Below, one piece after another: positions 1 to 64,000 of a stretch of DNA of 64,000 nt; position 1 is the first letter of the stretch, and each line of letters opens with the position of its first letter. The notes beneath the pieces were generated by a model, which did no database searches, was not told where the DNA came from, and was given only the letters and a program-made list of their open reading frames with translations. A program made the translations under genes and the position numbers. The stretch is taken from positions 92,416,765 to 92,480,764 of the forward strand of contig CM037588.1 of the NCBI GenBank assembly GCA_021018995.1. The letters run 5' to 3'. The DNA comes from Chloranthus sessilifolius. Lineage: Eukaryota > Streptophyta > Magnoliopsida > Chloranthales > Chloranthaceae.

Positions 1-188
1 TTTGATCTTTGTAGCATAAGGAGGGATATGTTGATGCTTTAGGAAATTCCAAATGTCAAAGTACCATGGTTGCCCGTCGTCGGTTGGTATTTTTTAAATC
101 TGAATGAAGTGACGGTGGCTTCTTTCGCCCTAGAAGTGCTTGGGGCAGGCTGCCCTTCATCCGTTTGAGCTTCTGGTGCAATTGGTAG

Positions 189-690
189 TTACGGTTTCAC
201 TTGCCAATCGACTTCGTGTGCTGGCATTGTCAACCTCTCAATGAAAAAGGATTTTATATTTTGTCCAACTGGTATCTGGATGACTGAGGCTAGTGTGACG
301 AGAGAGTCCGCGAGCTCGTTCTCTAATCTAGGAATGTGTGTGAAAGAGATTCTTTCGAATTTCTTTATTAAGAACTGAGCTGTCTCCAGGTAGGCCATCA
401 GTCGCCTTTCCTTGGTTTTCCACTCCCCGATAACTTGCGATATCATAAGTTTGGAGTCGCTAATTGTCTTCAACTGCTTGACTCCTAGGTGTAGCGCTGC
501 CCGTAGTCCGCCGATGCAAGCTTCATATTCTACAATGCTATTGGTGACCGGGAAATCGAGTTAGAAAGATTTTTGTATGACGACTCCTTTCGGGCTTAGT
601 AGGACTATTTCGATACCTTTCCCTTTGTGATTAAGAGCGCTGTCAAAGTATAGAGTCCATGAGGTCTTGTCAGCCTCGTCGTTGTGAATT
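189..690 (-). pseudogene. Second (archaic-type) RNase H domain of the Tat-like polyprotein
   Basis: The minus-strand translation gives a strand with YFDSA (570-670 region), then YEACIGGLRAAL and a segment with SDSKLMISQVIGEW, ending in the HIPRLENELADSLVTLAS block. This order (acidic D, E, D, and a distal D in NELADSL) matches the archaic RNase H that Tat elements carry between their ordinary RNase H and integrase. The frame is open from 473 down to 189; further upstream a stop interrupts it near 560. Downstream, bases 1-190 read as the linker towards integrase, with a WYF-like and NFLKHQHIP-like stretch in broken frames. The domain would degrade RNA in RNA:DNA hybrids during reverse transcription. 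The host-gene RNase HI alternative is unlikely given the flanking RT and RNase H. Confidence 0.82.
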
Positions 691-719
691 TAGAGCAGGT
701 CTTCGTCAGGGAAGTCTTT

Positions 720-1190
720 GTGCATAGGCTCGTCATCTAGGAGTGGTAGAACGGTGAGGTAATCAGCGATCGCTTGCCCTTTGATAGATTTCTATGTAAC
801 ATAGGTGATGTCAAATTCCTATAGTAACATGTGCCATCGGGCGATCTTCCCAGCGGTAGCGGGCTTCTCGAAGATGTACTTCAGAGGGTCCATGCATGCT
901 AGTACTAATATTTTGTGCTCTTCGAAGTAGTGCCGTAGTTTTGTTAAGGCCCACACTAGAGTGAGGCAGGTCTTCTCCATCGACGCGTATTTCTGTTCGT
1001 ACTCGACCATCGTTCTACTTAGGTAGTAGATTGCCTTCTCCCTCTTGCTGTCTTCTTCATATTATCCAAGAATTACTCCCATCGCTTTGTCATTTACTGA
1101 GAGGTAGAGGATTAGGGGTCTTCTAAGAATTGGTGGAGATAGTATTGGCGGGTTGAGGTGGTACTTTTTAATACTGTCGAAGGCCTGTTG
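720..1190 (-). pseudogene. RNase H domain (first) of the Tat-like polyprotein
   Basis: Translation on the minus strand gives LILYLSVNDKAMGVILG at the start of the domain (about 1065-1125), then KYASMEKTCLTLVWALTKLRHYF (about 900-985, shown here as a region; the conserved Glu is in SMEKT), MDPLKYIFEKP, and a C-terminal FDITYVT-stop-KSIKGQAIADYL. These are the usual Ty3/gypsy RNase H blocks directly behind the RT connection. A frameshift separates the part above 1062 from the part below 1010, and an in-frame stop lies near 790. The acidic residue in the first strand reads as Asn-Asp rather than the usual Thr-Asp. No function is expected. Confidence 0.8.
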
Positions 1191-1990
1191 ACACTGGTCA
1201 TCCCATTTGTACTCGGCTCCTCCTTTAAGTAGTCTATAGAAAGGGTCGCATCTGTCTGAGTGCTGGGAGATGAATCTCTTGATGAACTGTAACCTTCCTA
1301 TCAAGCCTCATAATTCTTTATGTTAATGGGAGGTGGCATATCGAGAATGGATCTGACCTTCATCGAGTCGACTTCGATACCTCGTTTGCTGACTATAAAT
1401 CCCAATAGTTTTTTAGAGGTTACTCCGAATACGCACTTCTTTGGATTCATCTTTAGTTGATATTGCTCGGATCTTTGTAACACCAGTCGTAGTGCTTCAG
1501 CATGTCCTACTCGTGTCTGAGACTTCACTAGTATGTCATCGACATAGACTTCCACACACTTATGCATCATGTCGTGAAATATGGCTATCATGGCTCGTTG
1601 ACATGTGGCTCCTGCATTCTTAAGCTAGAAAGGCATGGCGACATAGCAGTAGGTTCCCCATGGCATGGTGAATAAAGTCTTTTCTTGGTTTGATTCTGCT
1701 AATTTAATTTGGTTGTATCCGGAGAATCCATCCATAAAGGATAACATCTCGTGTCCGACAGTATTGTCGACCAGGGTGTTGATGTGTGGTAGGGGAAGTC
1801 GTCTTTTGGGCATGCTTTGTTGAGATTTCAGAAATCGATGCATACCCGCACTCTGCCATCCTTCTTGGCAACAGGTATTATGTTGGCAATCCATTTAGGG
1901 TAGAGGACGACTCGAATGAATTTCTCTTTGTGTAGCTTGTCGACTTCCTCTTTAACTTACAACGCTATTTGGGGATGCATCCTTCTGAGT
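1191..1990 (-). pseudogene. Reverse transcriptase domain of the Tat-like polyprotein
   Basis: The 1625-1894 frame contains PLPHINTLVDNTVGHEMLSF, then the MDGFSGYNQIKLAE block (finger/palm with catalytic Asp), and WGTYCYVAMPF. The following 1301-1591 frame carries VYVDDILVKSQT, so the YVDD catalytic box (1535-1546) is intact, and then PKKCVFGVTSKKLLGFIVS. The thumb/connection block lies in 1062-1304 (WDDQCQQAFDSIKK). The parts lie in different frames: at least two frameshifts and a stop near 1622 break the domain. The sequence is the Tat type of RT and is in the same orientation as the LTR at 8007-10133. It would copy element RNA into cDNA in the cytoplasmic particle. Confidence 0.88.
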
Positions 1991-4503
1991 TTCTGCTTGA
2001 CGGGTTCGCATCAGGTTCCAGGACCAACTAATGTTCTACTATGCTCAGGTCCAATCCGGGAATATCCTCGTAGGACCATGCAAAAGTGCTAAGGTGATCT
2101 TGAAGGACTTGGATAATTTGTTGTCATTCCTTGGGTTTGAGTGTCTCGCTAATCAACAACTTGGGTTTTTCCTCGGTGCCAAAATTTATTTCTTCAGTGC
2201 GTTCTGCAGCGGCTTGAGTTTGCTCGTCGAAGTGCTTGATGACCCGTTGGAAATCCTGCATTTCTTCAGTGACCAGTGCTCCTTCTACATCGTCTATAAG
2301 CTCGTACACTATAAAATCACTACATTGGGGGGTTAGTTTTATGAGAGGTAGCCCTTCATCGATGCAGTTGATAATCGTGACATCCTTGGTGAGATGGAGG
2401 TCAAGGCAATTCATTCTCCTCTCAAAGTCACAAAGTATCTCATCGGGTATGATAACGAGCTTGTTGTGTCGGGATGTCTTATGTCCTTGCGAGGAAGAAA
2501 TAGTAGAGGCTCGAGATGCGACTGGGTGATGTCGAAGGTGTCTGTGAGTCTAGGTATATCGGTTGATTTCTCTTCAGCTCCATCGATGCATCCGCCACTT
2601 GTGGCCTTGGGGGAAAGGGCTCCCCGTCGTTTGAAGGGGTTTGGGATGGAGAGTTCCCTCTCTTTTATGAGTTTTTCTAATTTTTTTAGGTTTTCTATTT
2701 CTATATTTTTAGGAATTTTAGGATTTTCTATGTTTTTGATTTTTGATAATAGGTATGGTACAGGATCGGTTTCCTGAGGCAGAACCGGCAAGGTTACTTC
2801 TCCTAGTTGGGGAAGTGTGATGGCTGCTGAGGCCGTTCGGGCGAGTCTTCGGATGATATGAACTCGATTTGAATTTGGCATTTTTTTTGTATGATCTTCA
2901 TCTGAGATGATCCTCTTGATGAGTGATGCTGGTGATGGTTTATCAGACGGTTCCTCTTCTACTACATGAAGTGCTTCGTCGTCGAAGAAAGTCTGAAGAT
3001 GATAGTCGTCCAAACTCTCGTCTTCGGAATAAGACCGGAGGTTCGTTTGTCGCTGAGATTCTTCACTTCATATTAATCGAAGATACGATTCGATGAACTT
3101 AATTACCGAATCTGGGTTGCTTTCGACCATTCTCCATGGTGCGGGAAGGGGATTGGTCAGGTCTTCTCGCTCAAAGTCCTCTATTATTATAGTGCAGGTT
3201 TGGAAAAAAGGCTAATATGGCCGAACGAGTCATGGAAACTCTCGTGGGCACTCTCATGTAGTGAAGAAATGCTTGAAAGTATCATCATTGAAGTCAGAAT
3301 CTGGGAACTCCTTTCTCTAGACCTCATAGTACACGGTGAGAAGTATACATGCTTGCCAACGAGGCTGATATGGGTGAGAAATGCAAGGATACTCCTAGGG
3401 GCATTCCCATCCTTCATGATCGGAGCTGAAGTCACTATTGTCAGGGTCGAGATCTTCCACTTCGTCTGATTGTCCTTGAAAACCATGTTCTAGTTGCTCT
3501 GCTAACTCATGTGCGGGGAGGTCTATCCAATAGTCTTCATCATCGCTCGGAGGGGGTTGCCATTCTTCCTATAATGACATCTAGAAGATCTGGAGCTGAG
3601 GTGCTTCTAGGGATTGAGGGGCATCAAGTTCTAACTCCTCTTCGACTTCGATGAAGGTGATGCGAGACTCTTCTGACCTAATTGTTTGCTAAATATCATT
3701 CATGATGGCTTTCTGACATCGCAGTGTCATAGCTGTGCATCAGCCACAATATGGAAATTTCAAGTAGGAACATTGAAATGGGCATTGCCAATTGTCGAGC
3801 ATGTAATGGTAATCGGGGTTTGAATTTCTAACTTTGGAGGGATTCTCTTATTTGTACCATTCTAACTGATCCACTCTCAGGTGGTCTTCAAGCTCCGCAT
3901 TGTTGAGGTTTGTCCAGTGGTCTTCTTCCTCACTTGTCATTGAGAAAGAGTCCTTTCATTGTGGCTCGGTCGGCTGATACGACTTTGGTTCTTCTGCGTC
4001 TCTAAGAGTGGCAATGTGGAAATCTTTCTCATCTATCGCTCCCCAATCTTCTTCATGTGGCTCTGGCTCTTTAGTGGTTTTGAATAATGGTTTGACTCCT
4101 TCTAGCGGCTTGTCCATGTCGTCACTATCACGGCTTAGGTTTGTCAGGTCGGTGAAGGCTTTGGTTATTTGCTGGATCTCGGTTGCTTGAGACTTGGTGT
4201 AGGATGGTTCCTTTCTTCTCTTCAGCACATCAGCCTTTTTAGTAGTTCCATATATGAAATGGTCGTAGAGTGACCACTTTTGTGAAGTGGGTAGGATGTC
4301 AGCTTGCTTGCCGTCTGGCTGGTAGCCTAATCTGATGTGTTTGCGCATTTTCTTTGGGACGATCAGTCTTATGTGTCCTTGCTTATCTTTGTCGAGTACA
4401 GTGTGAGGGACGCATCCTAGCTGATTCATCAGGTCTCATCCTTTCGCTGTGGTCGGGTTTATGTCATACAGTCGGGCGAGCTCAGGCCAGGCTTCTCTTC
4501 TCA
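1991..4503 (-). pseudogene. Protease-RT spacer of the Tat-like polyprotein
   Basis: This is a long stretch with several open pieces on the minus strand (2124-2414, 2411-3013, 3956-4429) and no recognised fold. Near 2000-2100 the translation reads like the RT N-terminal lead-in (a FARSYEDIPGLD-like stretch), as in Tat elements. The 3956-4429 piece opens with a basic segment (PKKMRKHIRLGYQPDG) and turns acidic. The 3013-2411 piece is acidic and proline-rich with a leucine/isoleucine-rich charged helix in the middle (EIENLKKLEKLIKERE). Tat elements are known for a long protease-RT spacer. The pieces are separated by stops and frameshifts. Function of the spacer itself is not known to me. Confidence 0.6.
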
Positions 4504-5172
4504 CTACTCTTTGTTGGGGTTCGGAGGGTAGATAACTTTTGCCACTAATGCGTCGTCAGGATCTTGCATTTTTTTTATATGACCTGTGTTCAGTACCGAG
4601 TCATGCACTGTAGGGATGCTTGTTGCGTAGTCTGTGTTGATTTCTTTAAGGGGTGTATCAACATATATTCTGACGATGGAATCTTCGTACAAGAATTTGA
4701 CGCATTGGTGATACGTCGATGCTACTGCCTTCATAGATTCCAACCACTTCCTTCCCAATATCAAATTATAAGTGCTTGAGGAGTCAGAGACATGGAAGGT
4801 GATGTCCTTGGTGACTGGCCCGAGACGGACTTGCAACTTGATGGTTCCTTTGACAAAGCACCGAGAGCCATCAGAAGGGATGAGGGATAAGGACAAAAAC
4901 CTTATATCTTGTTCGGTGTATTCAAGGATCTTCAACATCGTTATAGGATAGATGTTAAGTCCTGCTCTAGTGTCGACTAATGCGTGAGGTACTGAAAATC
5001 CTCTGATTATGACGGTCAGATAAATAGGAGCCGAGCTTCCACGTAATGATTCTTTAGGCATGTCGGCTTCAGTGAAGGTAAGCGCAGGAGGTTGAGTAAT
5101 AACCGAGGTGATCTTATACAACTGATCCAAGGTGGTATCTTCATTCATGTGTGTCTCATCCAATGTTTCCAC
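4504..5172 (-). pseudogene. Aspartic protease domain of the Tat-like polyprotein
   Basis: The 222-residue open frame contains IYLTVIIRGFSVPHALVDTR followed by AGLNIYP, where the catalytic aspartate stands (about 4960-4985). It later has the flap/strand block KDITFHVSDSSSTYNLILGR and KWLESMKAV, which is the usual end of Ty3/gypsy proteases of this lineage. The catalytic triad reads D-T-R instead of the expected Asp-x-Gly, so the active-site glycine appears lost. The enzyme would cleave the Gag-Pol precursor in the virus-like particle as a homodimer. The frame is open throughout, the longest of this copy, but its activity is doubtful because of the D-T-R change. Confidence 0.8.
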
Positions 5173-6666
5173 AAGCAGTCAGTGATGCTCTGGTAATTTC
5201 TTGATGAGTTCGAGGATCAATATTTATGCTGGCACCTTGGCGAGGTGTCGGAGAAGATCGTATTCCTGGCATATTTCCAAGGCAAGTTCTTTGCCGGGTT
5301 GATGTGCTCTACACCCATTCTGTTGAGTTGGTTGAGGCACTGGTGCTGGTGGCGGAGGGATTACATGAGGTGGAGGGGGCAAGTTCACTCCTCGTTCCTT
5401 GGTTATCCGGTCGGATGGCTGTACGTTGTTGCTTTACTTTTCCTGAGAGAATGGTGGTGGTAGATAATTGGTCCAGATTTAAGGACTGGGCATTTATGCT
5501 ACTGACCTTGGAGTGTTGGACGATTCATCGCAATACTTTCGGTGAAAGGAGCAAAATTTGAAGAAGGAATGTGTATTGGAGCTATGCCATTCCAAGGTGG
5601 GAGGTATTGAGTGTAGTCTTCCTCTTCTAGGAATGCGAAAATTAGCACTTCTTCCTTGGTGGGTTCTTCCTCTTGCTGTTTTATCTCTACCACTGATGGA
5701 CGTTCTTCAGTTGTCTCCTCACATTGTTGACTGGTAGTATTTTGGGTGACGCTGTCTACCCATGTCGCGATCTGTTCTACAGTTTGAAGGGCATGGTCCT
5801 CGTATTCTGGTTCAGCGTTACCAGGAGCTAGATCAACATTCAGTGGTGTGGAGGGCTCTATGGGTTGAATGATGGGTCTTCGATCTCGAAAATATTAGAC
5901 TCGACCTCGAGTGAAGTTTGAATATGGTGGAGGAGTTGGTGGTTTAACTCAGGTTATGAAGGTAGAAGGGTGAGGTGGAATGATGGTGGGCCTCGAATGG
6001 TTATCCGAACTGGTTGTAGCGTCAGGATGACTAACTCGCGGGATGAGGGTAGATGGATGGAAAGGAGCTCGGCTCGGAAGGTCTATCGTGGTGACATGGG
6101 TGACCGGTCTTTAATTATGGTTTGGCAGAGGGTTGTTGACGATTCCCAGGTTTTGCAGAGGTTGCCGGTTATTTTGGTTAACATTCCAAAGGGATTCCCT
6201 GTCAATCTGGTTCCGATCGTTCATGTCGTATATCATATCTCTCAACACCCAACAGTTTTTCAGGATCTGTCCCACGTATCGGTGAAAAGTGCAAAACTTA
6301 GTATAATCGAGGTTAGTAGGCTAGGGCCATGGCCGCTTTGGTGGGAAGCGAATGAGGTTTTGATCGCTTAGGAGATGAAAAATATTGGAGATGGTATTGA
6401 GTAACGGAGGATAATGATCTTGTCTAGGCTGATATGAACCTCAGGTCTGCTGATTAAAATTTTGGGGTGGGGGTAATTGTTGTAGCCCTGGGTATTGGCA
6501 AGACAATTTAGGCATTTTTTTGGTTCTGATTAGGGTACTGGTTTCAGTTAGGATATTGATTCTAATTTTTATTGGGGTACTGTTGCTGATTCTGATACTG
6601 ACTCTGTCTGGAGTCCCTTTGCTGAGTGTTCCCGTTGCCTTGATTTTGATTAGCGACTGTATTGAC
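5173..6666 (-). pseudogene. Gag C-terminal half and Gag-protease linker of the Tat-like element
   Basis: The minus-strand translation is fragmented by many stops. At 6500-6660 it is rich in Gln and Asn, at 5380-5420 it has a proline run (NLPPPPHVIPPPPAPVPQP), and at 5220-5300 it has a KELALEICQEYDLLRHL stretch. A short open piece lies at 5499-5693. Tat-type Gag-protease linkers are low-complexity in this way. I see no clear CCHC zinc knuckle. The composition and the place between Gag core and protease are the evidence; individual boundaries are not reliable. Confidence 0.5.
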
Positions 6667-7820
6667 TTACTCAGAGACCGAGCCTTTCTTGTTATTTTGG
6701 GGCCTTGAATTGTTAGAAGTTGAGGCCTTCAGTGCTGCGATTGAAAGGGCGAGGTCTCCTCCCTTTATGTGTCGCTGGATGCGATTGGCGCGCAGGCGCA
6801 GAGTGGAAAAATCTGGGCAATCGCTTATGATCAGAGCACTTCGAAGGGGTTCTCTGACGTTATCTATGATGATGTCAATTACGTCCTTCTCTCTCATCTG
6901 ACTTCTTTATGAGCCACAAGTTTCCTCCAGCGTGATACAAAATCGGCGAAGTCTGCTTCGATCTCTTGCTTCGTCGTCATCAAGTTGCTTAGACTGACGA
7001 CCTCCTGTATCAGATGCTTGTATTGATCTAAGAATTGTTCAATTTTTTCTTCGAATGCATCGATTTTATGTAGTGGGAGATCGGTGAACCAGTCGAGAGC
7101 TTCCCCTTCGAGTGACTTTTAAAAGTAATGTATCAGAAGTTCGTGATTGTTGCGAATAGGCCAACAGTCATTGCAGAACAATGCCAGATGGTGGTTTGGA
7201 TTCTTGGTGCCGTTATATTTGCTAAATTTTGGGGGCTTGAATCTCGCAGGTAAATTGAATTCGAGGTCTCGATAGAAACTGTCGAATCTGAATGACAGGT
7301 CGGGGCGGCTTTTCTTAGTCATGTATTCGTCGATCATTTTAGGGAAATCCTCTACTCTCACAATTGCGTCTTGCTTACCGGTCTAGGAACAGATTCTGTC
7401 TTGATGCCCGATGCTGAGGAGTGTGTGGAGAGTGTGCCTAGGCTGTGACACATGCGGTGATATCGTCGTCGGAGTAGGGGGTGGCCTCTCCTGTCTTTTT
7501 CGTTCTTGTTCTTCCGCGTCTTGTCGTTCTTTGATGGTCTCGTATGCTGCGGCTAAACTGTAGAGTAGTTCATCGACTTCATCTCCTCGCCTTTATAATT
7601 CCTGGACACTGAGGTCCACAAGTTGTCTAGCTATGAAGTTCTGCCCGAAGCCGCTGTCTCTGTGTCCGTCGTTGTGGCTGGTGCTCAGAGGTGTGAAGGG
7701 GGTTTTCTCACTGCTGACCATGTTGATTTCCGAGTTGTATTGCGCTGAGCCCTCAAGTGGCTGCTCATGGTACCTCCATAATGGCGGGTCACCGATTCTA
7801 ATCCTTCGTATTCTCGACAT
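6667..7820 (-). pseudogene. Gag N-terminal and core region of the Tat-like element
   Basis: A start is likely at 7820 (MSRIRRIRIGDPPLWRYHEQ). The core blocks are PPKFSKYNGTKNPNHHLALF (within 7119-7361), the hallmark of plant Ty3/gypsy Gag (target fold with PxxFxxYxGxxxPxxHL), and a distal VREPLRSALIISDCPDFSTL block in 6667-6897. Gag is the structural protein of the virus-like particle and packages element RNA. The three open pieces lie in frames separated by stops, so the protein is not made whole. The start codon choice rests on its being the first Met after the leader and PBS. Confidence 0.75.
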
Positions 7821-7989
7821 CTCAAACCTCTAGTGTATGCTCATGTGCTCTCGACAATACACTTAAGTGCGGAAAGTAATAAAACAAAAGAAAGCTAACT
7901 AGAAGAAAAGAAAACTAAATGTAATAAAATGAGAGAAAACTTACTAGAAGATAAGGAAACTAAACACGTGCGGCTTTGGCGACAAGAAG

Positions 7990-8006
7990 TCCCATTGCGA
8001 TCGCCA
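7990..8006 (-). other. Primer binding site-like sequence of the Tat-like element
   Basis: On the minus strand this reads TGGCGATCGCAATGGGA, placed a few bases after the end of the LTR and before gag. Tat elements usually have a TGGCGAC...-type PBS at this place. The tRNA is not assigned. Bases 7821-7989 are leader without other recognisable content. Confidence 0.55.
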
Positions 8007-9325
8007 GTCTACTGGTATGCGATTTTTCTGGGTCCCTTTCCGTCCCCTGAAAGAGTGGCCCAATTCGGTCCAAGTGGACTCTAGAAAAGGTGGTGTTTTT
8101 AGAGGTAATTAAGTACTAAAAATAAAGAGATGAATCTTAGGAAAATACCTGGTTCGTTGCGATTACTAGCTGCAGATATTTATCGACACTGCAACACGAT
8201 ACTGATCACACCTTCCGGGGTGGAGATATGGGTTATTCTCTTTACTGAATCATCGGCCGGCTGATGTTAGCAGCACTGGGTCGTCTAGAAGTTTAGTTAA
8301 GCTAGTTTTCCTAATTCTCTTCTAACTGCTTTACCTTTCCTACTCTTGCTATGATTTTTTACTGCTTTAGTTACTTAATATTATTGAGGATGTAATTAAT
8401 TTTAATCCTATTAGAGGTCTAATTAATTGGGGAATCCTAATTCAACTAGGTCTCCTAATCTGACTAAAAGTCTAATTAATGTCTAAAAATAAAAATCTAA
8501 TTATATCATAAACTAATTAGCGTTCTAATTAATTTCCTAATCTTACTAGAAATACTAATCTTTCTAATTCTACTAAAGCCACAATTAAATAAACTACGCT
8601 AATTATGTTAAATAAATTAATTCTACCAAAATTCTAATTAATCAAAGTATCCTAATTCTATCAGAATTCAAAAAAAAGGGGTTTTGGCCTGCTATGCTAA
8701 GGAGGATCAGCCCAATTCCCGGGTATCCTCTGTAAGCTCTCTTGGGCAAATTGGGTGGCTAGGGATTGAAAAACTGATTTTTAATTAGAAAATTATAGTT
8801 TTAAATATTGAAATCATAAACTATAAAGGAATTAAAGGGCTGGAATTGAGAACTAGAATTATGAGATCAAAACTAAAACTAGTGAATTTAGGATTGAAAT
8901 TGAAATTAAGATCTAGGACTTAGAGATTAAGATTCAAGATCAAAACCTAAGCCCAAAAAATTAAGAACAAAGTTTGAGACTTAAAACTAAAATCAAAACT
9001 ATGAATTAAAATCTAAGATCTAAAAATACGAAGAGGAATAAAAAAGCTAAAGCTAAGAATTGGCTCTAGTAAGTAAGAACTAGAACCAGTGATAAGAAAC
9101 TAAACTAAAATAAAAAGAATCTAGAATTAAGATCTAAAATTAGAACCTAAGATCTAGAACTAAGAATTAGAACTAAGAAATAGAAGAATTAAAAATTAGA
9201 AGAAAAGTATACCTAAGACCAAAGCCGCAGAGAGGAATCTCTAAATCCTAAGCTTAAAAGCGAGGAACTCGAAAATTCAATTACTGATTGCATTGTGATG
9301 TGTTTTTGGGACGAGGTGGTGGGTC

Positions 9326-9335
9326 CTATTTATAG
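9326..9335 (-). promoter_or_regulatory. TATA box of the Tat-like LTR
   Basis: Minus strand CTATAAATAG, immediately downstream of the palindrome cluster at 9340-9915. The related LTR has CTATAAAAAG at the same place (about 51551). This is the probable RNA polymerase II core promoter of the element. Confidence 0.6.
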
Positions 9336-9339
9336 GTAT

Positions 9340-9915
9340 TTGGTCAATTGCGTGCCCTGTGGGGTGTGCTCAATTGGTCGATGAATTCCATTTACGTGTC
9401 CTTTCTGGGGCACTTAATTGAATTATGTGCCCTGTATCAGGCACCCAATCACTTTGAGTCGGTGACCGACTCAGTGAGTGACCGGTTGACTGTCTCAGTC
9501 GGGTGTCTCAGTCCTAGTCTAATTAGACTAATTGCGCGCTCTTTTTAGTGCGCCCAATCCAATTAAGCGCGCATTTAAGGGCACCTAATAGGAGAATTTT
9601 GGCGGTCTAAGGAGTTAGAGACCAGATTTGCTTAGGAACCAATTATGAGCATGTGCTGAGGCGCATAATCCGATTGTGCGTGCTAGGTAGGGCATACATT
9701 CATGTCTTAGGCAGTTTCTAGAAGGGTAGAAGGCCAGTCCAAAAGGGACTAATTGCGCGCTTCTGGTGGAGCGTGCAATATGATTACACGCACCTGGTTG
9801 GGCGCATAATCAAGGCCTAAGGCGGTTCTCAGGAAGTGCAATCCTGGTCCAAGAGGGACCAATTGCGCGCCGACCATGAGGCGTGCAATTGAGTTACGCG
9901 CGCTAAATAGGGCGC
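9340..9915. repeat. Array of short GC palindromes (GCGCGCAATTG type) in the Tat-like LTR
   Basis: Variants of AATTGCGCGC, GCGCATAATC and ACGCGCGC occur about every 25-50 bp, in an otherwise AT-rich LTR. They lie just upstream of the TATA box. The same motif type fills the related LTR at 51070-51545. Confidence 0.75.
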
Positions 9916-10133
9916 ATAATTCAAGATTTTTTGGGGTTTGAGCCGGGTCCGAGTCATAGAGCCATTGTTTCAGCCTGGGTCTCGACCATGTACTATTGTT
10001 TCAGTGCATGGTCCCCATATAGGGTTTTAAAGTCTTCGGAGAAAGTTAATCCTTTTCCGGAGATCATAGGTAAGGTCAAAGGTTGACCAAACAGGTTTAT
10101 ATATTCTGAGAGGGCAAAATGGGGGTGTCTACA

Positions 10134-10860
10134 GTTGTGTGTCTTGAAGGTTTCCAATGAAGTTACCAACAAACTTAAAAATACTTTTAAAAAAAAAAAA
10201 CTAAAAACAAACAAAATACTTTAACAAATCTAACTAATAGATAATCATTACATGTTTGTTTAGATTTTCAAAACTATGATTCCATTAGCCATGACTTCCT
10301 ATCCTAGCAGTTATCCTTGATCGAGCCTCAACAATTTCAATTCATATACAGCGTTAAGTGTGTGCGTTTTAGTAAAAAATTAATTCATTATAGATTTTTT
10401 GAAACTGCAATTTTAGAAAATATTTTCATCCAAATTCTTACTGTTGGCATACTCTCAAAAAAATATTGAAATTATTGGGTTCTCTCAATGATATATATAA
10501 GGAATAATTTCAAGGACAATTGACAAAAATAAATCTCATGGAATAGATAATCAATTCTATTTTTTATGCTTCCTGATTCTCGATAGTATTTATTATACAC
10601 ATCTCTACTAGGCTCATGCTTTTGAAAATCATGAATCAGAAAGGACTTTATTCAACTTGGGGCTATGGGTTAAAAGCGTTTCAAAGAAAGGTAGAAAGGA
10701 TTCAAAAGTTCTGAGAATTCAACTTATCTCTCACCTATCTTCTTCATCTCTTTTTCTTCTTTTCTGCTTTAGCAAATATCCAAAAAGTTGGATAACTTCT
10801 TCCCACATACTTTTTTTTTAGTACATACCTTTTTCTTCTGATTTCTTTTTAGCATATCTC

Positions 10861-10911
<51 letters not shown>

Positions 10912-12022
10912 TGGAAGATTCTTTGCTTCTCTTTTTCTATACTTTTTTTTCCGTATTTTTTTTTTCCAGAAAAATTTCTCTTTATCGATTGTATCCTTTT
11001 TGACATATCCACTGTTCTTTCATACTCCTTCCACTCTTTTATTTTCCCCTCTATTCTAAATTCTCAGAAGTACAAGGGTAAAAAGACCAAAAGCTTTGGA
11101 TAGTATATATGGTTAAGCATTTATAAGATTTTGGTAAAAAAAAAAATCCATTTAGGCTCTAATATGTGTTCAAGAGATAGATTATTTTGGAAATTTGACA
11201 TTTTGGCTCAAATGAATAAAAAGATGGCCTTAAATCTTTTTCATGATTTAATAGCAAGAATGCCATATTGTTTCAATTTATATAACAACCAGTTCTAGAA
11301 AAACATTCAACATAATAGTTGAATATTTGATTCAAATAAATACAACAATATGAGATTTCGTTAAAACAGTCAAGAAGTTCAAGAAAATTTAGATTTGGAT
11401 AGGCAACAGTCTCTCTCAAAAAAAGGAAATAAGTCCAAATGCTCATTGGTTATACGAATTTGAAACTATAGTCTAAATTCTGCAATTTAAAGTAATGTGT
11501 AATTTCAAACATTCAATTATGATACAATGTACAAGTTGGCTAAACATGAATATTAATTGATTCTTATCAATGATGTTTGAACATCTACTAAGATGATGGT
11601 TATGCTTATGGAATCGTATTCCATCTAATCGTAATTCACAAAAATTTAAAATAAAAACAAACCTAAAAATCTAAAAAAATAAAACTACACAGAGATTTGA
11701 AAATAATTATATTTATATATTATTATTATTATTATTTTAAAATAATATACACATGTGTACCCCCAAACAATAGGCTAATGTCCTCATTGTTCTCAGATCA
11801 GTGGGTACTAAAATAAAATGGTGCCAAAACGGCGTCGGGTACGAAATCTGCAAGAAAGTTTAATAATCTCCCCTAAACTTGGGGTAAATCACGTCCTACA
11901 TTATCTATATAGAAACAACACCAAGAAAAAATAAGAAAATGAATAAAAATAAAATAACAAAAAAAGAAATTTTCTATTAACAAGGAAAAATAGGTATGTA
12001 TAGAGATTACAAGAAAGAAAAA
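10134..12022 (-). other. 3' non-coding region of Athila-like copy A
   Basis: There are no significant ORFs. It aligns by eye with 24298-26216 (copy B, same strand) and 47839-49622 (copy C, opposite strand), for example around the GCAGTTATCCTTGATC block at 10308-10325. A CCAAGTTTAGGGG-type stretch at 11867-11885 (minus strand) opens the region just behind the ORF, as in B and C. Conservation of about 1.7 kb of untranslated sequence in three copies is notable. Confidence 0.65.
10864..10908. repeat. (TA)n microsatellite
   Basis: About 22 uninterrupted TA units inside the 3' non-coding region of copy A; the matching regions of copies B and C lack it, so it expanded after insertion of this copy. 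Confidence 0.9.
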
Positions 12023-12657
12023 TTAATTAGATTGAAAGAAATCGTAGGAAAAATCTAGACACGGACTGACTTGAACACCGGTAGCGACCGCCGAGGAGCT
12101 AAGGTTTGCTATGGAGATCGGTGTCTCGGGGTGGTAACCACCTTCAATCGGAGTCTCGTCTCTCCCCCAAACAGAACACTCCTCCCTGCCTTTCGCTTCA
12201 TCAATTACACCCTCAGAAGAGAAATACAATGCACTTAGAGGAAGAAGTTGAAGAGTGGAAGGTTGGCGCACCTCACTATCCTCCAACAGCCTATACTATT
12301 CCCCTGCGAAGACACTCTGAAGAAATTGTAACGCAGGCATGGGAGAGTATGAGCAATGGAGAGGCGTGGTGAGGGGCTGCTAAACCCACCATCATCATAA
12401 AGGAACTCGCACTTGGGATGGTTGTGATGGTAGAATTGTTAAGAAGTGGGAGAAGATGGGGCGTAGGAAAAAGGTTTTGGTTTTGGGTTAGGTTTAGGGT
12501 AAAGGGGTTTTGTGGTAGATGATTCAGCATCAGGGATGGGTTGTTGGCTCTTAAGCTGTTCTAATCTTTTTATTGTAGCCAGAAGCTTGGCCCTTTGTAT
12601 CTCAAGAATTCGGTCGAGTCTTCTACTGATATCGTCTTGGTCAAGCTCTTTCGCCAT
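12023..12657 (-). pseudogene. Small accessory ORF of Athila-like copy A, unknown function
   Basis: The best start is the ATG at 12657-12655 in a CCCCATGGCG context. The product begins MAKELDQDDISRRLDRILE and continues with a charged heptad-like segment (KLLATIKRLEQLKSQQ), probably a coiled coil, then a Pro/Lys/Ser-rich tail; the frame stops at 12439 after 73 residues. Further pieces in other frames run on to 12023. The ORF occupies the slot that in copies B and C holds a much longer protein, and I see no similarity between them. It may be a different accessory gene or a relic of the coiled-coil end of the same one. I do not recognise a family. Confidence 0.45.
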
Positions 12658-12929
12658 GGGGCTAGGGTTTGAAAAAGGAAGGCAAAGGAGATGTGTTTGG
12701 AATGAGGAAGGTTTGTAAAAGGGCATAGTTTTATAGGGAAAAGCTAGGGTCTTTCTGAACCGTCACTTCGAACTAAATGTCGAGGTGTAGGCATTTAATC
12801 TTGGGTAGTTGGCAAGTGACGGTATTGAATGCGATGTGTGTCTGCTTCCTCTATGACTTAAATGGGCTCGAATTCCAGGGTAACCAATAAAATTGGTCAC
12901 TGGATTCGCCTATTCCTTAGAACTATATG

Positions 12930-13090
12930 TTACGATTCAAGATAATAGTATTCTAGCCGAACAGACTTTGTGACAACTGAATCGTAATCACTACGATTCT
13001 CCCATAGAAAATCACGTATGATCGCAAATCCATACGTTCAAAAGTGAATTTATTACATCAGAGAGGTCCTTACGATCAAAAGTGTTTTGA
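12930..13090. repeat. Internal palindrome cluster (AATCGT / ACGATT) upstream of copy A accessory ORF
   Basis: Direct and inverted copies of TTACGATT/AATCGTAA, for example AATCGTAATCACTACGATT at 12981-12999, sit between the end of gag and the accessory ORF. The same motif fills 17690-17930 in this copy's LTR. Confidence 0.65.
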
Positions 13091-13175
13091 CACAATTGAG
13101 ATCATAATGTACTCTCTACCAAAATTTAATACTATAAGTAAAAGAGATCTTATACATATATTACAAGATTTTGCT

Positions 13176-14352
13176 ACGGATGAGTCGGTAACTTCGACGG
13201 GTCCATGAGGAACTCGGTTTGGATCTAGGAGAGTTGATGTGCCTCCTATAAATGTATGTTCTCTTTGGTTGCCAACTGGTCACGATGATGGCTGGCCACT
13301 CTCTCTTGTTTAATGAAATAGTTAGTTGCTCAATTTGAGTTTCTAACTTTAGAATAGATTGCTGAAGAGAGAGGAGTAGCTTCAATTGGTGTTGGCCATG
13401 TTGCGGATAGCTTACGACTGTCTGCAACATGGCATCCCTTGCGGCAACAGTATGGTATTGGGTTATTGTGGAGTAAAAAGGTGCAACGGGATATTGAGGA
13501 ACTATCTGAGTTGGGTTGTGGTATATGCCACGAGCCTTTACTCTTTGAGATATTGGGTGTGATTTTATACCCAATAGTGATTGATTTTTTGTTTTCCAAA
13601 GCATCAATTTCGGGAAACAATTCATCATTAGCTTGAACTTATGTAGTCCTCCTCGCTTAGGAGGTATATTCCCTGAAGTCTCCAAGTAGTCCGACTCGAT
13701 GCATTGTGTTGCACCGATTCCTCGCCGAGGGTCTCGAAGAGTTCCCAAGCATCCTCTATAGTCAATGTAAGGAACATTCCTCCACAAGTAACATCAATCA
13801 TGTGTCGGGTTTGTTCATTTAGGCCTTTGTAGAAATCAAACACTATTTTCCAGCGCGGAACCTCATGATGAGGGCACTTGTGTAGAAGTTCGTTAAGACT
13901 CTTCCAGCTCTCCTGAAAGGTCTCATTCGAAAATTGATGAAACGATGTAATAATATTTCGGATCCGGTTCATTCTGTAGACTGAGAAGTACTTAATGAGA
14001 AACTTATTTTGTAACTTTTTCCAACTAGCAATCTAATCACCGGGCGAAGAGTTCAGCCACTGCTTTGCCCTATCTCTGAAAGAAAATGGAAACAACCTTA
14101 AACGAGCGGCCTCATCCGACAAGTTTTTTATTCTAAAGGTCGTGTAGATCCAGAGAAAGCTTGTTAAGTGCGTATATGGATCCTCCTTACCAAACCGATG
14201 AAAGATAGGAAGTAATTGAAGTACACTGGGTTGATTTTGAAGGTTCAATCACCGGTTACTGGGGGTAAACGGATACACGAGGGAGGTGTAAGAGGGGATA
14301 GTGCATAATACTCCCTCAACATTTTAGTCACATATTGGTCTTCTCTCGCCAT
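13176..14352 (-). pseudogene. Athila-type Gag of copy A
   Basis: The start is the ATG at 14352-14350 (MAREDQYV). The Gag core blocks are clear: HRFGKEDPYTHLTSFLWIYT, then RLRLFPFSFRDRAKQWLNSS (14033-14248), then SWKSLNELLHKCPHHEVPRW and FYKGLNEQTRHMIDVTCGG (13628-13972). Downstream comes a helical block with LKLETQIEQLTISL (about 13330). The protein ends at Lys-Leu-Pro-Thr-His-Pro-stop (13176-13195), the same ending as in copies B and C. Stops at several points and frameshifts near 14030 and 13630 break it. Gag would form the particle that packages element RNA. Normally protease and RT follow in frame; here nothing does. Confidence 0.85.
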
Positions 14353-14434
14353 ATTAAATTGAATTAATGGTAGGACGGTGCGGCTAGAATGTTTATTATA
14401 CATATATATTTATTTTGATTTATATTTTAGAAAG

Positions 14435-16360
14435 TGTTGCTATTCTAAGTGTGCATGATTTATTTGTATTTTGAAAATAGATTTGCAAATGATAAATTAT
14501 ATTGAATCTGGAAAATTAAAAAGAATAAGAAATATCAGCACAGAGAGAAATTAATTAACCTGTAAGATCAGGGCCAATTGTAGCAAGTTTTAAATGTAAG
14601 TGAGTAAAAGATCATCCACAGGGAATTGATTTAAAATGAATGGTAAACCTCCAGATCTGAGCTCCCAGATCTGGCCTCTAATCCTATCTACAAAGCGAAT
14701 AAGATGAGAGGTTGAATTTGTCACATTAACTAAATTATCTAAAAGTAGAATTTAAACTAAGTGATCCAGATCCGAGTTGGGGGAATTGAATGTAAAATTA
14801 ATAAGAATGGAGAAATAATAGTTGAATTAAGCTTAATAACTGATTACAGGATGAGAACTAGTGTAGCACAGTCGAGAAAGTCTCAAATCTTCATCTGGCT
14901 ACCAACACAGATGTAAGAGAAAAATAATCCAACTCAAGAATTAGGATCGAGTTGAACTTATGGCTATGATCTATCCACTTTCATGGATACAAATCATCCA
15001 ATAGTCTTCAATCCGGATTCTTGATTTAGAACATGAGTACCACTACAAATGCTGTGAGAAATTAGGTTACAAACGCAAATTCTCACAGGGATAATGAATT
15101 AAGGGAAATTGCTTTAAAAACAGTAAATCTAAAGGAGTCTAATGAGTAAGGAGATCACAAAGAACCCTCAACATGAATCTAATCGAGAACGTACTGTTGA
15201 ATGCAACCTTTTCAAATCCACCATTACAATTCCAGAGCACAGCTTAAACAGCTCTCGGATTTGTAGTCTTGAATACAATTCTCACTTGAATTACATAAGT
15301 ATCTCATAGTTCTCAGTTACAAACAAAAGCTAGGCTATTACAGAGGTTTCAGACGAGCTATCTGAATTGGAAATGGGGCAGTAGAAATGAAACTCAAACT
15401 CTGGATACCCAAATTGGGCAAATAGTTCGTCTATTTATAGTTTTCCCCAAGTCCATTTCAGATGTGCACTAACCAATCAGAATTGGTTAGATCCATATCG
15501 GCCAATAGGAGTTGAGCACAAGGATCCAGATCTGTTCTGGCCAATCGGAATTGCTCGATCTGGTTCAGCTAATCAGGCGACAGAAGCATCAATTCTGTTA
15601 TGTAATTCAAAAATCTGTTTGAGCTTCTAGAAGTTCCCGCCAAGTAATTTCATCTTTGGGTGTTCACATGGGGTGGAATATGCCTCTGGTTCGTGCTTCG
15701 AATCTTTCAGAATGCCCCTGGGTTTTTAAATGCATTGGGGCGCATGCAGAGATTACTAAATTGCCCTTACAGCTGCTGGGAATCTTCAGAATACCATTTT
15801 GCATAGTTTGGGGACCTTTTTGAGAGGTACTGTAACTTCTGAAGCTCTATTCGCACGGTTTGGAGACCTTTTCGAAGGGAAAAATGACTTCTGGAGCTCT
15901 ATTCGCACAGATTTGGTGCTGTTCGCAAGGAATTTTCTTCTTTTCGAATAGGTCAGAAATCTTTTCGAATAGATCAGGTGCTCTTCGAACACCAAGCCTG
16001 AAGCTTTTAGTTCTTTTCGCAGAGTTCAGGTTCTTTTCGAATAGTTCAGGCATCCTATCGAAAAGCATTTTGTAATGCATTCTTCTTTTCGAGTAGCTCT
16101 AACCCTCTTTCTAGGTTGAAACCAGGCCTTTGTCCTCTTTAGTTTAGGCATTTGGACAGTCAGTGGGGCTGTCCCTTCTCTTTCTTCCTCTAGATCAAAA
16201 TGGATCATCATCTTTTTGGCACTTTTAAGCTGCTTTCAAGGTTAAGCATGCCTTTATTGTTAGCTGTAAAACAAACACTTAAAACACTTATTTAGTTCTC
16301 TCAAGGGTCTATCAAGGCCCAGATTAAGGGGTGGAAAATGGTATTTTTCAGTTCTCAACA
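14435..16360 (-). mobile_element. Solo LTR D1 in the leader of copy A
   Basis: On the minus strand it runs from TGTTGAGAAC (16360) to AATAGCAACA (14435), 1926 bp. It is flanked by a perfect 5-bp duplication GAAAG (14430-14434 and 16361-16365). Copy B holds the empty site: TTCTAGAAGGTAGGG at 31008-31022 with no insertion. No internal domain is present, so it is a solo LTR. It is related along its length to D2 (18096-21203). A TATA box (CTATAAATAG, minus strand) is at about 15430-15439. Family is uncertain; the block TAGCAAGTTTTAAATGTAAG resembles Athila-type LTR ends. Confidence 0.88.
15790..16100. repeat. TTCGAA-type palindrome array in solo LTR D1
   Basis: About ten copies of CTTTTCGAATAG, TTCGAAGGG or TATTCGCAC variants at 20-40 bp spacing, upstream of the LTR TATA box. 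The matching part of sister LTR D2 has CTCGAG instead. Confidence 0.72.
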
Positions 16361-16539
16361 GAAAGTAGGGAGAGAAAACAAATCTGTGCCTCTAGCTTTT
16401 ACTATTAGAAGAAGTTTTGAAACTTTCGATCCGCTGCTCCGAATAAACCTGCAAAAGATAAAGAAGTAATCAAAGAAAATAAAAATAGGAAAGAAAAGAG
16501 GTTTTGAAAGACAAATATTGGTTTTTAAGATTTCCGCTT

Positions 16540-16556
16540 CCCTGGCAACGACGCCA
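16540..16556 (-). other. Primer binding site of copy A
   Basis: Minus strand TGGCGTCGTTGCCAGGG, following ...AGTTTT after the LTR end. Athila elements have a PBS of the TGGCGCCGTTGCCGGGG type, which this matches with few changes. Confidence 0.85.
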
Positions 16557-16562
16557 AAAACT

Positions 16563-18078
16563 TGACAGCTATGTGAATTACGTTATCTTAATCTATTGCA
16601 AGCGCACAATGAAAATTATAGCACTAGTGATAGGATCGTTCCCAAGAGGAAGTTTGAATTTTAAAAACTTATACTTGCCTTTAGAGAATAAAGAATGGTT
16701 TTTTAATTAAACTAAAGTATAGGAAAATAAATCTAAATCTTCCATCTTCCAGATTATGGTTGTCAATCACAATCCTTCAGCTTTCAGATATCTACAAAGT
16801 TAAAATACCGTTACACTATATCTCAGTCCTCTAGAATTTGGGCGTCAATCAAAAACTAGAATTCTTCAATATAGATTTATACTAATATGCAACTCTCCAG
16901 AATTTGGGCGTCATCAAACATTGAGAAAATTGAAGATGAAAAATAAAGTACCATTACACTAACCTTTCAAATTCTCAATCTTAGGTGTCAATTAAAATCT
17001 AGAGCTATTGGATGTTTACAAAGTAGTAAAAAAAAGCAGTAAATCTAAACTAGAAAGCAATAAAATTGATCTTTCATCTCCCAATTGCAGGCGTCAATTG
17101 CTCCTGAGAAACTACGGATACTCTACTCTAGAAAGCAATAAAAATCTACTCTAAGGTTAATCTTCCAGTTCCTGACAAGGATCAAAATTTTGGGATTCAT
17201 TTCGGTTTCGGAGGGAATCGAAATCGCAAATTTGAACTGCAATTTTGGTCAGTCCAAATTATCATTTCGATGAGGACCGAAACCGATAATTTGGACTGAA
17301 ATTTTGATCATTTCGGCCAAAATTTTGATCCTTGGTTCCTGACCTTAGTTGTCAATTGATTTTAAGAACCTTGGATAGCTTATTCTGTGCCAAGCCCTCT
17401 TATTTATAGATCATAAGGGGTCGATGACATTATTCGAATTCTAATAAAAGTAAACTAGTAAAAATAAAAGATTCCTAAAATAACAAAACTTCCTAATTCT
17501 AATCTTCCTTGCTTTTCACAGTAGATGCGTACAGGACTCTTCTCCTTGATTTCAACAACAGAAATCTTCAAAATTTTTTTGCCAATCTTCTCAGATCTGT
17601 AGAGTACCCGACTTCTAATTTAAAATTTTTTCTATTCTATGCATGGTGGTGCAGTTCTCACGTGATCTTCAGTAGCATCAACTTCATAGTGTAAAATCGT
17701 AAATACGATTTCTCTCTTTCATTCAGTGCGATTTCTTCAGCACAATCTCTTTAACATGATTGTTTGTATCTTCACGATTTCTCCAGTCTCTTACTTCAGT
17801 TGTAGAATCGTAAATATGATTCTTCTTTATTCTTCAGCTTTTCTCATGTTTTCTCTTACTTTCAGTTTCTAGATTGGTCTCTAATACGATTGGGATCGTA
17901 TTCTCTCGTGCGATCATCTTTTAGCTGCTTTTTGAGTTCACTTTGGCAAAGATTTACACTTTGGCTCTTTTCTGCTTACTGTTCTAAATATCTGCACATC
18001 AGCATCTCATTTGTAGTAAACTAAGTTCTAGCATCACTAAGTTAAGGGTGATAAAATTGTAAATTCTGTGATTGATCA
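16563..18078 (-). repeat. 5' LTR of Athila-like copy A
   Basis: 1516 bp, from TGATCAATCACAG on the minus strand (18078) to ...CTGTCA (16563). The 5' end TGATCA is itself a palindrome and is shared by the LTRs of copies B and C. A TATA-like TATAAATAAGAG stands at 17399-17410 (minus). The GTGCGCTTGCAATAG block near the 3' end is conserved in all three copies. A cluster of AATCGT/ACGATT palindromes lies at 17690-17930, upstream of the TATA box. Confidence 0.85.
17690..17930. repeat. AATCGT...ACGATT palindrome array in LTR of copy A
   Basis: AATCGTAAATACGATT, AATCGTAAATATGATT and ACGATTGGGATCGT show inverted pairs with short spacers. The same motif is found at 12930-13090 within this copy. Confidence 0.7.
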
Positions 18079-18531
18079 ATATCCAGGGGTATAACTGTTG
18101 GTTATGATTACTTGTGCTGTTATTTATTATTTAAAAGTGTGATGGTAAAAATATGGTAGCTAAAACAAATCAAAGAGGGAAGTAAAATGGAGTGAAACAG
18201 CACACAAAATAGCAATTTATACATAGCTTGCAAGATGCAGGACTGTTGTAGCAAGTTTTGATAAGTAAGAGTTTGTCTCGCGGAGAGTGATGATCTAAAA
18301 ACCTAAAGGCGTATAGTGAACTCCAGATTTGGTAACTCTAAACCTGCACTAGAAAGCAAGGTAAAGAGAGGGTGTTTAGGTGTCACAATACTAAACTAAA
18401 CCTAAAAACAAGAATAAAACTATAGCTACAGAAAGGGGGTAAAGAAGTATGTAGACGGAGTGGGGAAATAAAAGGAAAATGTGGAGAAGTAGACAGCTGT
18501 GGGATAATCTTCACTGCAACTCAGATCAAGA

Positions 18532-19250
18532 ACTAGATCTACAACATCCTTCATTTGGCTATAAGCACAAGTGCAAGGTAAAAGAATCCAGCCTAACCCA
18601 AAGGTATGAACTGATCTTAGGGCTATATTTTGTCCACTTAAATGGTCACAGAATATCCCAGGGACTTCATCCAATCAAAGGGTTAAAGTTGAAACATGAA
18701 AACCACTGCAGACACTATGTTTGCAAGGCTACAAGCACATGCAACTATAGGATCAAACAGTCCATGAAAATCAAGTGAAAACTATAAGAAATCACAGATT
18801 GAATGGGGCATTAGAATCAACTGGTCATTGATACAAAAAGGCCTGTAATGACCAAGCTCTCAAGTCTGCAATCTGTGCGATATCCCAGATCTCTTCACTG
18901 AAAATGGTCTTGTAAAATAGAGGAGAAGCTGGATCTATAAATATCCCTCCTTTGGCTACAAACACAAAAGCAGGGAGAAAGAATCCAGCCTCAGCCCTGT
19001 GATCTAGACTCATCCTAAGGTTATGATGTGTCCACTTGAATGGTCACAGCTCATCCCCGAGATGTGGTCCAGCCATGGGGTCAAAACCAGAACAATAAAC
19101 CCACTGCAGCCACTATGATGCATGGCTACAAGCACATGCACCCATAGGAGAATTAAACCCATACAGATCTATGTGAAAACATAGAGAAAATACAGATTTA
19201 ATGAGCTTTAAAAATGGCATTTCATTAAATACAAAGGACTTACAATGATT
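18532..19250. repeat. Tandem duplication inside D2 (units about 18532-18850 and 18929-19250)
   Basis: Both units contain a TTTGGCTA(T/C)AA(G/A)CACAA start, GTCCACTT(A/G)AATGGTCACAG in the middle and GCTACAAGCACATGCA at the end, in the same order, with period close to 397 bp. D1 has only one copy (about 14880-15150). The unit similarity looks about 75-80 per cent, so the duplication is not recent. Confidence 0.75.
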
Positions 19251-19689
19251 GCCCTTGCAAGCATCTAAGACTGCTCACTGAGTTATTACAAAAACCTGAT
19301 TACAGATCTGAAATAAAACCTAGCTGCTACAAAGATTTAGCTAGCATTACTGCCGAGCTAAGAAGAAAACAAAACCTAACCATAAAAAGATAAAACCCTA
19401 AAAGTGATCTCAGGCTAATCCTGGATTGAAACCCTAGAAAAAAAGGAAAATAAATGAGCTCAGGCTAGCCCTGGCTGCTTTCCCAAGACAACTATAGCTC
19501 TATTTATACAATTCATACAACTCTATTTTACATTGGCCAATCAGAAGCAAGAGAGAATAACCACTTTTGGAGCTGGAGTCGTGGCTTATTTTCAGCCAAG
19601 GGATGCTTTGGGGAAGTGGGGGATAGCTCAGTACATTGGGATGTGTGCCCTAGAAGCTATGGAATCCCAAAAATACCCTTAAATGTTGA

Positions 19690-20815
19690 AGACAACAGCT
19701 GAAACCCGTGCCTCGAGCATTTGCAGCTTCAGATTTTCTATCTCGAGTAGTTCTCGAGAGGCTGAAGGCTTCAGGTATTTATCTCGAGCAGCTGGAATGC
19801 TTCAGATATTGCAGCTCGAGTAGCTGATGGCATCAGGCAGCTTCAAGATTTTGGTCTCAAGTAGCTCTCGACATGATGAAAGAAGGCTCTTTGAAGTGCT
19901 CGAGTAGATAAAGTGGGGCTCGATAGGTTCACTTTGAGTGCAGGGAACCACTCGATAGCATAAATGGCTGCTAGCAGTAACTCGAGAGGATGGCTGAACT
20001 ACTTGAGTGCATTAAATAGAGCAATGAATTGCTCGATAGGTTTGTATTCAGCTGTGCAGCAGCTCGTGAGGTTTAATCTCAGTTGCTCGACAAGATTATC
20101 TTGAGCTGCTCGAGAGAATGAAGTGATGCCGAACTGCTTGAGTAGCCTAAATGGCTTAAGCTCTCGAGGTCCACAGCTCGATAGGTTCAAGGCAACTGCT
20201 CGAGGTGGGTTAATTCACGGCAGTGAATTGCTCAAGAGGCTTAATGAACTACTCGAGCAGATGATCTTCAAGGCTTTAAATTGCTTGAGGATCTGATTTA
20301 TAAGCTCCTGCTCAATAGGTTGCTTCAGCAATGCGCTCGAGTGGTTGGATTTTCAAGGTTATGAACTGCTCGAGTTCACTTTCAAAGTGCATTTCGATAG
20401 GATCACTTCAGCTGCTCGAGTTATGTACAACAACTGCTGGCTTTAGCTCTATGACTCGATTGGTTGAGTGTGGGACTTCAGTAACTGCTCAAGATGTGTG
20501 CTTCAGGTCTTCAATGTGGCAACAATTGTTCGAATGTGCATTTGCTACAGACTTGATGTACTTGAGAGGCTTGTCTTGCTTCAGCAATGTGGCTTGGATG
20601 TATTAAAGCAGTAGCAACTTGAGAGCTCAAGAAGATTGCAGCAGCGGCTCGGGAGAGTGGCTCTCCATGCAGCTCGAGTATATACATATTCAGTGCAACT
20701 GCTTGAATGGTTCATGGCTTCACATCCATCAACTCTACAATTGGAATGCAATAGATATAACTACATGCATGAATAAAGTGCTTGAGCTATTTAGTGCAAG
20801 TGATGTGGCTGCCAT
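19690..20815. repeat. CTCGAG palindrome array in D2
   Basis: More than 25 copies of GCTCGAG or one-base variants, mainly followed by TAGCTG, GGCTT or AGGTT, spaced about 25-45 bp, over 1.1 kb. The array lies upstream of the D2 TATA box. It is the longest of the arrays in the window. Confidence 0.8.
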
Positions 20816-21203
20816 GTGCTTTAGCTATTGAAGATGCTGGTGCTCTTTGCATAGTCTGTTGCAGCAGCACATGCTCAACAACTATTCCATTTTAAATCTA
20901 CTACAGCAGCATTCCATAAACTTTGAGCTCCATCTCTCTCTTCTCAGCAGGACTCTAGGACACCAATGCATGCTAAATTGCCCCAATGGTGTGAACCACC
21001 ATGGTGTATTCATTGTAATCTAATCAGCTCCTCGGCTTAATACAAAATTCCTTCTTCTTGGCACTAAAAAGATTGATTGCAGCACTAAGCTATAGTTTCC
21101 TGTCATCTATAAAAACACACTTAAAAACTCATTATTAATTAGCTCAAAGGTCTATTAAAGGTCAGGTTAAGAGGTGAAAAGTGGTATATTTCAGTGCTCA
21201 ACA

Positions 21204-21934
21204 ATATCCGAGGGATATATAATGCTAAAACATTAGCTTTTAGAGTACTTTCTTTCCCTCTGGGAGCCAAAGCAATTAGTGGTGAGTGCATTTGGTCCTC
21301 TGTTCTCTCCAAGGGGTTCTATCTGTTATCACTTTTGGTTTTTGATGTTTGGTTTTTAATGGAAGGGTGGGGCCCCACCAAGATCATAGCTAATTATAAA
21401 AAAAACTAGAGGGATGTATAATCTTGAAATTCTTTGGGGCATATCCGCGAGTATAACAGAGGGGTATATATATATATATATAATGCATGTCTGTGAGGAT
21501 TAGCCCATTTTGTTATTTAGACTAGCTAAGGTCTTAGTGATGTTTATCTGTTTGCACTATCAAGAGATTTCAACTATCATAGTTAATTGGCAATATGTTC
21601 TAATTTTGTTAGGTTTATAGCTTGTCAAAATATCTCCCTACGCTATGCCCAATTTTGTATATCAACTTTTGAGATTGTTCTTTCAAATAGAACCAAATTC
21701 AGCTCTTTCACTCTCTAAAAGGCCTTATAGCACTTGCAAGCAATTTCAGTCTCATACTAAAGTGCTCCTTGACAGAGCGAGAGCTACTCTTTGCCTCCAA
21801 AGAGCAATCCCAAACACAACCTTTATACCATCTGTTTGAATAATTGATTTATTGTATTTTTTGGAAAAATATAATCATTGATCTATTGTTGTTCTCGGGA
21901 AAATATTTATGCATCATTGTTGTTGATATGTAGA
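21204..21934. other. Unassigned sequence between D2 and the MULE remnant
   Basis: No domain is recognised; only short open frames occur. It contains a TA run at 21464-21481 and two near copies of the string next to D2's left flank: ATATCCGAGGGATATA (21204) and ATATCCGCGAGTATAAC (21433), compare ATATCCAGGGGTATAAC (18079). It may be degraded DNA transposon 5' sequence or host intergenic DNA. Confidence 0.4.
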
Positions 21935-23254
21935 TCCAGGTTCGGACTATTACACAGTAAGACTGCACCATGGTGGTCAGTTTGTGGGTAGACATGAGGG
22001 AAGATATATTGGGGGCATCACTACCTTTTTTTACTACTGTCACATAGATAAGATGTCCCTTCTAGAGTTGACAATTATGGCTAAAGAGGCATGTCATAGA
22101 AGAGAATGTCAATTATATGTGGAAGTGAAAGGGAAGTTCTCTTTCATGCTAACTGATTTGGACACACTTCAGTTGGGCAGTGCAGTTGACTCCAAGAGGG
22201 TGGTTGTTGTCTATATTATATCCAACTTAGTAAGAGAAGTGGCCACTCAAGAAAGTCAAGTTGGGATGGGGAAACAAAAGTGTATAGTTAGTGGTGTAGA
22301 GAGCAAGGTCACAGGTATGCCAACAAGAAGTATCCCGCCCACTTTTTCAAGAACTCAGAGTACAGTTAAAAATAGTATGATTATGAGAGGATGGTCTGAA
22401 GGAAAGGAGAAAATGAATGTGATGGAGGATGATGATAACACAAGTATGTCAACGAGAAGTATCTCACCCACTTTGTCAAGAACTCAGAGTACAGTTAAAA
22501 CTAATATGATTACGAGAGGACGATCTGAAGGAAAGGAGAAAATTAATGTGATGGAAGGTGATGATGACATGGATGACTGATCCAGACTCTAGTTCCTCCG
22601 ATGATGAAGATGAGTTGTACGATAGTGACTACTTATAATCCGATAATGATGCATTATCATCATCACTTGGAAGAGGAAGTAGATGTTCACAAGGATGATA
22701 AAGTTGTATCCCTAGCTGGTGATAATGACCTAGATGGTGATGATGATGAAGGTTTTTCAGACGAAGAATTAAGGAGCATAGCAAGTGACTCCGATGATGA
22801 GGACCTTCCCAAGCATCCAAAGTATTATAAATTTAAAGACAAAATGAGCATGGATAATCCCACATTTTTTATTAGGATGGAGTTCAAGACTAACGAGATC
22901 TTCATAAATGTAGTGAAAGAGTGTGCAATCAAGTTGAGAAAAGAGATTAAGTTTGTGAAGAGTGATCGAGAGAAGATACGGGCTTGGTACCATATATAGA
23001 GTGATGACATATAGAGATTTGCATATATATAGTAGGTCCTTTGATATCCCATGGGTGAGCACAAAGTAGATATTGAGCAAATATGTCGAAAGGATTAGAC
23101 TTAATCTTACGTGCCAATTACTTCATTGGTAGAGACCATTGAGTCTGAGAGGAATGTCAAAGTAAATGTATAAAAGGTTTATAGGGCTAAGAAAATGGCG
23201 TTACAGATGGTTGAGGGCACAACATCTGCCTAAGTCAAGTTGCTATGGGGTTAC
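21935..23254 (+). pseudogene. Mutator-like (MULE) transposase remnant, N-terminal half
   Basis: Translation gives HHGGQFVG at 21967, RYIGG, then DIDKMSLLELTIMAKE, which is the N-terminal module typical of plant MULE transposases (the motif HHGG...YVGG...DxDxxSLLEL). After an acidic segment the 22601-22999 frame has DNPTFFIRMEFKTNEIF, VKECAIKLRKEIKFVKSDRE and a stop at the position of the expected zinc-binding region; this is the MuDR DNA-binding domain. Near 23190-23250 the pattern MALQMVEG...LLWGY matches the sequence before the catalytic domain. The catalytic domain itself is lost to the LTR insertion at 23255. Several stops and frameshifts make it non-functional. No terminal inverted repeats were located. 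Confidence 0.82.
22316..22565 (+). repeat. In-frame tandem duplication within the MULE remnant
   Basis: Two 123-126 bp units encode a Met-(P/S)-Thr-Arg-Ser-Ile-(P/S)-Pro-Thr...Arg-Thr-Gln-Ser-Thr-Val-Lys segment ending in an Asp-rich tail. Unit 1 spans about 22316-22440 and unit 2 about 22442-22565. The units differ at roughly one codon in seven. The duplication keeps the frame, so it arose while the gene was coding or by chance in multiples of three. Confidence 0.75.
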
Positions 23255-24195
23255 TGTAGACACCCAAATTTGGCCCAATGTCCGATCGACACATACTTTA
23301 AAAAAGGCGTATACCAGAGCTTTTGAAAGCACCTCCCAAACCCTTAAAGCTTAACCCCAAACCTTTAGAACCTTTCCAAGACCCTTAGGAATCAACCCTA
23401 ACCCATAGAACCCTTCCCGAACCCATTGCAAACCCTCCTGAATAGTGGATGGAAAGAGGAATGCCAAGAATTACCTGATTCTGAGTTGTATATCAAAAGT
23501 TATGGCTATTTGAAAAAAGCAGAAAAGTGCAGGATTTTATACTTGCGTATATATTATATATGCAAAGCCAATTTTTGACAGAAATTGGCCTTGTGTATAT
23601 ATTATATACGCAAGGCAAATTTGGCTTATTCCTTCATAATTGAGCTCCAGAACGGGCTCTAAACTTCCTTGTTTTCTCAGAGAACACTGTTCCTAAGCCT
23701 AGCGTATATATTATATACGCAAGGCTTAGGAATAGTATTTTTAGGAAAATGGCCGAATTTCACTTTTGGGGTTTGACGTTTTTACCACCCCAAGGTTTGA
23801 GGTTGGTTTCTTTAGGACTATTGCACTCCTCCTAGACTTTTGTTCTACCCTTTTATCATTTAGAACCCCACCCTATCATCTACCATTAAACCCAAGTTCC
23901 CACCTATCTAAGCCCTAGAAATCCTTGAAAACCTTAGATCCCCATTACCTAATTGCTGACCCAATTAGCACCTTAATACTCACTAACCCCTCTCCTTTTA
24001 TATATAGAGAGACACCCTCCCTGGTTAAGGGCTTGAAAAATTTCCAAAAGAGAGAATCCTTTAGAGTTTTTCCCTCCTTCAAGCTTTAAATCCACAAAAT
24101 TCCAGAACCTAGGTTCCCCTTTTAGAACCCATCTTCCATCACCAATCCCTTAGCTTTAGGAAGAACAAGGCTTTAGCCTATCTCTCTTACCTCAT
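23255..24195 (+). repeat. Tat-type LTR fragment in the MULE remnant
   Basis: The start TGTAGACACCCAAATTTGG lies directly after GTTAC in the MULE frame. It is the same start class as the LTR at 10133. A TATA box-like TATATATAG stands at 23999-24007. No PBS follows; at about 24195 it abuts a fragment of copy B's 3' LTR, so its 3' end is lost. The right-hand target duplication cannot be found. Confidence 0.75.
23540..23730. repeat. GCGTATATATTATATACGC palindrome array in the Tat-type LTR fragment
   Basis: Three copies with one to three changes lie at about 23544-23565, 23594-23613 and 23702-23722, each followed by AAGGC or AAAGCC. The motif is a perfect 19-base palindrome around a TT/AA centre in the third copy. 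The array is about 270 bp upstream of the TATA-like box. Confidence 0.8.
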
Positions 24196-24297
24196 AACTT
24201 TTCTTAATATTTGCACATTAGTAATTTCTTAGTAGAAAACTAAGGTCTAGCATCACTAAGTTAAGGGTGGTAAAATGGTATATTATGTGACTGATCA
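24195..24297 (-). repeat. 3' LTR stub of copy B
   Basis: On the minus strand it begins TGATCAGTCACATAATATACC at 24297 and runs through CTTAGTGATGCTAGACC, as in LTR-B, LTR-C and LTR-A starts. It stops at about 24195, where the Tat-type LTR fragment begins. The purine-rich AGCGTAAGTTTAGGGTG in front of it (24298-24315, minus) is the polypurine-tract position. Confidence 0.8.
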
Positions 24298-26216
24298 CAC
24301 CCTAAACTTACGCTTTGCTAGTCTCTTGCAAAGAAGGAAATATAAAACATCCTATACTAAGAATTTAAATGTCACTTTTGTAGGGAGCATGATTGCATTT
24401 AGCAGATGCAATAAGGCTTTAAACCCCTAGGTGATCCCTAATGGAGGAGTTGTAGTCTCCTGAAGGTTTTCAGTGAAGTTACCTACAAACTTCAAATATT
24501 TTTAGACTTTTTAAAATATTTTTCAAAACTAAACAAAGGAAATTTAAAAATCTAAGCTAATTCTATACACTGATTATTTAATCATCACATGGTCATTATG
24601 ATTTTCAAAGATATGATTCATCCAACCACTACTTTCCATCCTAACAGTTATCCTTGATCAAAACTCAACAATTTCAATTCTGTGAAGCGTGGAGTGTGTG
24701 TGTACCAATGAAAAGTTTATTCTTCATAAAGTTTTCTAAACTGCAGATTTAGAAAATATTTTCATTCATAACTCTCTCTATTGGCATACTCTCAAAAAGA
24801 TATTAAAACTTTTGGGCTCTCTCAATATAATATATATGATAAATTCAAAGGATAATTGAAATAAAATGAATCTCATGAAGAAGATAACCTATTCTATTTA
24901 TATGATTCCCTGTCCAATCCATAATATCTATTATTCATACCTCTACTAGGCTTATACTTTTGCAAATCATAAATCAATAAGGTCTTTCCTTCGGCTTGTA
25001 ATGGGGCTTTTAGGTTTCAGAAGGTGTCAAAGAAAGGTACAAAAGGATTCAAATTTTTTTTGAGAATTTAGTTCTTCCTTCTCTATCTTCTTCTATTCTT
25101 TTCTTTTCTACTTCAATAAGTATCCACGAATTTGGATGCTTCTTCCCATTTACTAATTCTTATTTTTATAAAATCCCTTTTCTTTTGTCAGACTTGTAAA
25201 ATCGTGTTTCACGATTTTTTTTTTTTTTTCCCTTCTTTTTATCCTTTTGATTGCTTCTTCGTATAGAATTGTGTGTTACATTTTCTGACTCTTTTCCCAT
25301 ATTTTTTTCTTTTCAGTTGTACCCTTTTTTAGCAGGGCCCTTATCTGTTATCTTTTTACTCCTTTCACTCCCTCTTCTTTCCATCTTTTTCCTCTAAATT
25401 CTCAAAAAATATAAGGGTTAAAAGTTGAAAGCTTTTGGTAGTACATATGGTTAAGGGTTTATCAGATTTTTGGTACAAAGAATAAATTATTTTATGAGAT
25501 TTTAGCTTTTTGGCTCTGATTTAAACACAAGATGGCCTTTAATCATCTTTACGATTTACTAGCATAGATGCCTTATTGCTTTGATGTTTCTAATAGATAG
25601 TTCTAGATAAAAAATCAGGTTATCATAGCCATAAAATATTTTGATTCGAAGTTCAACAATATGAGATTTCATAAAAGCGGTAAAGAAGTTCAAAGGAATT
25701 TTGACTTGAATAGAAGCAGTCTCTCTCTCAAAGAAAGGAAAAATTAGTCTCTAATGCTCACTGGTTTATATAATTTTGAAACTATAATCTAAATATTACA
25801 GTTCAGATTAATCTATTGTTTCAAACATTCATTCTAATACAGTGTTCAAAGAGCTAAACATGAATTTAACTGTTCTATTTTTTATTATTAAACTTCTAAG
25901 AAAATGCTATTTGGATTCTTATTTTTGTTTCTATCATATTCACAATGTGATGTTTAAATATTCAAAATTCTAAGAAAATGCAAAATAAAAAATACTAGAA
26001 ACTAAAATCGAAAGAAAAGATTTTCTCTAAAAAATTCTAATCTAAAAGTTATGGAAAAATAAAGTATTATTTACAAAATTAAACTAATATATACACTAGA
26101 TGTATATCCCCCCAAACTTAAATTGGACAATACCCTCATTGGCACAAAAACAGGAGATACATTCAAAATTTTACCAAAAAGATCATACTTGTCAGGCTTG
26201 TGATGTTCTGTAATTT
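24298..26216 (-). other. 3' non-coding region of copy B
   Basis: No ORFs of note. The AAGTTTGGGGGGATATACA stretch at 26102-26120 (minus) directly follows the ORF. The rest aligns with 10134-11880 and, inverted, with 47839-49622. It contains an uninterrupted version of the site where the Tat-like element sits in copy A (near 24465). Confidence 0.65.
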
Positions 26217-28851
26217 TTACTCACTTGGTGATGAAGGATATGGTACAAGGATGGACGCAGCAGGTGGAGTTGGTGCTGGTGAGGCTAGCAGTGAGGAGGA
26301 GTTGTTTGATAGGTCATCCTCTGAGTCAACGACCACATTTGTAGAGTAATCATCTTGTTCTTCTGAAAGTGGTTCTCTTTTTGTCGCAGGCTCAGCGTCA
26401 TCAATGTTTTCCTCCTCTTCTATCAATATGCAAAAGTATCCTTTTAGACTATGTTGCTCATTTTCAACCTTTTCTTTAATTTTCAAATCCTCATTCAACT
26501 TTTTAATCATAGTGGATTTCAATTGAATTTCCAGCCTCAGCTTTTCTGCTTCAATTTGTTCTTTTGTCACTGCGGCCCAGCATAGGCTTAATAGTCTTCT
26601 TCTGTCCAGCATTAGCTAATCTGAGGGACTCATTATCCTCTTGAAGTTTCAGAATTTTCCCCTCTGCTATGGTCAGTAGATGACTTTTCTCATCTAGCTG
26701 TCTATTGAGTTCTTACTGGTAATCGTGATGAGCTTTTTCTTTCACAATTTCTCTAGCATCCAGGTCTTCAATGAATTCGCTGAATTGCTCCATCAGAGTT
26801 GCAATTTTATCTTCGTATGCCTTCTTCTCTCATTCCCATGCTTGCTGATTTTCACTTATCATTCTATTTTCTCTTTACATTTGGATAATTTTTGCTTGAA
26901 GGGTTGAAGTGGCCTCTGAACTCTTTTTTCTGTTTTTGTCGTCCAGTGTGCATGGTGATCTTTCATTGCTTTTCGTCATAAGTTTTCCACTATCTCTGCG
27001 TGCTTTTGAGTAGTGAGTGTAGATTAAAGGACTCTATTCTTCAGCCTATGAAACTCCTCCATCAATTTTCTTACCACACCTGGTAGTGGCATAAAATTTG
27101 GAGAAAAGGTATTTTGTCATTGCTCTACTTCCCTCAGTCTTCTTACTACATCTGGTAATGGCATTAGATTTGGTTCATTTATAAGTTGCCATTGTTCTAC
27201 TGCCTTCAATCTCCTTTCTAGATCAGGTTGTTCAAATATTGGAACTGCTGTGGTGGTGGTTGGAGGATCAACGAGGGATACTTCTTCTCCATTTAACAAC
27301 TCTGTGAAACCCCCTCTTAGTATTTTAGAACTCAGTCTTGGTTCTGCTACTTGGAATGTAAGAGTCTACTCGGTATTGGAAGGAATTGTGGGAAAAACAA
27401 CAGGCTCAATACAGGCAGAAGCATGGCTAGAAGTAGCCATTTCATTAATCTACTGGTCCATTGTTAGAGGATTTTCTTCTGCTACTGCTATCATTGGGCT
27501 CACAAGCTCTGCTTTTGTAACAATTGGCAGTGTGTCTGCCTCAGTTGAAGGGGGTATAGCAGGCCCTATTGGTAAGTCCAGAGCCGAGTCATACAGAGTA
27601 ACTTGATCCGCAACTGGGAGTTTTAACTCAGCTACCCTCTCATGTATCTCTCTTGAGGTTGAGTATAAGTACTCATTCTCTTTCCCGTAACTAATTCTTC
27701 TCGGATTATAATTAACTGCTCCATGGCAGAATCTTCTCAGCCCTCGGGTATAGAGGGGACACTGTGTGTGGTGAAATAGGGATTTTCTTTTTGTTTGTAG
27801 CACTTAGAGTTCTCCTGTAGGTTTTGGCAGTGAGGCTATCCTTTGTTCTAGGAAGAGCCTTTTCTTTGGGATCAATGCTATATCCCACATTCATTAACAA
27901 ATTTGTGATTAACCCTCCAAAGGACAAACATAATTTCTTTGTTTGATATTTTTCTTAGTTCAACTTCTCCCTCATGGTGTTGATTACTTCTAACAGGTAG
28001 GCTCGAACACTGAACCAGTAGCGATTAGCCATAAGATACAAGGCTCTTACGAAGAGTGCTCTTCTTTGTGTCCCATGACCCGTTGGGTGGATGGTCTTGT
28101 GAATTAAGACATCCATGAAGTGAATCTGTAGACTCCGTGATTCTACATCTTTTCTCAAGAAAAATGATCTATCTTTTGGGGGTTTTCCCAGTAGCTCTAT
28201 CGCCATCTGAACATAGTCTGGTAGAGTATGGGGTTGTTCTCTTAAAATATTGGCTGCCGTATTGTCAGGGGACACTTTAGGTCTTTGCAAGGGTGCATTC
28301 ATCACCCCAACAACCATTTCCTTTGTTATTGCAATCGGAAATTTGTCAATGGTTGTGGACAAAATTGGTTCTGAACCCTTGCTACTATTAATTATATTTT
28401 TATAAAACAGTCGTACCAATCTCAAGTAGACTTGTGTAACTCCGGGATCTAGGAAGTACTGCATCCCGACGTCCTTGAAGTATTGGATTGCCTCTCTACT
28501 TATTTCACATTCTTCCCAAAAGGCAATATCCACTATGATTTCAGCCCCCATAATATGGTGTTTCATTGATTTTGGGAGTCGTTCTGTTGTAATGTTGGAG
28601 GGCTATGGTTTTTTACCTTTATCCAATTTTGTGCGCTTCCCAAAGGTGGGTATTGATTCAGTTCCTACTCCTTCGGATAGAGTTTCTCTAATATCCACCC
28701 TTGAGGGCTTAGCTTTCTTTTTGGGTAGGTCTACTGCTTTCGATTTGGCTTTAGTGGCAGCAGACCGTGCAATGAGGTTCATAAGTGGAGAGTTATTAGA
28801 ACTTCTACCTCCTCCTTCCTCACTCTGTCGCTTGCCTATTACTCCCGACAT
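26217..28851 (-). pseudogene. Accessory protein of copy B (plant 'putative transposon protein'-type domain plus coiled-coil tail)
   Basis: Start ATG at 28851 follows a leader intron. Residues 1-82 are basic and Ser/Lys-rich (likely nuclear or nucleic-acid contact). The domain runs from about 28566: RAEVVV-like EIIVDIAFWEECEIS, YFKDVGMQYFLDP, LRLVRLFYKNI, ILSTTIDKFPIAIT, LLGKPPKDRSFFLRKDVE and DVLIHKTIHPTG. I take it to be the family annotated as putative plant transposon protein. One in-frame stop (28603-28605) and stops at 27955 and after split it; the tail (27803-26217) is acidic with heptad-rich segments (LEIQLKSTMIKKLNEDLKIK) ending YPSSPSE. Homologous to 36490-38265 (copy C) and 63060-64000 (element H). 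Role unknown. Confidence 0.72.
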
Positions 28852-28867
28852 GCTGTAATTCCTTTTT

Positions 28868-28959
28868 CTGCAAGATGTAAAGAATATTATTTAGTAAATC
28901 GCAACTTGCATATAAACATTTCCAGAGACTCGTCTGTTTAAAAAAATAGAGATTGTTAC
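28868..28959 (-). other. Probable leader intron of copy B accessory ORF
   Basis: Minus strand GATCAAG|GTAACAATC... to ...CATCTTGCAG|AAAAAGG, 92 bp, ending 17 bases before the ATG. Copy C retains the same borders, GACCAAG|GTTTG and CTCTTGCAG|GAC, with only 18 bases between them, and element H has GTAATC at the corresponding place. Confidence 0.6.
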
Positions 28960-29219
28960 CTTGATCTTGACTAATCAACAAACCCTAGTTTTAAGATATT
29001 ACTTAGGACTTGAATAGGGTTTCCAAAATCAAATAGTAGATACAAGGAAAATTTAGGAAACAAAAATAGTTGAGTCTTAGTCGATGAATTTTTGAAAAAC
29101 AGAGGGAGAATGGGATAAAAAATAGAGAGTCCGAAAATGGGGCTGACATATCCTCTTTCGAATATGTAGGCCCTATTTAAGTAATGACCTGCTGAACCGG
29201 TCATTCTCTAGCTTTTCAG

Positions 29220-29400
29220 CAATGGTAAATACGAACTCTCGTATCAGCCAAATCGTAATAGCTATGCTTGTACTGATAGACATATCCATAATGACGATCA
29301 ATCGTAAATTCATACCATTGTTCGCTATAATATACAATAGGAATTGCATTACGATCCATCATTTTTCAATGATTTGAGTCGTAATGTAATGCCTAAAGAT
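29220..29400. repeat. Internal AATCGTAA / TTACGATT array upstream of copy B accessory ORF
   Basis: AAATCGTAATAG, CAATCGTAAATT, CATTACGATCC and GTCGTAATG follow one another over 170 bp between gag and the accessory ORF. The 5' LTR of the same copy has related motifs at 32280-32470. Confidence 0.62.
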
Positions 29401-29442
29401 AAAAGAAAGGAAATAATTTTACATATTTTATAAGGGGTGCTA

Positions 29443-30951
29443 CGGATGAGTCGGTAGCTCAAGGATCCATGAGGTTTTCATATTAGATTTTGGGGAGTCG
29501 ATGTCTCCCCTAAGAATACTTATCCTCTAGGATTGTTAATTGGCTATGTCAGCAATTTGCCACTCTCTCTTTTCTCCACTTGGAAAGCTAGCTGGCCTAT
29601 CTGGCTTTCCAGCTTTGTAATAGACTGAGTGTGTGAATGGAGCACTTGAGAGAATTGAGCGAGCTTATGTAAATCTTTTGAGTGCTGATGCGACTGTTGC
29701 TATAAATCTCGGAGGATTTAAATAATTATGGTGTCAAGTGCATTGATCTATGGTCCAAATTGGGGTTACGCAGTAGGCATTTAAGGTCTCTGGTAGAAAA
29801 CTTGGGTCTAGGGAAATCAAGGTTCCGCAAAATTGGTGCTAGTTGTGCTCCTCCTGTGGAACCTTAGTTAAATTCAGGGTGGTTCCTCCAGCTGGGTTAT
29901 ACATATTTCCATAATCTCCCCTCTGAAAGGCCATTACTTGCTCATTTTTCACCACCTCCTGGTACAATGCACAGCTGGGTTTTCATTATAAGTATGAGAC
30001 TGATAGTTATAACAGTTTGCTAAGGATCTATCCGGAGTGCTCAGTTTGGCAGCCATTAATATTGCGATTTGTTGTTCGAGAGCTAAAACCTCCACATTCA
30101 TATCATCCTCTTTCTTTACTTTATCTTTACTGATATCGTATAGTCCACCCCTCGCGAGCGGGGTGTAACGAGTGATATCTGAATCAGATCTAAGCAGGTC
30201 TTATTTTTACTTTGAGCTATCAGCCAGTTTCTCGAATAGGTTTAAGGACTATTGGCCATTTTGAGCCATAAAGGCTCCTCCGCTGATGGCATCGACTATA
30301 GACTGGTTAGTCTCAGTCAACCCTTGATAGAAACTTTGTGCTATTGACCAGTTCGGCACATCATAATGAGGCACTTCCTTAATAAGTCTTTCACGCGCTG
30401 CCAACTTTCATGAAATAATTCTCCAGGCTGCTGCCTGAAATCTTGAATTGCTTGCTGAATCTAGTTAGTTCTACCAATTGGGAAGTACTAATTTAAGAAT
30501 TTAGATTGTAGTTCATCCCAAGTGGTTATACTCCTGGCAGGTAACGAAGTTAGCCATGTTTTCACTCTGTCTTTCAGAGAGAAAGGGAACAACTGTAGCT
30601 TGACTGACTCCCCATTAGCCATTAAAAGTTGTAACATCGTGCAAAGCTTTATAAAATCCCTTAAATGTTAATAGGGATATTCTCTATCAAGCCCATGAAA
30701 AGTAGGTACAGCTTGAAGTGTATTGAGCTTGATTTCATATAATTTTGTCCAACTGCAACCTCTGGTATAACTATACAGGAGGGTGCAGTCAGAGCAATTA
30801 GACTGAAATGTGCTTGAATTGAATGGTCGTCAGCCATGGTTAAGGACTCTCTCCTAAAAGATCGATTTAATGCGAGATTACGCAGGAGAGTGCATTCGAT
30901 TTTGGGGTCACACTCGAAGAAATCTAAACTTTGAGATCGACTGTGATGCAT
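29443..30951 (-). pseudogene. Athila-type Gag of copy B
   Basis: Blocks in degenerate frames: LDFFECDPKIECTLLRNLAL at the N terminus (30661-30951), a Met-Ala-Asp-Asp start-like stretch at 30837, PSCIVIPEV, then FPFSLKDRVKTW-like and HYDVPNWS-like blocks further left, and a C-terminal LETQIGQL-like helix near 29590. It ends with the conserved Glu-Leu-Pro-Thr-His-Pro-stop (29443-29460), shared with copies A and C. The full frame is interrupted many times. No pol frame follows; the next open sequence is the accessory ORF with its own promoter region. Gag packages RNA in the particle, so even this non-autonomous family would supply its own capsid. Confidence 0.75.
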
Positions 30952-31204
30952 AAAAAAAAAAAAGAAAAACTATGTTTTTGCGTTTTTAGCTTTATTTAAT
31001 TTTTATTCTAGAAGGTAGGGAGAGAAACAAATTTGAGCCTCTAGCTTCTCTGATCAAGGGAAGTTGAAACCTCGATTCGTTACTCCGAATAAACCTGCAA
31101 AAGATTTAAGAAGTGATCAAAGAAAAAATAAAAATATAAAGAAATATAAAAAGAGAGATAAATACTTATTTTCTTAAAACTAATATAAAGATAAAATCCG
31201 CTAT

Positions 31205-31221
31205 CCCTGGCAACGGTGCCA
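31205..31221 (-). other. Primer binding site of copy B
   Basis: Minus strand TGGCACCGTTGCCAGGG, six bases after the LTR end ...GAGCA. Athila-type. Confidence 0.88.
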
Positions 31222-33774
31222 AAAACTTGCTCTTGATATTTACGTTGTTTTAATTAAGTCTTAACCTATTACAAGCATACAATGGAAATTGTAATACTAG
31301 CATAGGATCGTTCCCACGAGGAAGTGTTTTATCTTATATTTATTAATTTTCTGAAAACTTATATTTATCTTTTAAGATCCTAAACTACTTGAGAAATATG
31401 AATAAAAGAATAATTTCTTAAACTAATTTACAGAAAAAATAAATCCTAAATCCTCCTTTAGATTGTGGTCATCAATCATAATTTTCATTTATCAGATATT
31501 TACAAATTTAAAATACCGTTACACTAAATTTCAGTCCTCTAGAATTTAGGCGCCAATAAAAAACTAGCATCCTTTAATATAGATCTATACTAATATTTAA
31601 TCTACCAAAATTTGGGCATCAATCAAACTCCAGAAAATTAAAGATGGAAAATAAAAGCCATTACACTAATATGCAAATCTCAACCTGAGTCGTCAATTCA
31701 AATTAAACCTTGGAGATGTTTACAAAGCAGTAAATTGCAATAAAAATAAATCTAAACTAGAAAGCAATAAAATTATATCTTTCACCCCTCAGCCGCAGAC
31801 ATTAATTGCTTTTGAGAAACTACAGATATCTACTCTAATCTTCCAGCTCTTAATCTCAGTCGTCAATTGTGATCGAGGAACCTTTGATATCTAAACTAAA
31901 CTACTCTAATAAGCAGAAGAAAATCCAACCTCAGGCGTCAATTGATGCTGAGAATTTCTTCGATGATTAATTCCTATACCAAGCTTTCTTATTTATAGAT
32001 CATAAGGGGTGAGTTTACAAAACTCCTAATTCTAATAAAGAAACTTGTAAAACAAAAGTGTCATTATAACTCTACTTCTAATTCTATCTTTCCTTTCTTT
32101 CAACAGTTGATGTACTTTTGGATTTTCTCCTTTATTTCAGCAACAGAGTCCTTTAAGAGTCTTCCTTCTTCAATCTTCTCAGATCCGTGATTGGCTAGAC
32201 TTCTAAGTCAAGAATTCTTCTAATTATATGCATGGCGGTGTAAATCCTCACTTGATCAGTAGCTTCAGAAAGCTTATTTTATAAAACTGTAAATCACGAT
32301 TTTATAGATTTCACTCTCTGGATGATTCTTTATTTACAATCGATCGTCTTCTCTTTTGTATCACACTTTGCTTTGAACGTTTCTTCTGAAGAATAGTAAA
32401 TTATGATTTCTTACTTTCTTCCTTTGTAGTGTTTCGCTCAATCATAAAGTACGATTTTCCATCTTTCAGTAGACGATGATTCATCTGTTTCGTTCAATTG
32501 TCTTTCTTATTGCTTTATGAGTTCATTTTGATGAATATTAACACTTTGGCTCTATATTTGTAATACCCTGATAATTCAAACCTGGTATATCATGTTAATA
32601 CTCGGTAGCGGGTGTCGGTGCCTGATATCTGGTTCGTATAAATAGTTGGTGCTAATTAAAAGTCAACTTCAGGTGAGATAGTATACACGTAAATAGCTGA
32701 ACCACACACACTTGCGTTGGTGTCGACCGTATACTAAGGAAAAAGCCATGTATCAGATCTGATCTTTGATTGGCCAATGCATGGTCAACACGCGGACCCA
32801 CACATATTTGGCTGAATGTACAAGTCTCACACTAGAAACAAGCATCTTGAAGATTATGAACCCTCTTGGTATTGAGCCTCACCATGTGATGCCTTTAGGA
32901 CTAAACTACTTAAGAACCAATTAGTTGGACCCATGCCAAAACCCTTTTTGCACCTTAGAGATATTTAGTACGCCGTTGTAAGTGTAGAGGGTTTACATGG
33001 GAACCAATCCAGTACATTTAAGGGCCATGCACGCTAAGTCTATGCATGAGGAGTTACTATTGGGTAGCAGCAGCTAAAAGAAGAACTCTCTCTTCTTTTC
33101 CCGCCTCTACATCATGAACCACATGATGGCTTATACACCACTATGGCGTGTGCAGCCTATACACCCTATCTAACACCCAGGGGTATAAAACCCATGTCAC
33201 ACGCATAAGCATGCATATCCTCCGTTGAAACCAAGAATGAGTGAACGAGAGATTAGGAATTAGCCTCTTTTTCTTCTTCTTTTTTCCCCTCTGGAACCCG
33301 ACCTTCGAATCTAGCACTAACCACCAATCTGTAGTGGTAGTTTGAACCGTAGATCAAAGGCACCGAATATATCCCAAGCTTCACTGAAATTTCGACCATG
33401 TCGATCGCACGAACTACATGTAAAAGGTATTTATGGCATCGCAATCGCATAAATCTTATTCTATAGTATCTAGGATCGAGAATTGACGATAGCTTGATTT
33501 CATGCAACGGTTTTCGATGATCGTACGCGGAAGAAAGCAATGGTCGAAAGCGTTACATGCGGCTAAAATCGAAGGCTAAAGGTTCATCTAAATCTAAGTT
33601 TTGTGTGGGGGGGATGATCATGGTGTACACCATGATCACATGTATGAGAATCAAGGGGAAAAGAGTCCAGGAATTTAGCGTGAGAAGGATTAGAAGAAGT
33701 GATCTGGACAATGAAAACTGCCTGGGCTAAGCAAGAAATAGCCGAGCGATCCCACTGCTGCAAGTAGAAAACAA

Positions 33775-34150
33775 AAGAAATAAAGAACTCACTTGGGCGA
33801 GTTCTTTAGGCCAAAATGTTCAGGCAAAACTCACCTGGGCGACTCAAACAGCCAAAAAGTTTAGCGCGGGAGACCCATAAGTGGTCGGACAAATGGTTAG
33901 ACGCATGGGGGGTTTGAGCCATTAACAAGCTCGCCTGGACGACTTTCTCAAGCCAAAAGTTTCGGGTGAAACTCGCCTGGGCGACTTTTAAGTGGCATTT
34001 TAGGCGTTTAAAGAGAAGCCATTGGGCGACTTTTAAGTGGCATTTTAGGTGTTTAAAGAGAAGCCACCGGGCGACTTTAATTAGTAGCGCGGGTGACTTT
34101 AGATGCCTTTGAAAATGAGACGACTTTAGGTGTCTTTTGAATGTGTAAAA
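33775..34150. repeat. CGCCTGGGCGAC array in E1
   Basis: Variants of (C/G)GCCTGGGCGACTTT recur about ten times. Two adjacent units of about 45 bp (33978-34070) carry TTTTAAGTGGCATTTTAGG and AAAGAGAAGCCA. The core CGCC-TG-GGCG is an imperfect palindrome. It is the E1 counterpart of the arrays in other LTRs. Confidence 0.7.
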
Positions 34151-34679
34151 CCATGTGCCACTTGAAGGGGCAACCTTGTATACCACGTGAAATTTGTAAA
34201 GACCACCAAACGACCTTTTAGCCTTCGCCGAATCTAGTTAGATCACTACCCGATCTTTTAGAAAATGACTAGTTTGGGTACTGATGGCCTGATCATGCAT
34301 AGGAACTTATGAGGTCATATTTTTTATTATTAGGCAGAACAAGGAATTCTTGAACACATGTTTCAACAGATATAAGCAGCGATTAAGGTAGGGAATAATG
34401 TCGTACCATATTTCTCGTTTCGCTTCAAATTCTTGCGAATGATGTACATAGTAAATGTCTAAATTTTCTTTTCAATATACATATATATATACAAAAATCT
34501 TGATATGATTGGAAGGCTTAAAATGTGAAATTTTACCTGTTTGCATATTTTAGCATGTGGCACCTTGATGCATGATTTCATTGGCTTCATGAACATATGA
34601 ATTTTACGTTTAAATTGGATATCACTGTCATTTGTTTTGTTTACGCGTTCGTCCTTTGTATCTTTTTCATACCTTTGAT

Positions 34680-34860
34680 CGAGCGACCCTATTAACGTAG
34701 CTCAGGGGCTTGATGGTCTCAATGCAAGTGACCCTGTTAACTTAGCTTAGGGGCTTGACGTTTCGTTTCAAGCGACCTTGTTAATGAAGCTCAAGGGCTT
34801 GGATTTTGGTCCAAGTGACCCTGTTAACGTAGCTTAAGGGCTTGGTATTTGACATGTTTT
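34680..34860 (+). repeat. Minisatellite in E1, four units
   Basis: AGCGACCCTATTAACGTAGC and three near copies (GTGACCCTGTTAAC..AGCT(T/C)A(G/A)GGGCTTG) occur at about 34684, 34729, 34773 and 34813, spacing 40-45 bp. Confidence 0.8.
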
Positions 34861-35762
34861 GTAGGAACTCTCGTTATGCAATTTGACCTTTGTTGATTGA
34901 CATGCTCCCAAGCACAATATTTTTCTCCTGTTTACCTGTCATGCATCATTTTGAGCACGCCTACTTGCATATCTAAAAAGATGTATTTTCGGTGATATAA
35001 CCAAAGTCATGATCTTTGCTTAATTATGTTAATTAGTTAAAAGATTGCTTTTATAGTTAATTGCATAAAAAATTTATGACTTGGAATATGATAAATGAGC
35101 AATTTTGTAACTCTTATTTCCTATTGAGCATGGATGAAGCTCACCCCTCAACTATACATCACAGTTGCAGGGGTAGACGTGGGACGTGACTTCGGAGAGG
35201 GAGGGGATTTGGACGTGACTCCTGGAGAGGAGGATCAACCCGAGCAGCATTTTCCACAGCCGTAGAGACATTTTGAGCTGGTATAGGGATGGAATATTTT
35301 GGGTTATGCTTGGGCTATTATTTTTAGGATTTTGATAAATTTTAACCAGTGTTAAGTACTTGAATATACCGGACTATGTGATCTAATGTTTAGATGGAGG
35401 TCGGCCTTCATTGGTGGATGGATAACTTTTGATGTATAGTGTTGAATAGGATAGTTTGTGGGATTATGTGGTTATTGCATTTTACTGTATATCTCTGTTG
35501 CTTCTTTTGCGCGCTTTGCTTCCATAACAACACTGTAAAGATCGAGCTGTCATGAAGTGATGGTCGCATTTTAATACCATAACAACACTGTAATTCAGAT
35601 TATGCTCGATTTGACGGCACGGATTTTTGGTAAGGAAATCTGGTCTGTCACAATTTTTCTATTTTTCCTTAATATCTACACATCAGTAACTTGTTAGTAG
35701 CAAACTAAGGTCTAGCATCACTAAGTTAACGGTGGCAAAATTATATATTATGTGATTGATCA

Positions 35763-35868
35763 GCAATCCAAGGGGACAAGTATTTTTGGGGGAAACTGTT
35801 GCCCCCACTAATCAAAATTGATGTCCTCAAGGATCTGTTGAGCTACCGACTCATCCGTAGCACCCTTT
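35763..35868 (+). pseudogene. Gag C-terminal end of copy C
   Basis: Only about 35 codons remain, ending in Glu-Leu-Pro-Thr-His-Pro-stop near 35850-35868, the same ending as in copies A and B. The next bases (CACCCTTTGTAAAATATG) align with copy B (29427-29445, opposite strand), so the gag-to-accessory junction without pol is shared. Confidence 0.7.
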
Positions 35869-35924
35869 GTAAAATATGTAAATCATTATTTTAAGGTTTT
35901 GAAAATTTTGGGGAAGACCTTATG

Positions 35925-36075
35925 TTCGTCGAAAACACGACCAATCATAATGTTATCTCCCTTATATATTAGAGTCTTACGAACGAACGTATGGATTTAC
36001 GTACGTAACCCTAAGTTTTACAACCCATTACTAGTGAGTACTATCGGATTCATACGACTGTTCGAGCTTTCAAAC
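35925..36075. repeat. Internal ACGAACG / TACGTACGTAA palindrome cluster of copy C
   Basis: TTACGAACGAACGTATGG, TTTACGTACGTAACC and CATACGACTGTTCGAGC lie between gag and the accessory ORF. Similar motifs (CGATCGTACGAA, CACGAACGCACGAA) occur in the LTR of copy C. Confidence 0.55.
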
Positions 36076-36489
36076 AATGAAAAGCTAGAGTTTACTGACA
36101 ACTCTAGGTTAATAATATGCATGGTGACTGGTTCAGTGGGTCATCACTAAAATTAGGGCCAACATATCTGTGGATGGAGACGTCAGCCCCCTTTTAAAAC
36201 TCTCAAGCTAACCCTTCTTCTCTCCCTCCATTTTTTCAAATTTGCAGAAAGATAACCCAACCGTTTCTCTAACTTCCCTTGATTTTACCTTTTCTTGTTT
36301 TCTTTTCTTTCCTCCATTCAAAACCCTACCTAAAACTAACGATCTCATTTTCTATAATTAGGGTTTTGATAGGTAGATGATCTGATTCTTAATCAATCTT
36401 TTTTCCCTTTCTAAAAATTTCTTTGATTCGGCATAAGAAAATTGGTGATCATTGACCAAGGTTTGTTTACTCTTGCAGGACAATAAATC

Positions 36490-38265
36490 ATGTCAATAGC
36501 AAAGGATAAAAGACTGAGAGAAGAAGAGAAAGATGAAGGTAGCAGTTCTGATCATTCCCCAATCCGAAAATATATTAAATAGATCGCTGCAAAAGCCATG
36601 CTTAAAAAGAAATCAAAATCTTCTGAGATAGTTATTGGAGAACTACCTGAAGAAATAGTGGCAAATGAGACAGAAGCTAGGATGGCCCTTGAACATAACA
36701 CCCAATCAGATAGAGGCAAAAAGTCGGCATCCAACAAAAGAATACTGGATCAGCCCCATGCATCAATAAAACATCATATTGTGAGGGCTGAGGTTGTAGT
36801 GGATGCCACTTTTTGGGAAAGCGTCGATGTCAGTAAGGCTGCCATCAAATACTTTAAGGATGTTGGGCTTACCTACTTACTAGAGCCTAGGGCAACACCA
36901 GTCTACCCTAGATTGGTGATGCTATTTTACAGAAATATGACCAATAGTAGTAAAGGTCATACCCCAAGGCTCTCTACAATCGTAGATGGGATGAACATCC
37001 AACTGACTAAAGAATTGATTGTTGGGGTCATGCATGTACCCCTAGAAGACCAGAGCTGTTTGCTGATGAGCCGGTGGCCAATCTACTGATGAGCTGGTGG
37101 CCACCCTCTGATTTCTCAGATTTTGAAGAAATGGCAGCAGTACTGCTGGGCAACCCACCCAAGGATAAGTCTTTCATGAGAAAAGACCTGGAAAATAGCA
37201 ACCTCCTACTTCATTTCCTGGATGTGCTTATCTACAAAACCATCCACCATACTTGTCATAAAACAAAGAGGAGGTTTCTCTTTGTCAAAGCCCTATATAT
37301 GATAGCAAACTGAGTGTGGTTTAATGTACCCTCTTACCTCTTGGAGGGAATGGACGCGGTAAGGAAAAAATTGAATTAGTCCAGGTATGAAAAAAATAAG
37401 CTGGAGCTTCCTTTTGGGGGCTTAATTACCAATATTCTGAAGAATTTGGGATATTAGTGGGTACCCATGAGAAAGTCCTTCCAGACTGAGAAGAAGATCT
37501 CACTGCTACAGCTTAAAAAGGACTTTAAATTCAAAGAATAGGAAGAAGATAGCCCTAGTACTGTCCACAAGCAAATTACCCTTCATACCTCCATCAACTG
37601 AGGTAGAACTTGAAGAAGAAAATACAGCATAAGATGATAATGATGCTGCAAATCCTGCTAAATCAGAGATAGTTGAAGGGGAAACCACTCCTACATTTAC
37701 AACAATTGTTGAACTAGAAATAGTAGAGGAGAGACTGCTTGCACAAGAACAGGTTATTTTGTATGATTCAGCATTGGACTTTCAAATAGGACCTGCTTTG
37801 CCTTCTGTACACGAGGAAGAAACAACGCAAACTATTGCTGAAGTAGAGCCGGAGGGCCAAATGACATCCACAGTAGAGGAAGTCCTCATACCTCTGGTTG
37901 AACAATAAATCCCTAAGATGGCTACTTCTAGCCATACTCCTGCACTGAACGAGTCTGTACTTATGCCAGAGATTCCACTACCTATAGAGCAGACTCTTAT
38001 TATTCAAGTCACAGAAGCAGGACCAAGTTTCGAAACTCCACGAGTGCCTTTCACTGAAATGCTAAATGAAGAAGCATCTCCTCTCGTAATGGATGAAACA
38101 GTTCCTACATCATCAGGAACTCAGGCTGAATGGGAAAGGAGACTGGTAGAAGTTGAGAACTGGCAATTGACAAATGCACCACAGCTACTGCTAGTACTAG
38201 AGATGGTAAGAAAAGTGATTGAAGAAATGAATAGGGTGAAAAATAGAGTTTTTGAAGTACTACCT
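36490..38265 (+). pseudogene. Accessory protein of copy C, first part (up to element F)
   Basis: ATG at 36490, 10 bases after CTCTTGCAG. The first frame is highly charged (MSIAKDKRLREEEKDEGSSS). A TAG at 36580-36582 interrupts it once, then it continues in frame through TFWESVDVS, YFKDVGLTYLLEP, VMLFYRNMTNSSKG, LSTIVDGMNIQLT. A short duplication/frameshift at 37060-37090 follows (GATGAGC(C/T)GGTGGCCA repeated), then LLGNPPKDKSFMRKDLE and FLDVLIYKTIHH. After a stop at 37311 come WFNVPSYLLEGM and a long Glu/Thr/Pro-rich tail with VILYDSALDFQIGPALPS, matching copy B (LYDSALDLPIGPAIPP). Same family as copy B and H. Element F interrupts it at 38265. Confidence 0.75.
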
Positions 38266-41018
38266 TGTAACATCCCCAAATTTAGAACCCGCACGCATTG
38301 ACGATTTGGGCCAACTATATTGGGCTGACTAATTGGGCCGAGAGTTGGACCGACTTTGGGCCTTAGTTGGTGTGAAAAATGTGTCTATGTATGCTTCACA
38401 CCGAAGCTAAATGTTATGAGTGATGGTTAACATTGGGTTTAAGTGTATATGCTTAGAACTAAGGCCAAGCTTAGTTTGGTTGAGCTAGTACACATAAGTT
38501 GGTGTGCAAGCTTCACACCAACCCTAAGTCCTTGGATAAGAATTAGAACACACAAGTAGTGTGTGTGTGCTTCACATGGAATCAAACCAAAGGGGATAAA
38601 AGGGATAGGTGTTTCACGCAAGCCTCATTGGATTTGCTTGGTTTTGCAAGAGAGTTGAGAGAGAAAGAGAAAGAGAGAGGGATTTTGAAGAAGAAGAAGG
38701 ATTCATTTGAATCCATGTGCTTTGGGTCGCAAGATCATCGTGAGAATTCCACAAAATGCGTGTGTGAGAGATCACCATCCGATCGTGACGACGTTATAGC
38801 GATTGTGGAGCATGGAGGGAGGCCAAATGGAGTCTTGAAACCCATTTACTTACGAGGTGAGAAGAAGCTCCAATCCTCGAGTGATTCTCTAGATTAGAAG
38901 GCGAGAAATCGACACCCAAATGTATAAAATTTGTAGAATAATATGTATTACCGGTTGTGTAAGAAGTATGAGGGAAAATGAGGAAGAATAAGATTCATTT
39001 GGATGAAAAATATGTTTAAGAAGTTGAAACCCATGAATGTGAGAAATCTGACAAAACCGATCGATCGAAATAAGTGTCCGATCAATTGATTTTGTCAAAA
39101 CAAAAATATGAAGGTTTCTGGAGAAACCAATAGATCGAAATGAAATTTGATCGATCAATTTGTGAAACCGATCGATCGATTTGAACACTGATTGATCGAT
39201 TTGTGAAAACAGTGTGCATGTTAAAGAGTTTCTGAATGAACCGACCAATTGAAATAGAATTTGATCGATCGAAATTTGTCAACAGGCTTCATTTAGGGTC
39301 GATAGGTTTCATGTAAAGTAGACAGGATGTGATGTGAAGATGGGATTGGTTTCTGAGTAAACCAATTGATCGATTTGGTAATCGATCGATCGATTTGGAA
39401 GCCGATCGATCTATTTGTGAACCGATCGATCGACTGTGGGACTGATTATACAAACAGAAATGTGGATGTTTTTCAGAGCAAACCGATCAATCAAAATGTG
39501 TTTCGAACCATCAATTTTGGAAACCGATCGATCGGATTGGGATTTGCTCAATCGATTTGGTCAGATTCTGACAGATTTCTATGTTTGAGAAAAGGGACTT
39601 TGGGAGACTTTAAGACTTCCCATTTTTCGTCACTTGACATATAAGATGAATTTTTGTGGTGTTTTAGGTCGGGATCAAGGATACGTGAGGTGAAGGTTAC
39701 CGTGAGAAAGGAAATATTCATGTGGCTTCAAGTTGAGATAGGGAAAACTCCGTAACATGTGCATTTGATTAGAACTAACATGGATTTTATAATGTGATAG
39801 AAATATGTGTGATTTGTGAAACTTGTTATTTATTTAGCATAAATTTCATTCATAGTTTTAAATATGAAAAGTGTGTGTGTGTGTATGAGCACTCAGATTT
39901 GTGTGTATGTAAAATTACTTATGTGTGTGTGTGTGACATCAGTAAGATGCGAATAAGTGTGTGTGGAAGCTTTGAAACTTTAAACCTAATTATAAATTAT
40001 CATATTTCACGGTGATAAACTGTAAGTTAATTTTACACTTTGATTTAAGGTTTATGAGCGATACCCAGTTGACGCAGTGGGATATCCGTGACCGACGCGA
40101 TGGGACATCCGTGACCTGTACGACAGGATATTCGTACAATTGTACTTCAGGACGGCTAGATATCCATTCATTCCTTACCAATTACGGTAAATTTCCTTCG
40201 ACACAAGTTTTCCTCATACGAAGGGACTTGGGCATCATACGAATGATTCATTGAACGACAATGGTAGGTATTCTCATTGGTATTATATTACGACTCTTGA
40301 TGCTATATATGCTCGAGAGTGTAGTTAAGTGATCAGTTTAAGTTTTCTTTTGTTATGAGAATACATTTTGGAAATTGTATGTTTAGACCTTGATATTAGT
40401 TTTGCTTTAAGTCAAACATCTTTAAATTGTGAATCTTTATTTTAAAAGCATGTTCGAATTATGTCGTAAGATATATGTGTGATGTGATAATATGCATGCT
40501 ATTGATGTTTCCTTACTGAGCTTAGATGTTAGCTCATCCCTCGACTATATCTCATAGGTATAGGTGCAGATTAGGATCAGGCATTGAAGAAAGGCATAGG
40601 ATCTCCCGCTTGGAGAATTCTACTCTAGGTGAGGACTTGGACTAGGCACGTTTTGGGTTTGTATGGTGGATTTTTGAGGTGTTCAGATTTTGGACTTGAT
40701 ATGTACTAGGATTAAACACAGTGTTAAGATTTGTGTTGCAAGTACGTTGGGGAGCCACTGTTTAGATGATATGTATAAAGTAGAAAATTTTAGATCTGCC
40801 TTGTGATATCTAAATTTATTTTCACATATGTATTGATATTTGCTTTGACTTCCATGCTTATACGTGGATATACCAAGTAATTCTGTATTCGGATTGTGAA
40901 GTGTGATCTGACGGTCCGATTTTCCCGAGTTGAAGATGTAAGAAAGAAAAAAAAATAAAAATATTATATATATATAGTACATGATTTTATGAGAATGGGA
41001 AAAAATTGGACTGTCACA
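38266..41018 (+). repeat. 5' LTR of element F
   Basis: TGTAACATCCCCAAATTT...GGACTGTCACA, 2753 bp. Contains a TATA-like GGATAAAAGGGATAG (38594-38608), a GATCGATC array (39055-39560), the tandem GCGG/GATGGGATATCCGTGACC block (40056-40135), and GT-repeat stretches at 39868-39940. Confidence 0.88.
39055..39560. repeat. GATCGATC palindrome array in 5' LTR of F
   Basis: ACCGATCGATCGATTT and variants repeat about 15 times, typically as AACCGATCGATCGA or TTTGATCGATC. The same array is present in the 3' LTR, with more CG-to-CA/TG changes. Confidence 0.82.
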
Positions 41019-41020
41019 GT

Positions 41021-41033
41021 TGGTATCAAAGCC
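41021..41033 (+). other. Primer binding site of F
   Basis: TGGTATCAAAGCC, two bases after the LTR, matches the initiator-methionine tRNA type PBS (TGGTATCAGAGC) used by plant chromoviruses. Confidence 0.85.
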
Positions 41034-41378
41034 TAGGCATTAGGTCTTCTAGGGACGTTGTGGTAGTATTGCTTCGGCATTAGGTCTTGTTGGGATTCAG
41101 GGTTAGGGTAGTAGATTCAATCAGGGCATGAGAGACTCAACTCTGATTCTGTCACAGTTGGGATTTAGGTTTTCTAGGGACTCTAAGCTGTGGCAGTAGG
41201 TTCTGTTTAACACATAGGTTGTGGATCTTCACGATCACATGTGGTAGAAATATTTGATATTTATTGATCGTGATAGAAGTGCGGTGATAGGATACGAGAT
41301 ATATTTAGATTTTGTTGGAACATAGAGCCATGATGATCATGATCACTATTGATTGAGGCTTTTGTTTCATTTTGACAT

Positions 41379-42015
41379 ATGACTATGGCACCATGCAAAA
41401 GAGCAAAGATCATATGCACCAGAGGAAATGGTCATGAGAAAAATAGGCAGTTGCTGGAGACAATGATCAACACAATGGCTCAACAGACTACATTACTCAC
41501 GGCAATGTTAAGAGATATGACTCACACCTCTCCATCCACACCAGTTGAGTCATGGTCAAGGTGTAGAGGGAGACACCTGGCAAAGAACTGTAGACGGTCC
41601 AGAGGTGTGTGTTTCAAGTGTGGGCGAATGGGACACCTGATAAAACATTGTCTCGCATTGAAGGGGGCAATGACTTCGACAACAACTTAGGATACCTCTC
41701 GGTCCACAGTTCAGGATCGTGCCCTTGCCATCTCTACATAGAATGATCTGGCAGCCAGAGGGATTGTCCACGTACCCTCTCACTCTTCGGGTCAGATAGC
41801 AGCTAGAGTTTTGGCATTGGGCACATGCCAGTGATGCATCGGTTAGCATTGGGCACATGTTTTAAATGCAATGAGAAAGGACACCGGACTAGGAATTGCC
41901 CAAATATGCATTAGGGGCAGGTAACATCAACGTCTACTCCCGGACCAATTCTCCCTACAACATAGGATCCTGCCAGTGATGCATCGACACAAGATGCTCA
42001 AGTGGAAAATGAAGT
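41379..42015 (+). pseudogene. Remnant Gag of F, core deleted, zinc knuckles kept
   Basis: The ORF begins MTMAPCKRAKIICTRG, with a helical MINTMAQQTTLLTAMLRDM that matches the AAAMAQQTQQTAILAEQTTL region of H. The whole capsid core is missing: the sequence jumps to the end of Gag (about 41545-41565) with a short CRGRHLAKNC and CFKCGRMGHLIKHC, a CX2CX4HX4C knuckle. A further knuckle-like CFKCNEKGHRTRNC lies at about 41855-41897 after a frame break. A donor-like AAG|GTATAAATTC follows at 42023, at the same point of the gene as the intron of H, but no acceptor is evident. This copy cannot make a capsid. Confidence 0.78.
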
Positions 42016-44286
42016 TCCCTAAGGTATAAATTCATTATTAATTGTCAAGATTTTTACTCTAATTTTTAGATAATGAGTGCCCTTGGAATTCGTGTTTACT
42101 TTTGGCACTTGAGGAATGTCACGACACCATCATACGTGCATCTGATTAAATCACCTGCATGACAAAAACAATTTTCAACTTCAAAAGTTTAACTAAGTGG
42201 GTGACAATTATGATGATAGACTAGAATCAATCGTGACAGTTAGGGTATAATTGCTTAAGGATGGGTTGGTTAGTAAATATGAAATTAAGTTGAAGCTTAT
42301 AAGCAATGAGGTTTGAACCAAGACTTGTAAACAAATTTCCACTTGACAGACATAATCACGATGTTCTTCATTCAGACTAATAAATCATGAGTGATTAGTG
42401 TTTGGAAGCACTCCTTCCAACCTTTAGTGTAGTTGTTAATCACTGCAGTTTGATGCGGAAATCCTTAGGGATTGAGAGAATTTAAAATAATAATGTCGAC
42501 AGTTGATATAAGATACAGATGTTTTCAATTAAAGACTTAAGCCTTGATTTGAGGAGCAATAGATTTTTTCGTGACTTCTCAATTCCCTATTGAATCGATT
42601 GTCACTACTGCAACTTTAGACCTTGTTCTCCCATTATGGATTGCGCAATTTTCATCACGTTTAATCCATAACTAATGGTTGTTGATCCATAGGAATGACA
42701 TTTAGACTTAGTTATTATATTGATTGTGTTGAGGTTGGCGCACATGAAGAGACGATTAATCTTGACCTAACATGTATGTCCGACCTATTGATTGAGTAGG
42801 AATGATTTAAGGTATAAATTTTGGAATTTCAAGATCATTATGATAGGTTTCAAATAAGTTCATTTTAATAATGGCTGCATATCTTTATGGACGTAGTTGA
42901 TGGTGAACATTGGTATGCTTGTAGTTTATAGTTAAAACAATTTTACTCTATGAACATAGAGTATTCGATTGATAATTTTGAATTTTGGTGGGTGTCGAAC
43001 CTTTAAACTAATGGTTATGATTATTAGTTCATGGTTAAAATCTTGGTGATTATATTGCTTATACAGCAGTATTGAGTGTGTTAGTTAATATTTGTCGGAA
43101 TCTCCAATTTAACGTGAGTGTATATTCAGCTTTGTGGATGCGTTGTTATCGTGGGTGCAGTAATGGTTTCACGTTTATCTATGGTAATGGCTAGTTGGGC
43201 TATGTAAAATTCTATGTATTCGAATGTGGGAGTCATTATCAGCAATTCAAATTTGGTTATGGAAATGATGCATTGTCACTAATGGTTAATATCGTTGTAG
43301 TGAAGATATGTTGAGTTAGCAGTAAAATTATAAGTGCTTGATGGTATGGTTGATCCTATTTATTGTTACAATTCTGGATTAATGGTTCTAATCTTAAGGT
43401 CAATATATCTTTCTTTGTGGATAGTCCTTACCATCTATTTAGGGGGGATACTTCGTTGACTTGTGAAAGTGGTGTTTCATCATTACTTGTGCGAGAGTTG
43501 AGTGATATATCCCTTTGAATCCTGGGTGAGCGCCAGTTAGTAAGAAATGGACATCCTTAGTGTAAGGCTTAGCAGATAGATTTTTTACCAGTGTGTGATC
43601 GATCTTCAGTCAATGTGTTATAGCAAATCTCCATTCAACTCTGAGGCTTTGACCGTATGTAAAATTCCAATTTGTTACAGCGTTCACTGTGTGTACTTTG
43701 AGTTTCACAAATTATTACTATATTGGATAACCAAACGTCACGTCGTGAATTTTTGAGGACGAAAATTCCTTTAAGGTGAGGAGATTGTGATAACCCTGGT
43801 TTAGAGGACGTTGAATCTTGATGAGGATACCCGGATGGGTGGTGCTGAGAGATAGTTGCCGACCTTGGATTAATTTTAAGAAAATTGAAAAACAAAAATT
43901 GGATATATCAAATTTTGAATTATTATAGCTTTTGAATAATGGTAACTTTTGGATGTATATGGTTTTGAATTAACACATAAATATATGGATGGTTAAAATT
44001 TTCAATATGGCTGGTCTTAGATAATCCTAATGATGGAATGTGAAGGACTTTGGGTCATTATAGAATGGAATTTGTATTCATTTAAGTAAATCTTGATGCG
44101 TGGGTTTTCAATGGGAAGATGTATGGATTTTATACAGGTAAGTATGTAGATGTGTAGACTATGGATACGTCTAAGTGTGTTCGTGTAAGGTGTGAAAGCA
44201 TTTGAACTTTTGCTTTGTGTGGATTGAGTGTGAGCATGTTACTACTTATGTCAATTTTCGAGGACGAAAATTTTTTGAGGGAAGAA
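42016..44286 (+). other. Internal non-coding region of F with two polypurine-tract-like sites
   Basis: No pol motifs were recognised in any frame across 2.2 kb. Two similar ends occur. One is TTTTGAGGACGAAAATTCC plus GGTGAGGAGAT at about 43752-43785, followed by TGTGATAACCCTGG (43786). The other is TTTCGAGGACGAAAATTTTT plus GAGGGAAGAA, followed by the true 3' LTR at 44287. The first resembles the polypurine tract and LTR start of another chromovirus, so the internal region may be chimeric. Confidence 0.6.
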
Positions 44287-46980
44287 TGTAACATCTCCAA
44301 ATTTTGAGCCCGCAAGCGCTGACGATTTAGGCCAACTATATTGGGCTGACTAATTGGGCCGATAGTTGAACAGATTTTAGGCCTTAGTTGGTGTGAAAAT
44401 TGTGTCTATGTACACTTCACACCGAAGCAAATCGTTATGGATGATGGTTAACACGCTTAGCACTAAGGCCAAGCTTAGTTTGGTTGAGTTAGTATTCATA
44501 AGTTGGTGTACAAGCTTCACACCAAGCCTAAGTCCTTGGATAAAACTTAGAACACACAAGTGGTGCATGTGTGCTTCACACATAATCAAACTAAAGGGGA
44601 TAAAAGGGATAGGCATTTCACACAAGCCTCATTGGCTTTGCTTGGTTTTGCAAGAGAGTTTAGAGAGAAAGAGAAAGAGAGGGATTTTGAAGAAGAAGAA
44701 GAAGGATTCGTTTGACTTCGTGTGCTTCGGGTCGCAAGATTGTCATGAGAATTCCATAAAACGCGTGTGTGAGAGATCACCATCCGATCATGATGGCGTT
44801 GTAGTGATTGTGGAGTGTGAAGGGAGGCTGAATGGAGTCTTGAAACCCATTTACTTACGAGGTGAGAAGAAGCCCCGATCCTCGAGTGATTCTCTAGATT
44901 AGAAGGTGAGAAATTGACACCCAAATGTATAAAATTCATAAAATAATATGTATTACCAGTTGTGTGAGAAGTATGGGGGAAAATGAAGAAGAATAAGATA
45001 CATTTGGAAGAAAAATAAGTTTAAGAAGTTGAAACCCATGAATGTGAGAAATCTAACAAAACTAATCGATTGAAATAAGTATCCGATCGATCGATTTTGT
45101 CAGAACAAAAATATAAACATTTCTGGAGAAACCGATCGATCAAAATGAAATTTGATCGATCAATTTGTGAAACCGATCAATCGGTTTGAACACCGATCGA
45201 TCGATTTGTGAAAACAATGTGCGTGTTAAAGAGTTTCTGAAGGAAATGACCAATCAAAATGGAATTTGATCGATCAAAATTTGTAGACAAGCTTCATTTA
45301 GGGTCGACAGGTTTCATGTAAAGTCGACAGGATGTGCTGTGAAGATAGGATTGGTTTATGAGTAAAACGATCGGTCGATTTGAAAATCAATCGATCAATT
45401 TTGAAACCGATCAATCAGTTTGTGAATCGATCGATCGAGTGTGGGACTGATTATACAAATAGAAATGTTGGTATTTTTCGAAGGAAATCGATCGATTGAA
45501 ATGTGTTTCGATTGATCGTTTTCGGAAACCGATTGATCGGATTGGAATTCGCTTGATCAATTTGGTCAGACTCAGGAAGATTTCTATGTTTGAGAAAAGG
45601 GACTTGGGGAGACTTTAAGACTTCCCTTTTTCGTCAATTTTGACATATAAGATGAATTTTTGTGGTGTTCTAGGTCGGGATCAAGGATACATGAGGTGAA
45701 GGTTACCGTGAGAATGGAAATATTCATTTGGCTTCAAGTTGAGGTAGGGAAAACTCTATATAACATGTACATTTGATTAGAACTAGCATGGATTTTATAA
45801 TGTGATAGAAATATATGTGATTTGTGAAACTTGTTATTTATTTAGCATGAATTTCATTCATAGTTTTAAATATGAAAAGTGTGTGTGTAAAATCATTTAT
45901 GTGTGTGTGTGTGACATCAGTAAGATGTCAATAAGTGTGTGTGGAAGCTTTGAAACTTCAAACCTAATTATAAATTATTATATTTCACGGTGATAAACTA
46001 TAAGTTAATTTCGCACTTTGATTTAAGGTTTATAAGCGATACCCAACCGACACGGCGGGATATCTGTGACCGACGTGGTGGGATATCCTTGACTAGTACA
46101 ACAGGACATCCGTACAATTGTGCTTCGGGACAGCTAGATATCCGTTCATTCCTTACCAATTATGATAAATTTCCTTCGGCACAAGCTTCCCTCATACAAA
46201 GGGACTTGGGCATCATACAATGGTTCATTGAACGACGATGGTGGGTATTCTCATCAGTATAATATTGCGGCTCTCGATGCTATATATGCTCGAGAGTGTA
46301 GTTAAGTGATCAATTTAAGTTTTCTTTGTTATGATAATAAGTTTTGGAAATCGTGTGTTTAAACCTTGATATCAGTTTTGCTTGAAGTCAAACATCGTTA
46401 AATTGTGAATCTTTGTTTGAAAAGCATGTTCGAATTATATCATAAGATATGTGTGTGATGTGATAATATACATGCTATTGATATTTCCTTACTGAGCTTA
46501 GATGTTAGCTCATCCCTTGACTATACGTCATAGGTACAGGTGTAGATCAGGATCAGACACTGGAGAAAGGCATAGGACCTCCCGTTTGGGGAATTATACC
46601 CTAGGTGAGGATTTGGATTAGGCATGTTTTGGGTTTGTATGGTGGATTTTTGAGGTCTTCAAATTTTGGACTTGATATGTACTGGGATTAAACACAGTGT
46701 TAAGATTTGTGTTGTAACTACATTGGGGAGCCACTGTTTAGATGATATGTATAAAGTAGAAAATTTTAGATAGTGATATCTAAATTTCATTTTCACGTAT
46801 ATATTGATATCTGCTTTGACTTCCATGCTTATACGTGGATATACCAAGTATTTCTGTATTCGGATTGTGAAAAGTGATCCGACGTACCGATTTTCTCGAG
46901 TTTAAGATGTAAGAAAGAAAATATATATATATATATAGTACAGGATTTAATGAGAACAGGAAAAAAATCAGGCTGTCACA
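44287..46980 (+). repeat. 3' LTR of element F
   Basis: TGTAACATCTCCAAATTTT...AGGCTGTCACA, 2694 bp, the partner of 38266-41018. It has the same order of blocks, including the GATCGATC array (45060-45560) and the tandem GGCGGGATATC block (46035-46115). A (TA)n run lies just before its end (46921-46937). Confidence 0.88.
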
Positions 46981-47838
46981 TACTTATAGAAAGGGAAAGG
47001 GCAGATATTGTAGAAAACTTGAAGCAAAGGGCAATGAAGGATCACCAGGTGCATTAGAGGGCTGAAACAGCAAAGAAAGTACAAGAGGCCACTACTGCCT
47101 TCCAAATTAAATTGCACAGTTGCAACAACAGAATAATGTGTTGGGAAATGATCAACAGACATGGGAGGGTCAGAAAAAGGATTATGAAGACAGAATAACT
47201 AATTTGCTTGATCAGTTTGGAGAACTAATTGAAGATCCGGATGAAAAAGAAAATGCACACAGAGTCTCAGCAAACACTTAATTGACAACTGGATGTGAAA
47301 AATCATGAACTTGTAGTTGTTAAAGGAGAGATACTTAAGTTGAACGAGGACAAAAATCCACTTGTCTAGTTCTGTGAGGAATCGAAAAAGACCATTGAGT
47401 CCATCACAAACAAAAGCTGGGTCGCAATAGCAAGGCCAAAAGCTGAATATGAGAATCTAAGGGACAAAATAAAGGAAAAATTTACCATAATTTACAGATT
47501 GTAAGGAGATTTGAAAAAGAAAAAAAAAAGTGGAAGAGGAGTTGAAAGCTTTGAAAGAAAAGTATGATAAGATAATAGCTAAGAAAGAAAGTGCTGATAC
47601 GCTTCACACAAAAGAAGTTGGACCTGAGCTATATGAAGAACTAGCCCCGGAGGAAGAAAGAATTGAAACAATCTCTACTTATGTTATGTCCAACTCTGAG
47701 GAGGAACTGTCAAGCAGTCATTCTCCACTGCTAGCTTGCCAGCACCAGAACCAGCTCCATCTACATCACTTGTACCATATCCGTCATCAGCTAGTGAGTA
47801 AAGGCCACTCTCGCTATTTTGAAACCTCACAAATATGA
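46981..47838 (+). pseudogene. Accessory protein of copy C, second part (after element F)
   Basis: This continues the ORF from 38265. Translations in several frames give charged coiled-coil segments: an EKLKQRAMKDH-like stretch at about 47000, then EEELKALKEKYDKIIAKKES (47530 on), HTKEVGPELYEELAPEEERI, and an end corresponding to SSPLLA / TCTCCACTGCTAGCTTGCC. Copy B ends with a matching SSSLLASPAPTPP and SILVPYPSSPSE. The frame is broken by the F insertion and by several stops (for example at 47280 and 47505). Coiled-coil content suggests oligomerisation; nothing shows a catalytic site. Confidence 0.65.
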
Positions 47839-49622
47839 TCTAAATTTTGAGTATCCCCTGCTTTTGGAAAACAATGAGGAAATTGTCTTATTTTAGTTTG
47901 GGGGGATACACCTTTATTGTATATTAGTCTTTAGTTTCATTATTTTTAGTTTTTAATGATCGATTTTTTTTAGACTTACTTTTATGAATAGCTAATTATT
48001 ATATGAGTGTTACGTAAAAAAAATTATGATTACACAAACTTTACAATCCATCGTAGCAAAAGTTCAACAATCAAAATAGAACAGTTACGATTCATGTCTA
48101 GCTCTCTTGAACACTGTATCAGATTGAATGTTTGAAACTATACTTTGATTTAAACTGTAATATTTAGACTATAGTTTTGAAATTATATAACCAGTGAGCT
48201 TTTGAGCTATATTTCTTCTTTTATTCTGAGAGAGACTACTTTCTATTCGAACTCAAATTTCTTTGAACTTCTTGACTGATTATAATGAAATCTCATATTG
48301 TTGAAAAATTGAATCAAATACTCTATGATTATGATAACTTGTATTTCTAGAACTGTTTATTAGATACATCAAAGTAATATGGCAGTCATGCTAGTAAATC
48401 ATGGAGATGATAAAAGACCATTCTCTTCATTCGTTAGAGTCAAAAAGCCAAAATCTTATAAATTTATTTACCCTTTGAACCCATATTAGAAGCCTAAACT
48501 GAATTTCTTTGTACCAAATTCTTATAAACCTTTAACCACATGTACTACCTGAAGCTTTCAACCTTTTTACCCTTATTATTTTCTAAGAATTTAGAACACA
48601 GAAAGGAAAAAGAGGGAGTGAAAGGAGTAAAAGAATAACAAATAAGGGATATGCAACAAAGGGTACACCTAAGAAAGAAATAAAATGAAGAAAAATATGA
48701 GAAATTAAGAGAATTTGAGAAATGCGATTCTATAAAAAGGAGAAGCAAGAAGCTTCTAAACTCAAGAAAATGGGATTTAGAAAAGAAATACTAGAAAATG
48801 GGAAGAAGTTATCCAACTTTTTGGATACTTACTGAAGAAGGAAGAAGAGCTGAATTCTCAAAATTTTTGAATCCTTTTTACCTTTCTTTAAAAACCTCTT
48901 AACCCAAAACCCCATTACAAGCCGAAAAAAAAAACCTTCTTGACTTATGGTTTACAACAGCATGAGCCTAGTAGAGATGTATATAATAAATACTATGGAA
49001 AGACACGAAAGCATATAAATAAAAGTGATTATCCATTCCATGAGATTTTCATCTATGTCAATTATCCTTAGAGCATTCATCATATATATCATACATAGAG
49101 AACCCATAAATTTTAATATTCATTTTTAGAGTATGCTAATAGTGAGAGTTTGGATGAAAATGTTTTCTAAATCTGTAGTTTAGAAAAATCTATGATGAAT
49201 AAACTTTTCACTTATACGCATATACTCCAAGCTTAATATGAATTGAAATTATTGAGTTATGATCAAGGATAACTGCTAGGATGGAAAGCAAAGGATGTTG
49301 AGATCATTCTTTTGAAATTGTGACAACCATATAATACTCAGCTATTACAGATTAGCGTATAAAATTTAGTTTTGAACTTCTAAAATTTTTACCTTTTTTT
49401 TAAGAATTTTTTTGAAAAACCCAAAAATATTTGAAGTTTGTAGGTATCGTCACTGAAAATCATTAGGAGACTATAACTACTCCACTAGGGATCACCTAGG
49501 GGTTTAAAGGCTTGTTGCATCTGCTAAATGCAATCATGCTCCCTACAAAAGTGGAATTTAATTTTAGACTAATTTTTCTTTCATTGTTTTCTAGGGACAA
49601 GCAAAGCTTAAGTTTAGAGGTG
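47839..49622 (+). other. 3' non-coding region of copy C
   Basis: It opens with TAGTTTGGGGGGATACACC (47904-47922) and ends with AAGCTTAAGTTTAGAGGTG before the LTR. It aligns inverted with 10134-11880 and 24298-26216. No credible ORF. No internal insertion. Confidence 0.65.
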
Positions 49623-51045
49623 TGATCAGTCACATAATATATCATTTTATTACCCTTAACTTAGTGATGCTAGACCTTAGTTTATTACTAATGAGATGTT
49701 ATGTGCAGATATTTAGATTAATGAGCAGATTAGAGCTAAAGTACTAATCTTTATCAAAATGAACTAAAAAAATAGCAAGAATTACGATCGTACGAAGAAA
49801 CGATCCACTCGAATGAAGGACCAGTCAATGAGCAAGAAAAAGGAATGCTGAACGAACATAAGTCTCGAATGAGTGAAAAAGAAAAAAGAAAAGACAAATC
49901 GGGATTCACGAACGCACGAAAAAGTTACGATTGAAAGACCAAAAGTAAGATCTCAAACGTTCGACAGAGCAGAGATAATATAGAAACAAGAATAATCGTG
50001 CATACAATTGTACGAAATAAAGATCAGGCTGCTGATCACGTGCAGTCTATACCGCCATGTATAAAATTAGAAGATCTCTTGGATTAGAAGTTTGGCAACT
50101 TACGGATCAGAGAAGATTGGCAAAAGAACTTAGAAGAGGTCTGCGGCTAAAATAAAGGAGAAAATTCCAGCATGCATCTACCATTCAAAACAAGGAAGAA
50201 TTAGGATTAGAAGTAGAGTTATATTAGGAATTTTTTTTGTTTAGAAGTTTTCTTTTATTAGAGATAGAATAATATAAACTGACCTCTTATGATCTATAAA
50301 TAAGAAGGCTCGGCATAGGAGTAGAGTTATCGAAGAAACTCTCAGCATTAATTGATGACTGAGGTTGGGTTTTCTTTCAATCAAAAGTAGAGTAGACTAG
50401 TTTAGATATCCAAGGTTTCTCGAGAGCAATTGACGCCTGTGATCAGGAGCTGGAAGATTAGCGTAGAGTATCTGTAATTTCTCAGAAGTAATTGACGCCT
50501 GCAACTGAGGGATGAAAGATTTTTTTATTACTTTCTAGTTTAGATTTATTTTCCTGTATTTTACTATTTTGTAAATATCTAAAAGTTTTTATTTGAATTG
50601 ACGACTCAGATTGAAAATTTGCAGATTAGTGTAACAATTTTACTTTTCCATCTTCAATTTTCTTGAGTTTGATTGATGCCCAAATTTTAGGAAGATTGTT
50701 GATTAGCTTAAATCTGTGTTAAGGAATTCTAGCTTTTGATTAACTCCCAAATCCTAGAGGACTGAGATACAGTGTAACGGTATTTTATTTTGTAAATATC
50801 CGAGATCTGAAGGATTGTGATTGAACCCCATAATCTGGAAGGAGGAGGATTTAGATTTATTTTCGTAATTAATTTAAACAACCCGTTCTTTATTTATATT
50901 TTTCCAATAGTTTAGGATCTTAAAAGATAAACACAAATTTTTAAACAAACAAAATTACTCTAGAATAAACAGTTTCCTCGTGGGAACAATCCTATACTAG
51001 TGTTGTAATTTCCGTTGTGCGCTTGTAATAGGTTATGACTTAGTA
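49623..51045 (+). repeat. 3' LTR of copy C
   Basis: TGATCAGTCACATAATATATC to GTGCGCTTGTAATAGG and then about 51040, where similarity with LTR-A and LTR-B ends about 30 bp short of the expected end. TATA-like TCTATAAATAAGAAGG at 50291-50306. Palindrome cluster CGATCGTACGAA, CACGAACGCACGAA, AACGTTCGAC, CAATTGTACG at 49775-50010. Confidence 0.82.
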
Positions 51046-51049
51046 CTAT

Positions 51050-52104
51050 AAAAGCCAGATACCCGACCCAGCTCGGGAAGATCCCAAATTACGCACATGG
51101 TCCCATACACGTAATTTGATTGCACGCATGACTGCATCCATACAATTGGTCAAAATTGGACCAAATTCCCCTTCCCGTGCACCGCTTTAGGTCCCGATTA
51201 CGCGCATAGACTTATGCGCGCAATTGATTGCGCGTATAACTGGATGTGCGCAATTGGCCCAAGTTAAATCGGACCTAGGATTCCCAAGACCGCCTGAATT
51301 CCCTTATTATGCGCAAGACTCCATGCACATAATTGGATTATGCACATGATTCCATGCGTGTAATCAGTTCCAAGCACATTGGAACTAAGACACCTGGTTG
51401 AGCCAGTCAACCGATCATTCCCCAATTGGTGACCGACTTCTAGGCAATTAAGCGCATGGTTCCATGCGCACAATTCAATTATGTGCATGGCTCCATGCGT
51501 GCAATTGCTCAATTATGCACATTCTCTTATGCACGTAATTATTCGTATACCTATAAAAAGACCACTACCACATAGCCAAACTCACCAATTTTCTTCTATG
51601 AATTTCCTCTCTTACGCTTGCTCTTTCTAGAAATTCGAAGTTCTTTCCCCTTAGAGTCAATTAGGTCCCTAACCCCTCTTAGTATTTCCAAAATAGTCTC
51701 GCCGATCTGCCTGAGGGAGCTTACGGAGGGTACCCGGGAAAGGGACCGATCCTCCCTAGCATAGCTGGCCACCCCCCCCTTTTAGATAGGTCCAATAGGA
51801 ATAGGAAACTAATCTAGATAGACTTTAAGCAACCCGTAGCTGCAGAAGTTGCCCAGCTGACGTTCAGTAAAGGAGTTCAACTCGCCTCCCACAAAGCGTG
51901 ATCAGTGAAAGGTTACCGCGTCAATAAATATCTGTAGCTGGCGATCGCATCAACCCATGTATTCTCCGTTTAAAATTCATCATTTTTTCTTTCAGCATTT
52001 AATATTTTCCACTTTATTATTTTATCGCCTTCCGCCAGAGTCACTCGGATCAAATTGGGCCACTTATCTGGGACCCGAAAGAGACCTAGAAAAAGTGTGT
52101 ACCA
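51050..52104 (+). repeat. Tat-type LTR fragment, related to the LTR at 8007-10133
   Basis: The 5' part with TGTAGACACC is missing; similarity starts in the palindrome array (51070-51545) and continues through CTATAAAAAGACC (TATA, about 51551), GAGGGTACCCGGGAAAGGG, CCCTCCCTAGCATAGCTGGCC and AATAAATATCTGTAGCTGGC to ACCA at 52101-52104. The left-hand LTR has the same blocks, with added A-rich expansions. Confidence 0.75.
51070..51545. repeat. TGCGCGCAATTG / ATTATGCGCAC palindrome array
   Basis: About twenty copies of ATGCGCGCAATTGATT, TTACGCGCATA, TATGCACATAATT and similar variants, upstream of the TATA box. The same motif class is at 9340-9915. Confidence 0.75.
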
Positions 52105-52109
52105 ATAGA

Positions 52110-52420
52110 TGGGTGCCCACTGTTAGACTTATATAGATGACAGTCCCACCGTCAGGAGGTAAGCTCCGGGATACTCCTCATAGGAGTTTTCCTCTGGTGT
52201 TCTAACGGTTGGTGCCTTCTGTCAGATTTTCATAACTGAGAGTGGGCTCTCACAGTCTGAACATAGTTTTTCACCTAACGGTGGGTGATTATTGTCTATC
52301 ATGATTTTTTTACAGTGTGTACCCACCATTACAGAGCAAACTCATACCTATGAGTTCCTTTTTTTAAGGTGTTTCTTGTACACCCACCTTTTTCCTATGG
52401 GTTTTTTCGTACACACTTAT
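52110..52420 (+). other. PBS-like site and leader of the Tat-type element at 51050
   Basis: ACCAATAGATGGGTGCCCAC follows the LTR end; TGGGTGCCCACTG (52110 on) is at the PBS position, with the tRNA unassigned. The leader contains imperfect direct repeats of TGTACACCCACC/GTGTACCCACC and no ORF. At 52421 it is interrupted by LTR G. Confidence 0.5.
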
Positions 52421-54536
52421 TGTGATAGCCCGATTTTTGGCATCCCATGCTTACACGTACACTTGGCACATCTACAAACTAATACACAAAGTTATCTCAA
52501 CAAAGAAGATAGATTCACAACACGCTTCAAAAGAAAGCACATTTCTAAACGTAAACATGATCAAAGTAACGGTTCTAAACCTCATGCTAAATGCATGAAT
52601 GGAAGAACCGAGACGAACCATCAGTGATAGACAACTATCACCAACGAATGGTTGACAAAATAACATCCAATATAATTATCTTACGTAACCAACATGAATC
52701 AAAAGTGGCTGGACATACCAAGCAAACAAAAATACTCTTCTGACAGCTCACACAAACACAGTCTACTTAGGAAAGAACTCCTCTAGAAGGGGCTTAATCT
52801 CCTCTTTAGGTTCATATTCCTGATCGCTTTCAATATCTAGATCCTTCTCTAAATCCTCACCTATGACATATAGTCAAAAGGGTGAGCTTACATCCAAGCT
52901 CAATAGGGGCAAACGTTAGTCGCATTTAAATCTCATATCACAAGCATAAAGTCACATAACTGAGTTTCATAGGCACATTTCACATTTATCTTATTTGAAT
53001 TTCATATGAAAAACTTAATCACACACATGCTTGAATCACAACTTCGTTTTAAAACACTTGTCATAACTTAAAGCATTAACTTGAATACTTTTCTAAGCAA
53101 ATATAGCTTAGAAATTGCATATAATACTGATGGGAATCCAAACCATCGTCGTTCAATAAGCTATTCACAAATACATATTACCGTTGGCCGATAAGAAAAT
53201 TTGAACGGATATCCCGCCGTACTAGAGCACAATGAACAGATATCCCGTCGTACTGGAGCACAATGGATTTGTTTTACTAAACCTTAAATGAATGTGTATT
53301 TTCTAACTTATAGTTCCACATCGTGTAAAGTGACGCTTTATAATATTTTCGGAAAACTAGGATTCTTACACATTTTCAAAATTCTCACGTACACGATTCA
53401 TATCACATTTGCTTCTTTCACATCACATATTCTATTCAAAACTTGTTTAAATTTAAAGAATTTTGCATGCTTGTTTCACACATATCACATCATATAATTG
53501 TACTCAAAACTCATTTGAAAACGTAGAAGATCACATGCTTATTTCACAAAACTATTTTAGGCCTATCACATCACATTACTTAACTTACACATAGTATATT
53601 CAAATTAAATGATCGTAAGTTTCCCCTACATCGAGTCATGCCTAGCACACATCACACATGGCTCTCTTGGGAGTCCACACACATGCTCAATACGATAATC
53701 CTACATACAAAATGTCCACAAACCCCTTAAGAAAGCTTAAGAAGAACCTAAGATATACATTTCTAACGAATTCACATCAAAAGAGCTAAAATAAATTTGA
53801 CTATGTTTCTCACGCGAGTGAGCTCTGAAGCTTGGGCGCGCGAGGTCTGAAACTCGGGCGACTGACTGGATTTTTGTGCGTTGGAGCCAGTTACGCGAGG
53901 CCTTGCACGAGCAAACCTCAAAGTCACTTAAGCCTCGCATGAGCGAGTCTCTGAGCCTCATAGGCACTTATGGTTCACTGAAGGCTTCTCGCGCGAGCGA
54001 GCTCTAGGGCTCGAGCACGTGAGAACTAGTGTTCTTTCATATCTAAGTTTTTTCTCAACTCGATCTTCCTAGTATGTCTTTCACACTTCTTACACTTTAT
54101 ATTAAAACACTTTATTATAAAAATTCACACATGAGAGTGTTGATTTCTCACCTTTAACTCAACGGCTATCTCGTAGATTGAATCGTCTTCTTTCCTTGAA
54201 AGTAAATGGGTTTCAAAACCCTTTTCGTCTTCTCTAAGCTGCACGATCACAACAAAGCCAACGTAATCGTGTGGCAATCCTTCACGCACGAGTTTGCGTA
54301 AGTTTCACTATTATCTAGTGGATCATAACCCAAGGATTCATGAAATTCCTTTCTCCTCAAACCCTTCTTCCTTTCTTTCTTTCAAAACCCTAAGTTAGTA
54401 ACCCAAGGAATGGGTCTCACACGTGGGTATCACTCCTTATCCTAGCAATTGACTTTGCCTCCTTGCAAAGCACATACACATGACTTGTGTGTGTTACACA
54501 AAGCCAATTATCTCCTTTGGTATGAAACACATGTAC
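52421..54536 (-). mobile_element. LTR G, chromovirus-type, 5'-truncated solo LTR
   Basis: Its minus-strand end is ...AAATCGGGCTATCACA (52421), the typical chromovirus LTR end. The block GTGACCTACATCC-like at 52862-52915 and the palindromic GATATCCCGCCG repeats (53205-53265) match LTRs of F and H in inverse orientation. No PBS lies left of 52421, so it is a solo LTR. Its 5' end is lost or continues right of element H, which begins at 54537. A palindrome array (GCGCGAGCGAGCTC) lies at 53815-54030. Confidence 0.72.
53815..54030. repeat. GCGCGAG / CTCGCGC array in LTR G
   Basis: CTCACGCGAGTGAGCTC, CGCGCGAGGTC, TCTCGCGCGAGCGAGCTC and TCGAGCACGTGAG repeat eight to nine times. Confidence 0.7.
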
Positions 54537-56960
54537 TGTAACGTCCCGTAAATTTTGTATTTAAATAGTTCACCTCGGGATGCGGACCAACTGGTTAAGT
54601 GTTTGACCGGGTCAACATTGAATCAATTGACTTAGTTGAACATGGGGAGATGACAAAGGTAAGTGGAACAAGAGTGATTAGTAGGATGTGTGAGTATATA
54701 CACTGAGTTAGTTATATATGCTTTACACCAAATTTTAATGGTATAGGTTATAAGGGATAAATGAGAGGAGTTATTTCATTTTTAATGTAAAGAAGAGTTA
54801 AGAGAGAGAGAGAGTAAATGAGAGGAGAATTGTTGTGAAGTAAATGAAGAAGTGTGTTGAATACAATTCTTTGATCTTGGCTCGCAAAGTCTAACGGATC
54901 AAGCTCGGGATCGAGGAGAGATTTTAGTTGTGGGTTTGAGAAACCCTAGTAAGCTAAGGCTTGGGACCAAAGGATCCAACCATTTGAAGGTGAGCTGAAT
55001 TTTCTTAAGAAATTCCTTAAATTAGTTTGATTTATCAGCCATATGTTTAAATATAAATATAGATATAAAGATATGAGATTGGTGAAGGCTTGGAAGGGCT
55101 TTGGATGAGTTCAAGAAGTGATGAACTCGATCCAAAGCTGAGAATAAGCAAATTCGATCAAACGATTTTCCAAATTGTTTGAACGAATTTGGCCTGAGGA
55201 GAAGAATTGAATAAGAGAAAGGTTTCTGAGTAAATCGATCGAACGATTTGGAATTCGTTCGTTCGATTTTGGAAACCGTTTGATCGAAATAAAAATCGAT
55301 CGAACGGTTTTGCTCAGAAGAGAAAAAGGTAAAAGGAGAATTCGTTCGAACGAAATAAAAATCATTCGAATGATATGAAATTCGTTCGAACGAATTAGAA
55401 ACTGTTCGATTGATTTGGTTAAATTTAGGCTTTGGAGACTATTTTAGCTTGTAAATAAATTATAGTTGAACCTAGGCTTATAAGCCCAATGGTTGAACAC
55501 TGTAGTGATGTTCTTTATGTGTCGGTTATACCTAGGTTAAGCCGGACCATTGAGCTACTCGTAGAGGGATCAGGTTGGAGAGTTCAAAAATTCAGGATGC
55601 ATTGAAGTAGGGGAATATCTAACTAGTACACTGTATTACAAGCACATATGTAGTGATAGCTTGAGATGCATGTTTCTTTAAATATTGTTTTTGAGTAATA
55701 GTAAATGCAAAGAGTAACATAAATGGAAATGGTGTATGTGTCTACACAAATAAAAGAGGAAATTTGTTAAGTAAGAGATAAATCATCCCAGGGATGTAAG
55801 AACACACAGGCATCGTAGAGATGCAATAGACAATGTGACATCCCAGGGATGTGTGGTGGATGTAAAGATCCACTTTATGAGATAAACAGTAATTATGAAT
55901 GCACGGGCTGGGTGTTACTATCTATTAGCACAAATTCACGGTGAATAACTATATTTATTGCACAATTTGGTTTTAAGGTTCAGAGAATACCCAACTGACG
56001 CGGCGGGATAATCGTGACTGACTCGGCAGGATATCCGTGACCGGTACGGCGGCTAATCTGTACACCAGCAGACATCCCAGGGATGTATTGTAGTAATATG
56101 CCCGTCGCCTAAGAGAAAGGGATGAGACATTTCCAAGAAAAATAGTCTGATTAGACGACGATGGAGGGTATTCCATCGGGGCTCGATGCTATATTGCTTG
56201 AGGATTATTTAAGTTAAGATTTAAGTCAGGATCTCAGCCTGGTTGCAACTAAGAGAAATAGTAGTCATTGAAAGAAATACATGAGTAGAGTAACAAACGT
56301 AGTCAAATTATTTTATCACATCTTAAAATTACTTTTTTTGAAATGACATATCTATGAGTGCATGCTTTATTCTTGTCATCATATATATGTTTGTAAGATG
56401 GATATACTTGCTGTGATATTGCCCTATTGAGCTAGGATGTAGGTCACCCCTTTGACTATATGTCACAGGTGGCGGTTTAGGAATTGATGATAATGTAGGA
56501 GTTGCTACCGGCGAGGGTGATCCCGACGATTCAGAGTACTTTCCTAGGGAGGAGTCTGAGCCTCCTCCGGAGAGATTCTTCTAGAAGATTCGCTATGTAT
56601 TTTGATAGTGTTTTATGAAAAGAAAGAGAATTACGGCTTGGTACGTCCAGCCTTATTTTTGAAAGAGTAAACGTAACTATAATATTCTTTTGCCGAACCA
56701 TTGGGAGTGACCGTAGCTACGGCATTGATGGTTCGGGTTGGTTCTTTTGTTCATGTGGAGTCATGAAATCAGAACTATCTTTTGGATAAGTATTTTTGGA
56801 TGAACATATAGTAGAAATGGAGATTTATTTTGCATTAGTTTCTTGTGCTTAATATGATGAATGAGGTGTACCAAGTGTTTCGCACGTACATTATGGGGCA
56901 CGGCCTCGAGGGCTGTGTTGATGGCACGGGTTTCGGGGTGTCGAAATCTGGGCTGTCACA
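54537..56960 (+). repeat. 5' LTR of H
   Basis: TGTAACGTCCCGTAAATTT...GGGCTGTCACA, 2424 bp. TATA-like GGTTATAAGGGATAAATG at 54746-54763. A CGTTCGAACG-type array lies at 55148-55418. CATCCCAGGGATG (palindrome) occurs at 55784-55796, 55839-55851 and 56073-56085. The GGCGGGATA(A/T)(T)C block is at 55985-56060. It is inserted at the truncated end of LTR G; left flank TGTAC. Confidence 0.85.
55148..55418. repeat. CGATCGAACG / CGTTCGAACGAA array in LTR of H
   Basis: Units such as AATCGATCGAACGATTTGG, TTCGTTCGTTCGATTT and AATTCGTTCGAACGAA follow at intervals of 15-30 bp. The same motif is repeated at 62394-62826 before the accessory ORF of this element. Confidence 0.82.
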
Positions 56961-56962
56961 GT

Positions 56963-56975
56963 TGGTATCAAAGCC
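56963..56975 (+). other. Primer binding site of H
   Basis: TGGTATCAAAGCC, two bases after the LTR end; initiator-methionine type, same as in F. Confidence 0.85.
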
Positions 56976-57055
56976 ATTTTCTTTAAAATTTCTGACAAAG
57001 TCTTAGACTTTTGTTGGAGTGAAGGGATCTTCTGCTAACAAAACTTTGGTTTCAT

Positions 57056-58379
57056 ATGCAGAGCGTGATGTCTTCTGGAAGAAGGGGTCGACCAAGAGGT
57101 ACCCATAATAGAAACCAGAGCGGTGAAGAGAGATTTCAGGCAGGGTCTAGTAGTAGAGACCAGGAAAATTCTCGAGAAGGAGAACAGAGGAGTGAAACGA
57201 CTGACCGGATCGCATTGGCTATGGAGACTATGGCCGCTGCGATGGCTCAGCAGACGCAGCAGACTGCGATACTGGCTGAGCAGACGACACTATTGGCGGC
57301 GAATAACATCAATAACGCCAATAGTCATCAACCGCCACCACCACCTCCTCCAGCATTGTTGCCATCGTCGTTTGTAGATTTTAGGAGATTGAGACCTCCT
57401 AGCTTCTATGGGCAGATGGATCTGTTGGAAGCAGAGAAATGGCTGAACCAAATAGAGAAGCTTCTAGACAGACTATGAAGTACAGAAAGTGAGAAGGTAG
57501 GATGGGCTTCTTTCCAGTTGGAGGGAGATGTCGATCTGTGGTGGAAGTCTGTGTTGAGAAAGAGGGAAGTAGAGGACCCGCATCGCCTATGGACTTGGGC
57601 GGACTTTGTAAGAGAGTTCAATAGGGAATATTTCCCTAAACAGGTGCGGGTACATATGAGAAGGGAGTTTGCAAACCTTCAGCAAAGGAGTATGTCCGTA
57701 CGAGAGTACGGTGTAGAGTTTACGCGATTGTCCCAGTTTGCACCGGAGTTAGTATCCACAGAGGTTATGAAAGCGGCCAAATTTGAGGAGGGCCTTCGAC
57801 CGAACATCCGTGAAAGGGTGTCAATCTTTGAACTAGAACACTATGCGGATGTGATGGGAAAAGCCATAGTAGCTGAGAGGGATATATATGGGGTGTACAA
57901 GAGAAGAGATCAACACGACGGGACAGGAACAGCTCAGGGGGGAGCGAGTGAGTATAGCTCGGGGAATAAAAAGCCGAGATTTACCACGCCGACTCCACTC
58001 CCTAGACAGGGCACGTATACAAATTTCTCTAGGCCACCTATGTCCATGTTGGCAAGACCAATCCGCTATGGGAACCCTACCGCCACTACCGGAGTATCTG
58101 CTAGTCAAGGCGTCTCTCGAGCTGCCTCCTCCACTCCAAGGGAGACATGTGCCAAATGCGGCAAGCCTCACACAATGGTTGATTGTAGAAGGGGAATGCA
58201 AGGGTGTTACCGATGTGGAAAGCTAGGCCACATAATAAAGGATTGCCTTGAGTTGAGCGAAGGGAGAATAGCTTCTGCTTCTGCATCACGAACCGTACAG
58301 GCTAAGAGACCGATTGTACAAGGGAGAACTTATGCAGTCACGACAGAGGACGCTCAGAACTCCAATGATATCATTCAAG
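57056..58379 (+). pseudogene. Gag of chromovirus H
   Basis: Start ATG at 57056 (a second Met at 57068). N-terminal Gly/Arg/Ser-rich segment, a Gln/Ala helix (AAAMAQQTQQTAILAEQTTL), a proline run, then the capsid core (MDLLEAEKWLNQIEKLL; VGWASFQLEGDVDLWWK; PKQVRVHMRREFANLQQ; EFTRLSQFAPELV). Near the C terminus come a short CAKCGKPHTMVDC and a CYRCGKLGHIIKDC knuckle (CX2CX4HX4C), about 58148-58250. A single in-frame TGA (57476-57478, probably CGA before deamination) interrupts the core; otherwise the frame is open to 58379 and, unspliced, to a stop at 58436-58438. It packages RNA and forms the particle. Confidence 0.9.
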
Positions 58380-58559
58380 GTGAGTTCTACTTGAGTTTAA
58401 TTACCATGCTATCCAATATAACATTTACAATGAATTAGTAGAAAAACATTGCATTTTTCTTGGTTAGATTTAGTGTCATTTAAGAGTTTTGTTGGTCACT
58501 TGAATATTATGTTTAAGTAAGTAATACGAATGAAGTGATAAGATGTGTGTACACTATAG
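58380..58559 (+). other. Intron at the gag/protease junction of H
   Basis: CAAG|GTGAGT at 58379/58380 and CACTATAG|G at 58559/58560 enclose 180 bp that is T-rich and without coding similarity. Splicing joins the end of the Gag frame to the protease frame in phase within one Gly codon, while reading through reaches a stop at 58436. The intron thus could set a Gag to Gag-Pol ratio. Gene-internal introns between gag-pro and pol are known in Ogre (Tat lineage) elements; I do not know of one at this place in chromoviruses. Confidence 0.8.
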
Positions 58560-59180
58560 GTACCCTATTTGTGTATGGGAAGAAGAGTCGTGGAGCATAC
58601 GAGGCTAGAGCGTTGATAGACCCAGGGTCTACTCATTCGTTTGTTACTCCTTGATTTGTAAGAAGGATGAGGATCAAGCCAGAGACATTAGATTTCGTCT
58701 TGGCTGTGATGGTTCCAACCGGACCGATAGTTGATGCAGACTTAGTCTGCAAGTCAGTAACCGTAGCTATTAAAGACGGAGAGGTTTTTGAGTTGTCAGC
58801 AAATCTGATTCTGTTAGACATGCAAGGATTTGATGTAATCCTTGGCATGGACTGGTTGTCAAAATACTGTGCAACGGTTGACTGCAAAAGTAAGATTGTC
58901 ATCTTTAGGCCGAATACCAGGAGATCATTTCGATTTGTTGGAGTAAGAACGAAATTCCTACCACTTGTGTCCGCCATCAAGGCTGAACGCCTAATCAGAA
59001 ATGGATGCAGTGGGTACTTGGCCCTTTTGATGGATGACAAGGAAAGAAAGAATGTTATTACGGAAATCACAATGGTGTGCAGTTTGAAGACGTTTTCCCA
59101 GAGGAATTACCAGGCTTACCTCCAAATCGAGAAGTGGAGTTTGCTATCGACTTAGCACCTGGAACGCGTTTCTAAAAGCA
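58560..59180 (+). pseudogene. Protease region of chromovirus H
   Basis: After the intron the frame opens with TLFVYGKKSRGAYEARALID and PGSTHSFVTP, where DPGSTHSF is the active-site block of this protease family in chromoviruses (D-x-G). A TGA (58652-58654, again consistent with CGA) interrupts it just behind. The rest contains VDADLVCKSVTVAIKDGEVF and DVILGMDWLSKYCATVDCK, the LGMDWL block that ends the protease fold. A one-base frameshift near 59077 and a stop at 59172 follow, in the RT lead-in ([16 protein letters not shown]). It cleaves the polyprotein when intact. Confidence 0.85.
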
Positions 59181-60050
59181 GATAGAATGGCTCCAATTGA
59201 AGGAACAACTGCAAGAACTTTTAGATAAGGGGTTTGTCAAACCAAGTGTATCCCCTTGGGGTGCACCGATCTTGTTTGTTAAGAAGAAGGACGGGTCAAT
59301 GAGGTTATGCATTGACTACCGTCAGTTGAACAAACTCACTATAAAGAATAAGTATCCGTTGCCAAGAATAGATGATTTGTTTGACTAGTTACAGGGAGCC
59401 AAGTATTTTTCAAAGATCGACTTGAGGTCGGGATATCATCAGCTCAGGGTCAAGGCAGAAGACATTCAAAAGACTGCTTTTAGGACGAGATACGGACACT
59501 ACGAGTTCTTAGTGATGCTGTTTGGGTTGATGAATGCGTCGGCGTCCTTCATGGATTTAATGAATCGGGTGTTTAAACCACACCTGGACTCTTGCGTCGT
59601 TGTATTTGTCAATGATATCCTCATCTACTCCAAGTCAAGGAAAGAACATGAGGAGCATTTGAGATCCGCTCTACAAACACTGCATGAACACCAATTATAC
59701 GCTAAACTCAGTAAATGCGATTTTTGGTTAGAAGAAGTTACCTTTTTGGGACATGTCTCAAAAGATGGTGTCACGGTGGATCCTACTAAGATTGAGGCAG
59801 TAGTGCAGTGGGAGCAACCAAAGACAGTCACCGAAGTGCGCAGTTTCCTTGGTTTAGCTGGGTATTATAGACGCTTTGTGGAAGGATTTTCCAAGCTATC
59901 GGGCCCACTGACCAAACTCACAAGGAAAGATGTACGATTTGAGTGGACCGATGCATGCGAAGCAAGCTTTCAAGAACTGAAGAAGCGACTGACCTCAGCC
60001 CCGATACTTGCAATCCCTTCAGGCAGTGGAGGTTTTGCAGTTTATAGTGA
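59181..60050 (+). pseudogene. Reverse transcriptase of chromovirus H, active site FVND
   Basis: Blocks: [52 protein letters not shown], a TAG at 59389-59391 (CAG expected), then [57 protein letters not shown] and [13 protein letters not shown]. The YVDD box reads FVND: the first catalytic Asp is Asn (AAT at 59611-59613) and the preceding Tyr is Phe. The FGL block has Leu (VMLFGL) where Pro is usual. RT converts element RNA to cDNA; this copy would be inactive even without its stops. Confidence 0.92.
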
Positions 60051-60440
60051 TTTAATAGTTTGGGCTGTGTGCTAAACCAGTATAAAAAGGTGATTGCTTA
60101 TGGATCGAGACAGTTGAAGGACCATGAGAAGAATTACCCCACTCATGACCTCGAGCTTGTAGCAGTCATTTTCGCATTGAAGATCTGGCGACACTATTTG
60201 TATGGGGAGACCTTTGAGATTTTCACTGACCATAAAAGCCTCCGATATTTATTTACACAGAAAGAGCTAAACATGAGGCAGAGAAGGTGGATGGAATTTC
60301 TCAAAGATTATGACTGCTCTATCCAATATCACCCAGGCAAGGCTAATGTCGTCACGGATGCTTTGAGTCGAAAGGGTTCAGCTCAATTGGCTAACCTGAT
60401 ACTGGGAATGCATAGGTGGAAATTGTTTGAAGATTTGTCA
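60051..60440 (+). pseudogene. RNase H of chromovirus H
   Basis: The strand with the first acidic residue is FAVYSD at the end of the RT frame; a frameshift near 60050 follows. The domain continues in the next frame: [40 protein letters not shown] (Glu), [19 protein letters not shown] (Asp), [20 protein letters not shown] and [11 protein letters not shown] (distal Asp). All four carboxylates are present though in two frames. It removes the RNA template during cDNA synthesis. Confidence 0.9.
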
Positions 60441-60639
60441 ATGTATGATACGATGATAGAAGTACAAGCTTCATGTACTCTGTTGGCCAATATTTCAGTG
60501 CGGCCAATGATCTTCGAACACGTACACGAGTTACAGATGAAAGATGCCGAGTTGGTTAAGATTCGAAAGGAAGTGATGGAGGGGACTCAACCGGATTTCT
60601 CTATAAGGGAGGATGGTTCCTTATTATTCAGGGGACGCC

Positions 60640-61936
60640 TCTGTATTCCGATTGATGCCGGTCTACGCCAGACTATTTTGGATAGGCACACAAGTCCAAG
60701 TACGCCATTCATCCGGGTAGTACCAAAATGTATCAAGATCTGCGTAAGAACTACTGGTGGAGAGGTCTCAAGCACGACGTAGCAGAGTATGTGTCAAAGT
60801 GTTTGACGTGTCAACAAGTAAAAGTCGATCATCGACACCCTGCTGGGTTATTACAGCCTCTACCTATACCGGAATGGAAGTGGGAATCTATCTCCATGGA
60901 TTTCATTGTGGGATTGCCACGGACAGTGAAGAGGTATAACGCCATCTGGGTTGTTGTAGATAGATTAACAAAATCGGCTCATTTCTTGCCCTACAACACC
61001 ATGTATACGTCGGGCAAACTAGTGGAACTCTATATGAAAGAGATAGTACGCCTACATGGTATTCCAAGCAGTATTGTATCTGATCGTGACCCGATGTATA
61101 CTTCAAAGTTTTGGCAAAAATTTCAAGAAGGTATGGGTACTCGGTTAGATTTCAGTTCAGCGTTCCATCCACAAACTGATGGGCAGACGGAACGAGTAAA
61201 CCAAGTGATCGAAGATATGCTCAGGGCGTGCATGCTTGAATTACAGGGTTCATGGGATCAGCATCTTCCCTTGATCGAGTTTGCTTATAATAATAGTTTT
61301 CAAGCAAGCATCGGAATGGCGCCGTACGAAGCTCTTTATGATAGGCGATGTCGATCGCCCATCAACTGGGAAGAGACCGGAGAAAAATTTGTGCTTGGTC
61401 CGGATATTCTCGAAGGTAATGCTATGTTTGTCTGGATGATGAGGGAACGACTGCGATCAGCACAGAGCCGACAAAAGAGTTATGCCGATATCAAGAGAAC
61501 GAGCCTGGACTTCGCCGTGGGTGATCACGTATTTGTGAAAGTATCTCCTATGAGGGGTGTGATGCGGTTCGGAAGAAAAGGGAAGCTTAGTCCTCGTTAT
61601 ATCGGACCCTTTGAAGTTTTGGGTCGAGTCGGAGACGTAGCCTATCGCATCGGATTGCCTCCGTTGTTTGATAGGGTGCACAATGTCTTTCATATCTCTA
61701 TGCTCCGCAAGTACGTAAAGGACCCCACGCACATTTTAGGTGGTCAACCAATTGAGTTACATGAGGATATGACAATGGTTGAAGACGCTACTCAAATCTT
61801 GGACCAAAAGGAGCGAACTCTACTTACTAAGGTCATTCCATTAGTGCTAGTCAAGTGGGGCAACCACCCTGTTGAAGAAGCAACTTGGGAGAGAGAGGCT
61901 GAAATTCGGAACTTGTATCCCCATTTATTTGAGTAA
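60640..61936 (+). pseudogene. Integrase with C-terminal chromodomain of chromovirus H
   Basis: The zinc-binding N terminus is damaged: a frameshift near 60697 destroys the first His, and the Cys pair remains in CLTCQQVK. From 60728 the frame is open for 402 residues: MDFIVGLPRT (first catalytic Asp), SDRDPMYTSKFWQKF (second Asp, about 61081), HPQTDGQTERVNQ (Glu, 61188 region; D-D-35-E), AYNNSFQASIGMAPYEALY, then GPFEVLGRVGDVAYRIGLP and NVFHISMLRKYVKDP. The last block, LVLVKWGNHPVEEATWERE and LYPHLFE, is the chromodomain end typical of Tekay/Del. The chromodomain would steer integration towards chromatin marks. TAA/TAG follows at 61934. Confidence 0.93.
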
Positions 61937-62393
61937 TGGAGATTGTAAATGATCTGTGCTAGGTGTGAAGAAAATGTATGAAACGTTGGATTATTTTGTT
62001 TAATTTTGTTTTTATGATCCGGGTATAAAACTGGTTTAAGCGGTGTTCGACTTACGCGTTAATCTTTACGATTTTTAAATGTAGCATGGGAAACTATCAT
62101 TTTGAGTTCCTCTCTCAAATTATGAATATTATGTGTACAGCTAGCCGGCATTTTGTCAAGGTCTACATGTGCAGTTCGGATTAGCTGTGGAAAATGAGCG
62201 ATTTCCAGATTGGTCGATTGGTAACAAATGGGACTGATCTGTGAGTAATAAGAACGTGATCATTCACGCACTGATGGCTTACTTGTTGGGGTAAATGGTT
62301 GTTAGTCCATAGTGGGGCATGAAGGAATTGCCTCATTTTAAATTAATGATTTGAACAATCTGAGGGAACAACCTTAGTTTCAAAATTTGGCAT
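61937..62393 (+). other. Spacer between pol and the accessory promoter of H
   Basis: No ORF and no LTR start or end is present, and no break in texture marks an insertion. The region contains GTATAAAACTGG (62024-62035), a weak TATA-like string. Confidence 0.5.
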
Positions 62394-62826
62394 TTCGTTT
62401 GATCGAAATTAAAAATTCGATCGAACGAATTTCTATGGGTCAAAGAAACAGGCATAGCCGGAAATCGTTCGAACGATTTTCCAAATCGTTCGAATGAAAT
62501 GTAACTACCAGTGGGTACTGATGAGTTCTCAGAGCATCGTTCGAACGATTTCGCAAAACCGTTCGAACGAAATACTTTCGCCAGTGAGAGGGAAAATGGC
62601 CTACAATTTTCATCTATGAAACCGTTCGATCAATTTACAAACCGATCGAATGAAAATTTTTGGAGGCATTTAAACGTGGGGAATTCGTTCGATCGAAATC
62701 AAATTTGTTCGAACGAATTTTGGGCTGGCATTTAATACTTGAAAACCGATCGAACGAATTTCAAATCGTTCGATCGATTTTGACCCTTATATATAGCTGC
62801 ATTCGATTTTCTTTTCTTTCGTTCGA
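62394..62826. repeat. CGTTCGAACG / CGATCGAACG array upstream of the accessory ORF of H
   Basis: ATCGTTCGAACGATT, ACCGTTCGAACGAAAT, GGAATTCGTTCGATCG and similar units, about 12 in 400 bp. They are the same sequence class as in the 5' LTR of this element (55148-55418) and differ from the arrays of all other elements in the window. Confidence 0.85.
62787..62796 (+). promoter_or_regulatory. TATA box for the accessory ORF of H
   Basis: TTATATATAG, next to the last palindrome unit, 264 bp before the likely start codon, followed by AT-rich leader. The place matches the TATA boxes that follow arrays in the Tat-like LTRs at 9326 and 51551. Confidence 0.6.
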
Positions 62827-62959
62827 AAATCAATAAACCTATTTTATTTTCTTTCTTTTGGGAAGAGCTTTAGGGTTTGTGAGGGTCGTCGGTGTTCATC
62901 AATTCCGGCCATCTTCGGACTTGGAACGACACGCAATCAAGCGATTGGATCATCTAGAG

Positions 62960-63058
62960 GTAATCATTAACCTCTATTTTGGTCTTTACATATCCATTTC
63001 TCCTAGAATTTTGTCGTCTTAGGGCCAAACCCATAAACCCTAATTTGTGCTTACCAAG
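62960..63058 (+). other. Probable leader intron of H accessory ORF
   Basis: CTAGAG|GTAATC at 62959/62960 and TTACCAAG|T at 63058/63059, 99 bp, ending directly before ATG (63060). The acceptor lacks a strong pyrimidine run. Its support is the same position as in copies B and C (intron, then start codon). Confidence 0.5.
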
Positions 63059-63059
63059 T

Positions 63060-64000
63060 ATGCCACCAAAAACTCACCAAGCTACGGCGAGTGCGGCACG
63101 AAGAAACCCACTTCGGGTTCTTCTTCGCAACAACCGCTGAAGAAACCACCTACGGGTTCTTCATCGGCACCGGCCGTACAAGCACCACCACCACCACCTA
63201 TGCATGAATGACCAAATGAATGGTGGTCGGATAAGGATTTCGAACCCGAGTGGATAATCGATCCTAAAATTTTTGCCAAGCGTGATGAAACGCATTGGGC
63301 ACTCAATTACATTTCCACTGCTGGTTTAATGGGTATCCTAAGACCGTGCAACGAGAGTTACTACCCTCGAATCGTTCGACTCTTTTACCAGAATATGGAA
63401 ATCATTAAGGACCCAACAATTTTAAAGACAAAGATTGATAATCGACCGTATACGTTTACTTTTGATGACGTGGCCGATGCGTTGGACTGCTTCCACACGT
63501 ATAACCATGAGGATATAGCATTAGCGGAGCCTTTTCCAAAGGCATTAGACTATCAGTATGTAGCCGATCAAATGACCCATGGCCGAATAGGTTCGGGTCA
63601 TTCTATCAAACGAGTTGATTTGCCCCGTGACCTCTGGATGCTTGATTCCATCATCCACTGTAATTTGTACCCCTTACGCCATCGGGCCGAAAGAGTAGGT
63701 GAGGTTCAAATGACACTCTTTTCAGCTTTTAATGGGCGATGGTTCAATGCCCCCAAAATGGTTTTGGAGGGAATGAAGTATGCCCGGAAGAAGATGTTAG
63801 CCAATGTAAAGAAATCGATTGACGACATGCCATATGCGAGACTGATTTCACTTATGGTAGAAGACTACGCGGGGGATGATACCTCCACCCTCTCCCCAAA
63901 TGAGTTTAAACTGACTGGCAATATTCAACAATTTATCATGGTTGATTGGAACCGGACATATGTCAAACTAGTTAAAAAGCCGATAGCCGAGGTACCACCC
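63060..64000 (+). pseudogene. Accessory protein of H (plant 'putative transposon protein'-type domain), runs off the window
   Basis: ATG at 63060 starts MPPKTHQATASAARRNP; a one-base frameshift at about 63090-63100 and a TGA at 63209-63211 separate it from the main frame, which is then open from 63212 to the window end (262 codons). It reads EWWSDKDFEPEWIID, NYISTAGLMGILRPC, YYPRIVRLFYQNME, TKIDNRPYTFTFDDVADAL, then SIKRVDLPRDLWMLDSIIHC and RWFNAPKMVLEGMKYARKKM. These align block by block with copy B (VRLFYKNI, TTIDKFPIAIT) and copy C (WFNVPSYLLEGM). Family as in copies B and C; no catalytic residues are recognised. Being intact for 262 codons suggests recent constraint. Confidence 0.75.

What the first reader, a model, noticed from the sequence alone, without database searches (positions are those of the whole stretch)
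54537..62826. Same CpG-centred palindrome array in the LTR and before an internal accessory ORF of one element
In chromovirus H the LTR array (55148-55418) and the internal array (62394-62826) use one motif class, CGTTCGAACG/CGATCGAACG. The same pairing is seen in Athila-like copy A (17690-17930 with 12930-13090, AATCGTAA/TTACGATT) and copy B (32280-32470 with 29220-29400), and less clearly in copy C (49775-50010 with 35925-36075, ACGAACG/CGTACG). Between elements the motif changes completely. This suggests one DNA-binding factor, possibly the accessory protein itself, acting on both the LTR promoter and the internal promoter, with motif and protein co-evolving. A known parallel in logic is VANC of the plant VANDAL transposons, which binds short element-specific motifs and counteracts silencing. 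Binding is inference.
Basis: partly seen in the sequence, partly recalled or inferred. Interest (0 to 1): 0.95.

Follow-up and report, generated by a model that had tools for sequence, protein, structure and literature searches.

The report
Retrotransposon's LTR and accessory-gene promoter share palindromes
A plant retrotransposon carries the same kind of short palindromic DNA sites in its main promoter region and in front of an extra gene of unknown function, which suggests that one regulator controls both, perhaps the extra gene's own protein; this is inferred from sequence and has not been tested.

Summary
New here: neighbouring sites lie 20-22 bp apart, two helical turns, as six pairs internally and as one pair and two runs of four in the LTR. 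The internal array ends just before a TATA-like sequence and an accessory ORF that weakly matches PF20167 and is related to the accessory ORFs of Athila-like B and C. Spacer sequence differs between the arrays, though five sites in a row match in order, so part of them may share descent. For A the pairing is modest, for B and C weak, and their motif is largely shared, so "motif changes completely" fails there. It holds among Tekay-like LTRs H, G and M; K is weak. Best reading: one DNA-binding factor, specific to the element, acts on both promoters. Whether it is the accessory protein, and what it does, is untested. Foamy-virus Tas is closer in layout than VANC. No relatives outside the window could be reached, so co-variation across copies remains open.

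The parts
54537..56960 (+). 5' LTR of element H (Tekay-like chromovirus), TGTAACG...TGTCACA; PBS-like TGGTATCAAAGCC follows at about 56963
   Evidence: read from sequence; the tRNA-iMet PBS type is recalled
55148..55418 (.). LTR array of H: 10 primary sites, a pair (55155, 55176) and two runs of four (55236, 55256, 55277, 55297; 55343, 55363, 55383, 55403)
   Evidence: CpG o/e 2.87 against 0.72 in the rest of the LTR
57023..61936 (+). gag and pol of H in several frames, chromodomain-like C-terminus; no site within 1 mismatch
   Evidence: Pfam Retrotrans_gag 8e-19, Integrase_H2C2, SH3_Tf2-1 above cut-off; rve and Chromo (4.8e-5) below it; the reverse transcriptase frames were read by eye, not scanned
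62394..62826 (.). internal array of H: 12 primary sites in 6 pairs (62396/62418, 62466/62487, 62538/62560, 62623/62643, 62686/62706, 62747/62767), then weaker overlapping sites at 62816 and 62820
62788..62796 (+). TATATATAG, about 11 bp after the core of the last internal site; proposed TATA box of the accessory ORF
   Evidence: read from sequence; inference
63060..64000 (+). accessory ORF of H, beginning broken, runs off the window; open from 63212
   Evidence: PF20167 Transposase_32 E 3.3e-5, 24.3 bits, below gathering score 45; BLASTP to B's ORF E 6e-10, 26% over 196
38266..41018 (+). 5' LTR of G with array about 39058-39534 of CGATCGATCG sites, many 20-21 bp apart
44287..46980 (+). 3' LTR of G with array about 45084-45539; no <=1-mismatch site in G's internal 41019-44286
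17690..17930 (.). LTR array of Athila-like A (minus strand), ATCGTA half-sites, for example AAATCGTAAATACGATTT at 17694
12930..13110 (.). internal array of A, ATCGTA half-sites, before reading frames unrelated to B's and C's ORF
32280..32470 (.). LTR array of B: weak, ATCGTA once exactly
29220..29400 (.). internal array of B, ATCGTA 3 and TCGTAA 4, upstream of its accessory ORF
27958..28890 (-). accessory ORF of B: basic N-terminal piece (28606-28890), one stop, then 27958-28602
49775..50020 (.). LTR array of C, mixed CGAACG/TACG/ATCGTA
35925..36080 (.). internal array of C, ACGAACGAACG and TACGTACG
36583..37310 (+). accessory ORF of C in two frame-shifted pieces, 57% and 52% identical to B's
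53800..54060 (.). weak array in K, a Tekay-like LTR on the minus strand (about 52422-54537): CTCGCGCGAG-like sites
33789..34110 (.). array in M, a Tekay-like LTR without visible internal part (about 32563-35655): TCGCCTGGGCGA-like sites, two pairs 42 bp apart

Best explanation
In H the two arrays are binding sites for one sequence-specific, probably oligomeric DNA-binding factor. The unit is an 18-bp palindrome, roughly AAWTCGWTCGAWCGAWTT, repeated two helical turns apart so that neighbouring sites face the same side of the DNA. The internal array is the upstream control region of a separate promoter (TATA-like sequence at 62788) that drives the accessory ORF; the LTR array controls or shields the main transcript. 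Most likely the factor is the accessory protein (PF20167-like), which would regulate its own promoter and the LTR together, as foamy-virus Tas does, or keep both free of silencing, as VANC does. Shown: the sites, their spacing, the absence of sites between, the ORF after the TATA-like sequence. Inferred: binding, the internal promoter, the identity of the factor, and its effect.
For: 7 and 12 sites within 1 mismatch in the arrays, 0 between. k-mers trained on one H array find the other as the best place elsewhere in the window (z 10.8 and 14.4). Adjacent spacings of 20-22 bp: 7 of 9 (LTR) and 6 of 11 (internal), random mean 0.88 and 0.94, 0 of 20,000 placements as high. With sites masked, the two arrays are no more alike than shuffles (143 of 200 score as high; 36 of 200 in reverse orientation), so sites are kept where spacers are not. 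Of 42 departures from the eight fixed core positions over the H and G sites, 38 are C-to-T or G-to-A. Among the LTR arrays of H, G, K and M no two different elements share CpG 6-mers beyond shuffles by more than z 0.3, which argues against one conserved host factor. In the aligned part of the A/B/C LTRs the array stretch falls to 0.24-0.56 identity, against mostly 0.67-0.92 in the adjoining stretches. Accessory ORFs of H, B and C are related.
Against: No DNA-binding domain was recognised; PF20167 is below its gathering score; no relatives in proteins or solved structures. Part of the two H arrays may share descent: five consecutive sites match in order at 49 of 50 bases, reached by 8 of 5000 order shuffles (uncorrected for five run lengths; 486-674 of 5000 if pairs are kept whole). 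A keeps a B-like motif beside frames unrelated to B's ORF. H's accessory ORF start is broken and its end lies outside the window. G, K and M show LTR arrays but no visible accessory ORF or internal array; K's array is weak. In G, CpGs inside the array decayed like those outside (18 of 40 kept against 29 of 68, p 0.84; 3 and 8 other changes left out), and other positions diverged slightly more inside (44 of 411 against 156 of 2037, p 0.048), so nothing shows protection or constraint there. Only one element gives strong own-LTR/own-internal pairing.
Confidence: 0.47

Rival explanations
1. A host transcription factor binds both arrays; the element has gathered its sites in both promoters.
For: Explains sites in copies without a visible accessory ORF (G, K, M). 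A, B and partly C share ATCGTA.
Against: H, G and M, and weakly K, use different motifs in LTRs of one general type, which would need different host factors. No host motif library was searched.
Confidence: 0.25
2. The arrays are tandem repeats grown by slippage, or one array is partly a duplicate of the other, with no shared function.
For: Five consecutive sites of the LTR array match the first five of the internal array in order, 49 of 50 bases, 8 of 5000 order shuffles. Tandem repeats between pol and the 3' LTR are common in Retand elements (PMC11963269, passages). TRF finds 20-, 21- and 40-bp periods in the H LTR array and a 45-bp one in M.
Against: With pairs kept whole the order match is not significant (674 and 486 of 5000). 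TRF reports nothing in H's internal array. Spacers are unlike (the one between the matching pairs 132 of 1000 shuffles), so sites would still have been kept while spacers changed.
Confidence: 0.13
3. The paired palindromes work as RNA or cruciform hairpins (packaging, dimerisation, small-RNA source), not as protein sites on duplex DNA.
For: Both arrays fold far better than shuffles (z -6.3 and -8.7). Pair members in H mirror each other: W positions agree as inverted repeats at 19 of 22 against 12.8 expected, p 0.0095. In H alone losses are 10 C-to-T and 3 G-to-A, leaning to changes that keep a G-U pair.
Against: Any two palindromes of one motif can pair, so the fold z-scores follow from the sites. 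G and H's LTR have runs of three or four sites, not only pairs. G shows no mirror excess on the core (p 0.77; 0.10 and 0.07 with flanks of 3 and 5), and over H and G together losses are 21 C-to-T and 17 G-to-A.
Confidence: 0.12
4. The internal array and accessory ORF belong to a different element inserted after H's pol, and the shared motif is coincidence.
For: A PF20167-like accessory ORF is reported in Athila (PMC11728184, passages), and H's 3' LTR is outside the window.
Against: By eye no LTR or element end was seen between 61937 and 62394, and the motif match is far beyond shuffles.
Confidence: 0.03

Closest known systems
Foamy virus Tas (Bel-1) with its internal promoter and LTR
   Same: A transactivator that acts on, and in bovine foamy virus binds, both the LTR promoter and the internal promoter (starts of abstracts of PMC8670036 and PMC4929722, search listing).
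   Different: Different virus group; no homology tested; binding, activity and internal promoter are only inferred here. That the Tas gene lies behind the internal promoter, and that its sites in the two promoters are less alike, is recalled.
VANC proteins of Arabidopsis VANDAL transposons
   Same: Element-encoded protein, short motifs in arrays in non-coding parts, motif differing between related families (passages of PMC5735166).
   Different: The VANC21 motif YAGTATTAY is neither palindromic nor CpG-centred; VANDALs are DNA transposons; no binding or methylation data here, and no VANC homology was tested.
Additional ORFs of plant Ty3/gypsy elements (Athila ORF1 / Transposase_32, Retand TRP28, Grande gene23)
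   Same: Accessory ORF between pol and the 3' LTR. A sunflower Athila aORF partly matches PF20167 and has a predicted nuclear signal (PMC11728184, passages); TRP28 is predicted to bind DNA (PMC11963269, passages); gene23 is transcribed from a promoter upstream of it (PMC7264820, first part and one section).
   Different: H is a chromovirus with a sense-strand ORF; TRP28 and gene23 ORFs are antisense. In what I saw, none describes the same palindrome array in LTR and ORF promoter.

Membership tests
Ty3/gypsy chromovirus, Tekay type (H) | Ty3/gypsy-type gag and integrase | tested here: met
   Retrotrans_gag, Integrase_H2C2 and SH3_Tf2-1 above their cut-offs
Ty3/gypsy chromovirus, Tekay type (H) | chromodomain after integrase | tested here: inconclusive
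   Chromo E 4.8e-5, 23.6 bits, just below the cut-off of 25.1
Ty3/gypsy chromovirus, Tekay type (H) | place in the Tekay clade by reverse transcriptase phylogeny | not tested
   no tree was made; the clade name rests on recalled LTR and PBS features
PF20167 Transposase_32 accessory protein | profile match at the gathering score | tested here: not met
   H 24.3 bits against 45, E 3.3e-5; B and C pieces no match up to E 0.1
Accessory ORF family of H, B and C | sequence homology among the three | tested here: met
   A's frames no match at E 0.05
VANC-type anti-silencing system | element-encoded protein binds the motif | not testable with these tools
   needs EMSA, DAP-seq or ChIP
VANC-type anti-silencing system | motif arrays in non-coding parts, differing between related families | tested here: inconclusive
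   met among H, G and M, weakly K; not met among A, B and C
VANC-type anti-silencing system | loss of methylation at targets | tested here: inconclusive
   in G, CpG decay equal inside and outside the array; no methylation data
Foamy-virus-like dual-promoter circuit | internal promoter before the accessory gene | tested here: inconclusive
   TATA-like sequence after the array; no transcript data
Foamy-virus-like dual-promoter circuit | accessory protein binds both promoters | not testable with these tools
   only the shared sites are shown

The most novel reading that the evidence does not exclude
Plant Ty3/gypsy elements carry a lock-and-key control circuit: the long-unexplained accessory protein is a sequence-specific DNA-binding protein whose palindromes, two helical turns apart, sit in both the LTR and its own promoter. 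Families escape one another's control by changing the palindrome (CGTTCGAACG, CGATCGATCG, TCGCCTGGGCGA, perhaps CTCGCGCGAG), and partial copies without the gene keep LTR sites and so depend on it in trans.
Probability: 0.35. Interest if true: 0.9.

Novelty: new variant of a known kind. Interest (0 to 1): 0.72.

Why it matters
Extra ORFs were found in 3372 Ty3/gypsy and 582 Ty1/copia elements of one survey, and whether they have any function is left open (PMC6317226, passages; also PMC7264820 and PMC11728184). A shared site in the LTR and the ORF's promoter gives a concrete, cheap test of function: does the protein bind that site. If it does, it would explain how such elements control transcription or resist silencing, and might give sequence-specific tools of the kind the VANC authors propose for editing epigenomes (PMC5735166).

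Tried and rejected
Rejected: complete motif change between all elements (A, B and partly C share ATCGTA). Not supported: protection of array CpGs in G. Not settled: that the internal array of H is independent of the LTR array; masked spacers are unlike, but five sites match in order. RNA-fold z-scores were not taken as evidence for RNA because palindromes produce them.

Led nowhere: protein searches with H's ORF (145 candidates, 0 at E <= 0.001) and with the H/B/C alignment (1546 candidates, 0); viral contigs by exact 18-mer (0) and by H integrase (1 pattern match, 0 confirmed); solved structures (0). Papers: 10 searches showed no description of this pairing in the listings (capped at 8-20 rows) or passages seen; preprints and most subscription journals are not held.

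Rows dropped before counts: for spacing and departures I kept 10 and 12 primary H sites and left out sites at <=2 mismatches that overlap them by a 4-bp shift (55232, 55260, 55293; 62414, 62690, 62771), the isolated 55128, and 62816/62820; likewise for G (38776 and the shifted registers in both LTRs). Splitting H's LTR runs of four into pairs, and the G pairs, are my choice. The site set is limited to 2 mismatches, which bounds the departures. The site model was chosen after seeing the arrays; searches are the less biased tests. In one search A's best 10-mers are spread over LTR positions 18-619, not confined to the array, so A's excess there is not array-specific.
Full report
What the window is. 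It reads as plant DNA with nested Ty3/gypsy elements. H (from 54537, plus strand) has a 2.4-kb LTR, gag, pol with a chromodomain-like end (Pfam Chromo E 4.8e-5, just below its cut-off), then an array and an accessory ORF that runs off the window. Its 3' LTR is not in the window. Athila-like A and B are on the minus strand and C on the plus strand; G, with two LTRs 87% identical, appears nested in C. Two further Tekay-like LTRs were noticed: K (minus, about 52422-54537) and M (plus, about 32563-35655, inside B's LTR). The names Tekay and Athila rest on domains, LTR style and recalled PBS types; no phylogeny was made and the species is unknown.

The observation in H. Allowing one mismatch to CGWTCGAWCG there are 7 sites in the LTR array and 12 in the internal array, against shuffle means of 0.29 and 0.47 (100 shuffles, maxima 3 and 4), and none in the 5433 bp between. 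k-mers learned from either array pick out the other as the best place elsewhere in the 64 kb (z 10.8 and 14.4). A search of 200-bp LTR windows against internal windows puts the best pair on the arrays, score 630.1 against a maximum of 214.5 for 12 shuffles. The extended site reads about AAWTCGWTCGAWCGAWTT, an 18-bp palindrome.

New geometry. The 12 primary internal sites form six pairs 20-22 bp apart; the 10 primary LTR sites form one pair and two runs of four at 20-21 bp. Adjacent spacings of 20-22 bp are 6 of 11 and 7 of 9, against 0.94 and 0.88 expected; none of 20,000 random placements reached this. G's arrays show 7 of 12 and 8 of 12. In the whole window 29 pairs of sites (up to two mismatches) lie 20-22 bp apart, 28 of them in H or G. 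Twenty to 22 bp is two turns of the helix, so neighbouring sites face one side, as expected for a cooperative or oligomeric binder; that is inference from spacing. Within H, taken as 11 pairs, the two W positions mirror each other at 19 of 22 positions against 12.8 by permutation, p 0.0095. G shows no such excess on its core (p 0.77; 0.10 and 0.07 with flanks).

Copy or not. With the sites masked, LTR and internal arrays are no more alike than shuffles (143 of 200 score at least as high). But without masking, LTR sites 5 to 9 match internal sites 1 to 5 in order at 49 of 50 bases, a C-to-T variant included. 8 of 5000 shuffles of site order do as well at that run length; for lengths 2, 3, 4 and 6 it was 3537, 315, 146 and 129 of 5000, and with pairs kept whole 674 and 486 of 5000. 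So part of the two arrays may share descent, with sites kept while spacers changed. This check came late; because of it I lowered my main reading from 0.50 to 0.47 and raised the repeat or duplicate rival from 0.10 to 0.13. Departures from the fixed core are 38 of 42 C-to-T or G-to-A over H and G (H LTR 8 of 9, H internal 5 of 5, G 12 of 14 and 13 of 14), which fits methyl-CpG decay.

The other elements. A: ATCGTA occurs 5 times in the LTR array, 4 in the internal array and 3 in 6252 bp of the rest. The window search found the claimed arrays as the top pair in A, B and C as well, above the 12 shuffles barely in A (132.5 against 129.2), clearly in C (184.7 against 147.2), not in B (87.6 against 139.8); in G, the fifth element run, the top pair was noise (87.8 against 149.9). 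With CpG content controlled, own LTR against own internal array scores z 3.4 (A), 2.4 (B), 2.3 (C), with 2, 8 and 8 of 300 shuffles as high. But A's LTR array is closest to B's internal array (z 6.2) and C's LTR array to B's internal array (3.6). In a seeded count the best 10-mer exceeds the maximum of 10 shuffles in M (10 against 6), G (17 against 10; 18 against 7), H (15 against 7), A (8 against 6, spread beyond the array) and narrowly K (7 against 6), not in B (5 against 6) or C (6 against 7). K has one perfect 10-bp CpG palindrome, p 0.10. So the Athila-like copies share one broad motif class and the claim of element-specific motifs fails among them. Among H, G, K and M no two different elements share more CpG 6-mers than shuffles by over z 0.3, although G and H arrays partly align and differ mainly at the W position: all 52 half-sites in G's two LTRs carry A, against 13 of 44 in H.

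Change over time. LTRs of A, B and C were aligned from their start to just past the TATA-like sequence. The array stretch falls to 0.24-0.56 identity; the adjoining stretches are mostly at 0.67-0.92, with A against B dropping again to about 0.51 further on. For the internal arrays the pattern is weak: B against C is 0.56-0.69 in the array and 0.74-0.86 before it, while A differs even more from both beyond its array.

The accessory ORF. H's ORF matches PF20167 at E 3.3e-5 but 24.3 bits, below the curated 45. It is related to B's (E 6e-10, 26% over 196), and B's to C's (57% over 95). A's three short overlapping frames have no match to them at E 0.05. B's N-terminal piece is rich in lysine and arginine. 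A sunflower Athila accessory ORF matching PF20167 has a predicted nuclear signal (PMC11728184, passages).

How it may work. The best reading is a factor that binds the spaced palindromes at both the LTR and a separate promoter of the accessory ORF, which has a TATA-like sequence just after the array. The site differs between related LTRs, which favours an element-encoded factor, and the accessory protein is the product beside the array whose role is unassigned. In logic this is closest to foamy-virus Tas, which acts on the LTR and the internal promoter (starts of abstracts of PMC8670036 and PMC4929722, listing), and second to VANC, which binds family-specific motif arrays and removes methylation (PMC5735166, passages). 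It is not filed as a member of either. Against lasting protection from methylation, CpGs in G's array decayed like those outside (18 of 40 kept against 29 of 68, p 0.84).

Prior art. In what I saw, Retand's TRP28 is predicted to bind DNA and a regulatory role is proposed (PMC11963269, passages); Grande gene23 is transcribed from a promoter upstream of it (PMC7264820); accessory ORFs are described as of unknown function (PMC6317226, PMC11728184, passages). Ten searches of open papers, seen as capped listings, showed no report of the same palindrome array in LTR and accessory promoter.

Limits. Everything rests on one window: one element with strong pairing, one modest, two weak. No outside relatives were found and the source genome could not be searched.

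Noticed in passing
53800-54060: K, a Tekay-like LTR on the minus strand next to H, has CTCGCGCGAG-like sites (7 at up to 2 mismatches, of 18 in the window); as an array it is weak.
   Followed up: partly
33789-34110: M, a Tekay-like LTR inside B's LTR, has TCGCCTGGGCGA-like sites: 4 of the window's 5 at up to 2 mismatches, in two pairs 42 bp apart, four helical turns.
   Followed up: partly
12026-14248: A has gag and then short frames with the array between them and no room for pol, and those frames are unrelated to B's and C's accessory ORF; it may depend on another copy.
   Followed up: partly
38266-46980: G has two 2.7-kb LTRs (87% identical) around 3.3 kb in which I saw only a gag-like zinc-knuckle piece: probably a deletion derivative with LTR arrays but no internal array.
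   Followed up: partly
40071, 46046, 55994, 53202: G, H and K LTRs carry short tandem repeats of related sequence (23- and 31-bp periods, CGGCGGGATATCCGT-like), a second repeated LTR feature.
   Followed up: no
34682-34850: A 43-44 bp tandem repeat of about 3.7 copies in M's LTR.
   Followed up: no
54987-57062: H's LTR has a splice-donor-like AAG/GTGAGC before the array, and an acceptor-like TATGCAG lies before gag, so the LTR array might lie in a leader intron.
   Followed up: no
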